The notes under the pieces are model-generated. The model ran no database searches and was not told the origin of the DNA. It worked only from the letters and a program-made list of their open reading frames with translations. Below are positions 1 through 64,000 of a DNA stretch of 64,000 nt, one piece after another. How positions within the stretch are numbered: position 1 is the first letter of the stretch; each line of letters opens with the position of its first letter. The DNA is taken from positions 310,001-374,000 of the forward strand of contig NZ_QUOK01000004.1 of NCBI RefSeq assembly GCF_003390325.1. The letters are read 5' to 3'. The stretch comes from Rhodohalobacter sp. SW132. GTDB lineage: Bacteria > Bacteroidota > Rhodothermia > Balneolales > Balneolaceae. The translations under genes were made by a program, and so were the position numbers.

Positions 1-210
1 TATCAACTTTCAAAAGCCCCATGCCCATAATAATGATTGAAATGATTTGAATTATAATTCTGTGAGAATGTGACATTGTATTTCTTTTTTGGGTTAAGAT
101 TTCTGTTATAGTTTCGCTTTACACCTGTTGATTTTGCTTGCTTACTGGTTCTAATTTTTACATGCGACGCTGTCAGGAACCTCTCTCCGTTCGGCACGCT
201 GACAAGTCGC

Positions 211-1671
211 TTATTTTACCTCTAATACTCCCATCATTCCTTGGTCTTCGTGATCCAATATGTGGCAGTGGAACATCCACTTGCCGGGATAGTTGTCGTA
301 TCGCACAATGAAGCGGGCCGATTCGAAACCGGGCACATTAACAGTGTCTTCCCATTTTCGTTGTGAGACCGGCTCACCGTTGCGGTCAATCACCTGGAAC
401 TGAAAGCCGTGAAGGTGGAACGGGTGGTCCATTCCAACCAGGTTTCGGATATCCCAGATTTCGGTGGCTCCCAGCTCCGCGGTTTCATCCACCCGGTTCA
501 TATCCATCGTTTTGCTGTTGATTTTGCCGTTGGACATCCTCATGACTCGTGTTTCGGTTACGTCATCAACATTCAGTTCAGGAATTTTCCGAAGGGATTC
601 CGGCATTTCAAAAGGTTCCTGAACAGAAGATTCATCCGTATACCGCAGAGTGAGCAGATCATTCTTTTCATCCCAGTTCGATGGGCGAAACATCGGCATG
701 TAGCGGTCATACGGCAAATCCTGAAGTGTTATTTCACTTCCCGGATCACCAGTACCATGAACAAGCAGTTCAGCTCGTTCACCGTTTGAGAGAATGATTT
801 CGTCCACTTCTTTTGGGCGCTCAAACAGTCCGCCGTCGCTGCCTATATGAGTAAAGGTGTGCCCATCAAGTGCCAGCCGATAAATTCGGGCACCGGATGC
901 ATTTACGATCCGCCAGCGCTGAGTTTCCCCGCTTTGGATAGAGAGCTCGGGCATGATTCCATCATTCACGAAAAGCACGTCCCCCTCGCGGCCGTTCATA
1001 TCGTCCACGCGTTCCTGACGTGAGCCGGGCTCAGCGAACTCGATCTCCCCGTCCTCGTCAAACCGGTTGTCGGATAAAATCAGTAAGTGTTCGGTCAGAG
1101 TATCAGGCAGCGGATCATCGGGATCGCGGATGATGATGCCGCCGTAAAGACCCATCCCTACCTGCCAGGCTGTGTGATGGTGCGGGTGCGGATGGTACCA
1201 GTAGGTTCCTGCCGTCCCTTCATGGATTCTGAATGTATAGGTGAAGGTTTCGCCCGGTTCAACGGGATGGAACGGGCTGCCGTCCATCACAAAAGGAAGG
1301 TGAATGCCGTGCCAGTGCACGGTGGTTTTTTCGGGCAGGTTGTTTTTGAAGTGAATAATCACACTGTCACCTTCCGATGCTTCCAGAAGCGGGCCGGGCA
1401 CACGCCCGTTGTAGGCATAGACATCGGTTTCAATGCCTGGCACGAGCGAAATACGCTCTTTGGATGCCGTCAGTTCCACCTCCACAATGCCCGGTTCGGA
1501 TGAGATGTTCTCCAGAACGGGATGGCCGGCAATCGTATCTTCAGTGACTGCCTCAGAGTCGGAATGAGAAGGGCCCATTTCTCCGGCCATACTGATTGCG
1601 GAGAATGATAATATTGGCAAGATTACTGCCGGGAAAAAACTTTTTGAAGTAAGTAATTTCAAATACCTCAT
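211..1671 (-). CDS. Multicopper oxidase (laccase/CotA/FtsP type), exported
   Basis: Periplasmic or secreted copper oxidase of about 486 residues that should oxidise a substrate (phenolic, metal ion or protein partner) and reduce oxygen. All four copper-binding motifs are visible: HWHG at 119-122, HPHPHHH at 160-166, HPFHLHG at 416-422 and HCHILDHEDQGM at 468-479, the last supplying the type-1 Cys, both His and the axial Met. I start at the ATG at 1671 because it opens a signal peptide (MRYLKLL then a hydrophobic stretch to about residue 29); an upstream in-frame extension would run into the preceding cupredoxin gene. It is the last gene of a minus-strand run with three cupredoxin-like proteins, 73 bases after the nearest one, so those proteins are plausible electron partners. 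No Shine-Dalgarno is evident. The family assignment is secure; the substrate cannot be read from sequence. Confidence 0.95.
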   Translation of the reverse strand: MRYLKLLTSKSFFPAVILPILSFSAISMAGEMGPSHSDSEAVTEDTIAGHPVLENISSEPGIVEVELTASKERISLVPGIETDVYAYNGRVPGPLLEASEGDSVIIHFKNNLPEKTTVHWHGIHLPFVMDGSPFHPVEPGETFTYTFRIHEGTAGTYWYHPHPHHHTAWQVGMGLYGGIIIRDPDDPLPDTLTEHLLILSDNRFDEDGEIEFAEPGSRQERVDDMNGREGDVLFVNDGIMPELSIQSGETQRWRIVNASGARIYRLALDGHTFTHIGSDGGLFERPKEVDEIILSNGERAELLVHGTGDPGSEITLQDLPYDRYMPMFRPSNWDEKNDLLTLRYTDESSVQEPFEMPESLRKIPELNVDDVTETRVMRMSNGKINSKTMDMNRVDETAELGATEIWDIRNLVGMDHPFHLHGFQFQVIDRNGEPVSQRKWEDTVNVPGFESARFIVRYDNYPGKWMFHCHILDHEDQGMMGVLEVK

Positions 1672-1744
1672 ACTATTATGGTTATTTTGATTGGAATGGT
1701 GGATTATCGATTTTAAATATTCGGTATCAACGGAGGCGACGAGC

Positions 1745-2650
1745 CTACGGGTCGATGGTAACTTCTTGCCACACATCACGATCGTACGTGAGTTGCGAGA
1801 TGAAGAGGTATCGGCCAGGCTCCAGATCAAGTGTAAAATACCCTTTCCCGCCCTCGGGCAGTTGATGGATGCCACCGATGAACGTAGTTGGCGCAGGTGG
1901 CCAAAACTGCTCCAGGTTGAAGGGCGTCATCCAGTCGATGATTTCCTGCATCTCTGTATCGGTCTCGATGCGGGCTACATGTACGTTGTGACCAAACTCT
2001 CTCGTGTGCACCTCTACAGTACGATTTCCGGCTGCCAGGTTGCCCTCCACAGTCATTTCATGGTTGGAGAGTGTAATCTCGATATCAGGCTCCGGTGGTG
2101 TCGTTTCGGAGGGCGCTTCAGTAACGGTGAGTTCACGCACCATGCCCTCCATGTTGTGGAGCTTGCCGTCCTCGGTCTTCGTGTAACAATCCAGGATGTA
2201 GGAGCCGGGCTCCAAGTGCAGCGTCACCTCCAGCACATGGCCGGGCTTTACGATACCGACTCCCCCGGCGCGCTGCATTTCGTACCACCAACCGGGGACT
2301 GCTGCTTGGAATCTTTCTACCGCTTCCGCACGATCTATATCTCCCGCCCGCTGCACATGCCAAATCTCAGCCAATGGCCCGACGTAGTCGGCCGCATAAT
2401 CATCGATCGATTTATCCTCGGGCAGCCGGACGATCCACATCAAGTGCGGCTCCTCGCCCTCATTGACAAATTCGAACGTCGTCCATCCCGAAGGTATTTC
2501 ATTGGGGGCATCGAAGGCGTAATCTTGCGCCGTCACCTGGATTACGTGATCTGAATAATCCGTATTAGATGAGTGCATTTGTGTCTGGGCTTTATACATC
2601 ATCATCCCGAATATGATTATTGAAAAGCTAAAAATTTTGAATAATCGCAT
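1745..2650 (-). CDS. Two-domain cupredoxin-like exported protein, copy 1
   Basis: Exported protein of about 301 residues made of two cupredoxin-like halves. The first half has a plausible type-1 copper site: His69 in GEEPHLM, Cys155 after the PGSYILD strand, His165, and Met167 or Met170. In the second half the equivalent strand reads PGRYLFIS, with Ser285 where the Cys would be, so only one site looks able to bind copper. The ATG at 2650 is chosen because AGAGGTG lies six bases upstream and a signal peptide follows; a GTG three codons earlier is less likely. It is one of three paralogs (with 2742-3647 and 4266-5186) in the same minus-strand run, next to a multicopper oxidase. Electron transfer or copper handling in the periplasm is the likely role; this is inferred from fold and neighbours, not shown. 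Confidence 0.85.
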   Translation of the reverse strand: MRLFKIFSFSIIIFGMMMYKAQTQMHSSNTDYSDHVIQVTAQDYAFDAPNEIPSGWTTFEFVNEGEEPHLMWIVRLPEDKSIDDYAADYVGPLAEIWHVQRAGDIDRAEAVERFQAAVPGWWYEMQRAGGVGIVKPGHVLEVTLHLEPGSYILDCYTKTEDGKLHNMEGMVRELTVTEAPSETTPPEPDIEITLSNHEMTVEGNLAAGNRTVEVHTREFGHNVHVARIETDTEMQEIIDWMTPFNLEQFWPPAPTTFIGGIHQLPEGGKGYFTLDLEPGRYLFISQLTYDRDVWQEVTIDP

Positions 2651-2741
2651 AATTAACACCTCTTTTTTTAATTGATTATTACCTAATATTTGAAGAAAAA
2701 ATTATTATTCCGCCCAGAAACAAAGCTTTTTTTAGTCTCTT

Positions 2742-3647
2742 TTATTCTATCGTCACTTCCTGCCACACGTCGCGGTCGACCGTGGTTTGCGAGATGAAGA
2801 GATATCGGCCGGGCTCCAATTCGAGCGTGAAATAGCCCGTTCCGCCCTCGGGCAGATAATGGATGCCACCGATGAACGTAGCCGGTGCGGGCGGCCAGAA
2901 ATATTCCAGGTTATAGGGCGTAATCCATTCGATGATATCTTGCATCTCCGTATCGGTCTCGAGGCGGGCCACGTGTACGTTGTGACCAACCTCCTCATTA
3001 TGTACCTGAACGGTATGGCGGCCCGGCGTCAGATCGCCTTCAACAACCATCTCATGATTGGAAAGCGTGACCTCGATATCGTGGTCAGGCGGTGTCACAT
3101 CGGAGGAAGCATCCGTTACATGAAGTTCTCGCACCATGCCCTCCATGTTGTGGAGCTCTCCATCCTCAGTCTTCATGTAGCAATCCAGAATGTAGGAGCC
3201 CGGCTCAAAGTACAGGGCCACCTCCAGCGTATGACCCGGCTTTACTACGCCTACTCCACCCGCGAGAGTCCTCTCGGCTCTCCACTCAGGGAATGCTGCT
3301 CTGGTTTTCATAAGAGTTAGTGCACGATCAATTTCACCAGCCCTCTGTTCATGCCAGATCTCAGTCCGTGGCACGACGACATCGGCTGCGTAATCATCAA
3401 CAGATTTTCCATCCGGCAGCCGCTCGATGTACATCAAGTGCGGTTCTTCTCCTTGATTTGTGAACTCGATCTTTGTCCAGCCGGACGGAATCTCATCCGG
3501 CGCATCGAAGGCGTAATCTTCAGCCAAAATGGTGATGGCGTGATCCGTATGATCCGCTTCAGATGAGTTCATTTGAGCTGAGACCTGTTGGTTAATCAAG
3601 CCAACTATTATCAGTATAAATGCGAGTAGTTTTAGTATTGCTTTCAT
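2742..3647 (-). CDS. Two-domain cupredoxin-like exported protein, copy 2
   Basis: Paralog of the neighbouring genes, about 301 residues, with the same layout: signal peptide (MKAILKLLAFILIIVG...), first cupredoxin half with His70, Cys156, His166 and Met171, and a second half lacking the Cys (PGRYLFIS). The ATG at 3647 gives a standard signal peptide. An alternative ATG at 3677 overlaps the stop of the upstream lipoprotein gene as TGATG and would add ten residues; translational coupling makes that start possible. It follows the NTF2-like lipoprotein and precedes copy 1 with a 91-base gap, which fits one operon. The three copies are most alike in the copper loop and the second-domain motifs GHNVHVAR and LPEGG.GYFTL, so they probably arose by tandem duplication. 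Function as a periplasmic electron carrier is inference. Confidence 0.85.
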   Translation of the reverse strand: MKAILKLLAFILIIVGLINQQVSAQMNSSEADHTDHAITILAEDYAFDAPDEIPSGWTKIEFTNQGEEPHLMYIERLPDGKSVDDYAADVVVPRTEIWHEQRAGEIDRALTLMKTRAAFPEWRAERTLAGGVGVVKPGHTLEVALYFEPGSYILDCYMKTEDGELHNMEGMVRELHVTDASSDVTPPDHDIEVTLSNHEMVVEGDLTPGRHTVQVHNEEVGHNVHVARLETDTEMQDIIEWITPYNLEYFWPPAPATFIGGIHYLPEGGTGYFTLELEPGRYLFISQTTVDRDVWQEVTIE

Positions 3648-3676
3648 AGCTAAGTTGGAATCGGTTAGTTGAAACA

Positions 3677-4207
3677 TCAATTGTCATCGAGGTCCGGGCC
3701 GTACGCTGCCTCACCGGGCAACGCGGTCCCTTGCCAGCCGACCATCTGCCAGCGACCGTCCTGTTTTGCCCAGATCATTGTGTGGCGCACGACGACAGTT
3801 CCGAGATCTTCCTCGGTGCTCACATACTTCGAGCGTCCGGTGATCACGGCGGTGTTACCGAACTGCCGAACGCGTGTCTCGTCGTTGATGATCTCCTCCA
3901 CAACGGGAGGCCGGGCGGCCTCGATCATCTCCACTGCGTCCTGCTTATCGGAGTAGCTGGCATCGGCGTTGATGGACAGAAAATCGTCCGAATACAGCCG
4001 GTCGATGGTTTCCGCATCCCCCGGCAGCTCCGTGGCATCGAACACTTCGCGCTCCAGCTGCTTGAAGAACTCCTCGTCGTAGTCTTCGGCCAGCTCTTCG
4101 TTATGGCTGGCAGAAGTTTCGCTGTCACTGTTTCGAGGCTCACATGATAATAGTAATAGAACTGCTGTAGCTATAGTAATAAAGGAAATCATTTGTGTGT
4201 ATCTCAT
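3677..4207 (-). CDS. NTF2/SnoaL-like (DUF4440-type) lipoprotein
   Basis: Predicted lipoprotein of 176 residues: a hydrophobic signal ends in LLLLSC, a good lipobox, so it should be anchored in the envelope. The rest looks like an NTF2-like cone fold of the DUF4440 kind (ETIDRLYSDDFLSINADASYSDK, then VRQFGNTAVITGRSKYV and WQMVGWQGTAL near the end). Members of this superfamily bind small ligands or act as enzymes, and the sequence alone does not tell which. The start at 4207 is supported by GGAGG eight bases upstream. It sits between two cupredoxin paralogs and overlaps an alternative start of the next gene, so it is co-transcribed with the copper operon. That context suggests an accessory role in copper or redox handling, which is unproven. 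Confidence 0.8.
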   Translation of the reverse strand: MRYTQMISFITIATAVLLLLSCEPRNSDSETSASHNEELAEDYDEEFFKQLEREVFDATELPGDAETIDRLYSDDFLSINADASYSDKQDAVEMIEAARPPVVEEIINDETRVRQFGNTAVITGRSKYVSTEEDLGTVVVRHTMIWAKQDGRWQMVGWQGTALPGEAAYGPDLDDN

Positions 4208-4265
4208 TTCTGATCCTCCATTGATTTTCTAAAGTTGACTTAGAGTAGGTGTAATAAATGATTTC

Positions 4266-5186
4266 TTACTCAATGTTCACTTCCTGCATCACGCCAAGAT
4301 GTCCGGTGTTCTCAGCGACAAAGAGGTATCGGCCGGGCTCAAGGTCAAGCGTGAAGTATCCCGTCTGGCCTTCCGGCAGCATCTGCATACCGCCAAGGAG
4401 TTTGGTTGGAGCAGGGGTCTGCATACCCGTAATTTCAAAGGGATTCATCCATCGAACGATCTCATCAATGTCCATGCCCGGTTCGATGCGAGCCACATGC
4501 ACGTTGTGACCGAAGCCTTCTTCCGGATTTTCCGCCACGTACACCGCCACCGTATGCGTGCCGGGGGTCAGGGTGCCCTCGATATCCAGTTCAAAGTTTG
4601 AGAGCGTGATATCGATGTCGGCCTCGGGGGGCGCTGCCTCCGAGCGAGCATCGGTCACGGTGAGCCCGCGCATCATGCCTTCTATGGAGTGGAACTCTCC
4701 GTCCTCGGTCTTTGCATAGCATTCCAGATAGTAGTTGCCGGGTTCGAGTTGAACAGTTGCCTTGGTGGTAAGGCCGGGTGAAATAAGACCGGGACCGCCC
4801 ATAAATTCGACAGCCCAGAACCATTTGGGCAATTCGACCCCGAGTTTTTCAAAGGCTTCTTCCTGAGAGATTTCGCCATCTCTCAACTCGTACCAGATCT
4901 CATTACATGGCGGCGTTACCTGGCTAGCGACGTCATCGAATGTCTTACCTTCAGGAATCCGGGCGATGATCATAAAGTGTTGCTCTTCCCCTTCATTGGT
5001 GTACTCAATAGTTGTCCATCCCGCGGGTATCTCATCCGGCGCATCGAAGGCATAATCTTCAGCCAGAATAGTGATGGCGTGATCCGAATGATCAGCGTCA
5101 GATGAGTGCATTTGTGCATCGCTTTCCTGAGTGATTACTCCTACACTAATGAGTAGTACAAATAGTACGCTGTATAGATATTTCAT
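4266..5186 (-). CDS. Two-domain cupredoxin-like exported protein, copy 3
   Basis: First gene of the copper operon, 306 residues, with a signal peptide (MKYLYSVLFVLLISVG, cleavage near DAQ). The first cupredoxin half keeps His70, Cys156, His166 and Met171. In the second half the strand reads PGRYLFVA, with Ala in place of Cys, but a His and a Met follow (TGHLGVM), unlike the other two copies, so it preserves more of an ancestral second site. It is the most divergent of the three paralogs and has an insertion (AENPEEGF) before GHNVHVAR. It starts at the ATG at 5186 after about 500 bases without a gene, so the operon promoter probably lies there; I could not pick it out with confidence. Periplasmic electron transfer is inferred. 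Confidence 0.85.
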   Translation of the reverse strand: MKYLYSVLFVLLISVGVITQESDAQMHSSDADHSDHAITILAEDYAFDAPDEIPAGWTTIEYTNEGEEQHFMIIARIPEGKTFDDVASQVTPPCNEIWYELRDGEISQEEAFEKLGVELPKWFWAVEFMGGPGLISPGLTTKATVQLEPGNYYLECYAKTEDGEFHSIEGMMRGLTVTDARSEAAPPEADIDITLSNFELDIEGTLTPGTHTVAVYVAENPEEGFGHNVHVARIEPGMDIDEIVRWMNPFEITGMQTPAPTKLLGGMQMLPEGQTGYFTLDLEPGRYLFVAENTGHLGVMQEVNIE

Positions 5187-5689
5187 GGCGACTTGTATTT
5201 TGAGATTTTCGATTTATATACTCTATCTCCTCAGAATTTTCAGATGCTGGACTCAAACCGTTCAGAAACGACCCTCATTACATAAAGTGTGCTTCTATTT
5301 ATAACTGCGTAAAAGAAATTGCAGATGGGACATTTTGATATCAAAGTTACTGAAGACTCATTCAGATTTATTCAAACCAAAAATTATTTGTGAAGCCGGA
5401 AGCCTTTTGCCCCAAGGGCCCGGTAGTTAACGGTATGCTATGGCTAGCCTGTGAATTTTAAGCACCTGGCTGCTTTGTATGCTCTATAATAGTCCCTCTT
5501 GACCGACTGTAAAGCCGGCAGAGATAGCAGTTAGTGCCATTCTTTAAAAAAATAGTGATCTGGAAAAGGAGGCTTTTCAAATATGGACTCATTCTTCTTA
5601 CTGCTGATCGATTGGCTTTAGTAAACCTGAAACAATCTCAGGTCATCGATTCAGGCCAAAAAAGATCGCCCCTCCAGATTCTACGTTAT
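5187..5689. other. Gene-poor stretch upstream of the copper operon
   Basis: No convincing gene on either strand. The lower end should hold the promoter of the copper operon. On the plus strand AAGGAGG precedes an ATG at 5582 that opens only a 12-codon frame (MDSFFLLLIDWL); I regard it as chance. Confidence 0.4.
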
Positions 5690-6090
5690 CTATTTTTCCG
5701 GATACGGACTCTCCACTATCCCAAGTTGTGTCCAAAAACCAAGTTCATTCCAGTTATACCAGTATTCTGAAATGCGCCCGTCCTTAATGCCAAACAGTAT
5801 GGTTTCTGTTGCCCATACTTTTTTCCCATCAATATCGTGGCCTAATAATTTTCCTTCGCAGGTACCGGTATAAACTATGCGAACTGTCACGTAGTCGTCG
5901 GATCCTGCAAGTATAGTGGTTCAAGGTTAAAATCAGGAAAGGTCTCCCAGGCTCTGCGGATCATATTCAGTAAAAAATCAGGCTCATGTTCCTCAACATA
6001 TATTTTGATCTTTTCAACCAGTACAACCTGCAAGGCATCGGGGTCTTGGGCGTTATAGGCCTCAATATATTGCATGGTAAGGGCTTCCAC
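5690..6090 (-). pseudogene. SnoaL-like gene split by a frameshift near 5900
   Basis: Two adjacent minus-strand frames make one SnoaL-like (polyketide-cyclase/ester-cyclase) protein of about 133 residues. The first half (from 6090) opens MEALTMQYIEAYNAQD and ends in LEPLYLQ before going out of frame; the second continues DDYVTVRIVYTGTCEGKLLG and ends ISEYWYNWNELGFWTQLG, which is the usual C-terminal signature of the family. At the break the sequence reads TTGCAGGATCC. Restoring one G to give GGG would join the frames as ...LQGSDDYV..., so a one-base homopolymer loss explains it. Whether this is a true mutation or an assembly error cannot be told from sequence. A second NTF2-like gene lies just upstream at 6109-6495. 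Confidence 0.75.
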
Positions 6091-6108
6091 GAATACAAAT
6101 TAGACAGT

Positions 6109-6495
6109 CTAACTATCCGATAAACTGCTGTTAAATATATCACGGTGTAGTTTCCATTCACCCCCCTTGAGCTTCCAAATGACAATATATTTTGATCGGT
6201 CGAGAATTTCTTCGTTCTGATTCATTAAAATTGCGTTTCCAACTTCAATAGCGGTATTCCCGTAATGTTCAACTTCCGAGGTTTTCAGTTGAATTTGCTC
6301 AATGCCCATCTCCATCACTGCCTGCCAGAATTTTTTTATGGCATCTCTGCCTGTAACGAAATCCGCGTTCGGAGGCAGCACTTCCCCGTCTATTGAAAAC
6401 AGCTGAGATACTCCTTCCGCATTACCGCTGTTGTACCTCAGCATGAATTCCTGATTTCTGTTTTCAATGGTATTTCTGATGGCCAGGTTTGCCAT
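6109..6495 (-). CDS. NTF2-like/SnoaL-like protein (DUF4440-type)
   Basis: Small cytoplasmic protein of 128 residues without a signal peptide. The pattern (long N-terminal helices with RYNSGNAEGVSQLFSIDGEVLPPNADFVTGRDAIKKFW, then YGNTAIEVGNAIL and YIVIWKLKGGEWKLHRDIFNSS) is typical of the NTF2-like superfamily of the DUF4440/SgcJ kind. Such proteins bind small hydrophobic ligands or catalyse small-molecule reactions; no catalytic residue set is clear here. The start is supported by AAAGG about nine bases before the ATG at 6495. It lies 18 bases upstream of the frameshifted SnoaL-like gene on the same strand, so the pair was probably co-transcribed. Specific function unknown. Confidence 0.8.
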   Translation of the reverse strand: MANLAIRNTIENRNQEFMLRYNSGNAEGVSQLFSIDGEVLPPNADFVTGRDAIKKFWQAVMEMGIEQIQLKTSEVEHYGNTAIEVGNAILMNQNEEILDRSKYIVIWKLKGGEWKLHRDIFNSSLSDS

Positions 6496-6709
6496 AATTA
6501 GTACCTTTTTATTTGATATAATGGAAGTTTAAAAACATTGAAACTCAGCCCTCCTTTTCTCCAATTGCTGATTTTCAAACTTTATCCCGATTCGCGTTAA
6601 ATGATCTTACCCTTTATTTTTTAAGCGTGAGTTTTCGGGCTTGTTCAAAGCCATCGGTCCGCAGGCAGACTCTTAAACCTCGAATCTTTGATTTAATACA
6701 ATTATTGAG

Positions 6710-9700
6710 TTAGAAATCTGGCCATTCTGTTGGAGGATGATCACTTTCCTTCCAGTACCCGCAAAGGTGTTTAGTCGACGGTGCAGGATCATGAAACATG
6801 TCTATCACTCCGCCAAAACGTATAGATCCCGTGATCGACGCATCACCTGGTCTTAACGCTCCTGGTCCATCAGAGAATGTGAGGCTGAAAGCTTCCCCAC
6901 TAAAGACAGCAATTTCTTCGCCAACAACTTCAATAATATCTCTCCGGAGTGAAAGAACCTGGCCCCCAACGGGCAAGTTATCCGGATCCCATGTTGGGGC
7001 CCCCCACGACACTGCATTTAAATTTAAATCCGGTAATGGATGTGGATCCGTCGTGAATTTCACTCCAAAATTACTAATGTATCTGTTATATGGCGGCAAC
7101 TGACTGGGTTCAGAGTAATTTTTAACCACGATATTATATTCACCCTCATGTGAAAATCCTTCTAAATCTACTGAGACTCCTACCAGGAAATCGTCTAAAG
7201 GCGTCGGATAGATTACTTGATATGATTGTCCATCGTTTAGTATACCCACACCGTCATCATCACCAAAACCAACAACACATTCACCTATAAGATGATGGTT
7301 ATCAGTTACCACTTCAATGTAAGAGCATATCGGTTCATCCACTACAGTAAAACTGATCTCATCGATTAGAGGATCATCAAACTCCGGTGGAAAGTATTCG
7401 AATTCGATGGCAATATCTCCGGGCCCACCAGGAGCAAATTCGCCTTCAGAACTGAGGGATCCTGACCCTTCAATGAACGTGTAATTTACTTGATCAAAGG
7501 GTACTTCGTCACCGGCAAAGGTGGCCGAAAAATTGATTGTTTCCTCAAGTCCGAGACATACAGGATCGGGCGCTACATTAAAATCGCCAACGACAACTGT
7601 GGCGCGGCCTATGCGCGGCGGCTCGCCATCAGCCCGCGCGCCGGTTTCGGCCGTGCTGGTTGCCCGAACAATATTGGAGCCTTGTTCCATTGGAGCTGCA
7701 TAGGTCACATCCTGATCGAATTCTCCTTCGATGTTAATGAAAAATCCGTCGTCGGCACTCCATTCAACCGTTTTATCAATAGCATTTTCCACCTCCGCAA
7801 AGAGGTCGATTTCCTGACCAGGCTCAACGATAAACGGTGACGTTCCTCCCCCAGGGCCAGTGATGGTTACATCTATTTTTTGTACTTCTATGAAGGTATT
7901 GTTTACGGCATCTTGTCCCAAGAACACATCCCCACCTTTAGTTCGCACCCGCAATTCGGAAACACCAACAGCATTCGCCAAATAACCTCTTTCATCGTCT
8001 GTAAAGACAATTGAGGGTTCGCCTGTTTCCGTTTCTTCAATCCGAAGCTCCCACTCGAAATACTCCTTTTCGTCAGGATCTGAACGTTTTGGGTTATGGT
8101 CCACCTCATAAGGCCGCGCATCAAAATCTCTTTCTACAATATCGAGGTCCTCCATTTCGTCAACAAGGATATCTGTGATTTCACCGATGAGCTCTTGGGC
8201 TAGTTCACTGCGTCCTGACTTTCGGGCTAACATGTTTGTTACATTTCCTGCCCCAAGTTGTGGTATCGGCTCCATTGCCATGATGAAATTGAACGTGTAG
8301 TCCTGGCTTTTTGCGCTCAATACTCCCTGCCATCCACCCGCTTGCTCGTCGTCCTCTTTGTATAATGCCGGATCGGCTTCTATTTCAAGGTGTGTTAACT
8401 CCGCTGGCAAAAGGTGGTACATGAGATCGGCATACATCCGGAGCGCCTCCATCATGGATTCGGACATCGCGGCTGCTTCTGCCAGTTGTGAAACGGGATC
8501 GAACGCTCCTGGGTCTTCCGGCCCATAGCTGGCAATTAAACCGATAATTTTATCCTGAGGAGCGCGTACCGTTCTAATTGTCTCTCTTAACCGGTCAAAT
8601 ACTTCGAGAGCCCCCATCCAGCAGTCCAGCTGATCAGGTGTGGAGATATTCCACGGAAGCTCCAGACACTCTGGCATATGCGGCTCCATTTCAGCCTGGG
8701 TAACGAGAGCAGCCTCATTTCCATTTTGAAGATTATCCATTAGAGAGGTATACCCGGCCTCAGCCGCCAGTGCATTGACAAGTTCCAATGCATCATCCAG
8801 CGATTCACCTTCGAGCCTCGGCGCATCCCCGGACAACCTGTTGCGGAGATTGTTCGGATAGTTCGGGCTATCGATCATCTGAAAACCTGCTGCGAGTGGT
8901 GCAAGTAACACTTGTTCATCATTAAGCTCAGAAATATTGATATGACGAAGCTCTTCCGGATCGTACCCAATCCGGTCTGTTTCACCCTCGAGGAACTCCT
9001 CCAATTCGTCAATCAGGCCCGCAAACAGACCCTGTGCAGGCTCCAGCGGCTCAACATTGAACTCTCGGCCCGGACACACAAACTCCTCGTTTTCATCAAA
9101 AAAGGCGATCTCCCCCGGTCCTCCATCCATCACGTTGCCCGGATGAAGCGGCACTACAAGCACTGCAGCATCGCCGGCCGTGCGTTCGACGTAGACCAAG
9201 TGTCGATCTTCGTTGCCGGGAGACTCGATCGATGCATCATAGAGCCAAGCCCACGGCTCATCGCCAAATTCCTCAGCAAGCCCATATAGATCAACTTCAT
9301 TGGTTGGTCGAGCTGAATGTTCAGCTAATTCAATGTCTTCACAAACTGATAGATCAAATCCTGACAGGGCGCTTAACAGGTATTGCAAGTGGGGAGGGAC
9401 CGGATCGGGAAATCCGTCACCGAAGTTTTCAGTAACGAGTGCTTCGAGCGCTGCGACCAGTTCGTCGGCGGATTTATTCTCAAGAGCATCCATAGCCGCC
9501 TCGACGGTCTCCTGCAAATCTTCCTTTGAAATGAGTGTGCCCATCATCAGATCTGGACCCCAATACTCTGCGGCTAACGTTGTTGCCGTGTTTACGTAGC
9601 CCGAGGCGTACTCATCTGCGTCGTGAACGATTGCAGAAAGACGAGGCTCGGAGTCTACGATCACAAGTGCGTCGATTCCTACCGGCACGTCCTCGGCCTC

Positions 9701-10522
9701 ATACTTACCATCGTCATCAGTGGTCGCCGTTGCGATCGGGTCGGCGCCATCAGGATACTCGCTCGCATCGTAGACCGCAATCTCGGCCCCAGCGACCGGC
9801 GCCTCACCGCTGAGCGGATCCGTCGTGGAAAACCCTGCCATGCTGGCCTTTGCACCGCCAGTGGCTGGTCCGTAAACCTGTCCCTCAAGAGTCATACCTT
9901 CCTCCTTAATTCTGGAAACAAGCTCAATGTCATAGCTGACTGACTCTCTAAAGCTCAGGGTGGTCTCGTAGTGTTCGAAACCATCGGCCTCCACTTCGAG
10001 TCGCAGTTCATTTGGCGCTTCTCCTTCAGCAACGGTAAATGAAAGCTCGTAGGAACCATCATCATCGGTTTTGGCCGTTTGAACAGGGCTTTCAGTACCG
10101 GGTAGATAGACGGACACTTCAGCCCCTTCGATGGGGTCACCCTCAGTTTTTAGCGAAGCCCTCTCGTCATCTATATCCGTTTCTACAGGTATGGTTTCAC
10201 GTTCATCTGAAATCTTACGCTCCTCCCTTCCTGAACGAAAATCTTCCGGATCATCACTTCGCTGCACCTCCACTTGTCCGGCCTTTTCGGTTTCTTCTAA
10301 CTGAATTTGGCTTCCTGATGCATCAATAACCACACCTTCTATTATCACGTCAATATCATTACCCGGATCCGGCGCTGTGGGTGCCGGATCGTCTCCACAG
10401 GCAACCATCCCCACTGAAAAAGCAGCAACAAGCGCTGCAAACATCAGAATTACACAATTACCTGCTCGGAGAAAATTAAAAATACCATCAAAACGGTTCT
10501 TGGTCTGTACCCTGTTATCCAT
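6710..10522 (-). CDS. Very large lipoprotein with carboxypeptidase-regulatory-like and Ig-like domains
   Basis: Predicted outer lipoprotein of about 1270 residues. From the ATG at 10522 the protein has a long n-region, a hydrophobic stretch and the lipobox VGMVAC followed by an Asp/Pro-rich linker (GDDPAPTAPDP). After it come two carboxypeptidase-regulatory-like beta-sandwiches, recognisable by IEGAEVSVYLPG...DDDGSYEL and VAGAEIAVYDA...DDDGKYEAEDVP. A long acidic, mostly helical middle has no family I recognise. Toward the C-terminus there is an Ig-like stretch (VTITGPGG, EPGQEIDLFAEVENA, VEWSADDG) similar to domains of surface proteins, followed by a second beta-rich part. An earlier start is possible but puts the signal far from the N-terminus. 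No enzymatic motif is visible. Likely a surface-exposed protein of unknown role. Confidence 0.75.
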   Translation of the reverse strand: MDNRVQTKNRFDGIFNFLRAGNCVILMFAALVAAFSVGMVACGDDPAPTAPDPGNDIDVIIEGVVIDASGSQIQLEETEKAGQVEVQRSDDPEDFRSGREERKISDERETIPVETDIDDERASLKTEGDPIEGAEVSVYLPGTESPVQTAKTDDDGSYELSFTVAEGEAPNELRLEVEADGFEHYETTLSFRESVSYDIELVSRIKEEGMTLEGQVYGPATGGAKASMAGFSTTDPLSGEAPVAGAEIAVYDASEYPDGADPIATATTDDDGKYEAEDVPVGIDALVIVDSEPRLSAIVHDADEYASGYVNTATTLAAEYWGPDLMMGTLISKEDLQETVEAAMDALENKSADELVAALEALVTENFGDGFPDPVPPHLQYLLSALSGFDLSVCEDIELAEHSARPTNEVDLYGLAEEFGDEPWAWLYDASIESPGNEDRHLVYVERTAGDAAVLVVPLHPGNVMDGGPGEIAFFDENEEFVCPGREFNVEPLEPAQGLFAGLIDELEEFLEGETDRIGYDPEELRHINISELNDEQVLLAPLAAGFQMIDSPNYPNNLRNRLSGDAPRLEGESLDDALELVNALAAEAGYTSLMDNLQNGNEAALVTQAEMEPHMPECLELPWNISTPDQLDCWMGALEVFDRLRETIRTVRAPQDKIIGLIASYGPEDPGAFDPVSQLAEAAAMSESMMEALRMYADLMYHLLPAELTHLEIEADPALYKEDDEQAGGWQGVLSAKSQDYTFNFIMAMEPIPQLGAGNVTNMLARKSGRSELAQELIGEITDILVDEMEDLDIVERDFDARPYEVDHNPKRSDPDEKEYFEWELRIEETETGEPSIVFTDDERGYLANAVGVSELRVRTKGGDVFLGQDAVNNTFIEVQKIDVTITGPGGGTSPFIVEPGQEIDLFAEVENAIDKTVEWSADDGFFINIEGEFDQDVTYAAPMEQGSNIVRATSTAETGARADGEPPRIGRATVVVGDFNVAPDPVCLGLEETINFSATFAGDEVPFDQVNYTFIEGSGSLSSEGEFAPGGPGDIAIEFEYFPPEFDDPLIDEISFTVVDEPICSYIEVVTDNHHLIGECVVGFGDDDGVGILNDGQSYQVIYPTPLDDFLVGVSVDLEGFSHEGEYNIVVKNYSEPSQLPPYNRYISNFGVKFTTDPHPLPDLNLNAVSWGAPTWDPDNLPVGGQVLSLRRDIIEVVGEEIAVFSGEAFSLTFSDGPGALRPGDASITGSIRFGGVIDMFHDPAPSTKHLCGYWKESDHPPTEWPDF

Positions 10523-10913
10523 AGTTCTACAATTTTTAATCTTATGATTTATATGTAATTGCAGACAAAACTTGCCCAAAAACAAAGTGCCTTACTGAGT
10601 TTACCTGGTAAATAAGTATGGGTGGCACCCGTTCATCAGTTTTATGCGTATACTATTTTGAGATGGGGACAAAATCATTCATGATAAAGGTGAGAAATCT
10701 GGCCTATCCTTTTACAGAATACTCATCGAGGCAGAATCTTGATTTGATTCTTTTTCTATGCAGTATACTAAAACCAGTCTATCAGATAATCGATAATCCG
10801 ATGACAAACAATCCTCATCCCGATATAAAGAATAGGCACTTTTACCAGCTACTCCTCTTTTGCCGTATCAAAACTCGAGAAACTGACTTTCCTGGCAGAG
10901 TTCAATTTTAATA
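10523..10913. other. Gene-poor stretch upstream of the large lipoprotein
   Basis: No gene I can support. A plus-strand frame at 10618-10911 has no family resemblance and no ribosome-binding site. The promoter of the large lipoprotein gene should lie at the low-coordinate end. Confidence 0.4.
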
Positions 10914-11199
10914 CTAAATAGATGCTCTCTTCAATTCCTGTATACTTTTGATCCAGCGCTGTTTTGTTTCGCCCAGAGTTGGTAGTGTCTCACCTGATCC
11001 AGTACCTTTCAACACCGGCCCGGCTTTTTCGTCATGCGATGTTTTCAAGGGAGCGGCGGCCCGCCTTATAGTTGTAACGCCAAAACTCGATCACGTCCAC
11101 TCTCAGAATTACCTTGTACTCTTGTACCTTCAGGTTGGCCATCGCCGAAAAGACTTCCACTATATGATCGAAATAGCCACCGGAAGAAATGCCGATCAT
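10914..11199 (-). pseudogene. Disrupted reading frame, family not recognised
   Basis: A minus-strand frame opening near the ATG at 11199 reads MIGISSGGYFDHIVEVFSAM and continues about 50 residues (KVQEYKVILRVDVIEFWRYN, then KAGRRSLEN), then hits TGA near 11012. The next frame continues in protein-like fashion (KTSHDEKAGPVLKGTGSGET, WIKSIQELKRAS) to a TAG at 10914. The two pieces read like one gene of about 95 residues with a frameshift. I do not recognise the family. The upstream sequence has no clear start or ribosome-binding site, so the 5' end may also be missing. It sits in the same stretch as two other frameshifted genes. Confidence 0.45.
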
Positions 11200-11285
11200 C
11201 AGTGATTGCTGTAAGGAATGAGAATAAAAATTATTTGCAAGTTGACAAGGCCGATTGCAGACGATAAAAACCTATTGATGATAAA

Positions 11286-11310
11286 CCTCTGGGCCTTTTG
11301 AACCCAGAGG
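11286..11310 (-). terminator. Candidate terminator of the methyltransferase gene
   Basis: Perfect 8-bp stem (CCTCTGGG at 11286-11293, CCCAGAGG at 11303-11310) with a 9-base loop, 26 bases beyond the reconstructed stop of the methyltransferase at 11336. On the minus strand the stem is followed by TTTATC, a short U-rich tail, so termination is plausible but not strong. Confidence 0.5.
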
Positions 11311-11335
11311 CCGTAATCTGGCAACAGATTTGCTG

Positions 11336-12124
11336 TTATTTATCTCCAATATCCGTGATGGCCTGTTGACGGTATTTCATTCCGCCGTTCAGTACGAATT
11401 TTTGCCATTTCTGTACGATATCGTGTTCAAAGCGAGCTGTTGCTTTTCACCGGCGTCAGCCACCACACCCCCATCGGTGTACTTTGGATATACTGTCAGA
11501 GAAAGTCTTATGGAAGCTGGGAAATTGAACATTTTTTCACGGGTGGCCACCTCAATATTTTTGAATCCCGCCTGTTCCATAAACTGGCGGAGTTCCTTTG
11601 TATCATTCAGGGTGAATTCCTGGCCTGCGGCTCCTGCGGCTTCCAGGCAGATATGATTTTCCACTTCCTGAAAGAAGACAGTGAATAACTCTCCCGCTTT
11701 TCCCGGCACATTTATGTAAACTCTTCCGGCATTTGCCAAAACCCGGATCATCTCGTTCAATGCGGCAGGTTTATCCTCCACAAATGAAGGCTGGCCTGGC
11801 AGAGGACCACATCAAATGATTCGTCGGGAAGGGGCAACTTTTCCGCACCGGCTTCATGCCAATCCACTAGTGCATCTATGTTGACGACCGAACGGGCTAC
11901 TACAAGCATACCGGGATTAATATCGAGTCCGGTGATCGATCCGGACGGCCCGTTTTTTGGGGCAGCCAGCCTGGTGTCTACGCCGGTTCCACAGGCTACA
12001 TCCAATACCCGTTCACCAGGTTGTATATCCGCCAGCCGGATCAGATCCTCAGCCAACGGCCTGCTTATGGCTGGGACAAAAAACCGTTCATAATATTCGG
12101 GTGCTTTTAACCCAAAATTGTCAT
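11336..12124 (-). pseudogene. Class I SAM-dependent methyltransferase with apparent frameshifts
   Basis: The pieces together give a UbiE-like class I methyltransferase of about 263 residues. The glycine-rich SAM motif (ERVLDVACGTG), the acidic end of strand 2 (GLDIN) and the motif around FDVVLCQASL are intact. The frame breaks at three places: after the ATG at 12124 (restoring one A gives MTNFGLKAPEYYERFF), near 11785 (restoring one T gives LHFVEDKPAALNEMIRVL), and near 11400 (restoring one A gives GKKFVLNGGMKYRQQAITD before the TAA at 11336). Each break is one base missing from a run of identical bases. That pattern is more typical of sequencing or assembly error than of decay, but real mutations are not excluded. 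Substrate unknown. Confidence 0.8.
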
Positions 12125-12458
12125 TAGGGTGATTATCTAATGACCACCATTAGGAATTTACAGCTGTAAGTTACTATTATTCAGGTTATTAGCCGGTCAG
12201 TTTTTTCTTCTGTTCACCTTAAGATTTACTTACACGCCAATGAACTTTAAAATTGGTTTTTACCGTTTTATTGAAAACAAAAAATTAGCATTGGGATAGT
12301 ATACTCTAGCCAATACAAAACTTTTTTTTGAATGTTCGTATTTTCATAATAGCACCTGATATTGTAGAATTAGAAACATGAATCTGAAATGGATTCCCGA
12401 AACCTTAATCCATACTGTTATTGACTTTTTACACCTCCAGAAAGATGTATTGGTAATA
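12125..12458. other. Intergenic stretch without a visible feature
   Basis: AT-rich sequence between the methyltransferase start and the stop of the serine hydrolase. I see no gene, repeat or clear terminator in it. Confidence 0.4.
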
Positions 12459-14381
12459 TCAGTTTCGTTCCCAATCGATAAGCTCAAAGCCTGCTGAGCG
12501 CCACTGATTGTGTCGATTGGTGATCCCTAAAGGATCCCAATTTCCATCATCATCCTTGTCGCCGCAATATCTGTAATTACGGTTTAGACGTTCATCAGAG
12601 TCGGAACTCTCCCATATTCCAGCCCAACGCACTCCGTTGTTTGTATTATATCGCTCGATATCAATCAACTTCCAGCCTGCAGCACGCCGTTGATTCCGCA
12701 GATCTCCAAATTCATCCTGCGTGTAATTTCGGTTCAAGAGTCCATCTTCACCTTCAACCCATACACCTGCCCAACGCAAATTACCTTCATGAGTAAAAGC
12801 CTCAATATCAATTAATTTTAACCCAGACTCTGCCATCTCTTCTCGTTTATCCCCAAAATCACTCGTGCTGTAATACCGAAATAGGGCATACGGTCCCGAA
12901 CCCGGTCTGAAAAGGCCCGCCCACCTTCGTTCTCCGTTAACCATATATGTTTCAACATCTACCAACCTGTACCCCAAATCACTTTGTTCTTTCCACTTCT
13001 GGTTAAATTCGTCCCTGGTAAAATTTCTCCACATTGCATTTCCACCCGTTCCTTTTCTAAAAATTCCATCCCATCTCAACTCTCCATTCTCAGTATAGGC
13101 CTCAAAATCATCTGTGTAGTACTGATGTTCACGCAAATAACTCCACTCGGATCCAAAATCATCGTTGGACAAACCTTTACGTATAATCACATCGTCTCCG
13201 GTACTACGCCACACTGCGCTATATCTGTTACTACCAGACTGATCTGTGCACTCAGTGACGATTGCTTCATCACTTACATTCCAAGTTGTTACTCCCATGG
13301 CAGTGGCCACACGCCTGGCAAGTCTATTGCGATCGGCATGTCGTCCATTTATATATACAAACACCCCCAAACTATCAGAACGGCCGGGATACAAGTCCAT
13401 TTTTGTTCTTAAGTTATTATGGTCACCTCCATGCTCAGCTCTGTTGCCACCTGAATATCGATATATACCCAAACGATATATAGAATTACCAGTACTTTCA
13501 TTCCACATTCTTTGAGTATTTAATAACAAAGTACCCTGGAGAAGTGCATTGCCAAACAGTGCCAAGTCACGAATATTTGACTCCCATCCGCCTCCAGGTA
13601 AAACACTCGTTTTTGAGCCATCACTTCTGTCAACAAGTCTACCTCCAGACATGTTGTAGCCTTCAGATTCTCCCATCCCCTGCTGCAGCGAATTTATTTC
13701 CAAAGGCTGAGCTATATTATCCATCACCCAATCTGCATAACTCTCACCGGATGCTTCTTCGAAAGCAGCTACTGCAAGAGAAAAGCCATATGTTGAATAT
13801 TTGTAAGCGCTACCCGGACTAAAGCAAAGATCTTGGTCTTTAAAGATATCAACTGCATTTTCAGCGTTAAAAGCATCATCACCGTGTGCAGTAAAATCAG
13901 GAGAAGGTGAACTGTTACCTGGACAATTATCCGTATTCGTATAGTGAATAATACCCGAACGATGCGATAAAAGTTGTTTGATTGTGATATTTCCCTTTTG
14001 TCCGGTATCAGGCCAGTAACTAACATGATCACTTACTTTATCCTCAATAGAAAAGTCATCATCCTGTTCATCTAAATGTAAGATTGCTACAGCAGTCAAT
14101 GGTTTTGAAATAGACGCCCACCTGAAAACGGTGTTAGCAGTTATCGGTTCATTACGACTCAAGGATGTATGACCATACCCATTTGCATGAACAATTTCCC
14201 CGTCTTTCACCACCGCTACTGCAGCACCCGGTATATTTTGTTTTATTATCTCATCTTGTACAACTTTATCTACTTCAGATATAGTTGGATTGGTTTCTGA
14301 AGAAGAGCCTAACTCTTCCATTGGCACACAACTCTTGAAGGTTATCATCGCGAGAATGACTATGATAATTCTTATTTTCAT
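12459..14381 (-). CDS. Serine hydrolase (class C beta-lactamase/LACTB-like) with tandem BTRD1-like repeats
   Basis: Exported 640-residue protein. Residues ~33-370 are a serine beta-lactamase-like hydrolase: catalytic SxxK at Ser90-Lys93 (SISK), the Tyr motif at Tyr195 (YST in place of the classical YxN), and HGG near residue 318 as the third motif. From ~375 to the end are about five copies of a ~45-residue unit with a repeated core like RLVDVETY..NGERRWAGLFR and an aromatic D-F motif; this matches my memory of Bacterial tandem repeat domain 1, found in polyglycine hydrolases and other secreted peptidases. The N-terminus (MKIRIIIVILAMITFKSC) could be a lipoprotein signal, although Lys before Ser-Cys is unusual for a lipobox. 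It probably hydrolyses a peptide or ester outside the cytoplasm. It stands alone on its strand, with no operon partner. Confidence 0.85.
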   Translation of the reverse strand: MKIRIIIVILAMITFKSCVPMEELGSSSETNPTISEVDKVVQDEIIKQNIPGAAVAVVKDGEIVHANGYGHTSLSRNEPITANTVFRWASISKPLTAVAILHLDEQDDDFSIEDKVSDHVSYWPDTGQKGNITIKQLLSHRSGIIHYTNTDNCPGNSSPSPDFTAHGDDAFNAENAVDIFKDQDLCFSPGSAYKYSTYGFSLAVAAFEEASGESYADWVMDNIAQPLEINSLQQGMGESEGYNMSGGRLVDRSDGSKTSVLPGGGWESNIRDLALFGNALLQGTLLLNTQRMWNESTGNSIYRLGIYRYSGGNRAEHGGDHNNLRTKMDLYPGRSDSLGVFVYINGRHADRNRLARRVATAMGVTTWNVSDEAIVTECTDQSGSNRYSAVWRSTGDDVIIRKGLSNDDFGSEWSYLREHQYYTDDFEAYTENGELRWDGIFRKGTGGNAMWRNFTRDEFNQKWKEQSDLGYRLVDVETYMVNGERRWAGLFRPGSGPYALFRYYSTSDFGDKREEMAESGLKLIDIEAFTHEGNLRWAGVWVEGEDGLLNRNYTQDEFGDLRNQRRAAGWKLIDIERYNTNNGVRWAGIWESSDSDERLNRNYRYCGDKDDDGNWDPLGITNRHNQWRSAGFELIDWERN

Positions 14382-14581
14382 GGTTACGTTTTTTTGTTGA
14401 TGTTAAACAGTTATTTGTCTTCAGCATTTTATATAGGGGGTTTGGTTTATTTTCTATAGACAAATAAAACCCCTCTGTAATTAGTTGCGTAAACATTATT
14501 TAATTTGGGCCATTTAATACAATCAATAGCTTTATCCTGCATTAAGCGCTATAGTATCAAGCCAACCATATCTTTCATTAA

Positions 14582-14794
14582 TTAAGATTCAACATTTCGA
14601 GATGAATGTTCTCGATCTTCAGCAACACGGTTTCTCTGATTGACATACTCATAAAGCTCCATCTCCATCAATAAATAATCAATCCACACTTCCGATTTTG
14701 ATACTCTGCCTAACAACTCGATGGAATTTTTCCAGTCCATCTTACCCAGTGCAAAATTGTGGATGTCTTTGGTTAGTCTGATCTCTTCATTCAT
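14582..14794 (-). CDS. Small hypothetical protein, 70 residues
   Basis: Soluble, charged 70-residue protein, mostly helical by composition (NEEIRLTKDIHNFALGKMD, then WIDYLLMEMELYEYVNQRNR). I do not recognise the family. The ATG at 14794 is chosen because GGAG sits five to six bases upstream, much better than the ATG sixteen codons earlier. It lies upstream of the serine hydrolase on the same strand with a gap of 200 bases, so co-transcription is possible. A 10-bp inverted repeat lies about 90 bases upstream. Confidence 0.55.
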   Translation of the reverse strand: MNEEIRLTKDIHNFALGKMDWKNSIELLGRVSKSEVWIDYLLMEMELYEYVNQRNRVAEDREHSSRNVES

Positions 14795-14880
14795 ATTCAC
14801 TCCAATCTCTTGTTGGTGGTTGTAATAGTATGAGCGAAACAACGGTATTCCCTTACAGAAAAAAACTATTATTTAACCTT

Positions 14881-14923
14881 ATCCACCCGACCAACTGCAT
14901 CTTTCGGGTGGATACGAATAGAC
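14881..14923 (-). terminator. 10-bp inverted repeat, possible terminator or regulatory hairpin
   Basis: ATCCACCCGA at 14881-14890 pairs perfectly with TCGGGTGGAT at 14914-14923 across a 23-base loop. Read on the minus strand, seven T residues follow about 15 bases after the stem (14865-14859), rather far for a textbook terminator. It also lies in the leader of the small gene at 14582-14794, so a regulatory role is equally possible. Confidence 0.35.
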
Positions 14924-15235
14924 TGCAGAATTGACCGGAATCTTTGGAGGAGAGGGCTGGAGACTTTTTTTTAGGTTAACTCCAACTTGCAAATGGCATC
15001 CATGCCTGGCAAACTCCAGGTATATCAAACAGATTTTTCCGTTTGTTGCCTATAATAAAGCTCTTACTCTTGTAGATTGATATCTTGGATTTTTTCACTT
15101 TGCCATGAATAAATGGAAAAACGCTTATATGCTTATCGTTGGAAAGGGAAGCATTCGTATTCAAATTGATTATTTATCATTTTCTCCGTAATAGAGCTTT
15201 TATAACCCGAATATTTCACCAAGAAACTTTTAAGC

Positions 15236-17209
15236 ATGGATTCTGAAAAGAATACATCAAGAGAATTTGGAATACAATCTAATCTTAGCAAAAGAACTTT
15301 AAACATCTTTCTTAAGGAAGGCTTTGAATCTATTTATGACCTTTTAGATTACTATAAAAAACATGGTGATTTCCTTTCAATAAATAGATGCGGTAAAAAG
15401 TCAAACAGAGAATTGATTGAATTGTGTGAGAAATATATTCCCAAAGGGATCAATCACGTTTCAAATAAGATTGAAGAAGTAGAGCCACTCAGTCCTGCAT
15501 TTGAAAGATTGTTCATTCTTCAGTTTAAAGTTTTGTTTAAAAGGTTAAGTACCGAGGCTAAAGATTTCGTTAGATCTAAAATCGGAGTGAATTATCAATT
15601 CAACGACATTATAACAGAACTTTCAAAAACGAAATTTGATGAACAAGAAATTAAAAAAACTACTCTAAACGAAATCTCCACACTTGTACTTGATTACACT
15701 TCTAAGCTTGACAAATTACACGAATTTAGTAGCTCAAAAGAAGTTGAGAGAGAAGTATTTAAGTCAATTTTTCACGGTATAAATATCAAAGATGCTGAAC
15801 TTGAACACTTGTTTGATGAAATAAAACGAGACTATGATTACTACCCTATTTTTAAGATAGCAGATCACGTAATTAGATCAGGCAACATTTTTAAAAATCA
15901 TGAAGACTATATTTTTGAGCATTATTTAAAATATTTTAAGAAGGAAAAATACAAAAATACTTTAGAGGAAGTTGGTTCTGAGCTCGGTTTAACTCCTGAA
16001 AGAGTCAGGCAAATCAGAAATGGATTGTTAAAAAAGTTTTCAAATCAATTTCATTTTATATCAATTTTATCATTTTTTGTCGATGCAGATCAAGCCTATG
16101 GAATCGATGGAGGCAAAAGCTATATTTATCTAACTGATCAGATCGTTGAAAACATAAACCGTAAAGAAAAAACAAATTTCTCAAAACTGTTTATGTCTAA
16201 AGTTTTCATAGCATTGACTGGCGAAAAATTCATGCTATCAGGTTATGAAATGAATTATCACACAACTCTTCAAAAAAGAAAGCGCTTAAGCCTAAAAGAA
16301 CCATACCTGATATCAAAAGAGTTAGATAACTATTTCGATCTTAAGGCTTTTGTTAATGATATAGAAAAAAGGCACGAAGATGGCATTAGGGATACATATA
16401 CTCTAAATCTTAAAACTTATATTTCAAGATTCTGTGAAGAATTTGATCTGGAAAAATTGAATGCTTTAGAAGGACTATGTAAGATTATTGTTTTTAATGA
16501 ATTTGACATGATTGTCAATCACAGAGCTGAATTAGTATTTGAGAGAAATAAGAAAAAGCATTTTTACGAATTAGCACTTGAGGCAATCGAAAAGATGGGG
16601 TTCAATAAAAATGGTTATCACATAAGTCAAATTAGCAACAAAATTAGCGAGCTTTACCCCGATATAGACTATGCTTCTAATATTAATTCGCTAAGAAGTG
16701 CCATCAATAATCATAAAAGCATTTTTATCTACTTTGGGAGAACCAGTACCTACGGCCTCAAATCGTGGGAAGAGAAATTTGATAATGTAAAGGGAGGAAC
16801 CATTCGGGATATAGTTCAGGAATTTCTATTGGATAGAGATTCTCCCCAACATATCTCAGTAATTTTGAATTATGTTAACCAGTTCAGAGATACTGAAGAG
16901 GATAATATTATTGTTAATCTGAAATTAGATAACTCCAAGACGTTTGTAATCTATGATGGCAGATTTATAGGATTGGAAAAGAAAAGTTATGCTGATAAAG
17001 ACCTCGAATTTGTACAACCCAAAGGGTCGATATTCACAAGTGAAAGCCTTAAAAAATATTTACCGGGCAAATTTGAGCATGTAGTACAAGAAATTTGCTC
17101 TGAACATAATTTAAGAGGTGTTCAGGTTTCTTCAATCTTGAAAAAGCAGATACATAATAAACTTTTGAAAATTAATGATACTGAAATAGTAAGGATTAAT
17201 CATGAATAG
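15236..17209 (+). CDS. Composite transcription-factor-like protein: HhH, sigma-region-4-like HTH and two HARE-like winged helices
   Basis: Cytoplasmic 657-residue protein. Residues ~12-65 resemble the helix-hairpin domain of RNA polymerase alpha-CTD (LSKRTLNIFLKEGFESIYDL, then INRCGKKSNRELIEL). Residues ~241-268 are a sigma-70 region-4-type helix-turn-helix with the classical ending LGLTPERVRQIRNGLLKKF. Residues ~443-510 look like a HARE-HTH winged helix (FYELALEAIEKMG, SLRSAINNHKS, FIYFGRTSTYGLKSW), and ~520-585 look like a second, shorter one (TIRDIVQEFL, FVIYDGRFIGL). All parts bind DNA or RNA polymerase in known families, so a transcription regulator or sigma-like factor is likely. The gene is markedly AT-rich compared with its neighbours and stands alone on the plus strand, which suggests horizontal transfer. 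Domain names are from motif recognition, not from a search. Confidence 0.7.
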   Translation: MDSEKNTSREFGIQSNLSKRTLNIFLKEGFESIYDLLDYYKKHGDFLSINRCGKKSNRELIELCEKYIPKGINHVSNKIEEVEPLSPAFERLFILQFKVLFKRLSTEAKDFVRSKIGVNYQFNDIITELSKTKFDEQEIKKTTLNEISTLVLDYTSKLDKLHEFSSSKEVEREVFKSIFHGINIKDAELEHLFDEIKRDYDYYPIFKIADHVIRSGNIFKNHEDYIFEHYLKYFKKEKYKNTLEEVGSELGLTPERVRQIRNGLLKKFSNQFHFISILSFFVDADQAYGIDGGKSYIYLTDQIVENINRKEKTNFSKLFMSKVFIALTGEKFMLSGYEMNYHTTLQKRKRLSLKEPYLISKELDNYFDLKAFVNDIEKRHEDGIRDTYTLNLKTYISRFCEEFDLEKLNALEGLCKIIVFNEFDMIVNHRAELVFERNKKKHFYELALEAIEKMGFNKNGYHISQISNKISELYPDIDYASNINSLRSAINNHKSIFIYFGRTSTYGLKSWEEKFDNVKGGTIRDIVQEFLLDRDSPQHISVILNYVNQFRDTEEDNIIVNLKLDNSKTFVIYDGRFIGLEKKSYADKDLEFVQPKGSIFTSESLKKYLPGKFEHVVQEICSEHNLRGVQVSSILKKQIHNKLLKINDTEIVRINHE

Positions 17210-17747
17210 AGTTGGAGAAATTGGCTCTATTCTATGTGGGTAGCGCGGAATCATGAGATCGCTACAATTACCAATTGCCTGTTACTTATTGCTGTCCCCG
17301 AAATAATCGGGGGCAGGCGGTAAATAACACAAAGAAAGGAGATGCCACACCGTGGCGTGGCATGACATAATTTGTTTACGAATTAACTTCACTAACGCCC
17401 TTTTTGTACTGCTTTTACCATTTTTTTAAATAGAACTCAGGTTAATTAATTTTCTTTCCATTGTAGACTACATCTATCCAGATTTATCTGCAAAAGCACG
17501 TAGGGAATGGGGTGTTCTGCTGGAAAACTATTTATAGCGCGTCATCAAGTCCAATTTAAGGACGATTCTTATCAGACTTTCTCCCAACAACGCCGGTCCA
17601 TAATGGTTTTGGCTGACTTCCCAGCTCTAAGTGAAGCCAGAATCTCCCCAGGCAATAACCGTTCACCATCAACTTAACCCAGCTTCTATTTCTATCGTAA
17701 TTCCTCTATCTTTTGTACTAATCTAAGATTCACAGTTTTTTACCAAC
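17210..17747. other. Gene-poor stretch with two hairpins
   Basis: No supported gene. Two inverted repeats stand out: 17292-17316, where CTGTCCCCGA pairs with TCGGGGGCAG around AATAA with one mismatch, and 17342-17363, where ATGCCAC pairs with GTGGCAT around an 8-base loop. Neither is followed by a T-run. Short protein-like frames on both strands between 17455 and 17670 overlap each other and match nothing I know. The promoter of the following operon should lie at the high end. Confidence 0.45.
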
Positions 17748-19016
17748 ATGCCCAATCTACCGCCCGGCTCTGACCCAAGTATTTCAGTTCTGCTCAACTG
17801 TTTGCACAGGGAGCCACATCGTTTTCCCACAAAACAGCTTACTGAAATGAACCGGAAGCAGTGGAAGCGCCTGGGCGATTGTGCAACTGAACACCGGGTG
17901 GTACCTCTTTTGTATCAAAGGCTTATGGCTGCCGGCGATGGGATCCAAACCGAAGCCTCACGTTCTTCACTTGAGTATATGAGTGCATACAGCCGGCAGG
18001 TATCTAAAAACAATCTTCTTTTCTACGGGGAACTTCGCAAACTGCTATCAGCGCTTGATGAAAAAAACATCCCCGTTATTCTCTTGAAGGGCATCTATCT
18101 TGCGGAGCACGTCTATGAAAATCGCGGGCTGCGGGAGATGAATGACATGGATCTTCTTTTCAAAAAAGAACACCTTGAAATAGTTTACCAATTACTGACT
18201 GAGATGGGGTATCAACCAATATCTCACGTATATATGAATGATATTAATCAAATCATTCAAATCAACAAACATTTACCCAGGCTCATAAAAAAAGATGTTG
18301 CCGGTATTGAAATTCACTGGAATATTACGAAACCAGGCAGATCATATCATATTGAACCTGATGGTATCATTCAAAGAGCTTCACCCATAAATAAAGCCGG
18401 CGTTAATGCTCTCTCATTAACAGCAGAGGATTTGCTTCTTCACCTTTGTCTGCATACCTCGTACCAACACAATTTTGCGTTCGGTTTGCGCCCATTTTGT
18501 GATTTGAAGACGGTGATTGACCGGTTTGATAAGCTGGACTGGGATGAAGTTTGTTCCCGATCGGCCGAATATGGATGGAGACGGGGCGTTCTTCTCTCCC
18601 TGGTGATTGCAAAAGATTTTTTGGGTGCGGATGTACCCGAAGACATAATAAAACGGCTTCATGCGGATGATTCTATTCCCGCACTTGTGGAGACAGCCCG
18701 GAGGCAAATCCTGACAAAAAAAGAAGATTCGAAAGCAGCCGGAAATGCTGTTATAACTTTTGCATCTGCTGAGGGCTTGACCGGAAAAACATCTGCGGTA
18801 ATCAAGCGCCTTTTTATATCCAAAGATCAGATGATTGCAAAGTATCCAATTCGCCCCGGCTCCCCGATGATCTATCTTTGGTACCTGGTCCGGTTTGGCC
18901 AGATGATATGGTTCCATACCTCTAAAATACTACGCGTTTCACGCGGTGATCCGGAGTACACCGGCATCATCGAACGAAAAGAAGAATTACACTCCTGGTT
19001 GAATAAAGAAAATTAG
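17748..19016 (+). CDS. Nucleotidyltransferase family protein (NTP_transf_5-like) of a RiPP-type cluster
   Basis: Cytoplasmic 422-residue protein of the Pol-beta-like nucleotidyltransferase clan. The signature is present: ILLKG at 111-115, then an Arg, then the acidic pair in NDMDLLF (Asp133 and Asp135), and a third acidic position in GIEIHW (187-191). LHLCLHTSYQ downstream is the usual helical follow-up. Members of this family often sit next to PqqD, HPr-kinase-like and lasso-B2 genes, as here, and are thought to modify a peptide or sugar with a nucleotide, but the substrate is not known. It is the first gene of a four-gene plus-strand run (17748-21170). The gap to the next gene is 175 bases, longer than the others, so a second promoter is possible. 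Confidence 0.85.
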   Translation: MPNLPPGSDPSISVLLNCLHREPHRFPTKQLTEMNRKQWKRLGDCATEHRVVPLLYQRLMAAGDGIQTEASRSSLEYMSAYSRQVSKNNLLFYGELRKLLSALDEKNIPVILLKGIYLAEHVYENRGLREMNDMDLLFKKEHLEIVYQLLTEMGYQPISHVYMNDINQIIQINKHLPRLIKKDVAGIEIHWNITKPGRSYHIEPDGIIQRASPINKAGVNALSLTAEDLLLHLCLHTSYQHNFAFGLRPFCDLKTVIDRFDKLDWDEVCSRSAEYGWRRGVLLSLVIAKDFLGADVPEDIIKRLHADDSIPALVETARRQILTKKEDSKAAGNAVITFASAEGLTGKTSAVIKRLFISKDQMIAKYPIRPGSPMIYLWYLVRFGQMIWFHTSKILRVSRGDPEYTGIIERKEELHSWLNKEN

Positions 19017-19191
19017 ATGATTCTGTGGAAATGTGGTTATAAAACGGGTTTCTGCATTTATCTTGTCTGTCCATACCTACATTTTATAACTCAAATTATA
19101 ACTCAACCATGTTAAGAGTTTTCAGTATTCATTTATCATTGATCGATGTTGAGTTCAGTTTCCGGCAATAGTTTCGTATTTTTTGTACCGC

Positions 19192-20214
19192 ATGAAAAAG
19201 CTTTCTACACACATTCCTGCCGATTTTCCATCCGTCGATGAACTCTATTCTATTTATGGAAAGAGGGTCAGAAGCAACTACCCAATGCCACTTCCGCAGG
19301 CCGGGGACGGACTGGTGGATCTTACGATCCGGTATGACGGAATTGTACCGAAAACTGAGGACCGCTCCCCAAACACCATGTACCGCACCTGGCAAAAAGA
19401 AGGAAAGAGTTGGCACCTGCGAATTTATAATCAATATGGGCACACTAATGAGTTCTCTTTTAGCGGGGATGGAACTGATATTCGTGCGACCCAAAGCTGG
19501 CCGGAGTGGCGTGATACGCTTTTCAACCTGATGAACGTGGTGATGGCCTCTGCGGCATCAATCCAGGGAGATAACATATTGCACGCATCATCGCTCGTCC
19601 GCCACGATAAAGCGTTGCTGATAACCGGAATCAGTGGTGCCGGGAAATCATCTCTTTCGGCCGCATTTGCCGCCAACGGCTTTTCGGTGCATTCTGATGA
19701 TATCGCCCTCATTCAAAATGATAATGATGGTAACCCGGTTGTGATGCCGGGCTATCCGCGGATCAAAGTGAAACCGGGCATAACGAAGTATGTAGAGAAT
19801 TTGAATGGTGCGAACCTGATTCCGCTTACTGTTGATTCTGATGCGCTAAGGGCCGTTGAAAAACTGAATGGCCTCAACCAGGGAATTGAGGACGCTGAAA
19901 AATGGCTCACGGCCGGTGAACTGCCCGGGGGATTTTATGACAGTCCGGCCCCGGTTCATGCAATACTAATTCTTGATGAGCGCAGAGAAGATATCAGCGT
20001 TCCGGTTGTTACGGAAATGAAGAATGCGCAGGCGGTGATGGGTCTTGTCGAGCATATCTATGGCCGGGAGTGGCTCAATCTGCCAGGACAAAAATCGCTG
20101 GAATTTTGTATACAGCTTGCCAGCCGGTTGCCGGTCTACAGGGTAAACTTGCCGGACAACCTGCACCTTCTGCCGGCATCGGCTGATCTGCTGTACCGGG
20201 AAATCATGGGCTAA
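19192..20214 (+). CDS. HPr kinase/phosphorylase-like protein
   Basis: Cytoplasmic 340-residue kinase related to the C-terminal domain of HPr kinase. The P-loop is GISGAGKSS at 146-154, preceded by the conserved LHASSLV, and followed by HSDDIALI at 167-174, which holds the catalytic Asp pair. The N-terminal ~120 residues replace the HprK regulatory domain. Homologues in lasso peptide clusters phosphorylate the C-terminus of the precursor peptide (known for Paenibacillus-type clusters), so peptide phosphorylation is a reasonable guess; carbohydrate regulation via HPr is less likely. The ATG at 19192 is preferred to a TTG nine bases upstream. Ten bases separate its stop from the start of the B2-like protease gene. 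Confidence 0.87.
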   Translation: MKKLSTHIPADFPSVDELYSIYGKRVRSNYPMPLPQAGDGLVDLTIRYDGIVPKTEDRSPNTMYRTWQKEGKSWHLRIYNQYGHTNEFSFSGDGTDIRATQSWPEWRDTLFNLMNVVMASAASIQGDNILHASSLVRHDKALLITGISGAGKSSLSAAFAANGFSVHSDDIALIQNDNDGNPVVMPGYPRIKVKPGITKYVENLNGANLIPLTVDSDALRAVEKLNGLNQGIEDAEKWLTAGELPGGFYDSPAPVHAILILDERREDISVPVVTEMKNAQAVMGLVEHIYGREWLNLPGQKSLEFCIQLASRLPVYRVNLPDNLHLLPASADLLYREIMG

Positions 20215-20224
20215 TTCTGATCTT

Positions 20225-20782
20225 ATGCAAAATAAAAGTAAATATACCGCTTCTAAACCCGCAACGACGGGATTAGTAACAAGGTTTTTCAGTAAACCGG
20301 CCCGTTATCGCAGGCGACTGATGGAGGCGCTCTTTTGGATTGCTGTCATGCGATTTGTGATAAGATTCCTGCCATTCCGGGTGCTGAAGAGACTGGTCGG
20401 GGGTTCCGAAGGTCGCGTTCATGACCGTCAGGATAGATCGCACCTGGAATCTGGATCAATAATGGAAATGGAAACAACTATAGAAGCGTCAGACGGCGCA
20501 GTCGAGACTGTTCAGGATATCGTTAGGGCTGTCAGATCGGTGAGCCGGAGAACTCCATGGGAGAGTAAGTGCCTGGTTCAATCATCTGCTGCAAAAATCA
20601 TGATGAATAAGGCGGGTATTCCAAGTGAATTATGCCTCGGAGTACTGAAGCCGGGTTCTGCACAAAGATCAGAATCCGGCAAAAATGAGATGCGTCCCCA
20701 CGCCTGGCTCATTGCCGAAAACCACGTGGTGCTTGGAGGAGAGAACCTTGAACAATACGTGATGGTATCACGGTTTAGATGA
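20225..20782 (+). CDS. Lasso peptide biosynthesis B2-like protease (transglutaminase-like)
   Basis: 185-residue cysteine protease of the B2 kind, which removes the leader from lasso precursors. The catalytic Cys is Cys116 in PWESKCLVQS, and the catalytic His is His159 in RPHAWLI; the third residue, usually Asp/Glu, is probably in the AENHVVLGG turn. The N-terminal part has a hydrophobic helix (EALFWIAVMRFVIRFLPF) that is also common in B2 proteins and may hold it at the membrane. It follows the kinase gene closely and is followed 106 bases later by the PqqD-like B1 gene. A spacer between the helix and the protease domain (about 60-95) is polar and probably flexible. The missing partner is the asparagine-synthetase-like cyclase, which is not in the window. 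Confidence 0.87.
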   Translation: MQNKSKYTASKPATTGLVTRFFSKPARYRRRLMEALFWIAVMRFVIRFLPFRVLKRLVGGSEGRVHDRQDRSHLESGSIMEMETTIEASDGAVETVQDIVRAVRSVSRRTPWESKCLVQSSAAKIMMNKAGIPSELCLGVLKPGSAQRSESGKNEMRPHAWLIAENHVVLGGENLEQYVMVSRFR

Positions 20783-20888
20783 CGTTTAGATGAAAGCGAA
20801 TTTAAAATTTCAGTCTTTTTAGAAGCTATCAACAAACGTATTGTTAACAGATAAAAGAAACTAAACCAACCAAAAGATTACCTCATAT

Positions 20889-21170
20889 ATGATTACTCCA
20901 AATAGTAAAATTAAACGGTCGTCCCGTCCCCTCTCCTCGCAGGTTGCCGATGAACTGGTGATGTTTGATACAGAATCAGGCAAATATTATGGATTAAACA
21001 ACATAGCCACTGAAGTCTGGAATAAGATTGAAGAACCTGTTACGGTTGAGGAACTGTGCAGAGCACTGACGGATGAGTTTGATGTGACACCTCAGCAATG
21101 CCGCGAGGATATGCTGGAGTTCCTGCCGCAACTGGTGGAGAAAGGTTTGATTGAGGTTGAAAAAGTCTGA
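20889..21170 (+). CDS. PqqD family protein (RiPP recognition element, lasso B1-like)
   Basis: 93-residue stand-alone RRE of the PqqD family. The pattern is typical: RPLSSQVADELVMFDTESGKYYGLNNIATEVWNKIEEPVTVEELCRALTDEFDV, a winged helix-turn-helix in which the first strand binds the leader peptide, then a helix QCREDMLEFLPQLVEKGLIE. It should bind the leader of a precursor peptide and deliver it to the B2-like protease and the kinase. It ends the plus-strand cluster. No precursor gene is seen on the plus strand; the best candidate lies convergently at 21580-21744. Confidence 0.9.
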   Translation: MITPNSKIKRSSRPLSSQVADELVMFDTESGKYYGLNNIATEVWNKIEEPVTVEELCRALTDEFDVTPQQCREDMLEFLPQLVEKGLIEVEKV

Positions 21171-21201
21171 ATGACGTGAAGTGCATGGAGAGACATTAGG
21201 A

Positions 21202-21542
21202 AGACATGGTATTTCTCAGGACCTGTAACCCAGCGTCAGCTGGTACTTTGTAGATGTTCAAATGCTGAGAATGGTGTTATTGTACAGAAATGCCATGTCT
21301 GTTAGGTGAGAGGAATAGACATGGTATTTCTCAAGATTCAGAGTTTGGCATGGATTGGGAAGTTGTTGAAGTTCCAAAACTGGGAATGGAGATTTTGAAT
21401 TGAATTACAATATATTGGGACAGGGAGTCAAGTGTGAAAGAGACATCGCATTTCTGAGGACTGGAAGTTTTGCACGGTCAATAGTCTTTAAGGACGCAAG
21501 CAGGCAAAATAATTGTGCTAATACACGAGAAATGCCATGCCT
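21202..21542. repeat. Five copies of a 16-bp motif in both orientations
   Basis: Consensus AGACATGGCATTTCTC. Copies: 21202-21217 (direct), 21285-21300 (inverted), 21317-21332 (direct, identical to the first), 21441-21456 (direct, diverged) and 21527-21542 (inverted). Direct/inverted pairs could fold into long hairpins. The rest of this ~400-base stretch between the PqqD-like gene and the small gene at 21580 holds no other gene that I can support. Confidence 0.7.
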
Positions 21543-21579
21543 GACGTTCGTGCTAGTCTGCTTGGTAATAACGCATCGC

Positions 21580-21744
21580 TTAAGAGACTTGTTGAGGGGA
21601 ATACGGCAGTCCCGGTTGTTGTTCGGTATTGCGAAAGTCTTCCTCCATAACTTTCGGTTTAGTCCAGGGCCGTTTGGACAGGTTGGGCTTCTGGGCTTTT
21701 TGCTGCGGGTCGTGCTTGTGCTGGTCGCTGGATGCTCTGTTCAT
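21580..21744 (-). CDS. Small protein, candidate RiPP precursor peptide
   Basis: 54-residue frame: a polar N-terminal half rich in Gln, His and Lys (MNRASSDQHKHDPQQKAQK), then KRPWTKPKVMEEDFRNTEQQ and a short tail ending in SPQQVS. The segment WTKPKV resembles the YxxPxL element that B1/PqqD proteins recognise in lasso-type leaders, and a Thr follows 8 residues later, where leaders often have a conserved Thr. The tail after Thr does not start with Gly, so a classical lasso ring is not obvious. It is antisense to, and lies 410 bases beyond, the PqqD-like gene, and 45 bases downstream of the stop of the secreted protein gene 21790-23682 on the same strand. No ribosome-binding site is evident. 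The reading is a motif-based hypothesis. Confidence 0.45.
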   Translation of the reverse strand: MNRASSDQHKHDPQQKAQKPNLSKRPWTKPKVMEEDFRNTEQQPGLPYSPQQVS

Positions 21745-21789
21745 AATGCTTAAATTTTAAGAAATAAAAAGGTCTGTTGTAATTCGGCG

Positions 21790-23682
21790 TTATTTAATCA
21801 ATGTCATGCGGCGGGTCATCGAACCCTGACCGGTATCCAGATGATAGATGTAGGTGCCGCTGGAGAGGTTCGAGGCGTCAAAGGTTACTTCGTGCGTTCC
21901 AGCGTTCATCTGCCCATTGACCAGCGTTGCCACTTTCCGTCCGGTGATATCGAAGACGTTTAGGGTTACGTGGCTCTGCTCCGGCAGCGCGTAGCTGATG
22001 ACCGTGCTCGGGTTAAACGGGTTCGGGTAGTTTTGCCGCAGGCTCAGCTCCGTTGGTAGTTCTGCCGGGCCGTCGATGCTTACCGAGGTTTTTGCGGAGA
22101 TGACAAACCGCGGGCTGTCTCCGGAGCTTTTGGCCATTTTAGGTCCTTCGGCAAGAAGCGCCATCGGATCGGTAACGGCTTTTTGCCGATGCCCCTCAAG
22201 CGTAAATTCATACTCAGTTTGCCCGTTTAGCTCAATGGCTACGTTTTCCCTGCGATCTTCCAGGAACAGCGGCTGGCCGAAAGAACCGTTGATCTCGGTG
22301 GTACGAAGTGTATAGGTACCGGGCAGGGTGGCGTCTACCTCCAGGGGCAGTTCAAAGTCGCTGCCGGGCCGGGGCAGCATGCTGATGTCGAACAGCCCGC
22401 CGGTTTTCTTCCCAGCAAGCAGAGTGTGATCTGCAGAAAGCGGCTGAAGCTGGTGAGCGTCGCCCTTAGTCTGCTCCAAAGAGCCGCCTTCGCTAAAGAC
22501 CATCCAGGCGGAGTTGCTCATGCCTTGCCCGCTGAGCTCCAGGCGAATGACGTCACGTTCGGGCTGTTTACCAAGAAAACCGCCTTTAATTATGGCGTCC
22601 TCCGTAAATTCAACAGAACCATTACTCCCAATAGTCTGGACAAAAAAGCCCTGGAACGGGGCGAGGATACCGAGTTCAATATCACCTGCTGTACCATTCC
22701 ATGTTTTCCAGCTTCCTGAACCGACTAGTCCATCTTCGGTATCACCACCGGCATTACCACTTTCATCGTTTACATCCCAAACGTAAACAACGTCCGTCAG
22801 GTTGGTTTTCGCTAACTGATCAAAGAATATGGGGGAAGCAAACGGGTTGCCGAGCAGCGTCCAGCCTCCATTATTACTGTTTGCATCTTGCGTAAATCCT
22901 GCGCTGTTTTCCTCACCGCTCACGGACAACGTCTTGGGAAAAGAGCCTTCCACATCGAACTCATCATCCTGGAATACATAGACCAGGATCCCGGTACCCG
23001 CGCTGATCGTGCCGGACAGATCGGTTACCCCGATCCAGTTGTCGCGGGAGTTTCCCGTAGCGGTGTTATCCCATGTAAATACGTTGGGATCGCCATTACT
23101 GGTATTGCCGCCAACGGCACCCTGGGTATAGATGGGAGAGAGGAAGTCTGAAAACGAAGTCTCTACAGGGGTGGAGAGCAGGCGGTAGCCTTCGAGGCCG
23201 GTGATTTGAACTGTCGATTTTTTCACTTTTCCTGAGAGAATAACAGTAACATTTTCTGTCCCGGAAGAACTCAATGTAATATTACCACTATATGTATCTG
23301 CACCCAGACCGGCAGCTAATCTCACATAAATCGTTTCAGAAACTGAACCTCCTGATTGGGAAAGGGTAATGTTACTATTTGTGAACCCGCTGCCGGGTGT
23401 TGTACTGATTTCGAAATTAGAAGGAGGTGCTACTGTGATATCTCCCCCAAGATCTGTGCCTTCAACAGTAAAGCTTTGCTCATTGGATGGACCGGAACCT
23501 TCAAGATAATCCAAGCCAGATAAGCTTGATGGATTTTCATCAATTATTGGATCACTAACAAGGTTCTCGGGCGATATGCTATGCCCGTGCCCCACCTGCA
23601 TCCCAAACAATAAAATCACCAAAGTAGCTGCGGCCGCGGTTGTAATCAATTTGCGAAGAAAAGGCTGTATTGTCTGTTTCAT
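21790..23682 (-). CDS. Secreted protein with C-terminal sorting (T9SS type A/FlgD-like) domain
   Basis: Secreted 630-residue protein. The signal peptide is [28 protein letters not shown]. Residues ~60-150 form a beta-sandwich ([35 protein letters not shown]) seen in many surface proteins of this phylum. The middle part ([27 protein letters not shown]) is typical of large secreted proteins that carry sorting domains. The last ~85 residues are the sorting module: [19 protein letters not shown], then [19 protein letters not shown] and [22 protein letters not shown], recognised by type IX-like secretion in this group. The start at 23682 is the ATG; a TTG four codons before it is rejected. Function of the passenger is unknown. 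It borders the RiPP-type cluster and the polysaccharide locus. Confidence 0.88.
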
Positions 23683-23963
23683 GTGAGTACCCAAGTGTGT
23701 ATTGTAGTTTGCCAGTTTAAATCAAATTTAGCAGGGAAAAGAATCCCCATTACTATGCTGCTGAATTTGTCAGTGTTAAATCTTTTTCTGGAATATTTTT
23801 AAAAGTATTTGGCCGAAGTCCGATTTATTGGAAACGGAGTGATACAGGCCTCCCGAAGCCAGTGTTATACTGGTCCTGATATTCGCGATCAGATCTCCTA
23901 TCGTTAGTATTGGCTGGAGATGACAGCCAGTGGCAGATTTTTCTGTCAAATCTTCCATCATAA

Positions 23964-25052
23964 TCAGGCACTTCGCGCGCGTTTAATGAGAATATTGTAG
24001 AAAGCTTTGCAGAAATAATGGATGTCGGTTCGAATCGGTTTTTCTTTGTAAGCTTCGATATAGGCGCGTTCCGACTCCATGATCTCCTCAAACGTCTCAG
24101 GCATATCCACATAAAACGGAGGAACGAGACCCGGCTTGACGGATGTGCGTAGCTCTTTCATCTCATCGGAGTAAAGACTGAAATAGTGTCGGCTCAGGGG
24201 ACGCACCCCAACAAGTTTCATCTCCCCTTTTAGTGCGTTCCAGATCATCGGCAGCTCGTCTATCCAAAGCTTTCGGAGAACCCGTCCCCAGCTTGTAATT
24301 CGGAAATCGTTATTGATTTTACCGCCGTTCTGAAGGTCATTCTTTTCGTATATATAATCCTGGATATATTCAGAAAATGGGTGCATGGTGCGGATCTTGG
24401 AGACATTGATTAACTCGCCCTTGTAGCCAACCCTCTTGAGGGTGACCAGTACACCGTAGGTAGGTTCCATATCAAACAAAGGATCAGTCACCTTTTTGGC
24501 GATAAACCAAGTTTTGTGACCGATCAGGCGGTGATTGAGCACCTTAAAACCACAGGAGTGCAGACGTCCGAGCGTTTCAGTTCTGCTAAGAACCCGGTTG
24601 CGTCCTTTGGTGATGGCGTAGTAGATCTTGTGGGTCAGCCTTGTTTTGGGCATCACCCGCTTCAGAATAAAATCAAGGAAATAGTATAAGTAGTTGAAAG
24701 GCTTTGGAAATTTGGCCAGGATTCGTTTGCGGCGTGACCCGACCGTCTCGGCACAGACTAAGATATATTTTCCCTTCTGGAGATGTTGATTTGCAGTTTC
24801 AAGAAACTTATTAATGGTCCTGATATCGTTAAGGCGCTCAACATTAGCGTACCCGGAATGATCCGGATTACATGGCCTTAACTGTTCAGGCTGAATGGTG
24901 TTGATCCAGAAAAAATCATCTTCGGTAAGTGCCCCGTGAAAGGTATCATTAATAAACGCGGATATCTGAGTATCAACTCTTGTTTTCCGTCCAATCCATG
25001 ATTTTAAAGCAGGCTTTAATTCTCTCGCCTGTACTGATGATGCAGTGCTCAT
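23964..25052 (-). CDS. Sugar transferase (bacterial sugar transferase family, priming-type)
   Basis: 362-residue protein whose C-terminal ~190 residues match the undecaprenyl-phosphate sugar-phosphate transferase family: KIRTMHPFSEYIQ, then DFRITSWGRVLRKLWIDELPMIWNALKGEMKLVGVRPLS and VKPGLVPPFYVD. These enzymes put the first sugar on the lipid carrier. The N-terminal ~165 residues are soluble and lack the usual membrane helices; they contain FLETANQHLQKGKYILVCAETVG and may bind the partner or act in another step. In this phylum such short forms occur in polysaccharide loci without the WbaP-type helices. It is the last gene of the locus in transcription order, and its 3' neighbour is the sorting-domain protein. 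Product sugar not known. Confidence 0.85.
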   Translation of the reverse strand: MSTASSVQARELKPALKSWIGRKTRVDTQISAFINDTFHGALTEDDFFWINTIQPEQLRPCNPDHSGYANVERLNDIRTINKFLETANQHLQKGKYILVCAETVGSRRKRILAKFPKPFNYLYYFLDFILKRVMPKTRLTHKIYYAITKGRNRVLSRTETLGRLHSCGFKVLNHRLIGHKTWFIAKKVTDPLFDMEPTYGVLVTLKRVGYKGELINVSKIRTMHPFSEYIQDYIYEKNDLQNGGKINNDFRITSWGRVLRKLWIDELPMIWNALKGEMKLVGVRPLSRHYFSLYSDEMKELRTSVKPGLVPPFYVDMPETFEEIMESERAYIEAYKEKPIRTDIHYFCKAFYNILIKRARSA

Positions 25053-25812
25053 ATTATTCCCCTAAGCCCAGTGATAAATAAGTGCCCCTAACGCAGCTTT
25101 CTCAGATTATAGAGCGTATTGATTACTTATAAAAGTTAAAAATAATTAATATAATTACTGTAGATATAGTCATTATGCTATAAGAAAAGATATATACTGC
25201 CTGATACAGCAACGTATATTGATAAGTGATGGGATAGATTTAAACAAGTTCTCTCGAAAGATATAAACAGCTGTTGCTCAATGGTTTAGAAATACTTAAA
25301 ACCAGAAGAGCAGCGTTGAGTTCTGCACAGAAAATCACTGTATTAATTTCCCTGCGCCATCTTAATTCGCAGAAATGAATCTCTCTTAGTCTCTCCGTCA
25401 CTTCCTCCCTAAATATCCAGTTCCCTGCGTATCAAATATCACCCTGAACATGGGAGGCCTACTGTATGTGGAGTGTGCTCCCGCAATCCTGCGGGACCAG
25501 AAAAACACTGGCTGCGGCAGGTTGAATGTTTGCTCTCGCGAACGTTGAACTGTTGAGTACGCCCCCGCACTTCTGCGGGACCAGAAAAGCACTGGCTTGG
25601 GCGTGTGGAGAGTGCCTGCGGCACGTTAAACTGTTGAATCGTTCTTCGACCTTTACATTTTTTGCCAACTTATACGATTCGCCGATTCAACGTGAGCGGA
25701 GCGAACTCTCGACAGTTCAACGATTCAACGCGCGACAGCGCACTCCACGCGAACACAGTGAGCACTCAACGATTCGCGTGAGCATTGAAAGTACAATATG
25801 AATCGGGATCTT
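25053..25812. other. Intergenic stretch holding two hairpin repeats and degenerate repeats
   Basis: No gene is supported. Besides the hairpin repeats at 25480-25596, the stretch 25640-25800 has degenerate repetition of CGATTCAACG-like and GTTGAA-like words. Several overlapping frames across it are only shadows of the repeats. The promoter of the sugar transferase gene should lie just above 25052. Confidence 0.5.
25480..25596. repeat. Two copies of a 33-bp double-hairpin repeat
   Basis: Copies at 25480-25512 and 25564-25596 begin CCCGCA, then TGCGGG (first hairpin), then ACCAG and CTGG around an A-rich loop (second hairpin). A third copy lies at 47255-47287. Copies differ at only a few positions in the loops, so the stems are conserved, as in REP-type elements. 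Confidence 0.8.
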
Positions 25813-27078
25813 TCAGAAAAACCTCTTCAACTCATTTTTGATAAACGAGGGGTAAACCTGCATGAGTTGCTCTTCGAACCGGATGCCTGTTTCGTACGTC
25901 CGCGCCCGGAAATCGTTTCCCTGGTATCGGTATGCAATTGGGAATCGCGGGGCCGGGCGAATGCGAACAGGGCCTGCATCACGGTATTTTCGCGGTGATA
26001 ATGGCAGTGACATATAAAATCCAAAATTGGATCCAAGCCGTGTGTTAATCCCAAAAAAGCCAAATTCCACTTCACTAAAATGGCGGTGCACCTGTACTCT
26101 TGTACCAAAATCATCGTACAAAAACCGGCCGTACTGCGCACGTATATTTAAATCATAGGACCTCCAGCGGTAATCAGCCGAAAGAGTGTAGAATGAATAA
26201 GGCCGGTTCTCTGTAATTGGAAAATTAACTTCACCCGTAAACGATGTAAACCGGGTGTAGCCGGCATCCAAGGTTAGGGAGAAAATCTCTTGATACAGAA
26301 AAGCCTTAATGGCTGAATGCACCCCTGCCCTGTTGCGGCCGAAGATTCCCGCTGAAACGGCTCCATGCAGGCCTTCATCCAGGGTAAAATGACGTGAAAG
26401 TGTTGCAAGGGCCGGCCTGATATATGTATTGTCATCAAAATTATTATAAAGTGGTACAGCTAATCTTGCATTGGCCGTAAAACCCCTGCCCAGCGGTAAG
26501 GCAATTTCCGGCTCAAGATCAAATGCAAAACGGTAGGGTTCATTGTAATTGCCCAGCTGGTAACGCATTCCCAGGCCGACGGGAAACACCGGCCTGAAAC
26601 GGGTTCGGTGCCGCACTGTACGATGACCGTCCGCACGGGCAAATGGGAGTGAACGTGTATGTAGTGTGATCTCTGTGGCATCAAGCCAGGCTTCATACCT
26701 TTTACCGCCATTTAAAAAACCGTCCAGGCTGCTTATGGATGTGATGACAGCAAGTACCGGCACTTCTGACTGGCGAATAATTACAGTAAGTGAATCGGCT
26801 GAAACCTCAGCCCGGCCTGCAAAGGTTAATACATTGGCTAACGCCTCAGCTTCTGACCTGTAGATTCGATTTTCATAGGCAACGAACAGGTGAGCGCCTG
26901 TTTTCATGACTGTAACATTTTCGAAACCATGTTCTGTAAGCTGACCTGCAAGGGACTGAGGCTGTGCTGCCCCTGGTAAAAACAGCATGGCGAGGACCCC
27001 GGTTATGAAGCCATAGCACAGTTCTTGAAACCTTATAGATTTCGGTATACAACCGATATTGAACGGGTTATGGTTCAT
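25813..27078 (-). CDS. YjbH-like outer membrane protein, C-terminal half
   Basis: Exported 421-residue protein that resembles the second half of the YjbH/GfcD exopolysaccharide protein. An N-terminal signal (RFQELCYGFITGVLAMLFLPGAAQ) precedes a periplasmic part (LAGQLTEHGFENVTVMKTGAHLFVAYENRIYRS) and then strand-rich barrel sequence with alternating aromatics (AYRYQGNDFRARTYETGIRFEEQLMQVYPSFIKNEL). The gene overlaps the previous one as ATGA, so translation is coupled. With it, the total is 680 residues, close to full-length E. coli YjbH. Their normal role is in the export or control of extracellular polysaccharide at the outer membrane, in line with the surrounding locus. Splitting into two genes is unusual compared with the single-chain homologue. 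Confidence 0.75.
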   Translation of the reverse strand: MNHNPFNIGCIPKSIRFQELCYGFITGVLAMLFLPGAAQPQSLAGQLTEHGFENVTVMKTGAHLFVAYENRIYRSEAEALANVLTFAGRAEVSADSLTVIIRQSEVPVLAVITSISSLDGFLNGGKRYEAWLDATEITLHTRSLPFARADGHRTVRHRTRFRPVFPVGLGMRYQLGNYNEPYRFAFDLEPEIALPLGRGFTANARLAVPLYNNFDDNTYIRPALATLSRHFTLDEGLHGAVSAGIFGRNRAGVHSAIKAFLYQEIFSLTLDAGYTRFTSFTGEVNFPITENRPYSFYTLSADYRWRSYDLNIRAQYGRFLYDDFGTRVQVHRHFSEVEFGFFGINTRLGSNFGFYMSLPLSPRKYRDAGPVRIRPAPRFPIAYRYQGNDFRARTYETGIRFEEQLMQVYPSFIKNELKRFF

Positions 27079-27854
27079 AGTGTTACCCTGTAACTAATTC
27101 CGCCGGCAGGGTTTTTCAATTCCATAAGGCCGGCCATAAGCTGTACCCGGTTCAATATCAGCAGCTTTGCGGCTGCATTCCAGCGGAATGAATCATTTTC
27201 GGCCATTATTTCAAACCAGGGCAGAGCTTGATGTGATAGTGACATCCCCCCGAATAAGCCGTCATATACCTGTGTAGCTTCATTAAACAGGTCAAATGCG
27301 TAACCCGCATGCAGGGCGGCTCTAAACCCGGCGGCGGAGAAGTGCTTAGTAGTGACAAGGTAGTTTGCACCAAAATATTTATTTGCGGCAACATCAAACG
27401 CCTGCCCCGGGTCATGAACTCCAAACAATAGTGCGGGGCGATAGCCGGACTCCCGTATAATAAGCACACGCGCTGCAACCATCCGGTCCATAAACGGTCC
27501 GCTGGTTCGTGAGCTTCGGTCAACTCCCAGCAAATAGGTGTATCGGAACATCAGCTCAATTCGCGGCAGGAAGGTCAGCGTCGCGAACCCATACCTGTTA
27601 TCATGTAACCCTCTGCCGTACAGGCTGTATTTCGCGGGTATCTGATGGACACCCGCCATGAACGTCCTGTCGGACATCATTTCCGCCGTCGGTATATGGA
27701 AAAGCCCGGTAGTTCCTGTTAGTGATTGTGCGGATACCCGCCCGGTAAACTGTAAGAATACCATTAAGAATAGAATTGCCGGCAGACGGTAAAAGCCTGT
27801 TATATATAAAGATTTATAAAACGGGGAAAGTACTCGTTTTATCCCGGACAGCAT
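27075..27854 (-). CDS. YjbH-like outer membrane protein, N-terminal half
   Basis: Exported 259-residue protein with a signal peptide (LPAILFLMVFLQFTGRVSAQ). It matches the N-terminal part of YjbH: GTTGLFHIPTAEMMSDRTF, then barrel strands PAKYSLYGRGLHDNRYGFATLTFLPRIELMFRYTY and LFGVHDPGQAFDVAANKYF. It ends with an ATGA overlap into the gene for the second half. The N-terminal barrel alone is known in other species as a shorter YjbH-domain protein, so it may be functional alone or as one of two partner barrels. Upstream there are about 500 bases of repeats, so it begins its own transcription unit or depends on a promoter close to 27854. Confidence 0.78.
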   Translation of the reverse strand: MLSGIKRVLSPFYKSLYITGFYRLPAILFLMVFLQFTGRVSAQSLTGTTGLFHIPTAEMMSDRTFMAGVHQIPAKYSLYGRGLHDNRYGFATLTFLPRIELMFRYTYLLGVDRSSRTSGPFMDRMVAARVLIIRESGYRPALLFGVHDPGQAFDVAANKYFGANYLVTTKHFSAAGFRAALHAGYAFDLFNEATQVYDGLFGGMSLSHQALPWFEIMAENDSFRWNAAAKLLILNRVQLMAGLMELKNPAGGISYRVTL

Positions 27855-27920
27855 CTGCAGGTTTAAAATTTAAAAGTAGTGAGGGTTGTGAGTATAAAGA
27901 AAAAATTGTGATCATGCTTG

Positions 27921-28310
27921 TGCCTTCGAACAGCTATGTGGAAATCTCGCAACGGCGCGACGGCGCGGTGTGTTTTGGGGGATAATAGATGAGAATGGTC
28001 TTTTTGCCTTCGAGTAACTGTGTGGGATTCTCGCAACGGCGTTAAGGCGCAGAGTGTGGGCCCTCGCAACGGCGCGGTGTGTTTTGGGGGATGCGAGATG
28101 AGAATAGCCTTTTTGCCTTCGAGTAACTATGTGGGTAGCTCGCAACGGCGCTAAGGCGCAGAGTGTAGGCCCTAGTAGTGGCGCGGTGTGTTAGCTTGGG
28201 GGATCATAGATGAGAATGGCCTTATCGCCTTTGAGTAACTGTGTGGGTTTCTCGCAACGGCGCTAAGGCGCAGTGTGTAGGCCCTCACAACGGCGTTAAG
28301 GCGCAGAGTG
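27921..28310. repeat. Four imperfect tandem repeats of 84-111 bp
   Basis: Units begin near 27921, 28005, 28114 and 28225 with TGCCTTCGAGTAACTGTG or a close variant, and contain CTCGCAACGGCG, TTAAGGCGCAGAG, GCGCGGTGTGTT and GATGAGAATGG. The first unit lacks about 30 bases in the middle. The frames across this stretch are repeat shadows, so I call no gene between 27855 and 28369. Confidence 0.8.
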
Positions 28311-28369
28311 GGTTTAAGGTGGGCTGGATTAAAAAAAGTTACACATTAAAACTGCCTCTTCGTATTCCC

Positions 28370-29566
28370 TTAAGAGCCACCAGAGTTGTGGCAATCTTTA
28401 AGTATGGTGCGAAACTGTATCGGTTTTTCCTGAACTTCTGAATGTTCAATTTCTGTTTTTGAGGGCAATTCCCGAACTGTAAACTCTCGTATTTTATTTC
28501 TGACCTCAATAGTAACTTTTTTAAATGGAACTCCTTTAAATGTTTTATCAAGAGTATAGGTCTGGCCTGAAAGTTTGGAGGCAAGATTTGAATGTTGCTG
28601 CGCAAGAGTCTTAGCATCACCTGACTCCAGTGTGTATGATACCGTTACATCTTCCTCGCAGCCGCCTTGTTCTACAACTTTGAAGTCGGTCCAGCTTACA
28701 CTTTGCCGCACCTGCAGGTTAGCAACGACCGCATAATTCTGTAAGCCCGGTGCTTTGGCACGCATCTGCCGGCCGCGTGAACCTTTATTCTGCATTTCAT
28801 TCGAACCAGATACGCTACTCTCCACTATCTCAAGCGGTATATTGCCGGGCTGAAGGGTGTACGTCAATTCCCCGGCGTACTCGCTGGCAATTTGCATTGG
28901 AATTTCGATAGATACCGATTCATTTAATTCCCCAATACCATTGTCAAAAATGATATAACTCTGAACCGTACCTTCATACGTTTCATCAATATCAGTTGGT
29001 ATAATCCGGTTAGCAGAAATTTGTACGTGGCCGGTTTCATCAGCCAGGCTTGAAGGCAAAGCATAGGGTGAAAATGACAGGGTAATCGGCTCCCCGAAAA
29101 TTTCATTCTCTACAGATGGTGCTGTGCGAATGATCCCGCCTTCGCGGTAATCAATTACCTGGGTATCGGCACGCTGTTGTAAAACCAGGCTTACTTCATC
29201 ATAATGGCTGGTGACATCTTTCCCAGGTAAATCAACTGTAATATCTGTTTCAGCATCAAGATAACCTTCCTTTTTAACGGTAATTTTGTAGGTGCCATCC
29301 TGGAGATTGTCCAGGGCAAACGTCGATTTTGTTACACCGGATTGATGGTGTGATACAGGGCCTTCAATGTCCAGCGTATATCCCGTTATGGAATTTTCAT
29401 TAACATCAACCACATTAATCAGTAATTGTTGTTCATTTTCAATTTCCTGCCCGGGCAAGTCATATGAATTCCAGTCGCTGCAGGAAGAAAAAACTGAAAT
29501 GAGCAGTATGAGAAAAATTGGAGAGTTGTAGTATTTCCTGTACTTCTCTTTAAATGATGAACTCAT
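28370..29566 (-). CDS. Lipoprotein with carboxypeptidase-regulatory-like domain, function unknown
   Basis: Predicted lipoprotein of 398 residues. The signal ends in LISVFSSC, a good lipobox. Residues ~45-125 are a beta-sandwich of the carboxypeptidase-regulatory type (INVVDVNENSITGYTLDIEGP, ALDNLQDGTYKITVKKEGY). After ~140 the protein is beta-rich with no family I can name; it has a region rich in Ser/Asn/Gly around 250. The last ~80 residues have VTIEVRNKIREFTVRELP. It lies between the tandem repeat stretch and the 2-epimerase gene, in the polysaccharide locus, but no motif ties it to sugar chemistry. The start at 29566 fits the signal peptide. Surface location is likely; role unknown. Confidence 0.75.
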   Translation of the reverse strand: MSSSFKEKYRKYYNSPIFLILLISVFSSCSDWNSYDLPGQEIENEQQLLINVVDVNENSITGYTLDIEGPVSHHQSGVTKSTFALDNLQDGTYKITVKKEGYLDAETDITVDLPGKDVTSHYDEVSLVLQQRADTQVIDYREGGIIRTAPSVENEIFGEPITLSFSPYALPSSLADETGHVQISANRIIPTDIDETYEGTVQSYIIFDNGIGELNESVSIEIPMQIASEYAGELTYTLQPGNIPLEIVESSVSGSNEMQNKGSRGRQMRAKAPGLQNYAVVANLQVRQSVSWTDFKVVEQGGCEEDVTVSYTLESGDAKTLAQQHSNLASKLSGQTYTLDKTFKGVPFKKVTIEVRNKIREFTVRELPSKTEIEHSEVQEKPIQFRTILKDCHNSGGS

Positions 29567-29979
29567 GACGTATGAATTAGTAGTTTATATATGATCTGAC
29601 TTGTACCCGGCCTGTTTATGTTCAAATGTTATATTGAAGATAATGTTGAATCCATGCTTTACTCAGTAATAATGCGGATTGAATTCAGACCCAAAAGCTA
29701 CTCAATACTGGTTACAGGAAATGCTTGTTATTTTAAACCTGACTTCATCGAATTAACTTCCCTTCCTGCAAAAATAGTACCTGCCAGTTATTTTGTACCC
29801 CGGAATTTCTAAAAATAACATCAGTATAGCATAGAATTTTCTCCATACTTTAGACCACATATATAATAAAAATTACACTTATTAATACAAATTAATTTTT
29901 AAAAAGTAATTTATTTGTTTTACCCCCATCTGCTTATCCCAGACTGTGAAATGCCCATGGTACAACTGCGGGGGCGTTC
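29567..29979. other. AT-rich intergenic stretch, nothing visible
   Basis: Between the epimerase stop and the lipoprotein start. No gene, repeat or clear hairpin stands out. Confidence 0.4.
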
Positions 29980-31020
29980 TCAACGTGAGCGCCAGCGAAC
30001 AATCTCCTCAACCATCCGTTTCGCTACATTCTTCCCATACAGATCAGGCCTCACTTTCTTAGGAGTAAAATCCATGATCTTGCCTGCAACGTTCTCATCC
30101 TCTGCATCCAGGAGCATATTCCATTCTGCCTCTACCGTTTCCACCCACTCTGTTTCCGGGCGAATGGTGATACACGGTTTTCCGGCAAGGTAGGCCTCCT
30201 TCTGTAACCCCCCGGAATCCGTAATGACCTTTTCGCACCCTTTAAGCAGTTTTTGAAATTCAAGATATCCCTGGGGCGGACTTAGCTTAATGTTATCCGG
30301 AACCTGGATACTGTTTTTATCGATTATATTCTCTGTACGCGGGTGAACAGGGAACTTCACCTCACGGTCCAGCTCCGACAGCATGTTAAGCAATTTCTGA
30401 AGCTTTTCAGGATCATCAACGGTGTAGGGCCGGTGCAGTGTCAGCAGGTAATATTCAGTTTCGGGCAGATGATCTCCGAGGATATTGTTGTGCACATATT
30501 CAAAGGTATCGGCCATGATATCCCCGGTGAGGATGGTACGGTCTTTTAACCCTTCCCTTTCCAAATGCTTAACCGCCTCCGGGGTGGGCGCAAACAGCAG
30601 GTCTGCGGTATGGTCGGCTACCACGCGGTTGATCTCCTCCGGCATGGAGCGGTTGAAACTTCGTAAACCGGCTTCGATATGCAGCGACGGCACTTCCATT
30701 TTTGATGCTGCCAGGCAGGCCGCCAGCGTAGAGTTGGTATCGCCGAAAGACAGGACCATGTCCGGTTTTATTTGCTCGATCTGCTCTTCAATCCCCTCCA
30801 GCATCTTTCCGGTCTGGGCTCCGTGTTTTCCGGAACCGATCTCTAAATTAATATCGGGCTCAGGAATATTGAGCTGCTCAAAAAACAGGTCCGACATCTC
30901 CGCGTCGTAATGCTGACCGGTATGGATGATAAACTCTTCATGATTTTTCCGAAGCTCGCGAGATAAAGGCCCTAACTTGATGAATTGTGGACGTGCGCCT
31001 ACGACTGAGATGATTTTCAT
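29980..31020 (-). CDS. UDP-N-acetylglucosamine 2-epimerase family (WecB/WbpI-like)
   Basis: Cytoplasmic 346-residue enzyme of the non-hydrolysing UDP-GlcNAc 2-epimerase family. All signature segments are visible: GARPQFIKLGP near the start, HTGQHYDAEMSDLFF, GDTNSTLAACLAA, HIEAGLRSFNRSMPEEINR, LFAPTPEAVKHL, HPRTENII, ITDSGGLQKEA and RPETEWVETVE. In the usual family it makes UDP-ManNAc; a WbpI-type variant acts on UDP-2,3-diacetamido-glucuronate. Because the same locus holds WbpB-, WbpD- and WbpE-like genes (44.2-47.1 kb), the WbpI role is attractive but cannot be settled from these motifs. It is transcribed on the minus strand; the nearest upstream genes are a toxin-antitoxin pair, so it may have its own promoter. 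Confidence 0.92.
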   Translation of the reverse strand: MKIISVVGARPQFIKLGPLSRELRKNHEEFIIHTGQHYDAEMSDLFFEQLNIPEPDINLEIGSGKHGAQTGKMLEGIEEQIEQIKPDMVLSFGDTNSTLAACLAASKMEVPSLHIEAGLRSFNRSMPEEINRVVADHTADLLFAPTPEAVKHLEREGLKDRTILTGDIMADTFEYVHNNILGDHLPETEYYLLTLHRPYTVDDPEKLQKLLNMLSELDREVKFPVHPRTENIIDKNSIQVPDNIKLSPPQGYLEFQKLLKGCEKVITDSGGLQKEAYLAGKPCITIRPETEWVETVEAEWNMLLDAEDENVAGKIMDFTPKKVRPDLYGKNVAKRMVEEIVRWRSR

Positions 31021-31064
31021 TGGTTCTGTCTTTGTGATTAATGGTTTTGAAATGGATGATTGAG

Positions 31065-31195
31065 TACCGCAGAATAACCAGCTAATAACCGCAGAGTTGC
31101 ACAGTGTTATCCGCAGAGGGTCACCGAGTTTCTATATTCCACAGTGCGACACTGTTGTGTACTCTGTGTCCCACTGTGGTTAATAACCACGGAGT
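31065..31195. repeat. Degenerate palindromic repeat of the ACCACAGAG/CTCTGTGGT type
   Basis: Imperfect member of the family seen more clearly at 45281-45376 and 46101-46196. It runs from ACCGCAGAATAACCAG through ACAGTGTTATCCGCAGAG to CTCTGTGTCCCACTGTGGTT, with several short sub-repeats. Confidence 0.65.
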
Positions 31196-31211
31196 TTTTA
31201 ACTTCTCAACC

Positions 31212-31523
31212 TTAAAGAAGTGATTTAAAAATTGTATTACTTCCGGGATCCATTCGGCTATGGTGGACAGTCAGGATATCAGCCTGATCATCATTTACTA
31301 AACGGTATATTATCCTGTAATATCCAAGAATAATTTCCCTTATTGAATCATCATCAATTTCGGGAACGATCCTGCCCGCCCTGATTTGGCTCTCAAGTAC
31401 TTTTACAGCCTTAAAAAACCTCTCCGTTTGAATGGAAGCATATACACGGGAATCTTTTGCTATATATTCAGCGATCTGGTCAATATCGTTAATAGATTGA
31501 GGCGTCCACCTTACCCGAGCCAT
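31212..31523 (-). CDS. RelE/ParE family toxin
   Basis: 103-residue basic protein of the RelE/ParE superfamily: MARVRWTPQSINDIDQIAEYIAKDS opening helices, AVKVLESQIRAGRIVPEIDD, then the strand pair REIILGYYRIIYRLVNDDQADILTVHHSRM. This resembles ParE-type plasmid stabilisation toxins, which act on gyrase or on mRNA depending on the subfamily. It overlaps the small upstream gene (31511-31705) by 13 bases, the standard antitoxin-first arrangement. The pair sits inside a polysaccharide locus between the 2-epimerase and a deacetylase and could have arrived by insertion. Confidence 0.85.
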   Translation of the reverse strand: MARVRWTPQSINDIDQIAEYIAKDSRVYASIQTERFFKAVKVLESQIRAGRIVPEIDDDSIREIILGYYRIIYRLVNDDQADILTVHHSRMDPGSNTIFKSLL

Positions 31524-31705
31524 TTACCGAGTTTTTGTTTTGCTTCTTCGGTGCTTACTGTTTTCTTATCCTTTGATTGCTGCAGGCCGGTTTCAATTTT
31601 TTCAATCACCAATAACCGCTCAAACAGCTCATCAACCGAAAACTGGTCCGGCAGCTGTTCAAGGCCCTGAATTACACTTTTTTTGGAAATCATATCTATA
31701 CTCAT
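31511..31705 (-). CDS. Putative antitoxin of the ParE-like toxin
   Basis: 64-residue acidic helical protein (MSIDMISKKSVIQGLEQLPDQ, then KQKLGKWLG at the end) whose stop lies inside the toxin gene. The arrangement and size mark it as the partner antitoxin. It resembles small addiction-module proteins of unknown fold more than Phd or ParD. The ATG at 31705 is preferred to one seventeen codons upstream because the shorter form begins a compact helix; no ribosome-binding site decides it. It presumably binds the toxin and autoregulates the pair. Confidence 0.7.
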   Translation of the reverse strand: MSIDMISKKSVIQGLEQLPDQFSVDELFERLLVIEKIETGLQQSKDKKTVSTEEAKQKLGKWLG

Positions 31706-31850
31706 TTTTTCAAAAATATATCGAATAAAATCAAAACCTGCAGGATGTATTACCATTCAAATACCGTACAGGTTTAGGAGTTGAAAAGGAAGTTTATACG
31801 TTTATATAGCCAAGATTAACATTAAACCCATGAGCATTCCAATATAGTTT

Positions 31851-31977
31851 ATGCGTTTATTCATTCACTTCGTGAATTTGTTTATCCGTTTATGAACACC
31901 TAACTACATAAACTTATAAACGGATAAACCCTTAAACCTTTCAACTGATAAACTTATAAACTAATCAACCCATAAAC
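31851..31977. repeat. Low-complexity ATAAAC repeats with a 13-bp inverted repeat
   Basis: TTTATCCGTTTAT at 31881-31893 pairs perfectly with ATAAACGGATAAA at 31916-31928. Around it the words ATAAAC and TTATAAAC recur up to the deacetylase stop at 31978. Confidence 0.7.
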
Positions 31978-32850
31978 TCATAAACCCTGAAACCTCACAA
32001 TCCCTGCTTTTACAATATTCTTAAAATTCTGCCACACCAACTCCTGAGTCCATAAAACCGGATTATCCGTCCACCGCTGGGGATGAAAATTCATCATAAT
32101 CTGGTTGGGGAGTTTGCCGGATTTGCAAGCGTTGATAATGTCCTTAGTCGATCGAAATGAATACTTTTTTGATAGTGAAAGTTTTGAGTTTTTAGTGTTG
32201 GGTGTTGAGTGTTCGCTCTCTCTCCCACTCTCCCCCTCACTCCCTCTCCCACTCTCCCCTTCACCCAATCTCTCCGTCACAGGCACCTTGTCCCTAATGC
32301 TAACCCCCTCCCCGTCCCACCTCCTTCCGGTATCTGTCAAATACAGCACTTTCGAAAAATCGAGATCGAAGTAGGGTTCCGCAATAATTCCTAATTCACG
32401 ATAATCGTACTTCTTCCAAACTTCTTTGTTGTCGTACGGCGAACGCGGGCTGCCGTGCATGCAGATGGTTTGTACGTCTGCGACCTCCCGAAGCTGCGCC
32501 AGGTGCTTTTTTGCCAGCCCGTACGCCTTGTCCACATCCCCCTTGGCGAAGTCCATATCTTCGTAGTGATAGCCGATTTCGTGGCCCATGGATGCGATTT
32601 CCCTTATTACCCCATCATCGAACGACTGCGGCACCATCCGGAAATAGTAGGTTCCTTGTATTCCGTTCTCATGCTGAATTTTAGCAAACTGAAGAGAATG
32701 TTCTTTTCGAGCATCTACGTCGTGGCGTAGGAGGATTACTTTTTTTTCAGGTTGTTCTGTAAACTCGCGATAAGTTTGGAAGCCATAACCTACTTCAATA
32801 AAGCTTATAAGAAGTTTCTTATAAATTGATACCGTAAAATCTTTTTTCAC
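31978..32850 (-). CDS. Polysaccharide deacetylase-like protein with an in-frame low-complexity insert
   Basis: Cytoplasmic or secreted 290-residue NodB-like enzyme. Motif 1 RHDVD is at 42-46 and the second, GHEIGYHYED, at 89-98; MHGSPRSPYD at 131-140 is another conserved stretch. It should remove an acetyl or similar group from a sugar residue of the polymer. Residues ~191-226 (TERLGEGESGRGSEGE... TPNTKNSKL) form a low-complexity insert that looks like translated intergenic repeat DNA, between VSIRDKVP and the conserved NIINACKSGK region. The GTG start at 32850 overlaps the stop of the upstream acyltransferase gene as GTGA, which supports this start and coupled translation. Substrate unknown. 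Confidence 0.8.
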   Translation of the reverse strand: MKKDFTVSIYKKLLISFIEVGYGFQTYREFTEQPEKKVILLRHDVDARKEHSLQFAKIQHENGIQGTYYFRMVPQSFDDGVIREIASMGHEIGYHYEDMDFAKGDVDKAYGLAKKHLAQLREVADVQTICMHGSPRSPYDNKEVWKKYDYRELGIIAEPYFDLDFSKVLYLTDTGRRWDGEGVSIRDKVPVTERLGEGESGRGSEGESGRESEHSTPNTKNSKLSLSKKYSFRSTKDIINACKSGKLPNQIMMNFHPQRWTDNPVLWTQELVWQNFKNIVKAGIVRFQGL

Positions 32851-33326
32851 TTCTCAAACGTTTTGATCACTTTTGCCGGCATTCCTACCGCAACTGAATA
32901 ATCCGGTATGTCTTTCGTAACGACTGCCCCTGCACCGATAACTGCCCCTTTTCCAATTGTTACTCCCGGCATGATGATCGCACCAATCCCAATGTGTGCT
33001 CCATCTTTAATTTTAACACCTGCCACTTTTAGAGGGCACTCCATAACAGGTTTATCTATTTCATAAAATTTTAGATCGCGCTGATGGCATAATATCATAA
33101 CCCCTCCTGTCACCCACACATTTTTACCAATCTCAATTAAGTCCGGATTTGAATCGTCAATTTGAACTGTCCTGTTAATTTTGGAACCTTTTCCAATTTT
33201 AACACCTCTCATTCTGTGCAGCATCGTAGTTATATGTGCCGGGAAGGTAAAGGGTATGATAACTGAGATTATCCGAATCCAGATACCTTTTACCACAGAA
33301 TTGAATGTACGTTCATTATTTGACAT
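32847..33326 (-). CDS. Hexapeptide-repeat acyltransferase (left-handed beta-helix)
   Basis: 159-residue trimeric acyltransferase of the LbH family. The isoleucine-rich hexapeptide repeats are clear from ~40 to the end ([85 protein letters not shown]). This is the typical ending of O-acetyl or N-acetyl transferases in polysaccharide loci. An N-terminal hydrophobic stretch (IRIISVIIPFTFPAHI) may be a membrane-associated or folding segment. It overlaps the next upstream gene by one base as TGATG and the downstream deacetylase as GTGA, so the three are translationally coupled. The sugar acceptor is unknown. Confidence 0.85.
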   Translation of the reverse strand: MSNNERTFNSVVKGIWIRIISVIIPFTFPAHITTMLHRMRGVKIGKGSKINRTVQIDDSNPDLIEIGKNVWVTGGVMILCHQRDLKFYEIDKPVMECPLKVAGVKIKDGAHIGIGAIIMPGVTIGKGAVIGAGAVVTKDIPDYSVAVGMPAKVIKTFEK

Positions 33327-34345
33327 CAGAGTTGGTTGATATAATTTAACAACTGCACATTGGGATCTTGAATAGATTTAAAATAAGATACTTTTCTCTC
33401 ATTCCATTCTGACTTTGATTCATCGTCCTCTAATAATTCAAATGCTTTATCCACTGCCATATCTATAGAACTAAAGTTATGCAACAGATTTAATTGATTT
33501 TCAAGAAATACAAAGTTGCTCATATCATCGGGTCCCACGAAAGAATTACAGCGTATTGCAGGTGTACCCAGTAAAGCGGCTTCAGTAGCCATAGATTGGG
33601 AGTCCCCCATATAGAGCGACGCGTGATGCATAAGCTGGTGCATAACATTTGGTGATGCACTGAATTTATTTCCTTCCAATTCAACTGGCAGCTTTTTTTC
33701 TGATGATATAATTACCCGCCCATACAATTCCAGTTTTTTTACCAATTCAATTTTTTCTTGGTCAGGCAGTCCGCTCTTTCCGATATCATGATTTGCCCCC
33801 CAGCCGATAAATCTTAAAAGAATTAATTTTTGATCCGGATTAATTCCATGCTTTGAAAGTATTTCAGGATTTGGTGTAAAGTAATCCGGGTGCAGGTAAC
33901 AGCTTTCAAAAAAGGTATCCAGCTTCACATGCTTCTTACCAAAATCCAGCTCAAAGCAATGCTGAGTTATTATAAGGTCCGATAACCTGGATACAAATTT
34001 ATTGGTCAGTGCCACAACTTCGGAATCCGGGGTTATAATTGTTTTATAACTGAATAATGGAGACAAAAACGCAGAGTAGGGAGAAGCTTTGCTGAATACC
34101 ACATCGGGTTTAAATGCACGAATAACTTTGGCAAATGCAGCCATTAACCCCACTGAATTGGTAAGCTTATTCACAATACCGGCTTTCACACCCCCGATTT
34201 TCACATATTCAACTCCTTCACTGATTAACAGTTCTTCAAGGATATCTTTTGCCTTGATGACAAATAAAAAATCATCAAACTTATGGTAGATATGCTTCAC
34301 CTGGTAATAATGCTTGGGGTGATGAAGTTCAAAGAGTACTTTCAT
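33326..34345 (-). CDS. DUF354 family protein, glycosyltransferase-like
   Basis: Cytoplasmic 339-residue protein of the DUF354 family, whose fold is close to the GT-B class. Recognisable parts are KVLFELHHPKHYYQVKHIYH, FKPDVVFSKASPYSAFLS, ITPDSEVVALTNKFVSRLSD and the C-terminal MGDSQSMATEAALLGTPAIRCNSFVG, which plays the nucleotide-binding role in related glycosyltransferases. Members appear in many surface polysaccharide clusters; their precise reactions have not been established to my knowledge. The gene lies between the ATP-grasp gene (20-base gap) and the acyltransferase (TGATG overlap). A sugar-transfer role is inferred. Confidence 0.8.
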   Translation of the reverse strand: MKVLFELHHPKHYYQVKHIYHKFDDFLFVIKAKDILEELLISEGVEYVKIGGVKAGIVNKLTNSVGLMAAFAKVIRAFKPDVVFSKASPYSAFLSPLFSYKTIITPDSEVVALTNKFVSRLSDLIITQHCFELDFGKKHVKLDTFFESCYLHPDYFTPNPEILSKHGINPDQKLILLRFIGWGANHDIGKSGLPDQEKIELVKKLELYGRVIISSEKKLPVELEGNKFSASPNVMHQLMHHASLYMGDSQSMATEAALLGTPAIRCNSFVGPDDMSNFVFLENQLNLLHNFSSIDMAVDKAFELLEDDESKSEWNERKVSYFKSIQDPNVQLLNYINQL

Positions 34346-34364
34346 GTAATAATCTAACTATCAT

Positions 34365-35519
34365 TTAACTACTTATTGAGTGAGGGTTAATTTTTTTTGT
34401 AATTAAACGAACAAACCCATCTATACTCTTTAAAAAGGTTACGATTATGTCTTTCTGTGAAATATCATTATGAATGACTTTGACGATATCACCATCTATC
34501 TTTGCAATATTCTTCTTACTCAATAGGGTATCTCTTTGATAAAGCCAGTCGTTAAAGATCCATTTATATGCTATTCCAGATTTGTATTCTTTAGTTTCTA
34601 CTTTTTTTCCTTTTGCCAAATTATAATAGTCCCAAGCTATTGATAAGCCAATTTTTTCAGAAAGTGCATATGAACCCCAAAACTTGGGATTGATCTCCAT
34701 CAGAACCAGCTCTCCTTCTGCCGTTTCTTTGAATTCTATCATCGCCACGCCATTCCATTCCAATGAGGTAAGAATCTTACGCCCAATTTTTTTTAATTCT
34801 TTATTGTTAGTACTGACCGCAAATGTGCTGGAGCCGCCGGTTACAGGGTACTCGTGTATTCGTCTATGTGTATAGTCGTATATACATTCTCCGTTTTTGT
34901 ACAATCCGTAATACCCCACTCCATGCCCTAAAATATATTCTTGAATAACCGGTGGTTGTATATTTCCTTCTTTATATCCATATCCCGTTAAGATTTCTTC
35001 AACCTCTTTTAAGCTATTGCAATATTTTACACCTGTTTCACCCACGTTTACAAATTTAAGAACCACCGGAAAAGAAAGTTCAGATAATCTTTCTGAAATT
35101 TTACTCAAATCATCTGACGTATCATAAATAGTTTTAGGGCACAGAATATTGATTGATTCCGCATATTTGAATGTCTTTCTCTTATTCTGAGCCAACCTGA
35201 CTTTCTCTTTTTCCGGAAGTAAAAACCGGGTCTTCGTTGTAAGTATTTCTCTGTTTTCAGAAACAAGATATACGCTTTTATTGCTAACCGGGATCAAAAC
35301 ATCCGGTTGATCTTTTTCTAATTGGCCTACCAACCGGTCCACATCTATTACCGCTTTAAATTGAAAACACACTTTATGTCTTAAAATCCTTGAAAAATAA
35401 AAGGGAGTAAGCTTTTTATTAAAATGAGCTTTGACCTTCAGGCCTCTTTCTGCCAGGCTTTTTGCAATTTCATACCCATGCTTGGTTTCACAGTCTGTTA
35501 CGATAACATCAAATTTCAT
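34365..35519 (-). CDS. ATP-grasp domain protein (carboxylate-amine ligase-like)
   Basis: Cytoplasmic 384-residue ATP-grasp enzyme that should join a carboxylate to an amine or similar nucleophile using ATP. Typical features: N-terminal Rossmann part (FDVIVTDCETKHGYEIAKSLAERGLKV), central KFVNVGETGVKYC and IQEYILGHGVGYYGLY for ATP binding, and the metal-binding EINPKFWGSYALSE near 270-285. The ATG at 35519 overlaps the upstream stop as ATGA, so I prefer it to a GTG two codons earlier. It is followed by the DUF354 gene. A second, unrelated ATP-grasp gene lies at 39223. Together they suggest amide- or amino-acid decoration of the polymer, which is inference. Confidence 0.85.
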   Translation of the reverse strand: MKFDVIVTDCETKHGYEIAKSLAERGLKVKAHFNKKLTPFYFSRILRHKVCFQFKAVIDVDRLVGQLEKDQPDVLIPVSNKSVYLVSENREILTTKTRFLLPEKEKVRLAQNKRKTFKYAESINILCPKTIYDTSDDLSKISERLSELSFPVVLKFVNVGETGVKYCNSLKEVEEILTGYGYKEGNIQPPVIQEYILGHGVGYYGLYKNGECIYDYTHRRIHEYPVTGGSSTFAVSTNNKELKKIGRKILTSLEWNGVAMIEFKETAEGELVLMEINPKFWGSYALSEKIGLSIAWDYYNLAKGKKVETKEYKSGIAYKWIFNDWLYQRDTLLSKKNIAKIDGDIVKVIHNDISQKDIIVTFLKSIDGFVRLITKKINPHSISS

Positions 35520-36676
35520 TGACACCGGTTCTTGAAATTTATGTATTCACTTAACGCATACAGCATCCAGGCCTGCCCCCAACGAACGTAATTCACTTTA
35601 TTAACAAACAGCGGGTATTTCTGATAATAAAAATAGTTTTTTTCGTAAGAGTAAAAATTTTCAACGGCATAGTGATAAATCCTGTCTATAAATGAATAAT
35701 CAAATTCCAGAGATTTACTGAACTTTGATAGATAATAAATGGCTGATGCCTGGTTGTGAATATCTATAGGATATTTTTTTGGTAACCTCCAGTAAATGGC
35801 TCCATCCGGTGAAACCTGGTTTTCCAAATAAAAATTAAGGCCCCTCTCAATAGTTTTATCAAATTTCTTACTACCTGTTGCATTTTTAAAATTCAAAAGA
35901 CTTGAAATTACATACAGTTGATGAAAATCAGTTTGATATTTCTTACTGTTTCCCTGTAGTGAATAAGGAAACAACCCGTTCTCTTCCTGGTGATAAACAA
36001 TATAATTGAGAAGTTTTTCAGCAAATCCGATCTGTTTACCCGATTCATTCAGTTGATAATTTCTCACCAAAATATCGGATGCAAGTCCAATAGCATTAAA
36101 GACAGTTGTATCTTTTTGTGTATCATAATTTAATTTCAAGCCCTCTCTATGCTCCTGAACTTCTAAATCCATTAAAACAAATTCACTACAGCTCAGTAAT
36201 ACGGATTTAATTTCTTCATCCCGATAATGTTGATAATGGTTAAACAATCCTTCATGAACATATGAGGTTGCGACAACATCTCCTATATTATTATTTCGCA
36301 CTGTTTTCCTGTTTGCATACTCAAATGGCAACCCCCAGCAGGCACCGTGATACCCATCAAATTTATCGTTAAGAATAGATCCAACCAGCATTTTAATTTC
36401 ATCCTCGGATTGACCTATTGAAGATATTTTTAAAAGAGAACTCAGAATCAAGGATTTTCCTTTTGGAATAAGCGTTTTTTCCACACCCATTGCCGGGCGA
36501 AAGTTTACAGGGCTTCTTTTATTCACCTGCGTCAAATAAAAAAGAACACGGTGGGGTAATTTCTTCCAGGCTTTATCCCCACAGTTCAGCAGGTCATAGG
36601 GATCATACCCTTTAAAATCTTTATCCCTGACTTTTTCATAACAATCACTATAAATCTGCACCGGGTTATTTTGCAT
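35516..36676 (-). CDS. Alpha/alpha-toroid protein, polysaccharide locus accessory
   Basis: Cytoplasmic 386-residue protein that looks like an (alpha/alpha) toroid: repeated helical pairs with aromatic and Gly turn residues (CWGLPFEYAN, VVATSYVHEGLFNHYQHY, YHQEENGLFPYSLQ, ISSLLNFKNATG, YWRLPKKYPIDIHNQASAIYYL, WGQAWMLYALSEY). Similar proteins in surface-polysaccharide clusters carry misleading annotations such as delta-aminolevulinate dehydratase. The fold is that of glycan-processing toroids, and the Trp/Tyr/His-rich central cavity supports a carbohydrate role. It overlaps the HAD gene by 11 bases and the ATP-grasp gene as ATGA. No catalytic acid can be assigned by eye. Confidence 0.7.
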   Translation of the reverse strand: MQNNPVQIYSDCYEKVRDKDFKGYDPYDLLNCGDKAWKKLPHRVLFYLTQVNKRSPVNFRPAMGVEKTLIPKGKSLILSSLLKISSIGQSEDEIKMLVGSILNDKFDGYHGACWGLPFEYANRKTVRNNNIGDVVATSYVHEGLFNHYQHYRDEEIKSVLLSCSEFVLMDLEVQEHREGLKLNYDTQKDTTVFNAIGLASDILVRNYQLNESGKQIGFAEKLLNYIVYHQEENGLFPYSLQGNSKKYQTDFHQLYVISSLLNFKNATGSKKFDKTIERGLNFYLENQVSPDGAIYWRLPKKYPIDIHNQASAIYYLSKFSKSLEFDYSFIDRIYHYAVENFYSYEKNYFYYQKYPLFVNKVNYVRWGQAWMLYALSEYINFKNRCQ

Positions 36677-37226
36677 CTTTGATCTTAAATGGTTCTATCA
36701 GTTCACTTTTTTTAAAAAGTGACAATAATTTTTCGTCAGTTATGCTGTCAGAAATTGCATATTCATAGTTATAAGTATCTTTAGGGAAATGATGCAGCAG
36801 ATAATCAATCTTTCCCTTGCCATGGATATGCATGAAGGTTTTTGTATCATTTTCAAAGTGGCTACCCTTTGCATTTATCTGTAACCGTTCACCTAATATT
36901 CTGACATAATTATCTGGAGAGGCACTTAATATCAGCAACTCAAATTCATCGCCAACAAATTCACTTTTTAATTTATTTAATAGTGGTTCATTTAAAAAAC
37001 TTGTCAAATTTCCGGTTAAATTATTCAGTTCAGGATCTTCTTCCAAAATTAACCGGATGGTATATTTTTTAAAATCCTCGAGTCGAATGAACCGAAAGCG
37101 CCTCAGCCATTTGAGAATAAGTGCATAAAAAGAACCGTTTTTAATTTTTTTATTGATATAAAACCGAAAACTGTCTACACCTATGAGTGTATGATCAAGA
37201 TCAATGACAACTAATTTTTTCTTCAC
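36666..37226 (-). CDS. HAD family hydrolase
   Basis: Cytoplasmic 186-residue HAD-superfamily phosphatase. Motif I is VVIDLDHTLIG with the nucleophile Asp near residue 9, motif II LLILSAS, motif III the Lys in IHGKGK, and motif IV AISDSITDEKLL. The cap is a short helical insert (INKKIKNGSFYALILKWLRRFRF), as in class I enzymes. It should remove phosphate from a sugar-phosphate or a lipid-linked intermediate. The GTG start at 37226 lies inside the end of the deacetylase gene (26-base overlap), so translation is coupled; a start further downstream would remove motif I. It also overlaps the alpha/alpha-toroid gene. Substrate unknown. Confidence 0.85.
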   Translation of the reverse strand: MKKKLVVIDLDHTLIGVDSFRFYINKKIKNGSFYALILKWLRRFRFIRLEDFKKYTIRLILEEDPELNNLTGNLTSFLNEPLLNKLKSEFVGDEFELLILSASPDNYVRILGERLQINAKGSHFENDTKTFMHIHGKGKIDYLLHHFPKDTYNYEYAISDSITDEKLLSLFKKSELIEPFKIKDAK

Positions 37227-38061
37227 TATTCAATTTATTTACGATTTCGTCACAGGTTAAAAATTCAGCACCTCTTTTTTTCCCTTCCTTAATAATTTCC
37301 TCATATACCCAGGCATATCCCGGAAACTCCTCTTCATTGAACATTCTCTGGTGCCAAAGGATGGTGAACGGCACCTCATGTTTCTCCGAGTGGTCCATCC
37401 ATTTGATTGCAAGTTTTAACGCTTTTTGAGGGTTATGGCCGGCTTCGCTAAATAGGTAGCACTCCATCAGGGTTAACGGTATTACAAACAGCCCACTTTT
37501 TTTATGGGTAAAGGGCGCTATGCGATCATCTTTATACCCAATACCATCCGTTCGGCCAAGTGACGCATCATACTCAAACCCCGCTTTTTTGTGTAACTCC
37601 CAGGTCAGCGGTTCTTCCATATTTAGGTAATGCTGGCGTATTCCTGAAACACTATGGCCAAGAATTTGCTCAAGGTGATCCTTTTCCTGTTTCAAAAGTT
37701 CCAGGTTCTTATAGGACAGGTAACTGCCATGTACGCCTATTTCCCAGCCTCCGGCATCCATATCCCGGATCACCTTTTGTATCTCTTTGTTTTGATAGCT
37801 GTACCGGCCATACGCCAGTTTCCAGGTGGTTGGTTTTGACCATGTAGCCGGCATGGTTTCTTCTAAAAAAAAGGTGGTTGACCGCACCCCATATTTTTCC
37901 TCGATGCCCATCATTTTTTCAAACATCCAGTAGGGGTTGTTGCCCTTTAAAAACGGTCTGAATCCTGAGATTCTCCCCTTCCTCAGATCATGCGTGATAT
38001 ACTGCCATGATTTTGATATACGGTCAATATCGTGAGTCAGGCAGATCTGCAGGTTACTCAT
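37201..38061 (-). CDS. Polysaccharide deacetylase family protein
   Basis: 286-residue NodB-like protein, a second deacetylase of this locus. The metal-binding motif is LTHDID at 8-13, GWEIGVHGSYLS is the second motif, RQHYLNMEEP is the third, and PFTILWHQRMFNEEEF is the region with the conserved His near the end. It is close to the LPS/PEP-CTERM-associated deacetylases that act on intracellular or periplasmic precursors. No signal peptide is visible. It overlaps the upstream GT4 gene as ATGA and the downstream HAD gene by 26 bases. It may deacetylate the monosaccharide or a polymer unit; the acceptor is unknown. Confidence 0.87.
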   Translation of the reverse strand: MSNLQICLTHDIDRISKSWQYITHDLRKGRISGFRPFLKGNNPYWMFEKMMGIEEKYGVRSTTFFLEETMPATWSKPTTWKLAYGRYSYQNKEIQKVIRDMDAGGWEIGVHGSYLSYKNLELLKQEKDHLEQILGHSVSGIRQHYLNMEEPLTWELHKKAGFEYDASLGRTDGIGYKDDRIAPFTHKKSGLFVIPLTLMECYLFSEAGHNPQKALKLAIKWMDHSEKHEVPFTILWHQRMFNEEEFPGYAWVYEEIIKEGKKRGAEFLTCDEIVNKLNSEEKISCH

Positions 38062-39140
38062 ACACGTTCCTCCACTACATCATCAATAATTTTCTCCAAG
38101 CGTGCAGCTACTTTGCTTGCATAAAAATGTTCTTTCGCATAATTGTAGTTATACTCCGACATCTCTTTCATCAGCTCCGGCCTGCCCAGCAGATATTCAA
38201 TCTTCTCTGCGATATGCTCCGGTTCTCGGTTATCCAGGAACAGCCCCATTTTGCCATCTTCGAAAAAGTCGGGAATGCCGCCGACTCTGGTTGTTAGTAC
38301 TGGAAGGCCGAAAGCTATGGCTTCTAATACGGAATTTGGCATGCCTTCGTGATAGGATGGAAATAGGAATAGATCGGCCGATATTAAGCAATTCATTTTA
38401 TCTTCACCTTCCACATACCCTTTCAAGGTAATTCCATCTGTATCAAAATTGTATATATGCTCCTTTAAATTATCCATTGCCGCGCCGTTACCTGCAATAG
38501 TTAATTGAATATCCCTGCCCTGTTTTAAAAGAAGACTTACAGCATCTACAGCTTCGAAAATTCCTTTTGCTTTTTCAATCCTGGAGAGAAACAATAGATT
38601 TTTTACTTCAGACTTTCTTTCCCTGAATTTAAAATCATTCAACAGCTTTTCATCAACAACGGTAGTTTCGGTTGAAATTTGACCTGTGTAACCCCAATCA
38701 CTAAGCTTCTTTTTAAATTCTGATGATAATACTATGATATGATCTGCTTTGAGAAACGTTTTTTGTAACCAAAATCTCAGGATTCTTGAATTATTTATCT
38801 TCTTTTCAAAGGATGGATTCCAGCCTCTGAAAAAAATGATTCTTTTATGCTTTTTAGTTGATAGTAATGAGAAAATTCCATCTCTTACAAACCCACCATA
38901 ACCGAGTGAGCTGCTAATAAGAATGACTCCACTATTTCCATCTTTATACGCTGACTTATAAAAATGGATATAATCGGTTATGAATCGCCATATCTTATTC
39001 TTTTCTGAAGATTTACCACGATAAACATACGTGCAATTTTTATCAAGAAACGGTTTCAGCACTGAATAATAATTCGCTACACCACCGGGATTATCAAGAC
39101 GTGGCACGAGTATAAATTTATTTGCTTTTATTTCAGACAC
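38058..39140 (-). CDS. Glycosyltransferase family 4
   Basis: Cytoplasmic 360-residue GT-B glycosyltransferase of the GT4 family. It has the N-terminal acceptor part (LDNPGGVANYYSVLKPFLD), the linker LLFLSRIEKAKGIFEAVDAV, LTIAGNGAAMDNL, and the donor-binding EX7E motif in LFLFPSYHEGMPNSVLEAIAFGLPVLTTRVGGIPD. It adds a sugar in chain assembly, probably from a nucleotide-activated donor; the sugar is not predictable. The GTG at 39140 is used as start because no ATG of suitable length exists; a later ATG would lose the acceptor loop. It begins the tight run of overlapping genes down to 31978, with an 82-base gap upstream to the ATP-grasp gene. Confidence 0.9.
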   Translation of the reverse strand: MSEIKANKFILVPRLDNPGGVANYYSVLKPFLDKNCTYVYRGKSSEKNKIWRFITDYIHFYKSAYKDGNSGVILISSSLGYGGFVRDGIFSLLSTKKHKRIIFFRGWNPSFEKKINNSRILRFWLQKTFLKADHIIVLSSEFKKKLSDWGYTGQISTETTVVDEKLLNDFKFRERKSEVKNLLFLSRIEKAKGIFEAVDAVSLLLKQGRDIQLTIAGNGAAMDNLKEHIYNFDTDGITLKGYVEGEDKMNCLISADLFLFPSYHEGMPNSVLEAIAFGLPVLTTRVGGIPDFFEDGKMGLFLDNREPEHIAEKIEYLLGRPELMKEMSEYNYNYAKEHFYASKVAARLEKIIDDVVEERV

Positions 39141-39222
39141 TTCTTTTTATAAATTTTTGCATTAAAACTTTTCCCCAAAAAACTAACTACACATATAATT
39201 TTCATCGTAAAACATTAAGTAT

Positions 39223-40287
39223 TCATTGAAATGTAATATTATGTACAATACCTGCCATATCAAGTGCATATTTTAACCGAAGATCGTAACACTGATTTCG
39301 TGCAAAATCACCAAATTCAGAGATCCAATTATTGTCTCTATAAACATATCTCGCAGGCTTCCCATCAATCAGCATTTGATAAGGATCTGATTGTCCAAAA
39401 TAGGTTTGAATTTCGTTTACCAGATATTTACCGTCCGATGTTTCAAATAGATCATATGCTGCACTTTTGATTTCAAGTTTATCTGAAATCTCTTTTACAA
39501 ATTGTAAAACAGATAATGGCGGATTCTCATACCCTTTCAGTTTGGAACCGCTTGCCATCCCACTTTCTGCAATTTTTTTGTGCGCAAAATATGACTCCCC
39601 AATTCGAACTACCCGCCACTCATATTCATGAGGAATAAATTCCTGAAAAAGAATTTCACCCTTTTGACGGTATTGGTAGCGTTTGCGATATGCATTCAGT
39701 TTTTTTAGTAGTACACCTGGATTTGTTATTTTATTCCAGGTTCTGGAAAGTTTATTCCCCTGCCTTAGATTTGGCCCAATTCGTTTTGGAAAACCCCTTC
39801 CTTTAAAAACTTCATAAACGAGTTTCTCTGCTTCAATTTTATTCCTAAGAAATTTTATACCAACACCGCCTGCACCTGAATTTGATTTAGCAATTATTGG
39901 ATAGGATTTTGATTCATTAAAGATATAGTCAAGCCCTTTTTCGTATTCTGTATAATAGTATGTCTTGGGATGAGGAATATCATTTTCAACCAATATTTTT
40001 TGTAACTCAGGTTTGTTCTCATAGATTTTTATTGCTTTAAAGTCAGGATAAATCGGGACATCGTAATTTTTCAAGACTTGAAGATGTATTTCATCATATT
40101 TTCTTTTTTTATAAATATCAAAAGAGTTAGGACATCCTATTACAATATTCGGTTTAAATTGAGAAATCTTAGTATTCCAATCTTCTTCAATTTTTGAGCA
40201 AACATAATCTGCTTGGATTCTTTCAAGTGCATTAATCCATTTTGATGAAAATGTTGACTCATTATCCGATATAATTAATACAGTCAT
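39223..40287 (-). CDS. ATP-grasp domain protein
   Basis: Cytoplasmic 354-residue ATP-grasp protein, unrelated in detail to the one at 34365. Seen are an N-terminal pre-ATP-grasp part (IGCPNSFDIYKK), YPIIAKSNSGAGGVGIKFL for the ATP-binding loop, LFQEFIPHEYEWRVVRIG for the second ATP contact and YDLFETSDGKYLVNEIQTYFG for the metal-binding Glu/Asn. It may ligate an amino acid or other acid onto a polymer sugar, or form an activated intermediate. The AT content is high, as in the neighbouring Wzy, GT2 and Wzx genes. It starts about 200 bases after the Wzy gene, with a relic of another wzy in the gap. Confidence 0.83.
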   Translation of the reverse strand: MTVLIISDNESTFSSKWINALERIQADYVCSKIEEDWNTKISQFKPNIVIGCPNSFDIYKKRKYDEIHLQVLKNYDVPIYPDFKAIKIYENKPELQKILVENDIPHPKTYYYTEYEKGLDYIFNESKSYPIIAKSNSGAGGVGIKFLRNKIEAEKLVYEVFKGRGFPKRIGPNLRQGNKLSRTWNKITNPGVLLKKLNAYRKRYQYRQKGEILFQEFIPHEYEWRVVRIGESYFAHKKIAESGMASGSKLKGYENPPLSVLQFVKEISDKLEIKSAAYDLFETSDGKYLVNEIQTYFGQSDPYQMLIDGKPARYVYRDNNWISEFGDFARNQCYDLRLKYALDMAGIVHNITFQ

Positions 40288-40333
40288 ACAATTATTAACT
40301 ATTACTGTTTATAAACTAATTTATTCATCTGAA

Positions 40334-40444
40334 CTATTCAGATAAACTATTCATTGAACTTATGATACCACTCATGAACAGCATTAATAGTCCTCTTAAT
40401 CCATAATTAGACCATTCACCAACTATTGCAAATAACAAAGCCAT
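40334..40444 (-). pseudogene. Relic of the 3' end of another O-antigen polymerase gene
   Basis: A 36-codon frame that reads MALLFAIVGEWSNYGLRGLL, then MLFMSGIISSMNSLSE and a stop. It matches the C-terminal pattern of the intact polymerase just upstream (SGGWGNITFRTFIMLYLGA), which has the same G-W-N-R-M-L spacing. It lies in frame with the intact gene, 14 codons after its TAA. It is too short to be functional and reads as a leftover of a former polymerase allele. Confidence 0.5.
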
Positions 40445-40486
40445 TACTTTTTTTTGTATAATATTGAATTCAGTACAATGTACGTT

Positions 40487-41731
40487 TTACTCGCTTTTTT
40501 CATTAAGATAAATAGTCTTCATTACACCTAAACAAGCTCCCAAATAAAGCATTATAAATGTTCTAAAAGTAATATTTCCCCACCCACCAGAAATAGACAT
40601 CAGCAATGACATTATAATGACTACAAAAATTATGGTTTTTAATTCCCGTATCTCTCTTATATCCTTTAAATGTTTGTAGTACTTATTATTTTCCAGAAGA
40701 ATCATTATATGCAACCATAGATATAAAAACAGTCCAATTAAACCAGCTCCATATAAATAAACTGAATAATCAACATGAATAGACCTATTGAATCCAAAAC
40801 CTGGCAAAACTCCCACATGATCAAATAAATCTTTTCCAAAAAAAGTTGATAAAATTCCATCTTCAGACACAACTTCCACTGTTGTAATAAACTCACCTAC
40901 CCTATCAGTTCTTTCTTCAGCTATCTGCTGAATATTGCCCATTCTCTCGATCAAATCTCTCCTGTGTTCATAACGATCTAATAATACATTAATATAAATG
41001 GGTGAAGTTATAAGTAATATCAATCCAGATATAACTATATATTTGGAGATTCTTATTTTATAAGGGCTATAATAAATATATGTAAGTAACCCTGCAATAA
41101 GTGCAAGTAATGCACCTCTTTTAAAACCAATGACAACAATTAATAAAGTTGTTATAGTGATGAATAATAGCACATATTTATTAGACGCATAATTTTCCTT
41201 TTCATCTATAAACATGGTGTAGTAAACAGGCACTGCAACCAGTAGTATCAACATATCTTTAACAATATTGACATTTGTTTGACCAGTATAAAAAGTGCCC
41301 TCTAAATAAGTAGATATTCCAATGCCAAGTATATTTGAAATAATAATATATATACAGATTAAAGTTAGTATATATATGTAAGTTCTATTCAGCATTTCAA
41401 ATCGCCTAACGGAATTAACCACATAATAACCAATAGGAAGCATCATAAGAGTAATGTATACTCTTGAAAACATTGTCAGTGAGTAAGCAGGATTCTGTGA
41501 AAAGAGAGCCAATAAAAATAGGTAAATTAAAAATAAATAAACATATAAGGTAAGTCTGTTTAATTTTAAATTGCTTAATAAAAAATATGTTACGAATATT
41601 ATAGCAACATATCCTCTTATCAACCCTAAATGAATATTCCCTCTTGCCCCTGATTCAACAAGCAAAACTACACTATTAAGTAGCAGAATTGCAATAACAA
41701 TCCAAAATTCAAATTTACTCTTCAACTTCAT
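40487..41731 (-). CDS. O-antigen ligase/polymerase family membrane protein (Wzy-like)
   Basis: Inner-membrane protein of 414 residues with about eleven hydrophobic segments. The large loop before the C-terminal helices carries the usual polymerase feature (DRYEHRRDLIERMGNIQQIAEERTDRVGEFITTVEVV, then LPGFGFNRSIHVDYSVYLYGAG), similar to the periplasmic loop of O-antigen polymerases and ligases. As a single such gene next to Wzx and Wzc it is probably the polymerase. Sequence conservation in this family is poor, so the call rests on topology and position. It is AT-rich, with a 33-base gap to the upstream GT2 gene. The stop is followed by a relic of a related gene end. Confidence 0.8.
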   Translation of the reverse strand: MKLKSKFEFWIVIAILLLNSVVLLVESGARGNIHLGLIRGYVAIIFVTYFLLSNLKLNRLTLYVYLFLIYLFLLALFSQNPAYSLTMFSRVYITLMMLPIGYYVVNSVRRFEMLNRTYIYILTLICIYIIISNILGIGISTYLEGTFYTGQTNVNIVKDMLILLVAVPVYYTMFIDEKENYASNKYVLLFITITTLLIVVIGFKRGALLALIAGLLTYIYYSPYKIRISKYIVISGLILLITSPIYINVLLDRYEHRRDLIERMGNIQQIAEERTDRVGEFITTVEVVSEDGILSTFFGKDLFDHVGVLPGFGFNRSIHVDYSVYLYGAGLIGLFLYLWLHIMILLENNKYYKHLKDIREIRELKTIIFVVIIMSLLMSISGGWGNITFRTFIMLYLGACLGVMKTIYLNEKSE

Positions 41732-41764
41732 AATTTCAACTTCCGAATAATGAAATATTAATGT

Positions 41765-42598
41765 TTACAGATTGTTTTTCATGTGATCGTGAACTTTAAA
41801 TACCTCTCTAAGTTGTATGCTAAAAAGTAAAGATCTTATTTTTTTTTGATATCTTTTCTTTAGATAATGTTTAGCATCTTTCTTTTTACCATCAGGACAA
41901 AATCTGGATACATTTGCAATTAATGAATCAAAGTAAGGTAGGTTAGCATCTCTGTTCCGATCACTTACTCTTCCTTCAACTGTTTTCTTATGTAATGCAC
42001 CGGGAAAATTATAAAATGCAACTTTATAGTTTAACGCAATTTTAAACCACATATCTAAATCCGGACCATGGTTAAGTGATGTATTAAAAAAACCAACTTT
42101 TTTAAAAACATCTTTTCTTATCACCACAGTATCAGAACTCGCAATTGATGATTTTGCTGATCTAATAAGATAATCTTCAACAAGACCTTTGTAGTTATTT
42201 TTCAAACCAATAAAGCGTTTTCTCTTAATTTTATCTGGGTATTCTAAATTATATCCACTGCAGTACATGCCCGCCTCAGGATATTCTTTTATTAAATCAA
42301 CCATATTCAATAGATAATCATCATACCAGATATCGTCAGCATCCAAAAATGAAATCAGTTTGTAATTAGCTTCTTCAATACCTCTATTTCTTGCAGTTGC
42401 CTCTCCACCATTATTTTTATTAACCAATTTCACTTTCTCATCTTTTATATCCCTGACCTTATTAACACTGTTATCAGTTGACCCATCATTAACTACAATA
42501 ATTTCAAAATTCTTATACTTCTGATTAAGAACTGAGTGTATAGTTTCTGTTATATACTTTTCTTTATTATAAAGTGGAACTATTACAGATATATACAT
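41765..42598 (-). CDS. Glycosyltransferase family 2
   Basis: Cytoplasmic 277-residue GT-A enzyme. The start ISVIVPLYNKEKYITETIHSVLNQKYKNFEIIVVNDGSTDNS is the classical nucleotide-sugar binding part, and ISFLDADDIWYDDYLLNMVDL holds the DxD motif. The tail is helical and basic. It adds one residue during repeat-unit assembly on the lipid carrier. It lies between Wzx and Wzy on the minus strand with short gaps (14 and 33 bases), an arrangement typical of O-unit assembly. AT-rich like its neighbours. Confidence 0.92.
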   Translation of the reverse strand: MYISVIVPLYNKEKYITETIHSVLNQKYKNFEIIVVNDGSTDNSVNKVRDIKDEKVKLVNKNNGGEATARNRGIEEANYKLISFLDADDIWYDDYLLNMVDLIKEYPEAGMYCSGYNLEYPDKIKRKRFIGLKNNYKGLVEDYLIRSAKSSIASSDTVVIRKDVFKKVGFFNTSLNHGPDLDMWFKIALNYKVAFYNFPGALHKKTVEGRVSDRNRDANLPYFDSLIANVSRFCPDGKKKDAKHYLKKRYQKKIRSLLFSIQLREVFKVHDHMKNNL

Positions 42599-42611
42599 AT
42601 TGTAATCTACT

Positions 42612-43913
42612 CTATTGCTTTGGTTTTATTATTGAAAATATTGCGTAACTACTATAAGTATAATATATACTCATGAAGATAGTATATAGAATCAAGGTTG
42701 AATAAATTTCATATTCAAAGAAATATGATAATGTAAATGGTATAGTCGCCAATAGTATCTTAGAAAGATTTATTTTAAAATAGATGTTTTGCAGATTTAA
42801 AACATTTAATATGTTTATAAATGGTAGACTAAGAAATTGAAAGAATAAATAAATTGTGAGGATACTAGTAATTAATCCTGCTTGGTACCATTCACTTCCA
42901 AAAATAAGTTGAAACAGAAAGGGTGAACCGAAAAGCAAAATGGTACACGGAAGAATACTTACTATTGCTAATCGCTTGAGAATATTTATTGATAAATTGT
43001 AAATTTTTTCAGAATTATCTTTTCCAATCCTGGCAATTTCACTATAAAATGCTTGACCTGTTGATCTTCCCAAAAGCCCTATAGGAATGCCTATAACTGT
43101 CATCGCTAAACCCAATTGTCCAGTGGTATTAGAACCAAATTGGAATGCAAAATATAGCACTGGAATTTTACCTGCTACTATTAAAAGGAATTGTGACGGT
43201 AAGCTATACATCGGGAGTTCCTTATAATATCGGAGTAAGAAGAAAATCTTTTTGAAAGTAACTTTATACCAATAATTTCTAAAATCTTTTAAGAATATTT
43301 TTAGAAAAGCTAATATTCCACCTGCCTTCTTGAGAACAACTCCAATTAATAAACCAATTGGTTTCAATCCAAATAAACCTAATCCGATTTTGGCACTTGC
43401 AGAAAATACGGATTGCCAAACACTTGTTTTTGCAACTACATCAAAAGATTTTTTTCGGATTGCCCATTGTGACAATAATTCAAAAATTGACGCCCCAGCC
43501 AAACCCAATATAAGTAACCACCAGTAAGAAGTGATTTCAACCATGTTAAAAAATGCGAAAATCAACTCTCCATAAAATAAAAGTATTATAGTACAGAAAA
43601 GTGTTATCAAACCAATTAAACTTAGTATCAGAATAAATAAATTAAATGCTAATTCATCGCTTTTTGGTAAAAGTAATGCAACTATATATCGCATGTCTGC
43701 AAAAACAAGAAGTATCACCAGAGCTGCCGTAAATACAGCAAGAATTCCAAAATGTTCAGGTGTATAAATTCTTGTAATAAATGGCATTGCTGCTAACCCA
43801 ATAATTTTGGCAATACCAGTTCCCGACGCAAGAATACTCATGTTTTTGAAAACATTTTTTGTAGAACCTTCACCAAGAACTTTATTAAATATATTTTTAA
43901 TTATTCTATGCAA
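42612..43913 (-). CDS. Polysaccharide flippase (Wzx, MOP/PST family)
   Basis: Inner-membrane protein of 433 residues with about 12-14 hydrophobic segments. The N-terminal part matches the Wzx/PST family (NMSILASGTGIAKIIGLAAMPFITRIYTPEHFGILAVFTA), and FGSNTTGQLGLAMTVIGIPIGLLGRSTGQAFYSEI is typical of the central part. It flips the lipid-linked repeat unit across the membrane. The exact start is uncertain: the given 43913 is a TTG, the next Met is at 43841, and no ATG lies between the upstream stop and that point. The 5' end borders a relic of a DegT gene (43985), so the gene may have been truncated or its start displaced during a recombination. Confidence 0.9.
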   Translation of the reverse strand: MHRIIKNIFNKVLGEGSTKNVFKNMSILASGTGIAKIIGLAAMPFITRIYTPEHFGILAVFTAALVILLVFADMRYIVALLLPKSDELAFNLFILILSLIGLITLFCTIILLFYGELIFAFFNMVEITSYWWLLILGLAGASIFELLSQWAIRKKSFDVVAKTSVWQSVFSASAKIGLGLFGLKPIGLLIGVVLKKAGGILAFLKIFLKDFRNYWYKVTFKKIFFLLRYYKELPMYSLPSQFLLIVAGKIPVLYFAFQFGSNTTGQLGLAMTVIGIPIGLLGRSTGQAFYSEIARIGKDNSEKIYNLSINILKRLAIVSILPCTILLFGSPFLFQLIFGSEWYQAGLITSILTIYLFFQFLSLPFINILNVLNLQNIYFKINLSKILLATIPFTLSYFFEYEIYSTLILYTIFMSIYYTYSSYAIFSIIKPKQ

Positions 43914-43984
43914 TAAAGCTATTCTTAAGTTGAGGATTAAATTCTTAAAGTATTCAGTAGTTACAGTTCACAGTGTGTCATTGG

Positions 43985-44137
43985 TCATATATTCTCAATT
44001 ATTTCACCTCTGATTTCATTCTGATCATCAATGTTGAGGAATGGATGCATGGGCAAACTCATCACTTCCTTTGAAGCCTTTTCGGACTCTGGAAAATCAC
44101 CATATGTATAGCCTAAATGTTCGAATACCGGCTGCTC
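43985..44137 (-). pseudogene. Relic of the 3' end of a DegT/DnrJ/EryC1 aminotransferase gene
   Basis: Fifty codons and a stop that match the C-terminus of the intact aminotransferase just upstream: EQPVFEHLGYTYGDFPESEK then ASKEVMSLPMHPFL against the intact EQPVFEHLGHEYGDFPESEK and ASREVLSLPMHPFL. By eye 36 of 50 residues are identical. Both copies end near the same sequence (CAGTGTGTCA). The remainder of the relic's gene is missing, so it reads as the broken end of a second allele. Confidence 0.85.
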
Positions 44138-44155
44138 TTTACAGTGTGTCAGTGT

Positions 44156-45250
44156 TCATAGTAATTCAATCAATTTTGTAGCTATTTCCTTCTGCTCATC
44201 CTCGCTGAGGAATGGATGCATCGGTAAACTTAACACTTCACGAGAAGCCTTCTCAGATTCGGGGAAGTCACCATACTCATGTCCCAGGTGTTCGAATACA
44301 GGCTGTTCATGAAAACACTTCGGGTAGTAGACGCCAATCGGAATTCCTGACTCTTTCATGCCGGCAACGATTTCGTCCCGCCTCCCTTCATCCACGCGGA
44401 TGGTGTACTGGGCGTAGACGTGGGTGTTGCCATTCAAAACTTTCGGTGTGGTGCAGTGTTCTTTTAACAATTCGCTGTAGCGGGCGCCAATATCGCCTCG
44501 TTTTTGTATTTCATCCGCAAACCCGGGCCACTTGCCTAAAATGACGGCCGCCTGCATGGAGTCGAACCGCCCGTTGGTGCCTACATGGGTGTGGTAGTGG
44601 CGCTTCACGCCGCCGTGGGTGCGGATGGCGCGGATGGTTTCGGCGAGGTCGTCATCGTCCGTAAACAGGGCCCCGCCGTCGCCATAGCAGCCGAGCGGCT
44701 TGGCCGGGAAGAACGAGGTGCTGCCCACCAGCGAGGCCCCGCAGCTTTTTTTACCGTTGCGGGTGGCGCCAAAACTCTGGGCGCCGTCTTCCATCACGGC
44801 AATGTCGTGCTTTTCGGCAATGGCGTTAATGGCTTCCATCTCCGGCATCTGTCCAAAGAGGCTGACGGGGATGATGGCTTTGGTGTTATCCGTGATGGCG
44901 GCTTCAATCTTTGAAGCGTCCATATTAAACGTATCGTGCTCAATATCTACAAAAACCGGCGTGGCACCCACCAGCATGATCACCTCCGCCGAACTGATCC
45001 ACGAAAACGGAACCGTAATCACCTCATCGCCCGGCCCAACGCCCAGCGCCCGCAGGGCAATCTCCAGGGAGTGCGTACCGCTGCTGGTCGTAATGCAATG
45101 GCTCACCCCCACATAATCCGCCAGCGTCTCCTCCAGCTCATGCACTTCCGGGCCCATGATGTATTGGCCGTGTTCTAATACTTTGTGAATACGGGTATCA
45201 ATTTCCGTTTTATATTTCTCGTACTGTGATTTTAAGTCAATAAATTCCAT
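44156..45250 (-). CDS. DegT/DnrJ/EryC1/StrS aminotransferase (WbpE-like)
   Basis: Cytoplasmic 364-residue PLP-dependent sugar aminotransferase. Key parts: ITTSSGTHSLEIALRALGVGPGDEVITVPFSW, then VFVDIEHDTFNMD, VMEDGAQSFGATRNGKKSCG, and the PLP lysine in TSFFPAKPLGCYGDGGALFT. With the dehydrogenase at 46193 and the acetyltransferase at 45384 it fits the WbpB-WbpE-WbpD route, where WbpE transaminates the 3-keto sugar to make UDP-GlcNAc3NA. It is the third of these in transcription order. The gene has higher GC than the Wzx side, so a composition boundary lies at ~44 kb. Activity is inferred from family and context. Confidence 0.93.
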   Translation of the reverse strand: MEFIDLKSQYEKYKTEIDTRIHKVLEHGQYIMGPEVHELEETLADYVGVSHCITTSSGTHSLEIALRALGVGPGDEVITVPFSWISSAEVIMLVGATPVFVDIEHDTFNMDASKIEAAITDNTKAIIPVSLFGQMPEMEAINAIAEKHDIAVMEDGAQSFGATRNGKKSCGASLVGSTSFFPAKPLGCYGDGGALFTDDDDLAETIRAIRTHGGVKRHYHTHVGTNGRFDSMQAAVILGKWPGFADEIQKRGDIGARYSELLKEHCTTPKVLNGNTHVYAQYTIRVDEGRRDEIVAGMKESGIPIGVYYPKCFHEQPVFEHLGHEYGDFPESEKASREVLSLPMHPFLSEDEQKEIATKLIELL

Positions 45251-45280
45251 TTCGGAGTCCTAATTAAGTTCGTTTTGGTG

Positions 45281-45376
45281 AACCACTAAGGTCACAAAGA
45301 TATCCACAAAGGACACAGTGTATATTGTTTTTCTTTGTGCGTCTTTGTGCATTCCTTTGTGTACCTCTGTGGTTAA
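45281..45376. repeat. 96-bp imperfect palindrome between wbpE-like and wbpD-like genes
   Basis: Begins AACCACTAAGG and ends CCTCTGTGGTTAA, with ATCCACAAAGGACACAGTG and CTTTGTGCATTCCTTTGTG inside. It is nearly the same as 46101-46196, and both are 96 bp long. Related members lie at 31065-31195 and 48469-48515. Confidence 0.8.
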
Positions 45377-45383
45377 CCCCCAC

Positions 45384-46082
45384 CTATTTAAATTCATCGT
45401 AAGTTTTTGATCCGGATGAAAGATCCTCCGGCAGTGATTCTTCCTCATCCAGATCGAGGCATTTAAGCTGTTCTGCTTTTCCTGCACCTTGAACCCTGTG
45501 CCCTGTACCTTGTACTAACTGATACCTAAACCCACTTTCAGGACAGACCATGATGCCGTCCGGATCCGGATCAGAGAGATGATGCCCATGCCGACTCATC
45601 CACCCTTTCTGCTTTGCGGGGTTGCCGAGCATGAGGGCGTAATCGGGGACGTCTTTGGTCACTACTGCCCCTGCCCCGATAAATGCGTATCGTCCGATGG
45701 TGATGCCGGGCACCACCGTGGCGTTAGCGCCGATGCTGCAGCCTCTTCGGAAAAGAGTCTTTTCATACAGCGAATGGCGGTTCACCTGGCTTCGGGGGTT
45801 CGTGACGTTGGTCAGCACACAGCTCGGGCCGAGGAACACTTCATCCTCCAGCTCGCAGCCGGTGTAAATCGAAACGTTGTTCTGCACCTTCACCCTGCTG
45901 CCGATCTTCACATCATTCGCCACAAACACATTCTGCCCAAACACACAGTTCTCGCCGATCTCTGTATTTTTAGAAATATGACAGAAGTGCCAAATCTTCG
46001 TGCCGCTGCCAATGGAGACGGGTTCGTCTACGTAGACGGATTCGTGAATTTTTACGTTATCGATGTTTGTGTTACGAGGCAT
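45384..46082 (-). CDS. UDP-sugar N-acetyltransferase, left-handed beta-helix (WbpD-like)
   Basis: 232-residue LbH acetyltransferase. The repeats [60 protein letters not shown], then [43 protein letters not shown], are close to WbpD/WlbB, which acetylate UDP-GlcNAc3NA on C-3. It lies between the WbpE- and WbpB-like genes. The ATG at 46082 is chosen; an in-frame GTG at 46106 lies within a repeat and is unlikely. Near the C-terminus residues [20 protein letters not shown] look like translated repeat DNA, inserted after the conserved CPESGFR. The downstream tail ([25 protein letters not shown]) is the normal end. Confidence 0.9.
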
Positions 46083-46100
46083 ATTTTTAATTTTTTTTTT

Positions 46101-46196
46101 AACCACAGAGGTTCACAAAGGTATCCACAAAGGACACAGTGTATATTATTTTTCTTTGTGTACCTCTGTGCATCCCTTTGTGTCCTCCGTGGTTAA
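46101..46196. repeat. 96-bp imperfect palindrome between wbpD-like and wbpB-like genes
   Basis: Begins AACCACAGAGG and ends TCCTCCGTGGTTAA. The TAA stop of the WbpB-like gene (46193-46195) lies inside its end, so the repeat abuts or overlaps the coding region. The GTG at 46106 would extend the downstream gene but sits in the repeat and is rejected. Confidence 0.8.
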
Positions 46197-47146
46197 ACCC
46201 CCAGTTCTTCTATACTCGGATGCATTATTCCTTTCGGATTCTCCGTCAATTCCATAGTTCGTAGTTTATGCACCAATTCTATTGATGGTCGCGCGTCATC
46301 AATGCCAAAGCCGTTGCCATTTATGGTCTCCTCGTATACTTTTGTGTGCAGATCGGTGAAGCCGCCGCTGAACTCCAGCTCTTCGCCGTCCACGGTGATG
46401 GTGCGGTAGGTACGCTTGCCATCGCCGGCACTTGTGGGTATATCCTGCGGTTCAAGTGAGAGGTACCACTCCACATCGGCGTTCGGCAATTCGAGGAAAC
46501 CGCCCATGCGGTTCTTTTCACGCACATACAGCTCTACGGTATCCGGGGCACCAAAAAGCCACATCAGCATATCAAAAAAGTGGATCCCGATGTTGGTACC
46601 GATTCCACCCGATTTTTCCATATTCCCCTTCCAGGAGTAGTGGTACCACAGCCCGCGCGAGGTGATGTAGGTCAGCTTAATCTTATGGCGTTTGCCGTTG
46701 TTCCGTGTAGCCAGCTTCTCTTTCAGCTCCACAATTGACGGGTGCACCCGAAGCTGCAGAATGGTCCACACCCGCTGCCCGTACTCCTCTTCCAGCTCCT
46801 GCAGTACATCCAGGTTCCAGGGGTTCAACACCAGTGGTTTTTCGCAGATGACGTCCGCATCCACACGCAGTGCCAGGCGGATGTGCGCATCATGCAGGTG
46901 ATTAGGAGAACAAACCGTCAGGTAATGAATCGCATCGCCGTTCATGGCCCTCCTACACTTTTCCAGGTGGCGGTCGAACCGTTCTACCTCGGTAAAAAAG
47001 CTGGCGTCCGGGAAGAAGCTGTCAATAATCCCCACGGAGTCATGGGGATCAACGGCAGCCACCAGACGGTTTCCCGTGTCCTTAATCGCTTTCAAATGTC
47101 TCGGTGCAATGTACCCGGCCAACCCAGTCAATGCGAAGTTTTTCAT
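46193..47146 (-). CDS. Gfo/Idh/MocA oxidoreductase (WbpB/WlbA-like dehydrogenase)
   Basis: Cytoplasmic 317-residue NAD-dependent dehydrogenase. N-terminal Rossmann region FALTGLAGYIAPRHLKAIKDTG, then VCSPNHLHDAHIRLALRVDADVICEKPLVLNPWNLD with the catalytic Lys in EKP, and the C-terminal GGIGTNIGIHFFDMLMWLFG. This is the pattern of WlbA/WbpB, which oxidises C-3 of UDP-GlcNAcA to the 3-keto sugar. Its partners follow on the same strand (WbpD-like, WbpE-like). The UDP-GlcNAc 6-dehydrogenase needed first (WbpA) is not in the window. The last residues are GV and the stop falls within the repeat at 46101-46196. Confidence 0.93.
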   Translation of the reverse strand: MKNFALTGLAGYIAPRHLKAIKDTGNRLVAAVDPHDSVGIIDSFFPDASFFTEVERFDRHLEKCRRAMNGDAIHYLTVCSPNHLHDAHIRLALRVDADVICEKPLVLNPWNLDVLQELEEEYGQRVWTILQLRVHPSIVELKEKLATRNNGKRHKIKLTYITSRGLWYHYSWKGNMEKSGGIGTNIGIHFFDMLMWLFGAPDTVELYVREKNRMGGFLELPNADVEWYLSLEPQDIPTSAGDGKRTYRTITVDGEELEFSGGFTDLHTKVYEETINGNGFGIDDARPSIELVHKLRTMELTENPKGIMHPSIEELGV

Positions 47147-47652
47147 GATGATTCGTAGTTTTGGTTAAATATTAAATACCTAAAGCCAAATTCTCTTTTC
47201 TAAAGTCTCTAAAGCAGTTTTCTATGGTACAAGGTACAGGGTGCCCCGGCATTTCCCGCAATTCTGCGGGACCAGAAAAACGCTGGCGCCGGGACTGCGA
47301 AATACACGCAGCAGGTAACCTTTAACATTTAACAGTGACAGCGTTTCAACATTCAACTTTCATTTTTAAAACTCATCACTAAACACTAATCACTCAAAAC
47401 TTTCAGACTCTGCCAGGATATCGGCGAACTGCCACGAGGGTTGGGACTGCGATCCGAGTCGGAGGCAATTCCAACGAAGTAGATACTCGCAGCACGCCTT
47501 CAAACTCTGGCAGGTCCTTATCTACAATCAACAACTAAAACTAAACCCTAAAAACTCAAAAACCGCACGCTTTAAGGTCTTAGGGCCAAACCCTGATCCC
47601 TGTACCCTGCCGGGGCTTTTCCGGTCCCGGCGAATGCCGGGGAACCTTGCAC
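47147..47652. other. Intergenic stretch with hairpin repeat and degenerate text-like repeats
   Basis: No gene is supported. It contains the third double-hairpin repeat (47255-47287), a GTACAAGGTACAGGGTG-like word near 47228 that echoes the insert in the acetyltransferase at 45384, and an ACTCATCACTAAACACT-like run near 47370-47400. Near 47590 to 47645 a CCCTGTACCCTGCC-like stretch and a GCCGGGG hairpin recur. Confidence 0.5.
47255..47287. repeat. Third copy of the 33-bp double-hairpin repeat
   Basis: CCCGCAATTCTGCGGG then ACCAG...CTGGC, as at 25480-25512 and 25564-25596, 22 kb away. Confidence 0.8.
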
Positions 47653-48186
47653 CTACAATCTATCAACAATTAAAAACCCTGTTGCGACGGCTGTTAATAC
47701 CGGAGCAATGACGCGAACATAGTCGACGAAGGCGGCGCGGCGTTTGACTTCCAGGCTGATGATTTCGTCGTTGCTGAGTCGGTACCTTCGCAGTTCTGCC
47801 GGGTAGGGTTCGTTGTAGCGGAAGCGGAAGTTCTGTACGGTTTCCTCCCCCGTCTCGTGGTCGTATCGCGAGATGTTTACCTCCAAGCGCATTTTGGACC
47901 AATCAAGCGTCGTTTCTCCGGTCCGGAAGCCGATCGGGCCACGTGCGTAGGATATCAGCTCATGGGCGCGGGTGCCGCGCGGCACCACATAGCGACCGGG
48001 CGCGCTCACATCCCCCCATACATTCACCGAATCCGCGAGCTGTCCCGGCTCAGCAATCCGCACAATCCCCTCCGCCAGTCGAAACATTTGCGACGTCGGT
48101 ACTTCACGCTGCTGGGCGGTTGTATTTTCGACAGTGTATAGACTGGTCACGATTAAAAGCAGTACAAGAAATAAAGTCTGTTTCAT
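47653..48186 (-). CDS. SLBB-domain protein of the polysaccharide export type
   Basis: Exported 177-residue protein: a signal peptide (MKQTLFLVLLLIVTSLY, cleavage near TAQ), then one SLBB beta-grasp domain (DSVNVWGDVSAPGRYVVPRGTRAHELISYARGPIGF), then a hydrophobic C-terminus (YVRVIAPVLTAVATGFLIVDRL) that may span a membrane. It lacks the Poly_export domain of Wza, so it is not a complete outer-membrane exporter; it may be a short accessory that works with Wzc. It lies 464 bases after the Wzc-like gene in transcription order, on the same strand. A Wza homologue is expected elsewhere in the genome. Confidence 0.8.
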   Translation of the reverse strand: MKQTLFLVLLLIVTSLYTVENTTAQQREVPTSQMFRLAEGIVRIAEPGQLADSVNVWGDVSAPGRYVVPRGTRAHELISYARGPIGFRTGETTLDWSKMRLEVNISRYDHETGEETVQNFRFRYNEPYPAELRRYRLSNDEIISLEVKRRAAFVDYVRVIAPVLTAVATGFLIVDRL

Positions 48187-48650
48187 TTTTAGGGGATTGG
48201 GGAATTAGTTTATATGTGAATTAGGGAATTTGGGTATTGGGTATAAAATTTCATTTTATGTGGCGGCGTTACATGGAATTTTGTTATATCGACTGCTTTT
48301 ATACGCCGCCCTTTCTACTAAAAAGTTAACCTGTCATTCTGAGTAAGCCGAGCAGCCGAATGGCTGAGAGGCGCATCGAAGAATCTCCCTGTAATGGGGA
48401 TTAGTTTATTTGTGAATTTGGTGATTAGTTTATTAAGGAATTTGGGTATTGGGTATTGGGTTTCATTTATTCCTTTGTGCAACTTCGCGCATACCTCCGT
48501 GTCCTCTGTGGTTAATACAGAATGCTTGCAGGACCATGCTCTTCGGTCATCGGTCCTCCGTCCCCGGTCATCTCATAACTCATCACTAAAAACCGGACGC
48601 TTACAGGACCACGCAAAAGCGCGTGGACGCTGTCAGGTCCTCATAACTCA
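48187..48650. other. Intergenic stretch with several dispersed repeats
   Basis: No gene. It contains a CTGTCATTCTGAG/GAAGAATCTC unit near 48331-48390, a GGGTATTGGGTAT run around 48440, the partial palindrome GTGTCCTCTGTGGTTAA (48469-48515) and an AACTCATCACTAAAAACC stretch near 48575. Part of the Wzc-SLBB spacer; no terminator is clear. Confidence 0.55.
48469..48515. repeat. Half-copy of the CTCTGTGGTTAA palindrome family
   Basis: Holds only the right half (TTCCTTTGTGCAACTTCG, then CCTCCGTGTCCTCTGTGGTT) of the 96-bp elements at 45281 and 46101. Confidence 0.65.
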
Positions 48651-51056
48651 CTAAGCCTTTTCCTTATGATATTCATCATACGCTTCATAGGCGTAATAGT
48701 AGTTGTCGTTTCCGTAGTAATAGTCGGAGCTCTTATGGTGGTCGAAGCCTAAGAGCACGGTGCCAAGGATGTTTGCGTGAATTCGCTCCAGGTTCCCCAG
48801 GGTGTGTTCCAGCTGGGTCTCTTTGGTCTTGTTAAACCTGGCCGCTACAACAATACCATCTGCCAGGCGCATCATCGGCGCGGCGTCAGTAATAATTCCG
48901 TACGGGGCCGTATCAATCAGAATATGGTCGTATCGTTCTTTCAGTTCAATAATCAGCTTTCTAAGAGCTTCACTCTGATTAATGGCTGCCGGGTTGGGCG
49001 TCTTCGTCCCGGCCATCAGCAGATCGATACCGGGTGCGGCAGACGGTTTAATTGCCTCTTCAAGCGTAACATCCTCAAACAAGACTTCTATCAAACCGGG
49101 GCGTTGAGATTCCTTCCAGAGAATATGCAGTTTCGGGCGCCTGAGGTCAAGGTCTACTATGAGCACTTTTTTACCCGCTTCGGTCAAGGCCACAGCTAAG
49201 TTGCTAACAATTGTGGTTTTCCCCTCGCCCTGCGCAGAACTGGTTACAAGGATGGTCTGAAATTTCTCATCCGGCTGCGAGTAGACAATATTGTTATGCA
49301 ATCGCCGGAACGATTCCGCCACCGGAGAGATGCGATCCACGAGCGTCAGTATGGTTGAAGATACCTTCCGGCCATCTGCTACGGGAATGGTATCATCCCC
49401 TTTAAATTTCTCTTTAACCACTTTTTTAATATCAGGGATCACCGACAGTACCGGGTAGTTCAGTTTTCTCATTTTTTCAGTGCCGTCAATTACTTTGATG
49501 AGGGCCTCACGTCCAAACGCATATCCCATACCCACAACGCCGCCAAGCAGCAGGCCGATCAGGCCGATCATACGGGTTCGCGGCTCCACCGGTCTTCCCG
49601 GCATCATCCCGTAATCCACCGGCCGGCCGAGGCCAAACTGTGTCTGCTCCCAGAACGCGGTTTCGGCGTACTGGTCGGATACGGTAAGGAAAAGCTGTTC
49701 ATTTATTTGCACGTCACGCTGCAGGCGGGCAAATTCTACCATATTCTGCGGCAGATTTTCAAAAAACCGGTTCTCCTCGGTCAGCCGCTCGTCTAGTACT
49801 TCCTGCTGCGCCTCGTGCTGGCTTTTTTCCACATTCAGTTCAATCAGGCGGGTCCGGAGATCCAGCAATCGCCCTGCAATACCGCCATCGCTGCTCCTCA
49901 GAAACGTGAGGTACTCTTCCGACTCATCCACCAGCCGTGATGCCACGCGGTTAATTTCTTCCTTCAGCATCGCAATATTATTGTTGATTTGTACCAACTG
50001 GGGCTCCCGCTCAGGGTTCTCCCGTAGTCCGGGATTGCGGTTGAGCAGCAGCATTCGCTCGGTCTCCAGTTCGGCAAGCTGAAACTGAAGTCGCTCCATG
50101 CTTGAGCCTACACCCTCGGCAAACTGCTGGGCCAGGCCGGGGCGGATCTCATCAATCTGCCGTTCGTAGTTTTCAATCGCCGTATTGATTGCCACAAGAC
50201 GGGTACGCACCTGTTGCTTTTGACTTTCAAGTTCTGAAATACGTGTAATCAGCTGCTGGGTCTGTCCGTCCACAGCCACGATGCCGGAGCGGTCCATAAA
50301 TTGTTTCAGCTGCTCCTCCTTTTCCCGAAGGTTTTCCTCAATCTGCCGCCGTTCGTCCTCCAGGAACCTCATCGCAGAGTTGGCCGCCATCCTGTTCTGG
50401 TCTGTAGAAAGTTCAGAATAAGAATTAATTGCCTCGTCCACCATCCACTGTGCTTCCATCGGCGAGTAACTGCGGAAGCGGATTTCGACCACTTCCGTGT
50501 CGCGGTCAACTCTGCCATACGAGATATTATTCCGTATCCGCGTCGCAACTGCACCGGCACTCACTACCGTTGAATCGATTGGATATTCTTGCCAGAGTAC
50601 CGGAAACCGCTGGCCGTTTTCCATCAGGTCCTGCTGCATCACTTTATCGGCCAGCATGTTAGACATCCGCCGTGAGCGCATAATCTGCAGCTCATTGCCC
50701 AGCGTGCTGCCCATACCAAAACCGTAGGTAGCGCTCAGAAGCTCAGACAGATCGCCCCCTATCTGTCCCCGGCTGCTCTGCGATTCGGTAATCAGCAGCG
50801 TGCCATTGCTTTCGTATACCGGGATAGTATTATAGGCGTAGGCGAGGGCACCTATCGTAAAGAGCAACGTAATGCCGATCACAGCCCACTTGCGCCGCAT
50901 GAGTACGGCAAAGAGATGTTTCAGGTCAATTTCGTCGTCCGGTGAGTGCCCGCGATCCCCACGCCCCTGCTGGCTGCCATTTGAATAATAGCCCCTGTTC
51001 CCATTATTGCTGCCACTGCGGTAGTTTGATGAAGGGTCGACATTGTTGTCTGACAT
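48651..51056 (-). CDS. Wzc-type polysaccharide co-polymerase with tyrosine kinase domain
   Basis: Inner-membrane 801-residue protein that controls chain length and export. The N-terminus is a Ser/Asn/Gly-rich cytoplasmic tail, then the first TM at ~57-75 (WAVIGITLLFTIGALAYAY), a long periplasmic Wzz-like part with coiled coil (~240-450), and the second TM at ~500-520 (IGLIGLLLGGVVGMGYAF). The C-terminal BY-kinase has a Walker A GEGKTTIVSN at about 605, the A' motif VLIVDLDLRRPK, Walker B HILIDTAP, and a tyrosine-rich tail (SDYYYGNDNYYYAYEAYDEYH) for autophosphorylation. It is the first gene of the polysaccharide locus in transcription order. A weak GGGGA lies nine bases before the ATG. A matching phosphatase (Wzb) is not seen in the window. 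Confidence 0.95.
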   Translation of the reverse strand: MSDNNVDPSSNYRSGSNNGNRGYYSNGSQQGRGDRGHSPDDEIDLKHLFAVLMRRKWAVIGITLLFTIGALAYAYNTIPVYESNGTLLITESQSSRGQIGGDLSELLSATYGFGMGSTLGNELQIMRSRRMSNMLADKVMQQDLMENGQRFPVLWQEYPIDSTVVSAGAVATRIRNNISYGRVDRDTEVVEIRFRSYSPMEAQWMVDEAINSYSELSTDQNRMAANSAMRFLEDERRQIEENLREKEEQLKQFMDRSGIVAVDGQTQQLITRISELESQKQQVRTRLVAINTAIENYERQIDEIRPGLAQQFAEGVGSSMERLQFQLAELETERMLLLNRNPGLRENPEREPQLVQINNNIAMLKEEINRVASRLVDESEEYLTFLRSSDGGIAGRLLDLRTRLIELNVEKSQHEAQQEVLDERLTEENRFFENLPQNMVEFARLQRDVQINEQLFLTVSDQYAETAFWEQTQFGLGRPVDYGMMPGRPVEPRTRMIGLIGLLLGGVVGMGYAFGREALIKVIDGTEKMRKLNYPVLSVIPDIKKVVKEKFKGDDTIPVADGRKVSSTILTLVDRISPVAESFRRLHNNIVYSQPDEKFQTILVTSSAQGEGKTTIVSNLAVALTEAGKKVLIVDLDLRRPKLHILWKESQRPGLIEVLFEDVTLEEAIKPSAAPGIDLLMAGTKTPNPAAINQSEALRKLIIELKERYDHILIDTAPYGIITDAAPMMRLADGIVVAARFNKTKETQLEHTLGNLERIHANILGTVLLGFDHHKSSDYYYGNDNYYYAYEAYDEYHKEKA

Positions 51057-51227
51057 ATAAATTCCCCGATAAAGTAAGCCTCAGATTCTTGAAGAAAGAA
51101 AAAGTAAATAAAGTTCAGAAACAAAAATTTCACTCACCATTCCCAAAAATTAGGTAAATATAATGCATTGCTTTTAAAGGTTTCGGAGAAGCCATTTGGA
51201 ATTGCAACATAAAGTGGACAATCGTTT

Positions 51228-51920
51228 ATGCATTCATGTGTCTCCACCCTACCAACCGGCCGGTGGATTTGCTCCGGTACGATCGTTGTGGATGACAGGG
51301 GCTATTTTGATTTCGGGCTGCTTGCTACCCGCATCGAGGACGAAAATTACTTCGTGACCCGGATGAAGTCCAATACAGTGTATGAGTCGATTGGCGAATG
51401 TGACCTTCCCGAGGAGGAAGACCAGCACATTCTAAAAGATGAACGTATTTATTTAACCGGGACAGCGGCCATAGAGGCGGGAATTGATCAGATTCTCTTG
51501 CGACGGGTGGCCATCTATAAAGCCGATGAGAACAAAATCATTGTCGTGATTACCAACAATAAGCAATGGTCGGCAGCCACAATTGGCGACTTATACAAAC
51601 GGCGGTGGCAAATCGAGATCTTCTTTAAGCTCATCAAGCAAAACCTGCAAATAAAAACGTTTTTAGGCACCAGCGAGAACGCTTGTAAGTCTCAGATCTA
51701 CGTTGCCATGATTGTATACTTGCTGCTGGAACTCATTCGCCGGTCGATCAGCAAAGTCTATCACTGCTTTGGACACTTTGTGACGCTCATACGAGTATGC
51801 CTGACGCAGTATAATCGTCTGGAATACATCACCAGCGAAATTCAGATTACTGTACAAAAAGCCAAAAAGAAGCATAAGCCACCACCGGATACCACCCAAC
51901 AATCGCTGGCGCTCGGGTAG
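51228..51920 (+). pseudogene. IS4 family transposase, 5'-truncated
   Basis: 230 codons of an IS4-type transposase. VVDDRGYFDFGLLATRI holds the second catalytic Asp, and YKRRWQIEIFFKLIK is the YREK signature Y-(2)-R-(3)-E-(6)-K with the catalytic Glu. The part with the first catalytic Asp is missing, and the start (MHSCVSTLPTGRWICSG) looks partly out of frame relative to the family. The C-terminal end (KKHKPPPDTTQQSLALG) seems complete. No terminal inverted repeats were found by eye. It is a non-functional insertion remnant, antisense to the flanking genes, at the edge between the polysaccharide locus and the giant-protein locus. Confidence 0.85.
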
Positions 51921-52181
51921 TTTTTATTTTAGAATCTTGTAAATTATATGCGTTTAACGAAAGTCAACGTACTTTCTATGTCAATCTCAGAAAATGTTCG
52001 GACAGGAGTGACTATATATAGATTATTGGGCTAAATAATTGAATTGGTGATATGATAAAAACTACTCTGATGAGACATCTTATTTTTATACTCAATCTTT
52101 AATTTATCACGTAGGATTCTAACTTTATTTGCAACCATCATCTATCAATTTAATAAATTCTTTGGTCGTTCTGTTTTAATC

Positions 52182-54050
52182 CTAAATTTCAGATTCTGAA
52201 TCTTTCTTTTCCACCGGGACGATCTGATCGAACGCCAGACCGCTATGTCCCTCTCCGCGTCCTGTTTTTTTCCTGATACCCAGCCAGTTAAACACTTTTC
52301 CGTTATACCACCGAGTTCGCTGGAAAGCTTTGTGAATTTTGACACCGGCTCTTGGGATCTCTTCTTCATGAATATAATATGGGATCTTTTTCTCTTGGTC
52401 CAACCCTTCGCGTAGCAGCGAAGTCCGAGGTTTAATCTTCTTCGGTATTTTAGGATCATTTTTCAAAATCCTCGGCATAGCCGCACGCTGCAATTCAATC
52501 TCCCTCTGGCTTTCGTTTTTGTGAACCGGGATAAAAGGAATCCACTGTTCCGGGACAGAATTCACAACCTGATACCGGATATTGGCGTTGGATCCAATCT
52601 CTTCGGTCGGTTCAGAGGAGTTTTCCAGATCCGTCAACTGCTGCAGTTTATTTCTGATCTCATGTCCGGCCTCCCGTCCGGCTTTACTTTTACCAGTCAT
52701 AAGCGGGATCTTCGACTCAACGCCCCACACCATATTGGCAATCTCATCGCGTAGTAAATAAACTTCTTCCAGCGGTTTGCCCTCCAGCACTTTTCGGGCA
52801 ACCGGCAATACTGACAGTCCCGTGTCGGCCGGAACTTCCTCGCTGCCTCTGATACTGTGAGTATACATATTCCAGCGATGCCAGTCTTCATTCGATCCCG
52901 ATCCAGCGGCTTCTATCCACGTTTTTTCTCCGAATGAATTGGTGACCGTCAACCCCCTGACGTTCCCGAGGCTCCCCACCGGCAGGGTAAATGGAACCAG
53001 GAACCAATCGTTGGAATAAACCAGAAAGAAATCAAGCAGGAGCAACTTGTTCAGATCAGTTGTATCGGGCTTTACGAAGCCGATATTGGTTTTCCAGTTT
53101 TCCATGGTCCACCAGCGCGGATGGGGCATGCCGCCGAATGTGACGGATGTGGGAATAAATGTTCGCGTGATGCTTCCCTCCGGGTCTTCACCGGATGAAT
53201 CGATGTCACCAAGCGATGTCGTCTCGTTGTCCAAATCCAAGTTATACCAGTCAAGGTGACCGTGATAGTACTCGTCGGCAGTAAGCACCCTTTCTTCTTC
53301 GCCTTTCGGGGCCGAACAGGCAAATTGATGTTCCAGATACGACGGTTGCCAGGACGGATTCTCTTTATCCTGCTCGTGCGATTGGTAATACAGCCGTTCA
53401 TACCACTCCATGAATTTATCTGCAGCAACATCAATTTCCGGTTTTTGAGCATCCCCTACACCTTCGATATCGTGATAGGAAGGTAGGCCGGGATTGTCTT
53501 TCAGAAACCGGTAAAAACGGTATCCGTCCATACAGCGTCCGGCTACGGCTGTAACTTTCTGCCAGGTTTTAACATGAGCACAGATATGGGCATCGGACTC
53601 GCTCTCCGAATCCGGCTGAACAATTTGGTAGTTATCGATATATTCCTGCTTCAAGTCAGAATCTATCCGGTTTATCCATTTCAGCCACTGCCTTCCCATT
53701 AACAAGCGGATGTCGAGGGCGATATCTTTTGATCCCTGCCGGAAAGGTATTTGTTGATGTTCGACTTTAACCTCCAGTGGAATATCTTTTTCTATCGCCG
53801 TAGCGGGAGCATCACCGGCCTTATACTTGGTAAGGGAGGTCGTCTCCATATGAGCTTTAGCCAGTACGGGTGATCCCGCATCATCACCTATAAACTCCCC
53901 CATCTGCCACTGTTTGGATACCATCCACAACGCATCGCGGACCTCTGCCTTCAATGCGCGGTCAAAATCTTCGCGGCGCGGTCGTCCTTCGAGACGATTC
54001 CAAAGTGTCAATGTTGGTATATAGCTGTTTATCTTATTTAGTTTAGCCAT
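52182..54050 (-). CDS. Conserved uncharacterised 622-residue protein of the giant-protein locus
   Basis: Cytoplasmic protein without a signal or clear membrane helix. The N-terminus carries a striking ungapped motif LWMVSKQWQMGEFIGDDAGSP at ~41-61, followed by two more short conserved-looking stretches: DIRLLMGRQWLKWI (~130) and WFLVPFTLPVGSLGNVRGLTVTNSFG in the middle. I remember this LWM-QWQ-GEF pattern in large unannotated proteins from several phyla, but no function. The rest is mixed alpha/beta with long acidic loops. It overlaps the 1912-residue gene by 8 bases, so it is coupled and is the last gene of the locus in transcription order. The tail (GRGEGHSGLAFDQIVPVEKK) is basic and acidic mixed. 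Enzymatic role: none recognised. Confidence 0.75.
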   Translation of the reverse strand: MAKLNKINSYIPTLTLWNRLEGRPRREDFDRALKAEVRDALWMVSKQWQMGEFIGDDAGSPVLAKAHMETTSLTKYKAGDAPATAIEKDIPLEVKVEHQQIPFRQGSKDIALDIRLLMGRQWLKWINRIDSDLKQEYIDNYQIVQPDSESESDAHICAHVKTWQKVTAVAGRCMDGYRFYRFLKDNPGLPSYHDIEGVGDAQKPEIDVAADKFMEWYERLYYQSHEQDKENPSWQPSYLEHQFACSAPKGEEERVLTADEYYHGHLDWYNLDLDNETTSLGDIDSSGEDPEGSITRTFIPTSVTFGGMPHPRWWTMENWKTNIGFVKPDTTDLNKLLLLDFFLVYSNDWFLVPFTLPVGSLGNVRGLTVTNSFGEKTWIEAAGSGSNEDWHRWNMYTHSIRGSEEVPADTGLSVLPVARKVLEGKPLEEVYLLRDEIANMVWGVESKIPLMTGKSKAGREAGHEIRNKLQQLTDLENSSEPTEEIGSNANIRYQVVNSVPEQWIPFIPVHKNESQREIELQRAAMPRILKNDPKIPKKIKPRTSLLREGLDQEKKIPYYIHEEEIPRAGVKIHKAFQRTRWYNGKVFNWLGIRKKTGRGEGHSGLAFDQIVPVEKKDSESEI

Positions 54051-57000
54051 TGTCTTCAGGATTTTCTGTTTCCAGGTTGGCTTTTATTCCATAGTTTAAA
54101 AACATCGTGACCGGGTGAACCGTCATCGTCGCAATGGTGGCGGGCAGGAACCGTGTGTATCCTGTTCGATCGATCTGGTCGGGTTCTACAGCCCGCAGTT
54201 TCGCAAGATCGAGGGTTTCGTGAAGCGACTCAACGATTTCTTTCCACGTCCACTCCCCAGTAAATGCCGATGGAGTGACCATCAGCATCGTCTGCGGCGG
54301 TTCGCAGTTGGGACGATCGTAATGAAAAGTCAACCCGCTGGTTTCATCTTTAGCGGGAATTACTTCGGTCCACTCATCGACCATCAACCCGCATTGTGAT
54401 TCGGACGGATTAAATCCGGGCATATAGGCTGTATATAAAAGTTTGTCGCTTTCAATTTCCAAGTCGGACGGGTATGAGAGTCCCAGCCAGCTATCGTTTT
54501 CGATATAGGGCAGTTGCACCGGCGTCAGGTTTAGCGTCTGATCTTTTATGCCCTCTGCTGTCATAACAAGGCTTTCCCAAGCGCTCAGTTTTTCACGAAC
54601 CCTGGCTACTCCGTATAGCCAGTCATCCACGGGAAAGTCGTTCGATTGTTCATTTATCTGATAATCCAGCAGCTGATCCGGGTCTTTAAGAAAATTTTGC
54701 AGTTCTGTTTCATGGTCGGCCCCAAACCAAAATTCCGGTACCATCACAAAATCGTCACCCAGCATCAATCTTGCGGCTTCGGTCAGCTTATTTATTTTTT
54801 CATCGGTTGCCGCTACTTCTTCCGCTTCCTGTTTCAGGTTATCTACCTCGGCCAAATCTTCCGACACCGACTTATGCAGTCTGACAGCCTGCTTCAGTAT
54901 ATCTTCAGAAAGTATAACCACCTGCTTTTCATCTTCATCCGTTTCAAGCGGCATATGGTCGAAAGAGTTCAACCCAATTTTTAAATTAATAACGGCCTCT
55001 AACAGATCAGATATGTTGGCGTGGCTGTCGGTCAGGAAGTTCTGTAATTCTGTGTATTTGTCGTCGAAATCGTCCTTTTTATCATCGACGTTGGTTTTAA
55101 GATCGGTTAAGGATGAGACCGTTCCTGTGTACTGCGTACTGATTACCCGCTCGGCTTTGAGCAGGATTTCAATTTTCTCATCGTCATCCACGGCTACCGG
55201 CAACCGATTGTTAACCAAATCGTCGTATGTGTCAAGCTTCTCATTCCACCGTTTTTTGTATTTTACCACTTCTTCATACACCGTGTTGTAAACCGCACGC
55301 TTACGATCATAGACATGTCCAAATCCTGCACCCGGCAGTCCGAATCTGCCAAGCCGACTTAGATGATCTATAAATTCGTCTGATATGATATCAAAATTCG
55401 CTAAAATAGCAGATTTGTTTCCCATCGTCACCTCCAGATCTTCTTCGTCAATCAAAGCATCCAGCTTATCGATAACATTAGCTTTCAGATCATCCAGAAT
55501 ATTCTCCAGGGAATCCTTTACCAGTGTAATTCGGTTTGTATCGATGCTGGCCGCAGCATCCTGTTCTTCACTCGCTTCGTTCTGCAGCATTACGTCGGTG
55601 GGCCGCAACGGACGTGAAGAAACGATCAACGTTCTCAGATCAGAAACTATCGAAGCAATCTCAAAAAAGGTAACTTTGTTTTCGACCAACTGTGTATAAT
55701 TGATTTCAATAACCGCATGCGGGGGCAGGCCGAATTCCCTGTATGCAGCCTGCAAAATATACTCATCCAGAGCGGTAAGGTTCTTCTCGCTTTCGACACT
55801 TAGCATATACAGCAGATCGATCGGTACCAACCCCAAATCATCCATGGAGAGTGTTTCTTCGACATCTGCGCCGGCAATATCGTCATCTTTATAATCAGGA
55901 ATACGATAGGTGATCACACAACTGATATCCGAAACGGAGGGTAATACATTCTCCAGCCAGGCATTGACGGCGGGTTCCGCCTTACTCCTCGGGTTTACAC
56001 CCGAAGCGGGATCGATGCCGGAAGGCAGATGCACGCCAAAGCGATGGGTAAGGGTTGTACCGCTGCCTGGCGACTGAACGACATCCGGCAACTGGGGATA
56101 GTCGCCTTTGCTATAGGCATCCAAGGCCCCGCCGGCACGGTCGTAATTGCCCTGTACCACCTGATGAACGCTCTCAGCCATCGCCACATCGGCAATCGCA
56201 TCCCGGATATTCATAAGCCGCTGCACTTCTGCGTTGATGGCATCTTCTTCATCGGACGAAGCCGATTTCAGCTCGACGGGTCTGTCTTCAAACGGAAAGC
56301 CGAACGGATAAATCTCATTTCCGGTCTTCTTGACATGCTCCAGCAAAGACAATCCGTCAACGACATTCCGGGCTTCTATTTTCCCGACCGCCCGGTCTTC
56401 ATCCAGCTCGTCTTCATCTTCCCCGACCGCGGTCGATTCCATCCGGTTTGAAATCAGCGGAAACACCTTGCGAAGCTCATAAATATAGACATCCAGTTCT
56501 TCATCGTTGTTATCATGCAGCCCCCGTTCAAGCTGGTATCCCAGCAGTGCGCCCAGGCTTTGTCCCTCCTGCATGCCTTCGATGATCTCCATCGCCATCC
56601 GGACCCGTTCGGACGACAGATTTACTTTAAATATCTCTTTCTCCAACTCCGAGGCGTTTGATATATAGGCATTTCGCAATACCGCTGCCGTAAGTCCGTG
56701 GTTGATAGACGGGGCAAGAACATATCCCGCGTTGGTATCGTCTTTTGTAATATCATTTTTTCCTTCAGGATCAAAGAAATCCCTTAAATCGGGATCCGGC
56801 TCGTACGGTGTAAGCGTTTTTTCTTTCGGCCTCAAGTCTTCGACAAATCCGTACGCGCCAAGGTATATCCCCTCTTTTGCATTCTCATCGTTGTTTTCGC
56901 TGCCAAAGCGCATCGCGTGAAGCTGAAGATGCAGAAAACCCAGCATCCAGGCATCCAGCCGGTAAGAGCAGCAGTCCAGATGTTCTGCGAAACAGCGTTC

Positions 57001-59781
57001 CAGCCGCGCCGTCGGCACATCCTTAAGTCGTTCGAGCGCTGCAACTACTTCGTGCAACTGTCCAGATTGCGGGGTGACGACGTTCGTTTTCAGCAGCTCG
57101 GAAATATGATCGGCGATCATGGTATCACCGGCTATTCGGTCTTCTTTCCTGTAGATAAGATCCCACTTACTCTGTAGCTCGGCCTTGTTAGCTTCTACAT
57201 CGATGAAATTGGTATCGATCCTGGCGAACGCCGCTTCGGATCGGTTCAGAATTTCGGCATTGCGATAGAGATTCAGACTGGTGTTTCCGAACTCGAGATT
57301 AAGGGCGTGGCGAAGCATATCGTATAGCAACGCATCGGGCTTCTTATTATCGGCAAATCCGCGTTGATTTCTGATATTGCGATGATTTTCCCTGGCGTTC
57401 TCAATCAGCCACTCAATATAGTTCTGGCCGGTTTCCGTATAGGCACGAATCGTGTTCGTTTCACTGAGCGGATTGTCGTCAATCATCGGTTTTTCCACAT
57501 CCTCCTGTGCGGTAAGAAAAAGCTTTTCCAGGATGGGGATCTGCGGATCCTCTTTCATATCGTGGTTGTATCCCAGATCCTCCAGGAGCTGAATACCGCG
57601 GGCTTTATAAAACGTTTCAAAAAATTCTGCCAGCTGCTTGATGAGATCATCCGATTGGCCCTTAAGCTTCAATGAATTAATATGCTGCAGAAAACTTTGT
57701 GCAACGCGCCGGTCAAATTCTACAGAGGTGGCGTGCAGACCCAGAGCCTGCAGCAGGAGCTGGTGGGCATCTCCCTCCTTACCGACGTAGGCCACCTGTT
57801 TGACAAGATCTTCCCAGTCCGTTCTGACTTTCTGAGAAATTGAGTACATATCCTGCAGTACCGGGATGTGATCGGAATAGTCCCTAGCAAAAGAGGTGCG
57901 CGGCTGATCCAGCCATTTCAGATCACTTATCGTACTTACCGGCAATATGCCATAGGGCTGATCGCCAACCCGGATAGATGGAAACCGGCCGCGGCCACGG
58001 ACATGATTAATCAGGAACCAGCGGGTCAAATCCCGTTCCCACTCGTTCGTTGTGGGGGTTACCATACTCTCCAAAAAATATCCGATGGTGGCATTCCACA
58101 GGGCCGTATTCATATCCGAGGCCTCACGCTGATCGGTCTGATAATAATTTTCGACGAGCTTCAACGAAGCTTCATCTATGTCGATTCCCAGCAATTCCGC
58201 CAGCCAGCGTCCGTCGCGTTTTTCGCTTCTTTCATGCGGATCGTCTTCATTCGTCTCTTCAAAATACCTCTCATAGGCCTCCTCGGCGTCTTCGGATTCG
58301 GAATACCCGGAGCCATCGTCTTCGGTATTGTTCGTTGGAGTACCCTGGGGCAGTATCGAAAACCCGTTGTCTCCGTAATGATGATTACGAATCAAATTTT
58401 CCAGTTCGGCTTTGCCCTGCTGTTCGTCGGCGGCAATTTTAACTCCCAGCACAAATAGACGGTCGAAACCGCGGTCGTATTGCTCTTTAGTGAGATCAAC
58501 TTTGAATCCCAATCCCATATCGACGGCTTCATCAAAATTGAACAGCCACTTGGTTTCGGCCTGCCCCGACAGATATTCTATATATTTGACCGCTTTTTCG
58601 TCGTCGGACAGTTCATCAAACTCATCACCGTATACATCACGCAACAGAGCATCGACATCGTCGCGGGTATCGGGTCCCACAATCAGAGGATCCGGAATGC
58701 GCTCTCCCAGCTCATTTATAACGGGTTCACTGTTGTCGCCATGGAAGCCGAGCAACACAAATTTTTCCGGAAAGGTCGAGACTTTAGCCGCCTGCGCCCA
58801 TGCCGTCAGCTTTGTGTCGGTATTCTCCGTTTTTGGGAAGTGCAAAAATGCCACCGAAATATCATCGGACGTCACATCTTCGCTCGGCTCTTCCAGATCG
58901 ATATTCTGGGGTTTATACTGTTCGGTAAGCCGACTGGCTGCTTCATCATCTATTGCCAGCGCATCTGTTAACTGTTCAAACGCTTCGTCCTTCGCACCGG
59001 CATCGTCTCCGGCAAGCAGGATGTTCTGCCAATATTGACTCAAGGCGTCCCGAACTTCGGTAGCCGGTAGCTCCTCCGTGGGTACCACCAGCAGAATATC
59101 CGACTCGGTATTGCGTTTCGGTTTTTTATCATTATTGTTTTGTTCGGTATTGACCGGTTTATATTGCTGGGTAAGCCAGTACGACCGGCCCGCATTAAAA
59201 AATCCCATCAGTTTACGCCAGGCTCCGATCTCCTTCTCCTTCACATAAGATCTGATGGCATCGTTACCGGGCTTACCCGCTTTCCATATAGAGATCCAGT
59301 AATTTTTGATCTGCTGTAGCTCGCTTTCGGATAGGGTTTCGTCAAATGTGTCAATGGAACATTCATCGGGAAAAATACGCACCCAGAGCTGGTGCTGAAG
59401 ATCGCCGGATTCCCCGTTGGTTTTTTTGAAACGGGTTTCCAGCCGCACAGGTAAAAGCAGCAGCGGATATTCATCGGAGAGTTTATCCATGTTATTCCGC
59501 GGGTCGGCAAAAGGCTGAAACTCTTCAAACAGCGAGGCCTTCTGTCCCAGCGTATCTGCCAGCTGGGATTTGCCTCGGGAAATCACCTGTTTCAGTTCCC
59601 GCTCCCGGTCCAGCAGAGCCTCGAATTCATTGCTTTCTTCGCCTTTACTGCGTTTGACACTTTTTTTCCGAATTTCCAGTTTTTTCAGGCGTTCCTTTGC
59701 ATGGAAAACATCCTTCTTTTCGCTTTCCACCTGGATTCGAACATCCCGGATCTGTTGTTGCAGTGGATTGAATTCGGGCAT
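54043..59781 (-). CDS. Giant uncharacterised protein, 1912 residues
   Basis: Very large cytoplasmic protein, no signal peptide and no membrane helix. Residues ~1-85 are a charged coiled coil. LLLPVRLETRF at ~108-118 and, around 595-612, GRFPSIRVGDQPYGILPV are the two most conserved-looking motifs; between them lies an acidic stretch with many Asp/Glu. A helical region with repeated hydrophobic heptads follows near 1480-1700 (YKKRWNEKLDTYDDLV, LTEAARLML), and the last ~200 residues are more globular (FHYDRPNCEPPQTMLMVTPS). I recognise none of the known toxins, polymerases or injection-machine parts in it. It shares the operon with two similarly built proteins and is probably the scaffold of a large assembly. 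Function unknown. Confidence 0.75.
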   Translation of the reverse strand: MPEFNPLQQQIRDVRIQVESEKKDVFHAKERLKKLEIRKKSVKRSKGEESNEFEALLDRERELKQVISRGKSQLADTLGQKASLFEEFQPFADPRNNMDKLSDEYPLLLLPVRLETRFKKTNGESGDLQHQLWVRIFPDECSIDTFDETLSESELQQIKNYWISIWKAGKPGNDAIRSYVKEKEIGAWRKLMGFFNAGRSYWLTQQYKPVNTEQNNNDKKPKRNTESDILLVVPTEELPATEVRDALSQYWQNILLAGDDAGAKDEAFEQLTDALAIDDEAASRLTEQYKPQNIDLEEPSEDVTSDDISVAFLHFPKTENTDTKLTAWAQAAKVSTFPEKFVLLGFHGDNSEPVINELGERIPDPLIVGPDTRDDVDALLRDVYGDEFDELSDDEKAVKYIEYLSGQAETKWLFNFDEAVDMGLGFKVDLTKEQYDRGFDRLFVLGVKIAADEQQGKAELENLIRNHHYGDNGFSILPQGTPTNNTEDDGSGYSESEDAEEAYERYFEETNEDDPHERSEKRDGRWLAELLGIDIDEASLKLVENYYQTDQREASDMNTALWNATIGYFLESMVTPTTNEWERDLTRWFLINHVRGRGRFPSIRVGDQPYGILPVSTISDLKWLDQPRTSFARDYSDHIPVLQDMYSISQKVRTDWEDLVKQVAYVGKEGDAHQLLLQALGLHATSVEFDRRVAQSFLQHINSLKLKGQSDDLIKQLAEFFETFYKARGIQLLEDLGYNHDMKEDPQIPILEKLFLTAQEDVEKPMIDDNPLSETNTIRAYTETGQNYIEWLIENARENHRNIRNQRGFADNKKPDALLYDMLRHALNLEFGNTSLNLYRNAEILNRSEAAFARIDTNFIDVEANKAELQSKWDLIYRKEDRIAGDTMIADHISELLKTNVVTPQSGQLHEVVAALERLKDVPTARLERCFAEHLDCCSYRLDAWMLGFLHLQLHAMRFGSENNDENAKEGIYLGAYGFVEDLRPKEKTLTPYEPDPDLRDFFDPEGKNDITKDDTNAGYVLAPSINHGLTAAVLRNAYISNASELEKEIFKVNLSSERVRMAMEIIEGMQEGQSLGALLGYQLERGLHDNNDEELDVYIYELRKVFPLISNRMESTAVGEDEDELDEDRAVGKIEARNVVDGLSLLEHVKKTGNEIYPFGFPFEDRPVELKSASSDEEDAINAEVQRLMNIRDAIADVAMAESVHQVVQGNYDRAGGALDAYSKGDYPQLPDVVQSPGSGTTLTHRFGVHLPSGIDPASGVNPRSKAEPAVNAWLENVLPSVSDISCVITYRIPDYKDDDIAGADVEETLSMDDLGLVPIDLLYMLSVESEKNLTALDEYILQAAYREFGLPPHAVIEINYTQLVENKVTFFEIASIVSDLRTLIVSSRPLRPTDVMLQNEASEEQDAAASIDTNRITLVKDSLENILDDLKANVIDKLDALIDEEDLEVTMGNKSAILANFDIISDEFIDHLSRLGRFGLPGAGFGHVYDRKRAVYNTVYEEVVKYKKRWNEKLDTYDDLVNNRLPVAVDDDEKIEILLKAERVISTQYTGTVSSLTDLKTNVDDKKDDFDDKYTELQNFLTDSHANISDLLEAVINLKIGLNSFDHMPLETDEDEKQVVILSEDILKQAVRLHKSVSEDLAEVDNLKQEAEEVAATDEKINKLTEAARLMLGDDFVMVPEFWFGADHETELQNFLKDPDQLLDYQINEQSNDFPVDDWLYGVARVREKLSAWESLVMTAEGIKDQTLNLTPVQLPYIENDSWLGLSYPSDLEIESDKLLYTAYMPGFNPSESQCGLMVDEWTEVIPAKDETSGLTFHYDRPNCEPPQTMLMVTPSAFTGEWTWKEIVESLHETLDLAKLRAVEPDQIDRTGYTRFLPATIATMTVHPVTMFLNYGIKANLETENPEDNG

Positions 59782-59820
59782 TTCTGTCAGGTTAAGTTTA
59801 AATGTTCATAAACATTAGCA

Positions 59821-59879
59821 AGTATCTGTTTCGCCCCACCCTGTTCCCATTCCAAAAACGCGAAATATAAACAGATACT
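59821..59879. promoter_or_regulatory. 11-bp inverted repeat between two giant-protein genes
   Basis: AGTATCTGTTT at 59821-59831 pairs with AAACAGATACT at 59869-59879 across 37 bases; TTTCG and CGAAA just inside can extend the stem. A smaller hairpin ATGTT/AACAT lies at 59802-59815. This is in the 143-base gap between the genes at 59925-63410 and 54043-59781, the only real gap in the locus, so it may regulate or attenuate the 1912-residue gene. Confidence 0.55.
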
Positions 59880-59924
59880 AATCATTGGATATCAGTTACA
59901 TGATGCAAAAAAAATACATTCGGC

Positions 59925-62900
59925 TTATTCATCGATATCAGGCAGCATTTCAGTAGCGTGAATCGCCACCAACACCGGAACCTGGTATAGGATATAGGCC
60001 AGTTCGGCCGAGCTCATCTCTTTATTCCATTCAATATGTAGATCTTCACTCTGCTGCTCTTTTTTCACGCTTCCATCTTCCAGGATCTGGTTGACCGTAA
60101 TAGTTGGCGTATCGCCACTTATATCTATAAACCCTTCGCCTGAATCGATATCGATCCAGCCGAGATCATTCCACACTTCCAATTTTCCATCTTCCATATG
60201 GCTTTCATCACCAGCACCCAGGCCAAATCGCGGCTCACCCGGACGCTCTTTGATTACGAAAAACCAGCCGGGATCATCCCAGGTAATGCCCTCTCCGGCA
60301 CATCGTTCGTCAACCGGCTCGCTCTCCTTGCCAGTTCCTCCTTTTGCTTCACACACAGTCAGGTCAAATCCAAAAAAGTAGATATCGGGTTCAACTTTTG
60401 CCTCATACAACGGAGATTTCAATACTGTTCTCGGTGGATTTCCCTGCTCCTCTTCCGACAGCGGACGGAGGTCGCGTTCTTTTGTGGGATCGATGGCATC
60501 TGAGTCTCCGTTAAGTACGTGCTCTCCGTCCTCATCTTTCCACACGGCCCGCTGCGCGTAAATGACGGCATTAGGATATTTTTTCAACAGTTCGCCACGG
60601 ATAACCAGTACAACTTCCTCATCTTCTCCCTCTGCTTCGCGATGATCGTGATCACCCAGGTCGGAATATTTCGACCAGCGATGAAGCTGGGGAATATCTT
60701 TCAGTTTCTCCTTTAGCTCCTCCTCCGTGAGGTCTTCGGAATCGAAATAGCCTCGGGCTTCCCAGAACTGACGGAAATAGCTGCCTCTCTGATCTGTGGG
60801 ATATTCGCGCCACAACAGCTCCCGGGCGAATTCGTGGTTCAGTCCAACCATATAAGATTCGATAAATTTCTGATTTGTCTCCAGAATAGAGATGCTATTT
60901 TGCGCTATGTGGTTGATATTGGGCAGAAACAGTTCGGAGGATTGATCAACCAGCGGTTTATACATCGGCAGGTCAATTTCAGGATAGGCCATCGCCTCTA
61001 CAAATTCTTCTTTAAGCTGGTCCCTGATCCTGTCGGGAATGATCACACTTCCCCACACCCAACGCGGGATTGTAATCTCCGGGTCAAGCGACTCAAACAT
61101 GACATCATTGACCAAAGATATATCGAGGGCTGGTTTCGGCTGTGACTGACTCTGCCTGACCGACTCTTCGACGAAGGTATAGGCATCTTTAAGCGCCTTT
61201 TTGAACCGCCCGGCTTCTTCGCTGTCTTCTGTACCGCGGGAAGGGGTGAAATTTTCCTCCGGCGTGGAAATCCTGAAATCGGGACTCCGTGGCAGATCGT
61301 CCACCGCTTCCGGCGTCTGGTTTTCTTCCAGGACCGACTCAGCAGCCGATTGTTGCTTACTCCATGTACTAAAACGCCTGTACAGGTACACCATTGCGGC
61401 TGCAAAAACTATCCCCACAGAGTAAAACGTTGTGCCAGGATTCACAAAGATCAAAATAATAAATAATAATATCGCCAGGAGCAGGGGAAACCATTTCATC
61501 CAGGGATATTCCGACAGGAGGTCGATAACAAACCCGGGTACGTTTTTGGGTCTTGTCTCTTCATACAAATCTTTGGGAGTGAGAATCTCGGGAGGCGTTT
61601 CCCGTTCGGGGGCTGCACTCACTTCACCTTTGTTAATCCGGTCGAGCAGGTTGTCCGGTGTAATATCATCATCGAACGGCAGCCGCTTCATAAGTGTGCC
61701 ACGCGGACGGGTAAATTTGCGCATCGATACCGAGAGTGCTGCCCGCGGGATTCGGCTCCGGTTCACTTGGTGATAGATAGTATGACGGTTGTGCGTTACG
61801 GTTCCGTTTTCCTGAAATTCAAAATCATGGGTAACCCTTTTATGCAGTGGAGCCGCCAACATCGCCCACTTTTCGGGACGTTGTTCTTTTATAGTTTTCA
61901 TATGGCTTTGATGCCAGATGTAAGTGGTCTCTTTCGCCAATTGAGCACCCCGGATTTTTTTGTTCGACTCCAGCACGTCGCCTATCTGCTCCCATGCGGC
62001 TTTCATGTAATCTTCCTGGTTCTCCTGCACTATTTTTGTACCAAATCCCGATGCCACTCTCCACCGGGGATCAAGGTTGAGCTCGTGGATCCAGTTGTTA
62101 TTGGGAGAGATGTCGCTGCCTTCACGCTCTTTCAACAGTCGTTTGGCAAGCGCATGCCAGCGACCATATAGCGGAGCAGTAATCAAGGGGTCCGGATTGT
62201 GTTCGATATCGTAATCCGTATCTGGATCAATTTCCGTTACCTCATCGCCGAGAGATACTTCTGTAATTCCAGAATCCTTATTCGCCTGCCCGGCGTCAAC
62301 CACTTCATAGCTGTCTGTCAAATTAATGAATGCAGCGAGATCTTCCTGAAAGGGATGCGGGTACGATTCGGTGCCGTTCAGCGTTGCCCACTTCCGGTAT
62401 TTTTCAACAACGGCAAATTCTTCGGGCGAATAAAAAATATCCGGTATTCTCAATGCCCCGCCCAGCTTCAGAATTCCATCCAGTTTCTGCTCTTCACTCA
62501 CCTCGGAATCATCTCTTATTCCCTCGATGTTGGCCCCCGGCTTCTGCACATCCATGTCGCGAAGACCAACTCGGCTGTCCACCGGCTGGGGTTCCAGCAG
62601 CCGCACCAGGTACTCAAAATCGCCTACCGTTCCTGTGCGGAAATAATAGCGGTGGTAATACGGAAGTTCATCCGGGTTCGCGTCGTTCCACGCCATTTCA
62701 TCGGCATTCGCATCGAACGGGTCTTTACCTACTCCGGCCCGCCTTCCACTTTCAAAAACCGGTACCAGAAAGGCGTGATATGCGGTATTGGCCTCCAGTT
62801 TCCTGGGACACATAATGCGGGAATATGCCATGTCCGGGTCTTCATCAAGTACGCTGGCCAACTGCTCTTGGATCGCTTCTGCGTCCTCCGACAGGAACGT

Positions 62901-63410
62901 CTCGTCGATTACAGTCTTGTTTACATGCACGTGCGCCCAGGCCCAAAGCTGATCGGCCGAAGGGAATTTCGCCCTCGCTTCCGGCCGGATATAAGGCAGC
63001 GGCCTTTCTTTGATATTCTTACCGTCTTTAAACTCATCTTCTTTTAACACCACGAGCATTATCCAGGGCAATAATCGGTGTTCCTGAGGTTTCACCGGCG
63101 AATATCTCCACGGCATATCCTCATCATAGAATTCGATAAACGGTAGATAATTGGGCTCAAAATTGGTGATCCTATTTCCGGGTTCCATCCGTATAATCGC
63201 TTTCGAAGCGATACCCGTAATATCACCGGGGCCGTAAATTTCTATATCCTTCTTTATGGGCGGCCGTGTTTCAGAACCGTTGTCAAGGGTCTCACCGACA
63301 AGCGTTAGTTCAACCGGAATGGTGGCCCGGTTACCAGACTGTCCCTCTATCTGGTTGGCAATACCTTGGCGTACCCATGGTAAAAACGAATATGTAGCCA
63401 TCGTACTCAT
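59925..63410 (-). CDS. Giant uncharacterised protein with central membrane hairpin, 1161 residues
   Basis: Protein of 1161 residues. The N-terminus has three ungapped motifs I associate with a widespread uncharacterised family: YGPGDITGI at 59-67, FEPNYLPFIEFYDEDMPWRYSP at 84-105 and LLPWIMLVVLKEDEF at 113-127. At ~637-677 two hydrophobic segments (KWFPLLLAILLFIILIFV and FYSVGIVFAAAMVYLY), separated by a short NPGTT turn, make a membrane hairpin; both large halves would then face the same side. The second half has long acidic helical stretches and a beta-rich end (GEGFIDISGDTPTITVNQIL). It overlaps the gene at 63407 as ATGA. A nearby Met at residue 4 is an alternative start. Role unknown; anchoring of the assembly to the membrane is a guess. 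Confidence 0.75.
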   Translation of the reverse strand: MSTMATYSFLPWVRQGIANQIEGQSGNRATIPVELTLVGETLDNGSETRPPIKKDIEIYGPGDITGIASKAIIRMEPGNRITNFEPNYLPFIEFYDEDMPWRYSPVKPQEHRLLPWIMLVVLKEDEFKDGKNIKERPLPYIRPEARAKFPSADQLWAWAHVHVNKTVIDETFLSEDAEAIQEQLASVLDEDPDMAYSRIMCPRKLEANTAYHAFLVPVFESGRRAGVGKDPFDANADEMAWNDANPDELPYYHRYYFRTGTVGDFEYLVRLLEPQPVDSRVGLRDMDVQKPGANIEGIRDDSEVSEEQKLDGILKLGGALRIPDIFYSPEEFAVVEKYRKWATLNGTESYPHPFQEDLAAFINLTDSYEVVDAGQANKDSGITEVSLGDEVTEIDPDTDYDIEHNPDPLITAPLYGRWHALAKRLLKEREGSDISPNNNWIHELNLDPRWRVASGFGTKIVQENQEDYMKAAWEQIGDVLESNKKIRGAQLAKETTYIWHQSHMKTIKEQRPEKWAMLAAPLHKRVTHDFEFQENGTVTHNRHTIYHQVNRSRIPRAALSVSMRKFTRPRGTLMKRLPFDDDITPDNLLDRINKGEVSAAPERETPPEILTPKDLYEETRPKNVPGFVIDLLSEYPWMKWFPLLLAILLFIILIFVNPGTTFYSVGIVFAAAMVYLYRRFSTWSKQQSAAESVLEENQTPEAVDDLPRSPDFRISTPEENFTPSRGTEDSEEAGRFKKALKDAYTFVEESVRQSQSQPKPALDISLVNDVMFESLDPEITIPRWVWGSVIIPDRIRDQLKEEFVEAMAYPEIDLPMYKPLVDQSSELFLPNINHIAQNSISILETNQKFIESYMVGLNHEFARELLWREYPTDQRGSYFRQFWEARGYFDSEDLTEEELKEKLKDIPQLHRWSKYSDLGDHDHREAEGEDEEVVLVIRGELLKKYPNAVIYAQRAVWKDEDGEHVLNGDSDAIDPTKERDLRPLSEEEQGNPPRTVLKSPLYEAKVEPDIYFFGFDLTVCEAKGGTGKESEPVDERCAGEGITWDDPGWFFVIKERPGEPRFGLGAGDESHMEDGKLEVWNDLGWIDIDSGEGFIDISGDTPTITVNQILEDGSVKKEQQSEDLHIEWNKEMSSAELAYILYQVPVLVAIHATEMLPDIDE

Positions 63411-64000
63411 GCTGCGGTATTGATTTCGGTATTGGGAATCACATGTAATTGATCGGCGAATTTTGCATCGTTATGAATTTTTTGCTCCATAAATTCCTTC
63501 GCTTTGGCCTGGCTTGTAAATGACTTGACCGTTCCATTTTCCCCCATGGGTTTGTTATCGGTATTGAACGCCACAGAATACTCATGTGGTTTAACTTCTA
63601 TAACTTCATCAAAAGGCTGCATCCGTTTTTTATGCTGGTTCGAGAGTACCGATTTGCGTACCGCGCTACCGGCCAAAAAGTGTTGGTGGAGCGCTTCATG
63701 GAGGAAGCTGAATCCGTTTGCAAAGAAACTGAAGAAGGGTTTTATAAACCGCTTATAATAACTGTCGATAATGATCGATTCGTAACGGATGACCCGCTTC
63801 ACGGCCTGGCTGGTTTTAATTTGTTCTCCTTCCACCGCTACTTCCACTCCGCCGTTAAGCGGTTCAAAAGCGGCGCTGGAGAGGCGGCCGGAGTCTTCGA
63901 TATCCTTATACTGACCGATCGCAAACTGTTCTTCAATGTCCGACACCACCATATTACCGCCCCCGTTCACGGCGGCTTTAAGCTTCAGTTTATTCACATC
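63407..64000 (-). CDS. Partial uncharacterised protein of the giant-protein locus, cut by the window end
   Basis: About 197 residues are visible; the frame stays open to the window edge, and the GTG at 63997 is only an internal possibility, so the true start lies beyond 64000. The visible part includes EEQFAIGQYKDIEDSGRLSSAAFEPLNGGVEVAVEG and a central hydrophobic, aromatic segment (YYKRFIKPFFSFFANGFSFLHEALHQHFLAG) that could be membrane-associated or amphipathic. I do not recognise the family. Its stop overlaps the start of the 1161-residue gene as ATGA, which shows translational coupling, so the locus continues to the right of this window. Confidence 0.65.
   Translation of the reverse strand, partial: DVNKLKLKAAVNGGGNMVVSDIEEQFAIGQYKDIEDSGRLSSAAFEPLNGGVEVAVEGEQIKTSQAVKRVIRYESIIIDSYYKRFIKPFFSFFANGFSFLHEALHQHFLAGSAVRKSVLSNQHKKRMQPFDEVIEVKPHEYSVAFNTDNKPMGENGTVKSFTSQAKAKEFMEQKIHNDAKFADQLHVIPNTEINTAA

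Follow-up and report, generated by a model that had tools for sequence, protein, structure and literature searches.

The locus analysed here, from a bacterium of the Balneolaceae group, probably makes a short linear phosphorylated RiPP by means of four proteins, a PqqD-like B1 protein, an HprK-like kinase, a lasso-type B2 leader peptidase and a nucleotidyltransferase (NTase), and a role of the peptide at the envelope is probable. This reading is carried by the identities of the four genes, by a family of precursor peptides with a conserved C-terminal Ser, by the linkage of the precursor genes to genes of type IX secretion (T9SS), by the co-occurrence of the precursors with the kinase and B2, and by the lack of a detected cyclase. 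The window, that is, the whole stretch of DNA that was analysed, is 64,000 nucleotides long.

The earlier note had described the NTase, kinase, B2 and B1 genes as one plus-strand run, and the family profiles bear this out at the same positions; all four genes are present and intact. The NTase (17748-19016, plus strand, 422 aa) matches NTP_transf_5 (PF14907) with 199 bits, and its homologues in five related loci are 69-40% identical. The HprK-like kinase (19183-20214, plus strand, 343 aa, with a likely start at ATG 19192) scores 42.5 bits with TIGR04352, below the cut-off of 200, and is distant from curated families and from characterised lasso kinases. A profile of nine members, the kinase and its relatives, aligns with HPr kinases of known structure (3tqf, E 2e-9); the match spans Walker A and the Asp pair, and both the Walker A GKS and the DD are invariant among relatives. 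The structure prediction for the kinase alone had a mean pLDDT of 35 and was not used. The B2 leader peptidase (20225-20782, plus strand, 185 aa) matches NF033537 with 74.6 bits at a cut-off of 33. Its Cys116 and His159 are invariant in 12 homologues; an Asp that would complete the usual catalytic triad could not be recognised in this family. The B1 protein or RiPP recognition element (RRE; 20889-21170, plus strand, 93 aa) matches PF05402 with 78.7 bits, passes TIGR04353 (36.4 bits, cut-off 35) and lies just under the cut-off of NF033536 (76 bits, cut-off 80).

Just beyond B1, an ORF on the minus strand (21580-21744) codes for a candidate precursor peptide of 54 aa, MNRASSDQHKHDPQQKAQKPNLSKRPWTKPKVMEEDFRNTEQQPGLPYSPQQVS, which is composed of the leader part WTKPKVMEEDFRNTE and the core QQPGLPYSPQQVS. 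The core has 13 residues, is Pro-rich and ends in Ser. The leader carries WxxPxV, fitting the lasso leader motif [Y/W]xxPx[L/V/I] that is recognised by lasso-type B1 proteins (PMC13381572), and has Thr at -2, the next-to-last leader residue, which serves B2 cleavage. No acidic residue is found in the core, and D/E are absent at the ring-acceptor positions 7-9. A leave-one-out profile, with the window ORF omitted, ranks this ORF first among 1795 six-frame ORFs (E 4.6e-9); the profile of the order-level clade alone gives E 7.9e-14, and that of a more distant genus alone gives E 0.004. Because of these values and the homologues in relatives, the ORF is not regarded as a chance reading frame. The earlier note had suggested a comparison of the neighbourhoods in relatives for a conserved small open frame, and homologues of this ORF do adjoin the same enzymes in relatives. 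That note had missed both the ORF and the connection with the T9SS gene at 21790-23694.

The precursor family was searched in 245 genomes of the class; homologues are known from about 15 genomes in all, and 35 Balneolales precursors were aligned. They share the consensus W-x-x-P-x-[IV]...T-x-Q...P-P...S, and the C-terminal residue is Ser in all of the aligned precursors except one, which has Thr (34/35). The conserved last Ser may indicate phosphorylation at the C-terminus. An order-level relative, G126 (98% complete, about 20 contigs), has two homologues, 35-49% identical to the window ORF, while G053, G125, G124 and G118 have one each and G065 has ten matches in the class search. The precursors adjoin the same enzymes in G126 (two copies), G053 and G125. 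In several genomes they are distant from the enzyme genes, and there the pairing of enzyme and substrate is proposed because of motif and co-occurrence. The precursor of G053 is an Ile(-2) variant (RSIE). The cores of G126, like that of the window, have no D/E at positions 7-9. Among the remaining members of the family, roughly half carry D/E there, and the idea that an acidic acceptor is missing throughout the family was rejected. Outside the class, the phylum-wide search gave weak leader-length matches in three genomes only.

The absence of a lasso cyclase from the whole window, which the earlier note had reported, was confirmed. The genome search that it proposed was carried out as well: in this 98%-complete genome no convincing lasso cyclase was found with Asn_synthase, and neither of the two matching proteins is near the locus. 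The first (442 aa) is without the usual N-terminal domain. The second (577 aa) is located in a polysaccharide locus, has a degenerate SGGLDAR loop and scores 29-38 bits with the lasso cyclase model. In G126 no cyclase match at all was found, despite the presence of NTase, kinase, B2 and B1. Another genome, G078, belongs to the same genus and has the NTase alone of the set, on a contig of 3.7 kb. Its best match to the cyclase model has Cys2 (MCGINGYLG) and sits in a polysaccharide locus, so that this case counts neither for nor against.

These results bear on the possibility of a lasso cluster that has decayed or been split, its cyclase recently lost or acting in trans and its genes either remnants or still lasso-making. 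We consider this improbable. All four proteins are kin of lasso-cluster proteins, but the genes are intact and have been kept with precursors over several genera with no cyclase nearby. The 577-aa protein is without Cys2, as lasso cyclases are; its degenerate loop, its polysaccharide surroundings and its low score argue against such a function. The wider NTase clade is found beside cyclases in loci of Elusimicrobia and Chloroflexota, and cyclase-bearing lasso clusters do occur in the family (G064, G052, G068). The cluster of G064 is a true lasso cluster, in which a cyclase (301 bits) accompanies the kinase, B2 and B1; G052 has these genes too, with an interruption in the cyclase frame. The precursor of these two, EWVTPKIVEEDYSETR|MGEGEGTDGEGYS, has the same leader register, an Asp in the ring-acceptor range and a C-terminal Ser. 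However, a cyclase stands beside the set only in such more distant lasso clusters, in which the kinase is about 31-33% identical and the core is different; it was not seen in relatives with 40-45% identical NTase and kinase, where the earlier note would have taken it as a refutation. The lack of any cyclase in G126 and of an acceptor in the window core also count against a decayed cluster. The proposal of the earlier note, that the phosphorylated peptide is linear and not a lasso, is supported as an inference, with a conserved precursor that has no acidic residue at 7-9, with relatives that combine the same set and precursors with no cyclase, and with a biochemically demonstrated analogue, the LPPs described below (PMC13381572).

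Directly upstream of the precursor, on the same strand and separated by a gap of 45 bp, lies the gene of a T9SS-sorted exported protein (21790-23694, minus strand) with a tail matching PF18962 and TIGR04183. The two genes are probably co-transcribed. Homologous T9SS proteins are encoded ahead of the precursors in G126, G053, G118 and others. The class search for precursors, which was blind to the neighbouring genes, gave 43 matches at E about 1e-4 or better, and six of them, at contig edges, were left out of the tally. In 32 of the 37 evaluable cases the precursor is located 0-383 bp downstream of a T9SS tail gene in the same orientation. The five exceptions include the lasso precursors of G064 and G052, plus one beside a kinase gene. 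In one genome of 4.7 Mb, about 33 T9SS tails are present; a position and strand picked at random would then lie 400 bp or less downstream of a tail in about 1 of 700 cases. The converse does not hold. None of nine tail-only T9SS genes checked has a precursor ORF downstream, and the two full-module T9SS genes of G003, a genome without B2 or kinase, have none either. The idea that the shared C-terminal module of a T9SS protein always goes with a precursor behind it was rejected, since one is present for a minority only; a precursor implies a T9SS gene, not the reverse. The paired T9SS proteins vary in their N-terminal parts. A structure prediction for the module (two sequences) had a mean pLDDT of 37 and was not used. 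No paper found in the literature search connects type IX secretion with lasso peptides or with precursor peptides of RiPPs, and such a link is apparently undescribed so far.

The association with the enzymes was assessed in 28 genomes of one related genus. Precursor and kinase occur together in 10, the kinase alone in one, the precursor alone in one and neither in 16 (Fisher p=9e-6). The corresponding counts for precursor and B2 are 9/2/2/15 (p=4e-4); both p values are optimistic, the genomes being related. Two genomes, G057 and G060, have precursors and kinase, yet no B2 match, and for this reason B2 may be replaceable or may have been missed in assembly.

The co-occurrence is relevant to a quite improbable alternative, in which the short ORF belongs to the T9SS gene, as a small partner or signal for T9SS cargo, unrelated to the enzymes, and the enzymes act on some other target, as in HPr-rel-A cassettes. 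The ORF and the enzymes are on opposite strands, and the pairing of ORF and T9SS gene persists where the enzymes are distant; yet the ORF adjoins the enzymes in three genomes (G126, G053 and G125) and co-occurs with the kinase across genomes. B1 is over the cut-off of TIGR04353, named for the HPr-rel-A system, but the kinase is under that of TIGR04352. In addition, the ORF has the WxxP leader motif of lasso-type B1 recognition (PMC13381572), and its leader is the same as that of the true lasso precursors of the family.

Another reading, possible but rather doubtful, sees in the modified peptide an ordinary bacteriocin or signal that is secreted, and in the position behind T9SS genes no more than a handy promoter or expression site. 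RiPPs of such kind are mostly secreted, and the diversity of the paired T9SS proteins in their N-terminal parts would agree with this. However, the pairing was seen in 32 of 37 cases, is spread over several genera and reaches up to about ten dispersed copies in a genome, which exceeds what a chance expression site would give. An ABC transporter adjoins B1 in G126 and G123, which could suggest export, but its best homologue in the genome of the window (49%) is found inside a polysaccharide locus and not at the window locus, where no MsbA-like exporter was found.

The linear phosphorylated RiPP thus remains the preferred reading, and we infer its steps and its biological role as follows. B1 would bind the precursor through the WxxPxV leader. 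The HprK-like kinase would phosphorylate a Ser of the precursor, most likely the conserved C-terminal one. B2, guided by B1, would cut after Thr(-2)-Glu(-1) (NTE), releasing the 13-residue core. The NTase would decorate the peptide phosphate with a sugar or nucleotide, and the product is perhaps glycosylated. Of the two modifications proposed by the earlier note, nucleotidylation has become the less supported, as the comparable nucleotidyltransferase with a reported product adds hexoses (PMC8498205). With neither a cyclase nor a ring acceptor, the product would stay linear. The position of the precursor gene, immediately behind that of a T9SS-exported surface protein, makes it probable that the peptide works at the envelope, together with this protein or on it. 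The earlier note had taken its hint of an envelope role from the bordering polysaccharide locus, which is the weaker basis; the T9SS link gives the hint better support. More tentatively, Balneolales may have a dispersed system with one enzyme set per genome and many precursors, most of them T9SS-paired, in which phosphorylated or phosphoglycosylated C-terminal-Ser peptides partner or covalently decorate surface proteins.

If the linear reading is true, linear phosphorylated RiPPs extend beyond Bacillota, with a different leader protease. The steady pairing of precursor genes with those of secreted surface proteins gives a hint at function that is missing in the Bacillota cases, and the dispersed system, if real, would connect lasso-type RiPP chemistry to type IX secretion in a way not described so far. 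One leader and enzyme kit may, as the system suggests, serve lasso and linear products alike, the difference lying mainly in the presence of a cyclase and in the core. About 35 candidate substrates, together with kinases and leader-binding proteins, are supplied for direct tests.

Several known systems can be compared with the window locus. HprK homologues phosphorylate the C-terminal Ser of lasso precursors of the paeninodin type, and in pseudomycoidin, the one reported product for such an NTase, the nucleotidyltransferase attaches hexoses to this phosphate (PMC8498205). Presentation of the leader to B2 is the task of B1, and PadeB1 binds the leader with a Kd of about 5 nM (PMC5067487). The paeninodin and pseudomycoidin lassos (PMC8498205) share with the window B1, B2, an HprK-like kinase with a C-terminal Ser, a nucleotidyltransferase, the WxxP leader and Thr(-2), whereas the window is without the cyclase, the acidic ring acceptor in the core and a locus transporter. 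In terms of lasso clusters generally, B1, B2, the precursor leader motif and Thr(-2) are present here, and the cyclase and Asp/Glu at core positions 7-9 are absent. The Bsf locus of Bradymonas sediminis (PMC10368454) has the kinase, B1 and B2 in common with the window, and the Ile(-2) variant in common with the G053 precursor. Unlike the window locus, it is a lasso cluster with a Gly1-Asp8 ring, and BsfK uses Ser3, not the C-terminus (PMC10368454). The HPr-rel-A cassette (TIGR04352/TIGR04353) resembles the window in its PqqD-family chaperone, over the TIGR04353 cut-off, and its HprK-related kinase, but the window kinase is far under the TIGR04352 cut-off, and B2 and a WxxP precursor are present.

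The closest comparison is with the Linear Polyphosphorylated Peptides (LPPs) of Bacillota, described by Popov et al. in May 2026 with the lpp cluster of Paenibacillus alginolyticus (PMC13381572). The LPP set consists of an RRE, an HprK-like kinase, an NTP transferase and a SipW-like leader peptidase, with no cyclase; polyphosphorylated linear intermediates were reported, the clusters lie within capsular polysaccharide loci, and LPPs were reported as confined to Bacillota (PMC13381572). Common to LPP and the window locus are a stand-alone RRE (B1), an HprK-like kinase, an NTP transferase, the absence of a cyclase, a linear product (presumed here), a short precursor with a [Y/W]xxP leader and nearby polysaccharide loci. 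The leader peptidases differ: LPP has a SipW-like signal peptidase, none of which (SpI) was found among the scanned locus genes, and the window has the B2 Cys peptidase. The leaders differ as well, YxxPxVLxHQxIxFETxxS in LPP, a motif that the WxxP leader of the window does not match. LppK uses Ser3, not the C-terminus (PMC13381572), while the system of Balneolales has a conserved C-terminal Ser and T9SS pairing. Because the LPP protease and leader and the lasso cyclase are all absent here, the locus is placed as a variant of the linear phosphorylated RiPPs. The best reading of this comparison is that it represents an LPP-like system with a B2 peptidase, a W-type leader and a link to type IX secretion.

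The members of the nucleotidyltransferase clade nearest to the window enzyme include those of three loci in Elusimicrobia and Chloroflexota MAGs (L136, L137 and L138), where a lasso-type cyclase, B1 and B2 are encoded alongside the nucleotidyltransferase; a kinase is additionally present in L136 and L138. These three loci are candidate phosphorylated lasso clusters, a type with few known examples in these phyla. In Rhodothermia, a cluster of genome G169 that has both a cyclase and a kinase encodes three W-type precursors (L090:2044-2828). Two of them closely resemble each other and have the C-terminus GSLSDCR, which makes the G169 cores very unlike those of the Pro-rich family.

Downstream of one T9SS gene (locus L202, G066 C1:1883200-1884180) lies a different short ORF, MKKLHIALLVLVIIVAAVFILPELASAQPPPPPSKPEQTPIDGGLFLLAAAGGGYAIKKLRDKKA, which corresponds to a small membrane peptide containing a Pro-rich stretch. 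In a kinase-B1 cassette of a related genus (genome G060), a 25-residue "leader-only" ORF, MLLLVDKSNKSSKKEWQKPVIISLD, is located between the kinase and B1 genes (L280:5313-5390) and stops at the point where the core would start. Weak matches resembling it were found near G065 C70:5972, G057 C108:26942 and G053 C252:11811. This ORF is perhaps a decoy or a regulator of B1.

Between the B1 gene and the convergent precursor gene, at window positions 21202-21543, AGACATGGTATTTCTCAGGA occurs three times and its near-complement AGAAATGCCATGTCTG twice. These repeats could fold into hairpins and represent a terminator or a small repeat element.

The RiPP set directly adjoins a long minus-strand polysaccharide locus (24-47 kb), annotated by eye as encoding a sugar transferase, glycosyltransferases, a flippase and a WecB-like epimerase. 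With the window locus so annotated, this neighborhood is similar to that of the LPP clusters of Bacillota, for which an adjacent polysaccharide locus has likewise been reported (PMC13381572).

Follow-up and report, generated by a model that had tools for sequence, protein, structure and literature searches.

The minus strand of the 64,000-nucleotide stretch of Rhodohalobacter sp. SW132 DNA analysed here (the window) almost certainly carries a real small gene (PREC, 21580–21744), which probably encodes a precursor peptide. Its product is likely a RiPP of the lasso machinery made without a cyclase: linear, phosphorylated, and probably glycosylated. Sequence comparison supports the gene and its conservation, the leader spacing, the intact enzyme motifs, the lack of a cyclase in the clusters, and the pairing with a gene for a T9SS cargo protein.

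The frame (54 aa, ATG start) translates as MNRASSDQHKHDPQQKAQKPNLSKRPWTKPKVMEEDFRNTEQQPGLPYSPQQVS and is convergent to the B1 gene (20889–21170, plus strand). Both this frame and the open antisense frame opposite (21400–21753, plus strand; 117 aa, TTG start) were found as the initial annotation had described them. The predicted RRE-binding motif is WTKPKV (21649–21666, minus strand), following the motif definition in the available part of PMC13381572. Residues W27, P30, V32, and T40 take positions –15, –12, –10, and –2, and PbaA is numbered there with the same spacing. We placed the leader boundary by the W–15/P–12/T–2 spacing of all seven homologues, together with the PbaA numbering. The W(–15)/T(–2) spacing puts the leader end at E41 (–1), so that the leader region would comprise residues 1–41 (21622–21744, minus strand) and the core would be QQPGLPYSPQQVS (21583–21621, minus strand). 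This core has no Asp or Glu and ends in Ser. With the leader ending in T(–2)–E(–1), the first core residue is Gln rather than Glu, a small correction to the initial annotation.

PREC has the lasso-type leader pattern, [Y/W]xxPx[LVIAFY] with Thr or Ile at –2. Taken alone, the leader motif is near chance and is no evidence for PREC. Compared with 40 Markov-shuffled windows, [YW]xxPx[LIVAFY] occurred in 38 of 528 window ORFs of 30–110 aa (shuffled mean 30.4). The motif with Thr 13 residues past the aromatic residue was found twice (1.45 in shuffled windows), as was the strict W motif with a tail of 8–30 residues (0.2). The significance of PREC derives from its place and conservation, not from the motif. 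No better precursor was found near the cluster, where only four motif ORFs of 25–120 aa overlap 17200–23800. Between B1 and PREC, we also observed five copies (up to 2 mismatches) of the 15-nt sequence AGACATGGCATTTCT at 21202–21543. They stand in direct and inverted order, and no further copy was found in the 64 kb (expected number 0.17); apparently, they delimit elements about 100 bp long.

Seven peptides in six Balneolales genomes make up the PREC family: one each in the window genome (G000), G053, G459, G466, and G465, and two in G467. Among 92 family genomes searched, 7 gave matches at E ≤ 0.1, and only the own match and the G053 homologue stood out (E 8.1e-6; 5e-11 by pairwise BLASTP). 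As in the window, the G053 gene is convergent to B1 and lies just behind a T9SS gene. Over 29 aligned codons, PREC and its G053 homologue differ 10, 6, and 22 times at codon positions 1, 2, and 3, the same pattern as for B1 and the nucleotidyltransferase-fold protein (NTF). Similarity in the flanking DNA did not rise above noise, and in G053 a stop interrupts the long antisense frame. The changes suggest a purifying pattern between distant copies. A profile of these two precursors, run over 394 phylum genomes, matched 15 at E ≤ 0.05, a number that does not exceed chance expectation, and only the own match was strong. One weak match (0.0116) was the lasso precursor of G064.

An order-wide search with NTF matched 7 of 128 genomes and led to G467, G466, G459, G464, and G078. 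The NTF-led loci yielded extra precursors in G467 (two), G459 (one), and G466 (one). A class-wide search was then based on a profile of six aligned PREC-family peptides, and 8 of 244 genomes matched at E ≤ 0.001. All seven family members were found at E ≤ 1.4e-13, including the G465 peptide (9.7e-14), which is absent from the profile. The same profile also reached the lasso precursors of G064 (1.6e-4) and G052 (2.8e-4). By eye, W(–15), P(–12), and Thr or Ile(–2) have identical spacing in all seven peptides; Ile(–2) was validated for BsfA, according to the available part of PMC10368454. Ser is the C-terminal residue in six, and Thr in the G459 peptide. Thus, the proposed resemblance to B1-dependent precursors, with a WxxPx[VIL] leader and a conserved Thr, held in the homologues, where W and P are invariant and Thr or Ile takes position –2. 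The tail was expected to vary freely; instead, a Pro-rich pattern is kept with Ser at the end.

The search for homologous short frames near PqqD, B2, and HprK genes in other Balneolota, suggested in the initial annotation, was positive. In five of the six precursor genomes, B1, B2, HprK-like kinase, or nucleotidyltransferase genes lie on the same contig, and B1 and NTF both stand beside the precursor in four (G000, G053, G466, G467). The G465 precursor is not near any B1. Neither B2 nor HprK was seen on the short precursor contigs of G053, G466, and G459. No precursor was found on the 8-kb contig of G464 (with B1, B2, NTF, ABC, and T9SS genes), the 6.2-kb contig of G077 with B1, or the 3.7-kb NTF contig of G078. 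A contig scan with an NTF alignment returned four loci: GSL.Bin13, the G053 record itself, and two distant ones. The GSL.Bin13 locus (3.7-kb contig) contained NTF and no other cluster gene.

In the window, NTF, the HprK-like kinase, B2, and B1 follow one another in this order, all on the plus strand. NTF (17748–19016; PF14907, 1.1e-58) has a putative PsmN/LppN-like role. The 343-aa HprK-related kinase (19183–20214) matched TIGR04352 at 4e-11, far below the family cut-offs; in the alignment, it keeps the His, the P-loop Lys, and the Asp–Asp of the motif given in the available part of PMC9266682. B2 (20225–20782; NF033537, 9.3e-21) is a predicted transglutaminase-like leader peptidase with the conserved Cys and His present in the alignment. 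The B2 proteins of the window, G467, and G464 form one clade (support 98/97) apart from the other B2s. No archaeal-type or SipW-like leader peptidase was found among the scanned cluster ORFs, and B2 is present instead. By sequence, neither the kinase nor B2 has a solved relative.

B1 is a discrete RRE of the PqqD family (PF05402, 4e-22), and its closest solved relative is the PbaB1–leader complex (9x90, E 1e-12). The contact residues listed in the available part of PMC13381572 correspond to Y34, L36, I39, V43, L60, F64, V66, F78, L82, and L87. The hydrophobic leader contacts are retained or swapped for similar residues, and the leader-binding pocket thus appears to be kept. At the discriminating positions (PbaB1 42/79), B1 has N37 and D74, as in LppB, in contrast to the G and Q of paeninodin RREs. 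B1 carries this Tyr-type pair although the PREC leader has Trp. The combination is no contradiction, because the PbaB1 G42N/Q79D mutant retains binding of the W leader (PMC13381572, available part). The B1 tree was mostly without resolution and showed no precursor-associated clade. In other Balneolaceae, we observed a mini-cassette of an HprK-like kinase (about 280 aa) and B1 near an ScpA-like gene (L084:7871–9193, L086:8380–9688, also L081, L082, and L083). In L084 and L086, a WxKPxI peptide ORF of 25–35 aa lies between the two genes; no B2 or cyclase was seen near the cassettes of L081–L084 and L086.

The exopolysaccharide locus next to the window cluster (23964–51056, minus strand; several names by reading ORFs) is given as context only. 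It contains sugar transferase, YjbH parts, glycosyltransferases, and Wzx/Wzc-like genes. In G467 (98% complete), the full set, an ABC exporter, and two precursors lie within about 18 kb. The order is ABC transporter, B1, two T9SS genes, precursor, NTF, histidine kinase, B2, HprK, second precursor, and two T9SS genes; a Wzc-type exopolysaccharide locus follows, as in the window (Wzc by reading). An ABC transporter, a candidate MsbA-like exporter, is found in the relatives G467 and G464, and no ABC exporter was found in the window cluster.

By analogy with the described relatives, B1 would bind the WTKPKV leader element, and the HprK-like kinase would phosphorylate the C-terminal Ser of the core. 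Kinases of this type target the precursor's C-terminal Ser (PMC9266682, available part), and this residue is present in the window peptide. NTF could further decorate the phosphate, as PsmN puts a hexose on the phosphorylated Ser in pseudomycoidin (same source). Cleavage by B2 after T(–2)–E(–1) would yield QQPGLPYSPQQVS, a linear peptide rich in Pro and about 13 residues long. No ring would be expected in this product, since both a cyclase gene and an acceptor Asp or Glu are missing. Judged from gene context, the product may be exported and act on the cell surface together with the T9SS cargo protein, whose gene lies immediately upstream.

The missing cyclase and the doubtful ring formation had been remarked upon from the outset, and both points stand. 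No lasso cyclase was found in the window, on any precursor stretch of the family, or in the G467 cluster; the sole Asn-synthetase-family match of G467 sits on another contig. The absence of the cyclase is a feature of the precursor family, not a local loss. It is improbable that the cluster is what is left of a lasso cluster in decay, in which the cyclase has disappeared and the precursor is a dying gene. This explanation can draw on seven family genomes (G053 contig C256, G058, G065, G062, G047, G066, G069) in which the stretch read holds B2 alone or B2 with B1 and shows no cyclase. It is opposed by the purifying pattern between distant precursor copies, the intact motifs in B1, B2, and HprK, and cores without a ring acceptor. 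Another family (G467) also has this set without a cyclase, together with two precursors. The seven Balneolaceae loci themselves (L021, L023, L024, L025, L026, L029, L032) have mostly similar gene neighbourhoods and are apparently decayed lasso loci.

A feature beyond the initial annotation is the pairing of PREC with a T9SS cargo protein gene on its own strand (21790–23694, minus strand; PF18962/TIGR04183), which lies 45 nt upstream. No terminator-like site was found between the two genes. In all six assessable cases, the gene immediately preceding the precursor on the same strand is a T9SS cargo gene homologous to that of the window. In the seventh case, G466, the precursor starts near the contig end. 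The gaps are 45 nt in the window, 35 nt in G053, 79 nt in G465, and 350 nt in G459. For G467, they are 32 nt (TTG start) or 77 nt (ATG start) for the first copy and 55 nt for the second. Homologues of the window T9SS protein were found in 63 of 92 family genomes. The constant position behind the cargo gene and the G465 copy away from B1 would also suit an uncleaved small T9SS-linked protein, for which B1 is merely a binding partner or regulator. We consider this improbable, to about the same degree as the decayed cluster, since the leader-like W–15…T–2 spacing is exact in seven of seven peptides, the C-terminal Ser is accompanied by a kinase, and B1 and NTF stand beside the precursor in four of six genomes.

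A cleaved and modified product, as proposed above, can be compared with the PID-CTERM proteins (NCBIfam NF046080). Their genes share the position directly after a homologous T9SS gene, and the core of PREC appears to resemble their exported N-terminus, which has QPGLPxxPxQ in many. They differ in having a signal peptide, a hydrophobic segment, and a basic tail, whereas PREC has an RRE leader and a C-terminal Ser. Small proteins of PID-CTERM type were seen directly behind T9SS cargo genes in Balneolaceae (L091, L093, L094, L096, L097, L103, L105, L106). In a sample of 26 PID-CTERM matches from 17 picked genomes, several of them chosen as known carriers, 17 follow a listed T9SS homologue downstream at no more than 1.5 kb. 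Of the six genomes with a precursor, four (G000, G459, G465, G467) have no PID-CTERM match, G053 has two, and G466 has one weak match; none was found in G077, G078, or G464.

A profile of the seven cores ranked PID-CTERM proteins 1, 2, 3, and 5 among 7520 small ORFs; loci retrieved through the PID search had been excluded from this set. With 200 column-permuted profiles, the best score was never attained, nor did three PID-CTERM proteins ever appear in the top five. With a profile of the four cores without PG[LM]P, they still ranked 3, 5, 7, and 13. Per sequence, the likeness is weak (E 0.16 at best), and it amounts to roughly one observation because the PID proteins are mutually related. We offer only as a speculation, itself rather doubtful, that the RiPP machinery took over a protein-sorting job, with the two systems providing equivalent tags on the surface for the benefit of the T9SS cargo. 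The PID-CTERM protein would expose QPGLPxxPxQ while held by its C-terminal sorting tail. In PREC, the RRE leader would replace the signal peptide, and the C-terminal Ser, which could be phosphorylated and glycosylated next to an exopolysaccharide locus, would replace the sorting tail. Our literature search found no paper on 'PID-CTERM' and none linking a lasso peptide with type IX secretion.

That PREC encodes a true lasso peptide with a cyclase elsewhere in the genome is very unlikely. The window genome does have two Asn-synthetase-family genes, on contigs C3 and C1, and two of the seven family cores have an acid at a ring-capable position (D7 in G053, D8 in G466). However, similarity of the C1 protein to the G064 and G068 lasso cyclases is confined to short segments (E about 1e-3), and the C3 protein shares none, whereas these two cyclases match each other over 525 aa. 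Moreover, Asp and Glu are wholly absent from the window core, and five of seven family cores lack an acid at positions 7–9. Where sampled clusters combine a cyclase with a precursor (G052, G064, G068), an acid occurs at core position 7–8. The Asn-synthetase relative on C3 (442 aa; L040:9382–13420) lies beside apparent radical SAM and FAD-dependent (halogenase-like) genes, by reading. Finally, a chance open frame is hardly conceivable: the motif alone is near chance expectation, but the idea is already contradicted by the homologues, with seven family members, codon-position bias, and non-conserved flanks.

Among known systems, the linear polyphosphorylated peptides of Bacillota (LPPs; Popov et al. 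2026, PMC13381572) come with a discrete RRE, an HprK-like kinase, an NTP-transferase, a polysaccharide-locus context, and no cyclase, all shared with the window cluster according to the available part of that paper. A candidate for the MsbA-like exporter lies in the relatives G467 and G464. The window cluster comes from another phylum and differs in having a canonical B2 in place of the SipW-like signal peptidase. The LPP precursor motif YxxPxVLxHQxIxFETxxS is unmatched, as the window peptide has a W leader and WTKPKVMEEDFRNTEQQ. It further has a short Pro-rich core, a C-terminal Ser instead of Ser3, and a T9SS partner gene. An LPP-like set was also seen in a Bacillota MAG (L061:5210–11096), with a 68-aa WxxPxL peptide, B1, NTF, and one protein combining signal-peptidase I and GNAT domains.

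The paeninodin/pseudomycoidin type (PMC9266682, available part) shares the WxxPx[VLI] leader, B1, B2, an HprK-like kinase, a nucleotidyltransferase, and the C-terminal Ser, but the window lacks the cyclase and the ring acceptor in the core. The lasso precursors of G052, G064, and G068, from the same family, share the leader spacing and C-terminal Ser with PREC and differ in their acidic Gly-rich cores, the acid at 7–8, and the cyclase gene. Of the lasso-class features, the B1 and B2 proteins and the leader motif are present in the window, and the cyclase and the core acid at 7–9 are absent. The product should be classed neither as a lasso peptide, given the lack of cyclase and acceptor, nor as an LPP, given its other peptidase and other precursor motif. 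The passages searched in PMC10352776 gave no match to the PREC system. The product probably behaves as a linear phosphorylated relative of lasso peptides and LPPs alike. As far as the available parts of the literature extend (2026), cyclase-less relatives of phosphorylated lasso peptides have been described for Bacillota only. A separate set in Balneolales, with another kind of leader peptidase, suggests that RiPPs of the linear lasso type extend more widely and perhaps have more than one origin. The link to T9SS and the PID-CTERM-like core provide a new and concrete lead to a possible role in cell-surface attachment or display.

Follow-up and report, generated by a model that had tools for sequence, protein, structure and literature searches.

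In the portion of a study of galactose-initiated O-antigen clusters of Salmonella that concerns the polymerase gene, remnants of wzy are reported in groups B1, D1 and others, those of B1 and D1 lying between wbaV and wbaU and being described as products of serial deletions (PMC3715488). The same portion reports that group D3 has part of wzy duplicated and that the D2 cluster arose by recombination between serogroups (PMC3715488). In the K loci of Acinetobacter baumannii, the part of the source that bears on leftovers describes the remnant sugar genes qnr and itrB2 (PMC3628348). A literature search for Balneolaceae with O-antigen and for Balneolota with polysaccharide biosynthesis returned nothing for those two pairings.

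The locus reported here resembles the Salmonella clusters, as these portions present them, in that an apparently non-functional piece of a polymerase gene was left in an O-antigen cluster (PMC3715488), and by this analogy it would be a further case of the known polymerase-remnant kind. It differs from them in that the piece is a 3' end only, immediately follows another wzy that is intact, and has a counterpart in a second gene-end leftover flanking the same block. With the A. baumannii K loci it shares gene leftovers taken as signs of an earlier event at the locus (PMC3628348); in the part of that source cited above, the leftovers are pathway genes, whereas here the tails of genes stand on either side of a wzx-wzy block.

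The window that we analyzed is a stretch of 64,000 nucleotides from Rhodohalobacter sp. SW132 (contig NZ_QUOK01000004.1, positions 310,001 to 374,000). In reading order on the minus strand, the locus consists of an aminotransferase gene, the aminotransferase relic, wzx, a family 2 glycosyltransferase gene (GT2), wzy, the wzy relic and an ATP-grasp-like gene:

44156..45250, minus strand: intact DegT/DnrJ/EryC1/StrS aminotransferase, 364 aa (PF01041, E 2.6e-113; 67-88% homologues)
44138..44308, minus strand: first copy of a 171-bp pair, intact aminotransferase tail with 18-bp flank (alignment; window self-comparison)
43967..44137, minus strand: second copy of the 171-bp head-to-tail pair, relic with 18-bp flank (self-comparison, 74%; alignment)
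43985..44137, minus strand: aminotransferase 3'-end relic, 50 codons and stop (DegT_DnrJ_EryC1, E 4.7e-5; alignment; divergence pattern)
42612..43913, minus strand: Wzx-type flippase of the block (PF13440, E 1.8e-8; 52% homologue in genome G036)
41765..42598, minus strand: GT2 of the block (PF00535, E 5.3e-37)
40487..41731, minus strand: intact O-unit/oligosaccharide polymerase-like gene (wzy), 414 aa (open reading frame; sub-cut-off matches to Wzy_C and PEP_O_lig_1; homologues)
40445..40486, minus strand: 42 bases (14 open codons) from the Wzy stop to the relic, outside the wzy alignment, holding or bordering the putative right junction
40334..40444, minus strand: putative wzy 3'-end relic, 36 codons and stop, in the Wzy frame (alignment to the Wzy C-terminus; controls; open frame)
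39223..40287, minus strand: ATP-grasp-like gene, 354 aa, next downstream of the wzy relic (weak NCBIfam ATP-grasp matches, all sub-cut-off)

In 500-base bins, the G+C content is 25-33% across the wzx-to-wzy block and 46-59% across the aminotransferase. The ATP-grasp-like gene gave no ATP-grasp match in Pfam at 1e-3; it has a 40% homologue in genome G086, among whose neighbours no Wzy homologue was found.

The intact Wzy passes no curated polymerase or ligase model at the Pfam and NCBIfam cut-offs, its matches to Wzy_C of Pfam (E 3.4e-4, 20.9 bits, cut-off 31.7) and to PEP_O_lig_1 of NCBIfam (E 1.3e-6, 27.6 bits, cut-off 188.1) both falling below them. We searched for its relatives in 128 genomes of the order, 394 of the phylum and 244 of the class, the own genome being counted in each set, and found homologues with 27-31% identity in 5 other genomes (E <=6.5e-22) and one more at 22% (E 3.6e-12); a search of plasmids gave no match. 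We call the gene wzy because of its position beside wzx and because of these 27-31% homologues, 4 of 5 of which lie near a wzx homologue (L030, L033, L034 and L048). Like those four homologues, the intact gene has wzx in its neighbourhood, and it lies beside glycosyltransferase genes.

Two gene tails around the block

The intact aminotransferase tail and the relic, each taken together with its flank, form a head-to-tail pair of 171-bp copies that are 74% identical; the left junction falls at 44137/44138, after the intact tail and flank. The translated relic matches the C-terminus of the family PF01041 (DegT_DnrJ_EryC1) above the cut-off (E 4.7e-5). Over the 40 codons of the pair that align without gaps, pS is 0.75 and pN is 0.13, and mismatches fall on the three codon positions 6, 4 and 20 times out of 40; when all 50 codons are read ungapped, pS is 0.73 and pN is 0.20. 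Since synonymous sites are saturated and the protein is conserved, the relic diverged as a working gene. The relic tail shares 75.2% DNA identity with the intact tail. At 11 other loci, the tail has 59.8-76.1% identity with the intact one of the window and 65.8-77.8% with the relic. Judging from these identities, relic and intact tail are about as distant as copies from different genomes, toward the closer end of the range. The divergence pattern firmly supports the relic as the tail of another lineage's working gene.

The flanks of the two tails show a feature of their own. After both aminotransferase tails, at 44141-44151 and 43970-43980, there are 11 identical bases (TGACACACTGT, minus strand), despite the saturated synonymous sites, and both flanks can be read as a gene start that overlaps the stop (M-x-x-D-T-L). 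The shared bases could be a recombination site or, equally, the common ancestral start of the next gene.

At the other end of the block, the Wzy stop lies at 40487-40489 on the minus strand, and the same frame then stays open for 50 codons, until a stop at 40334-40336. This run is composed of 14 codons (NVHCTEFNIIQKKV) followed by 36 codons (MALLFAIVGEWSNYGLRGLLMLFMSGIISSMNSLSE), all in the Wzy frame. From the base composition of the gap, an open run of 50 codons has a chance of about 0.5% (about 0.005), and the other frames of the gap contain 7 and 5 stops on the minus strand and 6, 1 and 5 on the opposite strand. In an ungapped alignment against Wzy from residue 374, close to its C-terminal end, the residues MALLFAIVGEWSNYGLRGLLMLFMSGIISSMN of the putative relic pair with MSLLMSISGGWGNITFRTFIMLYLGACLGVMK, and 11 of 32 positions are identical. 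A preliminary description of this DNA had placed a 36-codon piece 14 codons past the Wzy stop and in the same frame, had noted a G-W-N-R-M-L pattern common to the piece and the Wzy C-terminus, and had reported an aminotransferase relic at 43985. The coordinates of the piece proved right, the pattern is indeed present within the ungapped alignment, and the aminotransferase relic is real.

Replacement or local duplication

We consider it likely that the wzx-GT2-wzy block was brought in by recombination with the cluster of a divergent relative, and that both tails are scars of this replacement. The sequences themselves show the two pieces with their frames and pattern of divergence, and a border behind the aminotransferase that varies; that a transfer took place, in which direction, and how the ends were joined is what we infer. 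The incoming DNA would have carried a foreign aminotransferase tail, wzx, GT2 and wzy, exchanged as a unit. At the left join, the resident aminotransferase would have been kept whole and the 50-codon tail of the donor placed before wzx; at the right join, the incoming wzy would have been kept whole and the last 36 codons of the old resident wzy left behind. That both leftovers sit behind complete genes can be explained by selection, since joins that cut the sole copy of a gene would have been lost. Both leftovers are probably functionless today.

The preliminary description had proposed replacement of the block by recombination in conserved 3' ends, with leftover gene ends on both of its sides. 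The case for these being remains of genes diverged elsewhere is strong for the aminotransferase tail and moderate for the Wzy tail, and replacement itself is probable; the mode of joining needs correction, because after a crossover at matching positions a single hybrid gene would remain, with nothing left over. Both junctions instead come after the stop codon of a complete gene, 18 bases beyond it for the aminotransferase and about 42 for wzy, and the joins were therefore unequal or illegitimate. Homology-facilitated illegitimate recombination would make the join unequal at one end of the imported DNA; the likeness to our locus would lie in that unequal join. Gene-tail scars let swaps of surface-sugar blocks be read even with neither parent known. 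No donor or unrecombined recipient cluster was found, either with Wzy in the order, phylum and class genomes or with the piece in 58 genomes, the own one included.

The explanation that comes closest to this one is a local tandem duplication, in which slippage or unequal exchange would have duplicated the 3' ends of both genes where they lie, with decay of the second copy afterwards. It would account directly for the exact head-to-tail pair of 171 bp formed by the aminotransferase tail and flank, for the 11 bases that the two flanks have in common, and for the resemblance of the Wzy piece to the adjacent Wzy only. The head-to-tail geometry, however, is no argument for it, since any unequal join of two homologous clusters gives the same arrangement. 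Moreover, a decaying copy is not expected to combine saturated synonymous sites with a conserved protein, as the aminotransferase copies do, and none of 3,000 neutral simulations reached the observed score of the aminotransferase pair (0/3000).

For the Wzy tail, the comparison is less clear-cut. The DNA of wzy and of the putative relic differs at 42 of 96 bases, with a pS of 0.61, a pN of 0.39 and mismatches at the three codon positions of 17, 10 and 15 out of 32, a pattern unlike that of a clean coding comparison. Neutral decay nevertheless seldom produces the observed score of 58, which was reached in 4/3000 simulations with AT-rich mutation, 4/3000 with the region's own frequencies and 20/3000 with even base frequencies. 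In a mixed model, which constrained Wzy and left the relic neutral, 27 of 1,500 simulations reached the score and 9 of 1,500 reached it and stayed open; with both sequences constrained, 1,417 of 1,500 reached the score. These counts depend on substitution and acceptance weights that we chose ourselves. Since so few neutral simulations reach the observed score, the amino acid changes of the relic are more conservative than neutral decay gives, which lends moderate support to the wzy relic being the tail of another working wzy. Taking both ends of the block together, we regard local duplication as unlikely.

Polymerase tail or chance resemblance

A different objection is that only the aminotransferase relic is real, and that the Wzy-like piece is AT-rich DNA that happens to read as a membrane-like peptide. 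The local score between the piece and Wzy is 64, which was reached by none of 5,000 residue shuffles (maximum 58) and by none of 2,000 dinucleotide shuffles in which the shuffled gap was translated in three frames (maximum 39). When the 36 residues alone are compared with the full Wzy, the score is 61, reached by 1 of 5,000 shuffles. Since membrane proteins resemble one another, we also used as control 499 windows of fifty residues from 14 Wzx/Wzy-type proteins, some of them labelled by size and position alone, with Wzy C-termini excluded. None of the 499 reached 64; the top scores were 39 with the Wzy C-terminus and 44 with the piece.

The match goes beyond chance also in its arrangement, as it is collinear, C-terminal to C-terminal, in frame and next door, within a frame open for 50 codons. 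In the 5.08-Mb genome the best match of the piece, itself aside, is the C-terminus of the adjacent Wzy (E 0.061).

What speaks for a chance resemblance is that no polymerase but the neighbour matches the piece, and that other genomes give near-equal matches (E 0.064-0.27). The preliminary description had suggested a search of the piece against O-antigen polymerases, and this search recovered the adjacent Wzy, but no other polymerase and no family model. An absence of hits to polymerase C-termini was what it had named as refutation, and the result goes half of the way there. Six other polymerase-type C-termini (five from Wzy homologues, the sixth from an open reading frame of L052 that has the position of a wzy but no Pfam match) score 20-31 with the piece, which is at noise level; one of the six, from L048, scores 80 with the intact Wzy C-terminus. 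Among the family models of NCBIfam and Pfam, no polymerase model matches the piece, the sole match being a fungal domain (E 0.1). In 57 relatives, the 50-aa piece has matches in 12, all with E 0.064 or worse, and no parent gene was found among them. Three of these weak matches resemble what we take to be transporter helices; a family search did not bear this out, the 24-aa stretch of L012 having matched no Pfam family. A match in a genome of the same genus (G001, E 0.15) was considered as the parent and rejected, as no polymerase-length gene is read at that place.

The identification of the wzy relic therefore turns on one comparison, that with the adjacent Wzy. Since the piece resembles the six other C-termini no more than noise does, whereas the intact Wzy C-terminus does resemble one of them, it may have originated close to this very wzy. 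Given the controls, we still regard a chance reading as very unlikely.

The open frame, its ATG at the start and its conservation at protein level relative to Wzy could also be read as a live small membrane protein or as a readthrough extension of Wzy. This we hold to be highly improbable: none of its matches in the 57 relatives is better than E 0.06. The short-frame matches in G001 (63 aa), G031 (55 aa) and G035 (46 aa), with E 0.15-1.05, look like noise, the place in G001, the one that we opened, has no matching gene, and the similarity of the piece is confined to the end portion of Wzy. Finally, an assembly artefact that misjoined strain variants at both gene ends, to which the MAG titles of all ten records found might point, would need two separate joins pairing sequences 25% and 44% different in a contig 393 kb long, and hardly deserves belief.

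The border behind the aminotransferase and other features of the region

Comparing the first genes after the aminotransferase in 12 loci (11 genomes, the window included), we found no similar pair at a BLASTP E of 1e-3, where the next gene was defined as the first same-strand open reading frame of at least 100 aa only. The comparison left out G011 and G096, in which too few bases follow the gene, as well as G087, with 616 bases that are partly masked; G088 was taken to be the same record as L057, judging by the downstream gene and the coordinates. The BLASTP result overstates the variety of the border. Pfam assigns the next gene to the Wzx type both in the window and in L032. In addition, L090 and L027 share a NusG-like gene (56% identical), which in L090 is the first open reading frame and in L027 stands behind a 124-aa open reading frame that may not be a gene. 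Gene content thus changes at the border behind the aminotransferase among related loci, with those two repeats of kind.

A search for the aminotransferase tail in 244 genomes of the class, the own genome included, gave matches in 123. Besides that of the window itself, we confirmed one detached tail, a count that takes in none of the short frames in G478, G523, G528, G053, G086:C60 and G086:C193. It is found in L052 (LKNA01000095.1; G086:C155 by coordinates), where a decayed 3' part of the aminotransferase gene, with gaps and a stop, lies directly before wzx. The order of this locus is an intact aminotransferase (88%), a gene of the UDP-glucose/GDP-mannose dehydrogenase family, a gene of the epimerase family, the decayed tail and wzx.

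Three further candidates for detached tails were rejected: that in G191 is a frame break within one gene, and those in G537 and G086:C16 are truncated where their contigs stop. At the G191 locus (L088; G191:C1:2270000-2282000), the homologous aminotransferase is split over two frames, at 4708-7098 and 5994-6257, the larger of which continues into membrane-like sequence.

Detached-tail scars therefore look uncommon, although the border varies. Two scars round one block, with a second detached aminotransferase tail elsewhere, are a hint that the border behind this gene recurs. One may tentatively ask whether the 3' end of the aminotransferase is a preferred join point in the surface-polysaccharide clusters of Balneolaceae, where repeated unequal joins just past the stop, some leaving a gene-tail scar, would record the order of serotype swaps; we find this a doubtful, if possible, generalization.

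Other parts of the window contain repeats and candidate mobile elements. Direct repeats of about 110 bp at 45273-45381 and 46093-46201, 85% identical and accompanied by a partial inverted match (74%), flank an acetyltransferase-like open reading frame (45384-46106), the second repeat overlapping its first 14 bases. These repeats resemble the boundaries of a mobile cassette. At 31212-31756, among the polysaccharide genes and adjacent to one for UDP-GlcNAc 2-epimerase (PF02350), a gene for a ParE-type toxin (PF05016, E 2.9e-14) is preceded by a small gene without a good Pfam match; by its position, the latter perhaps encodes the antitoxin. The intergenic stretches 31086-31183 and 31845-31939 resemble L053:9787-9886 and L054:1209-1295, in polysaccharide clusters belonging to other Balneolaceae records, and 31916-31938 resembles L054:2099-2121; these likenesses suggest dispersed repeats. 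Part of a DDE transposase (PF01609, E 1.1e-15) is found at 51228-51920, beyond a chain-length-type gene at 48651-51056. Just outside the polysaccharide genes, at 27918-28295, lies a cluster of short repeated copies that are 79-89% identical.
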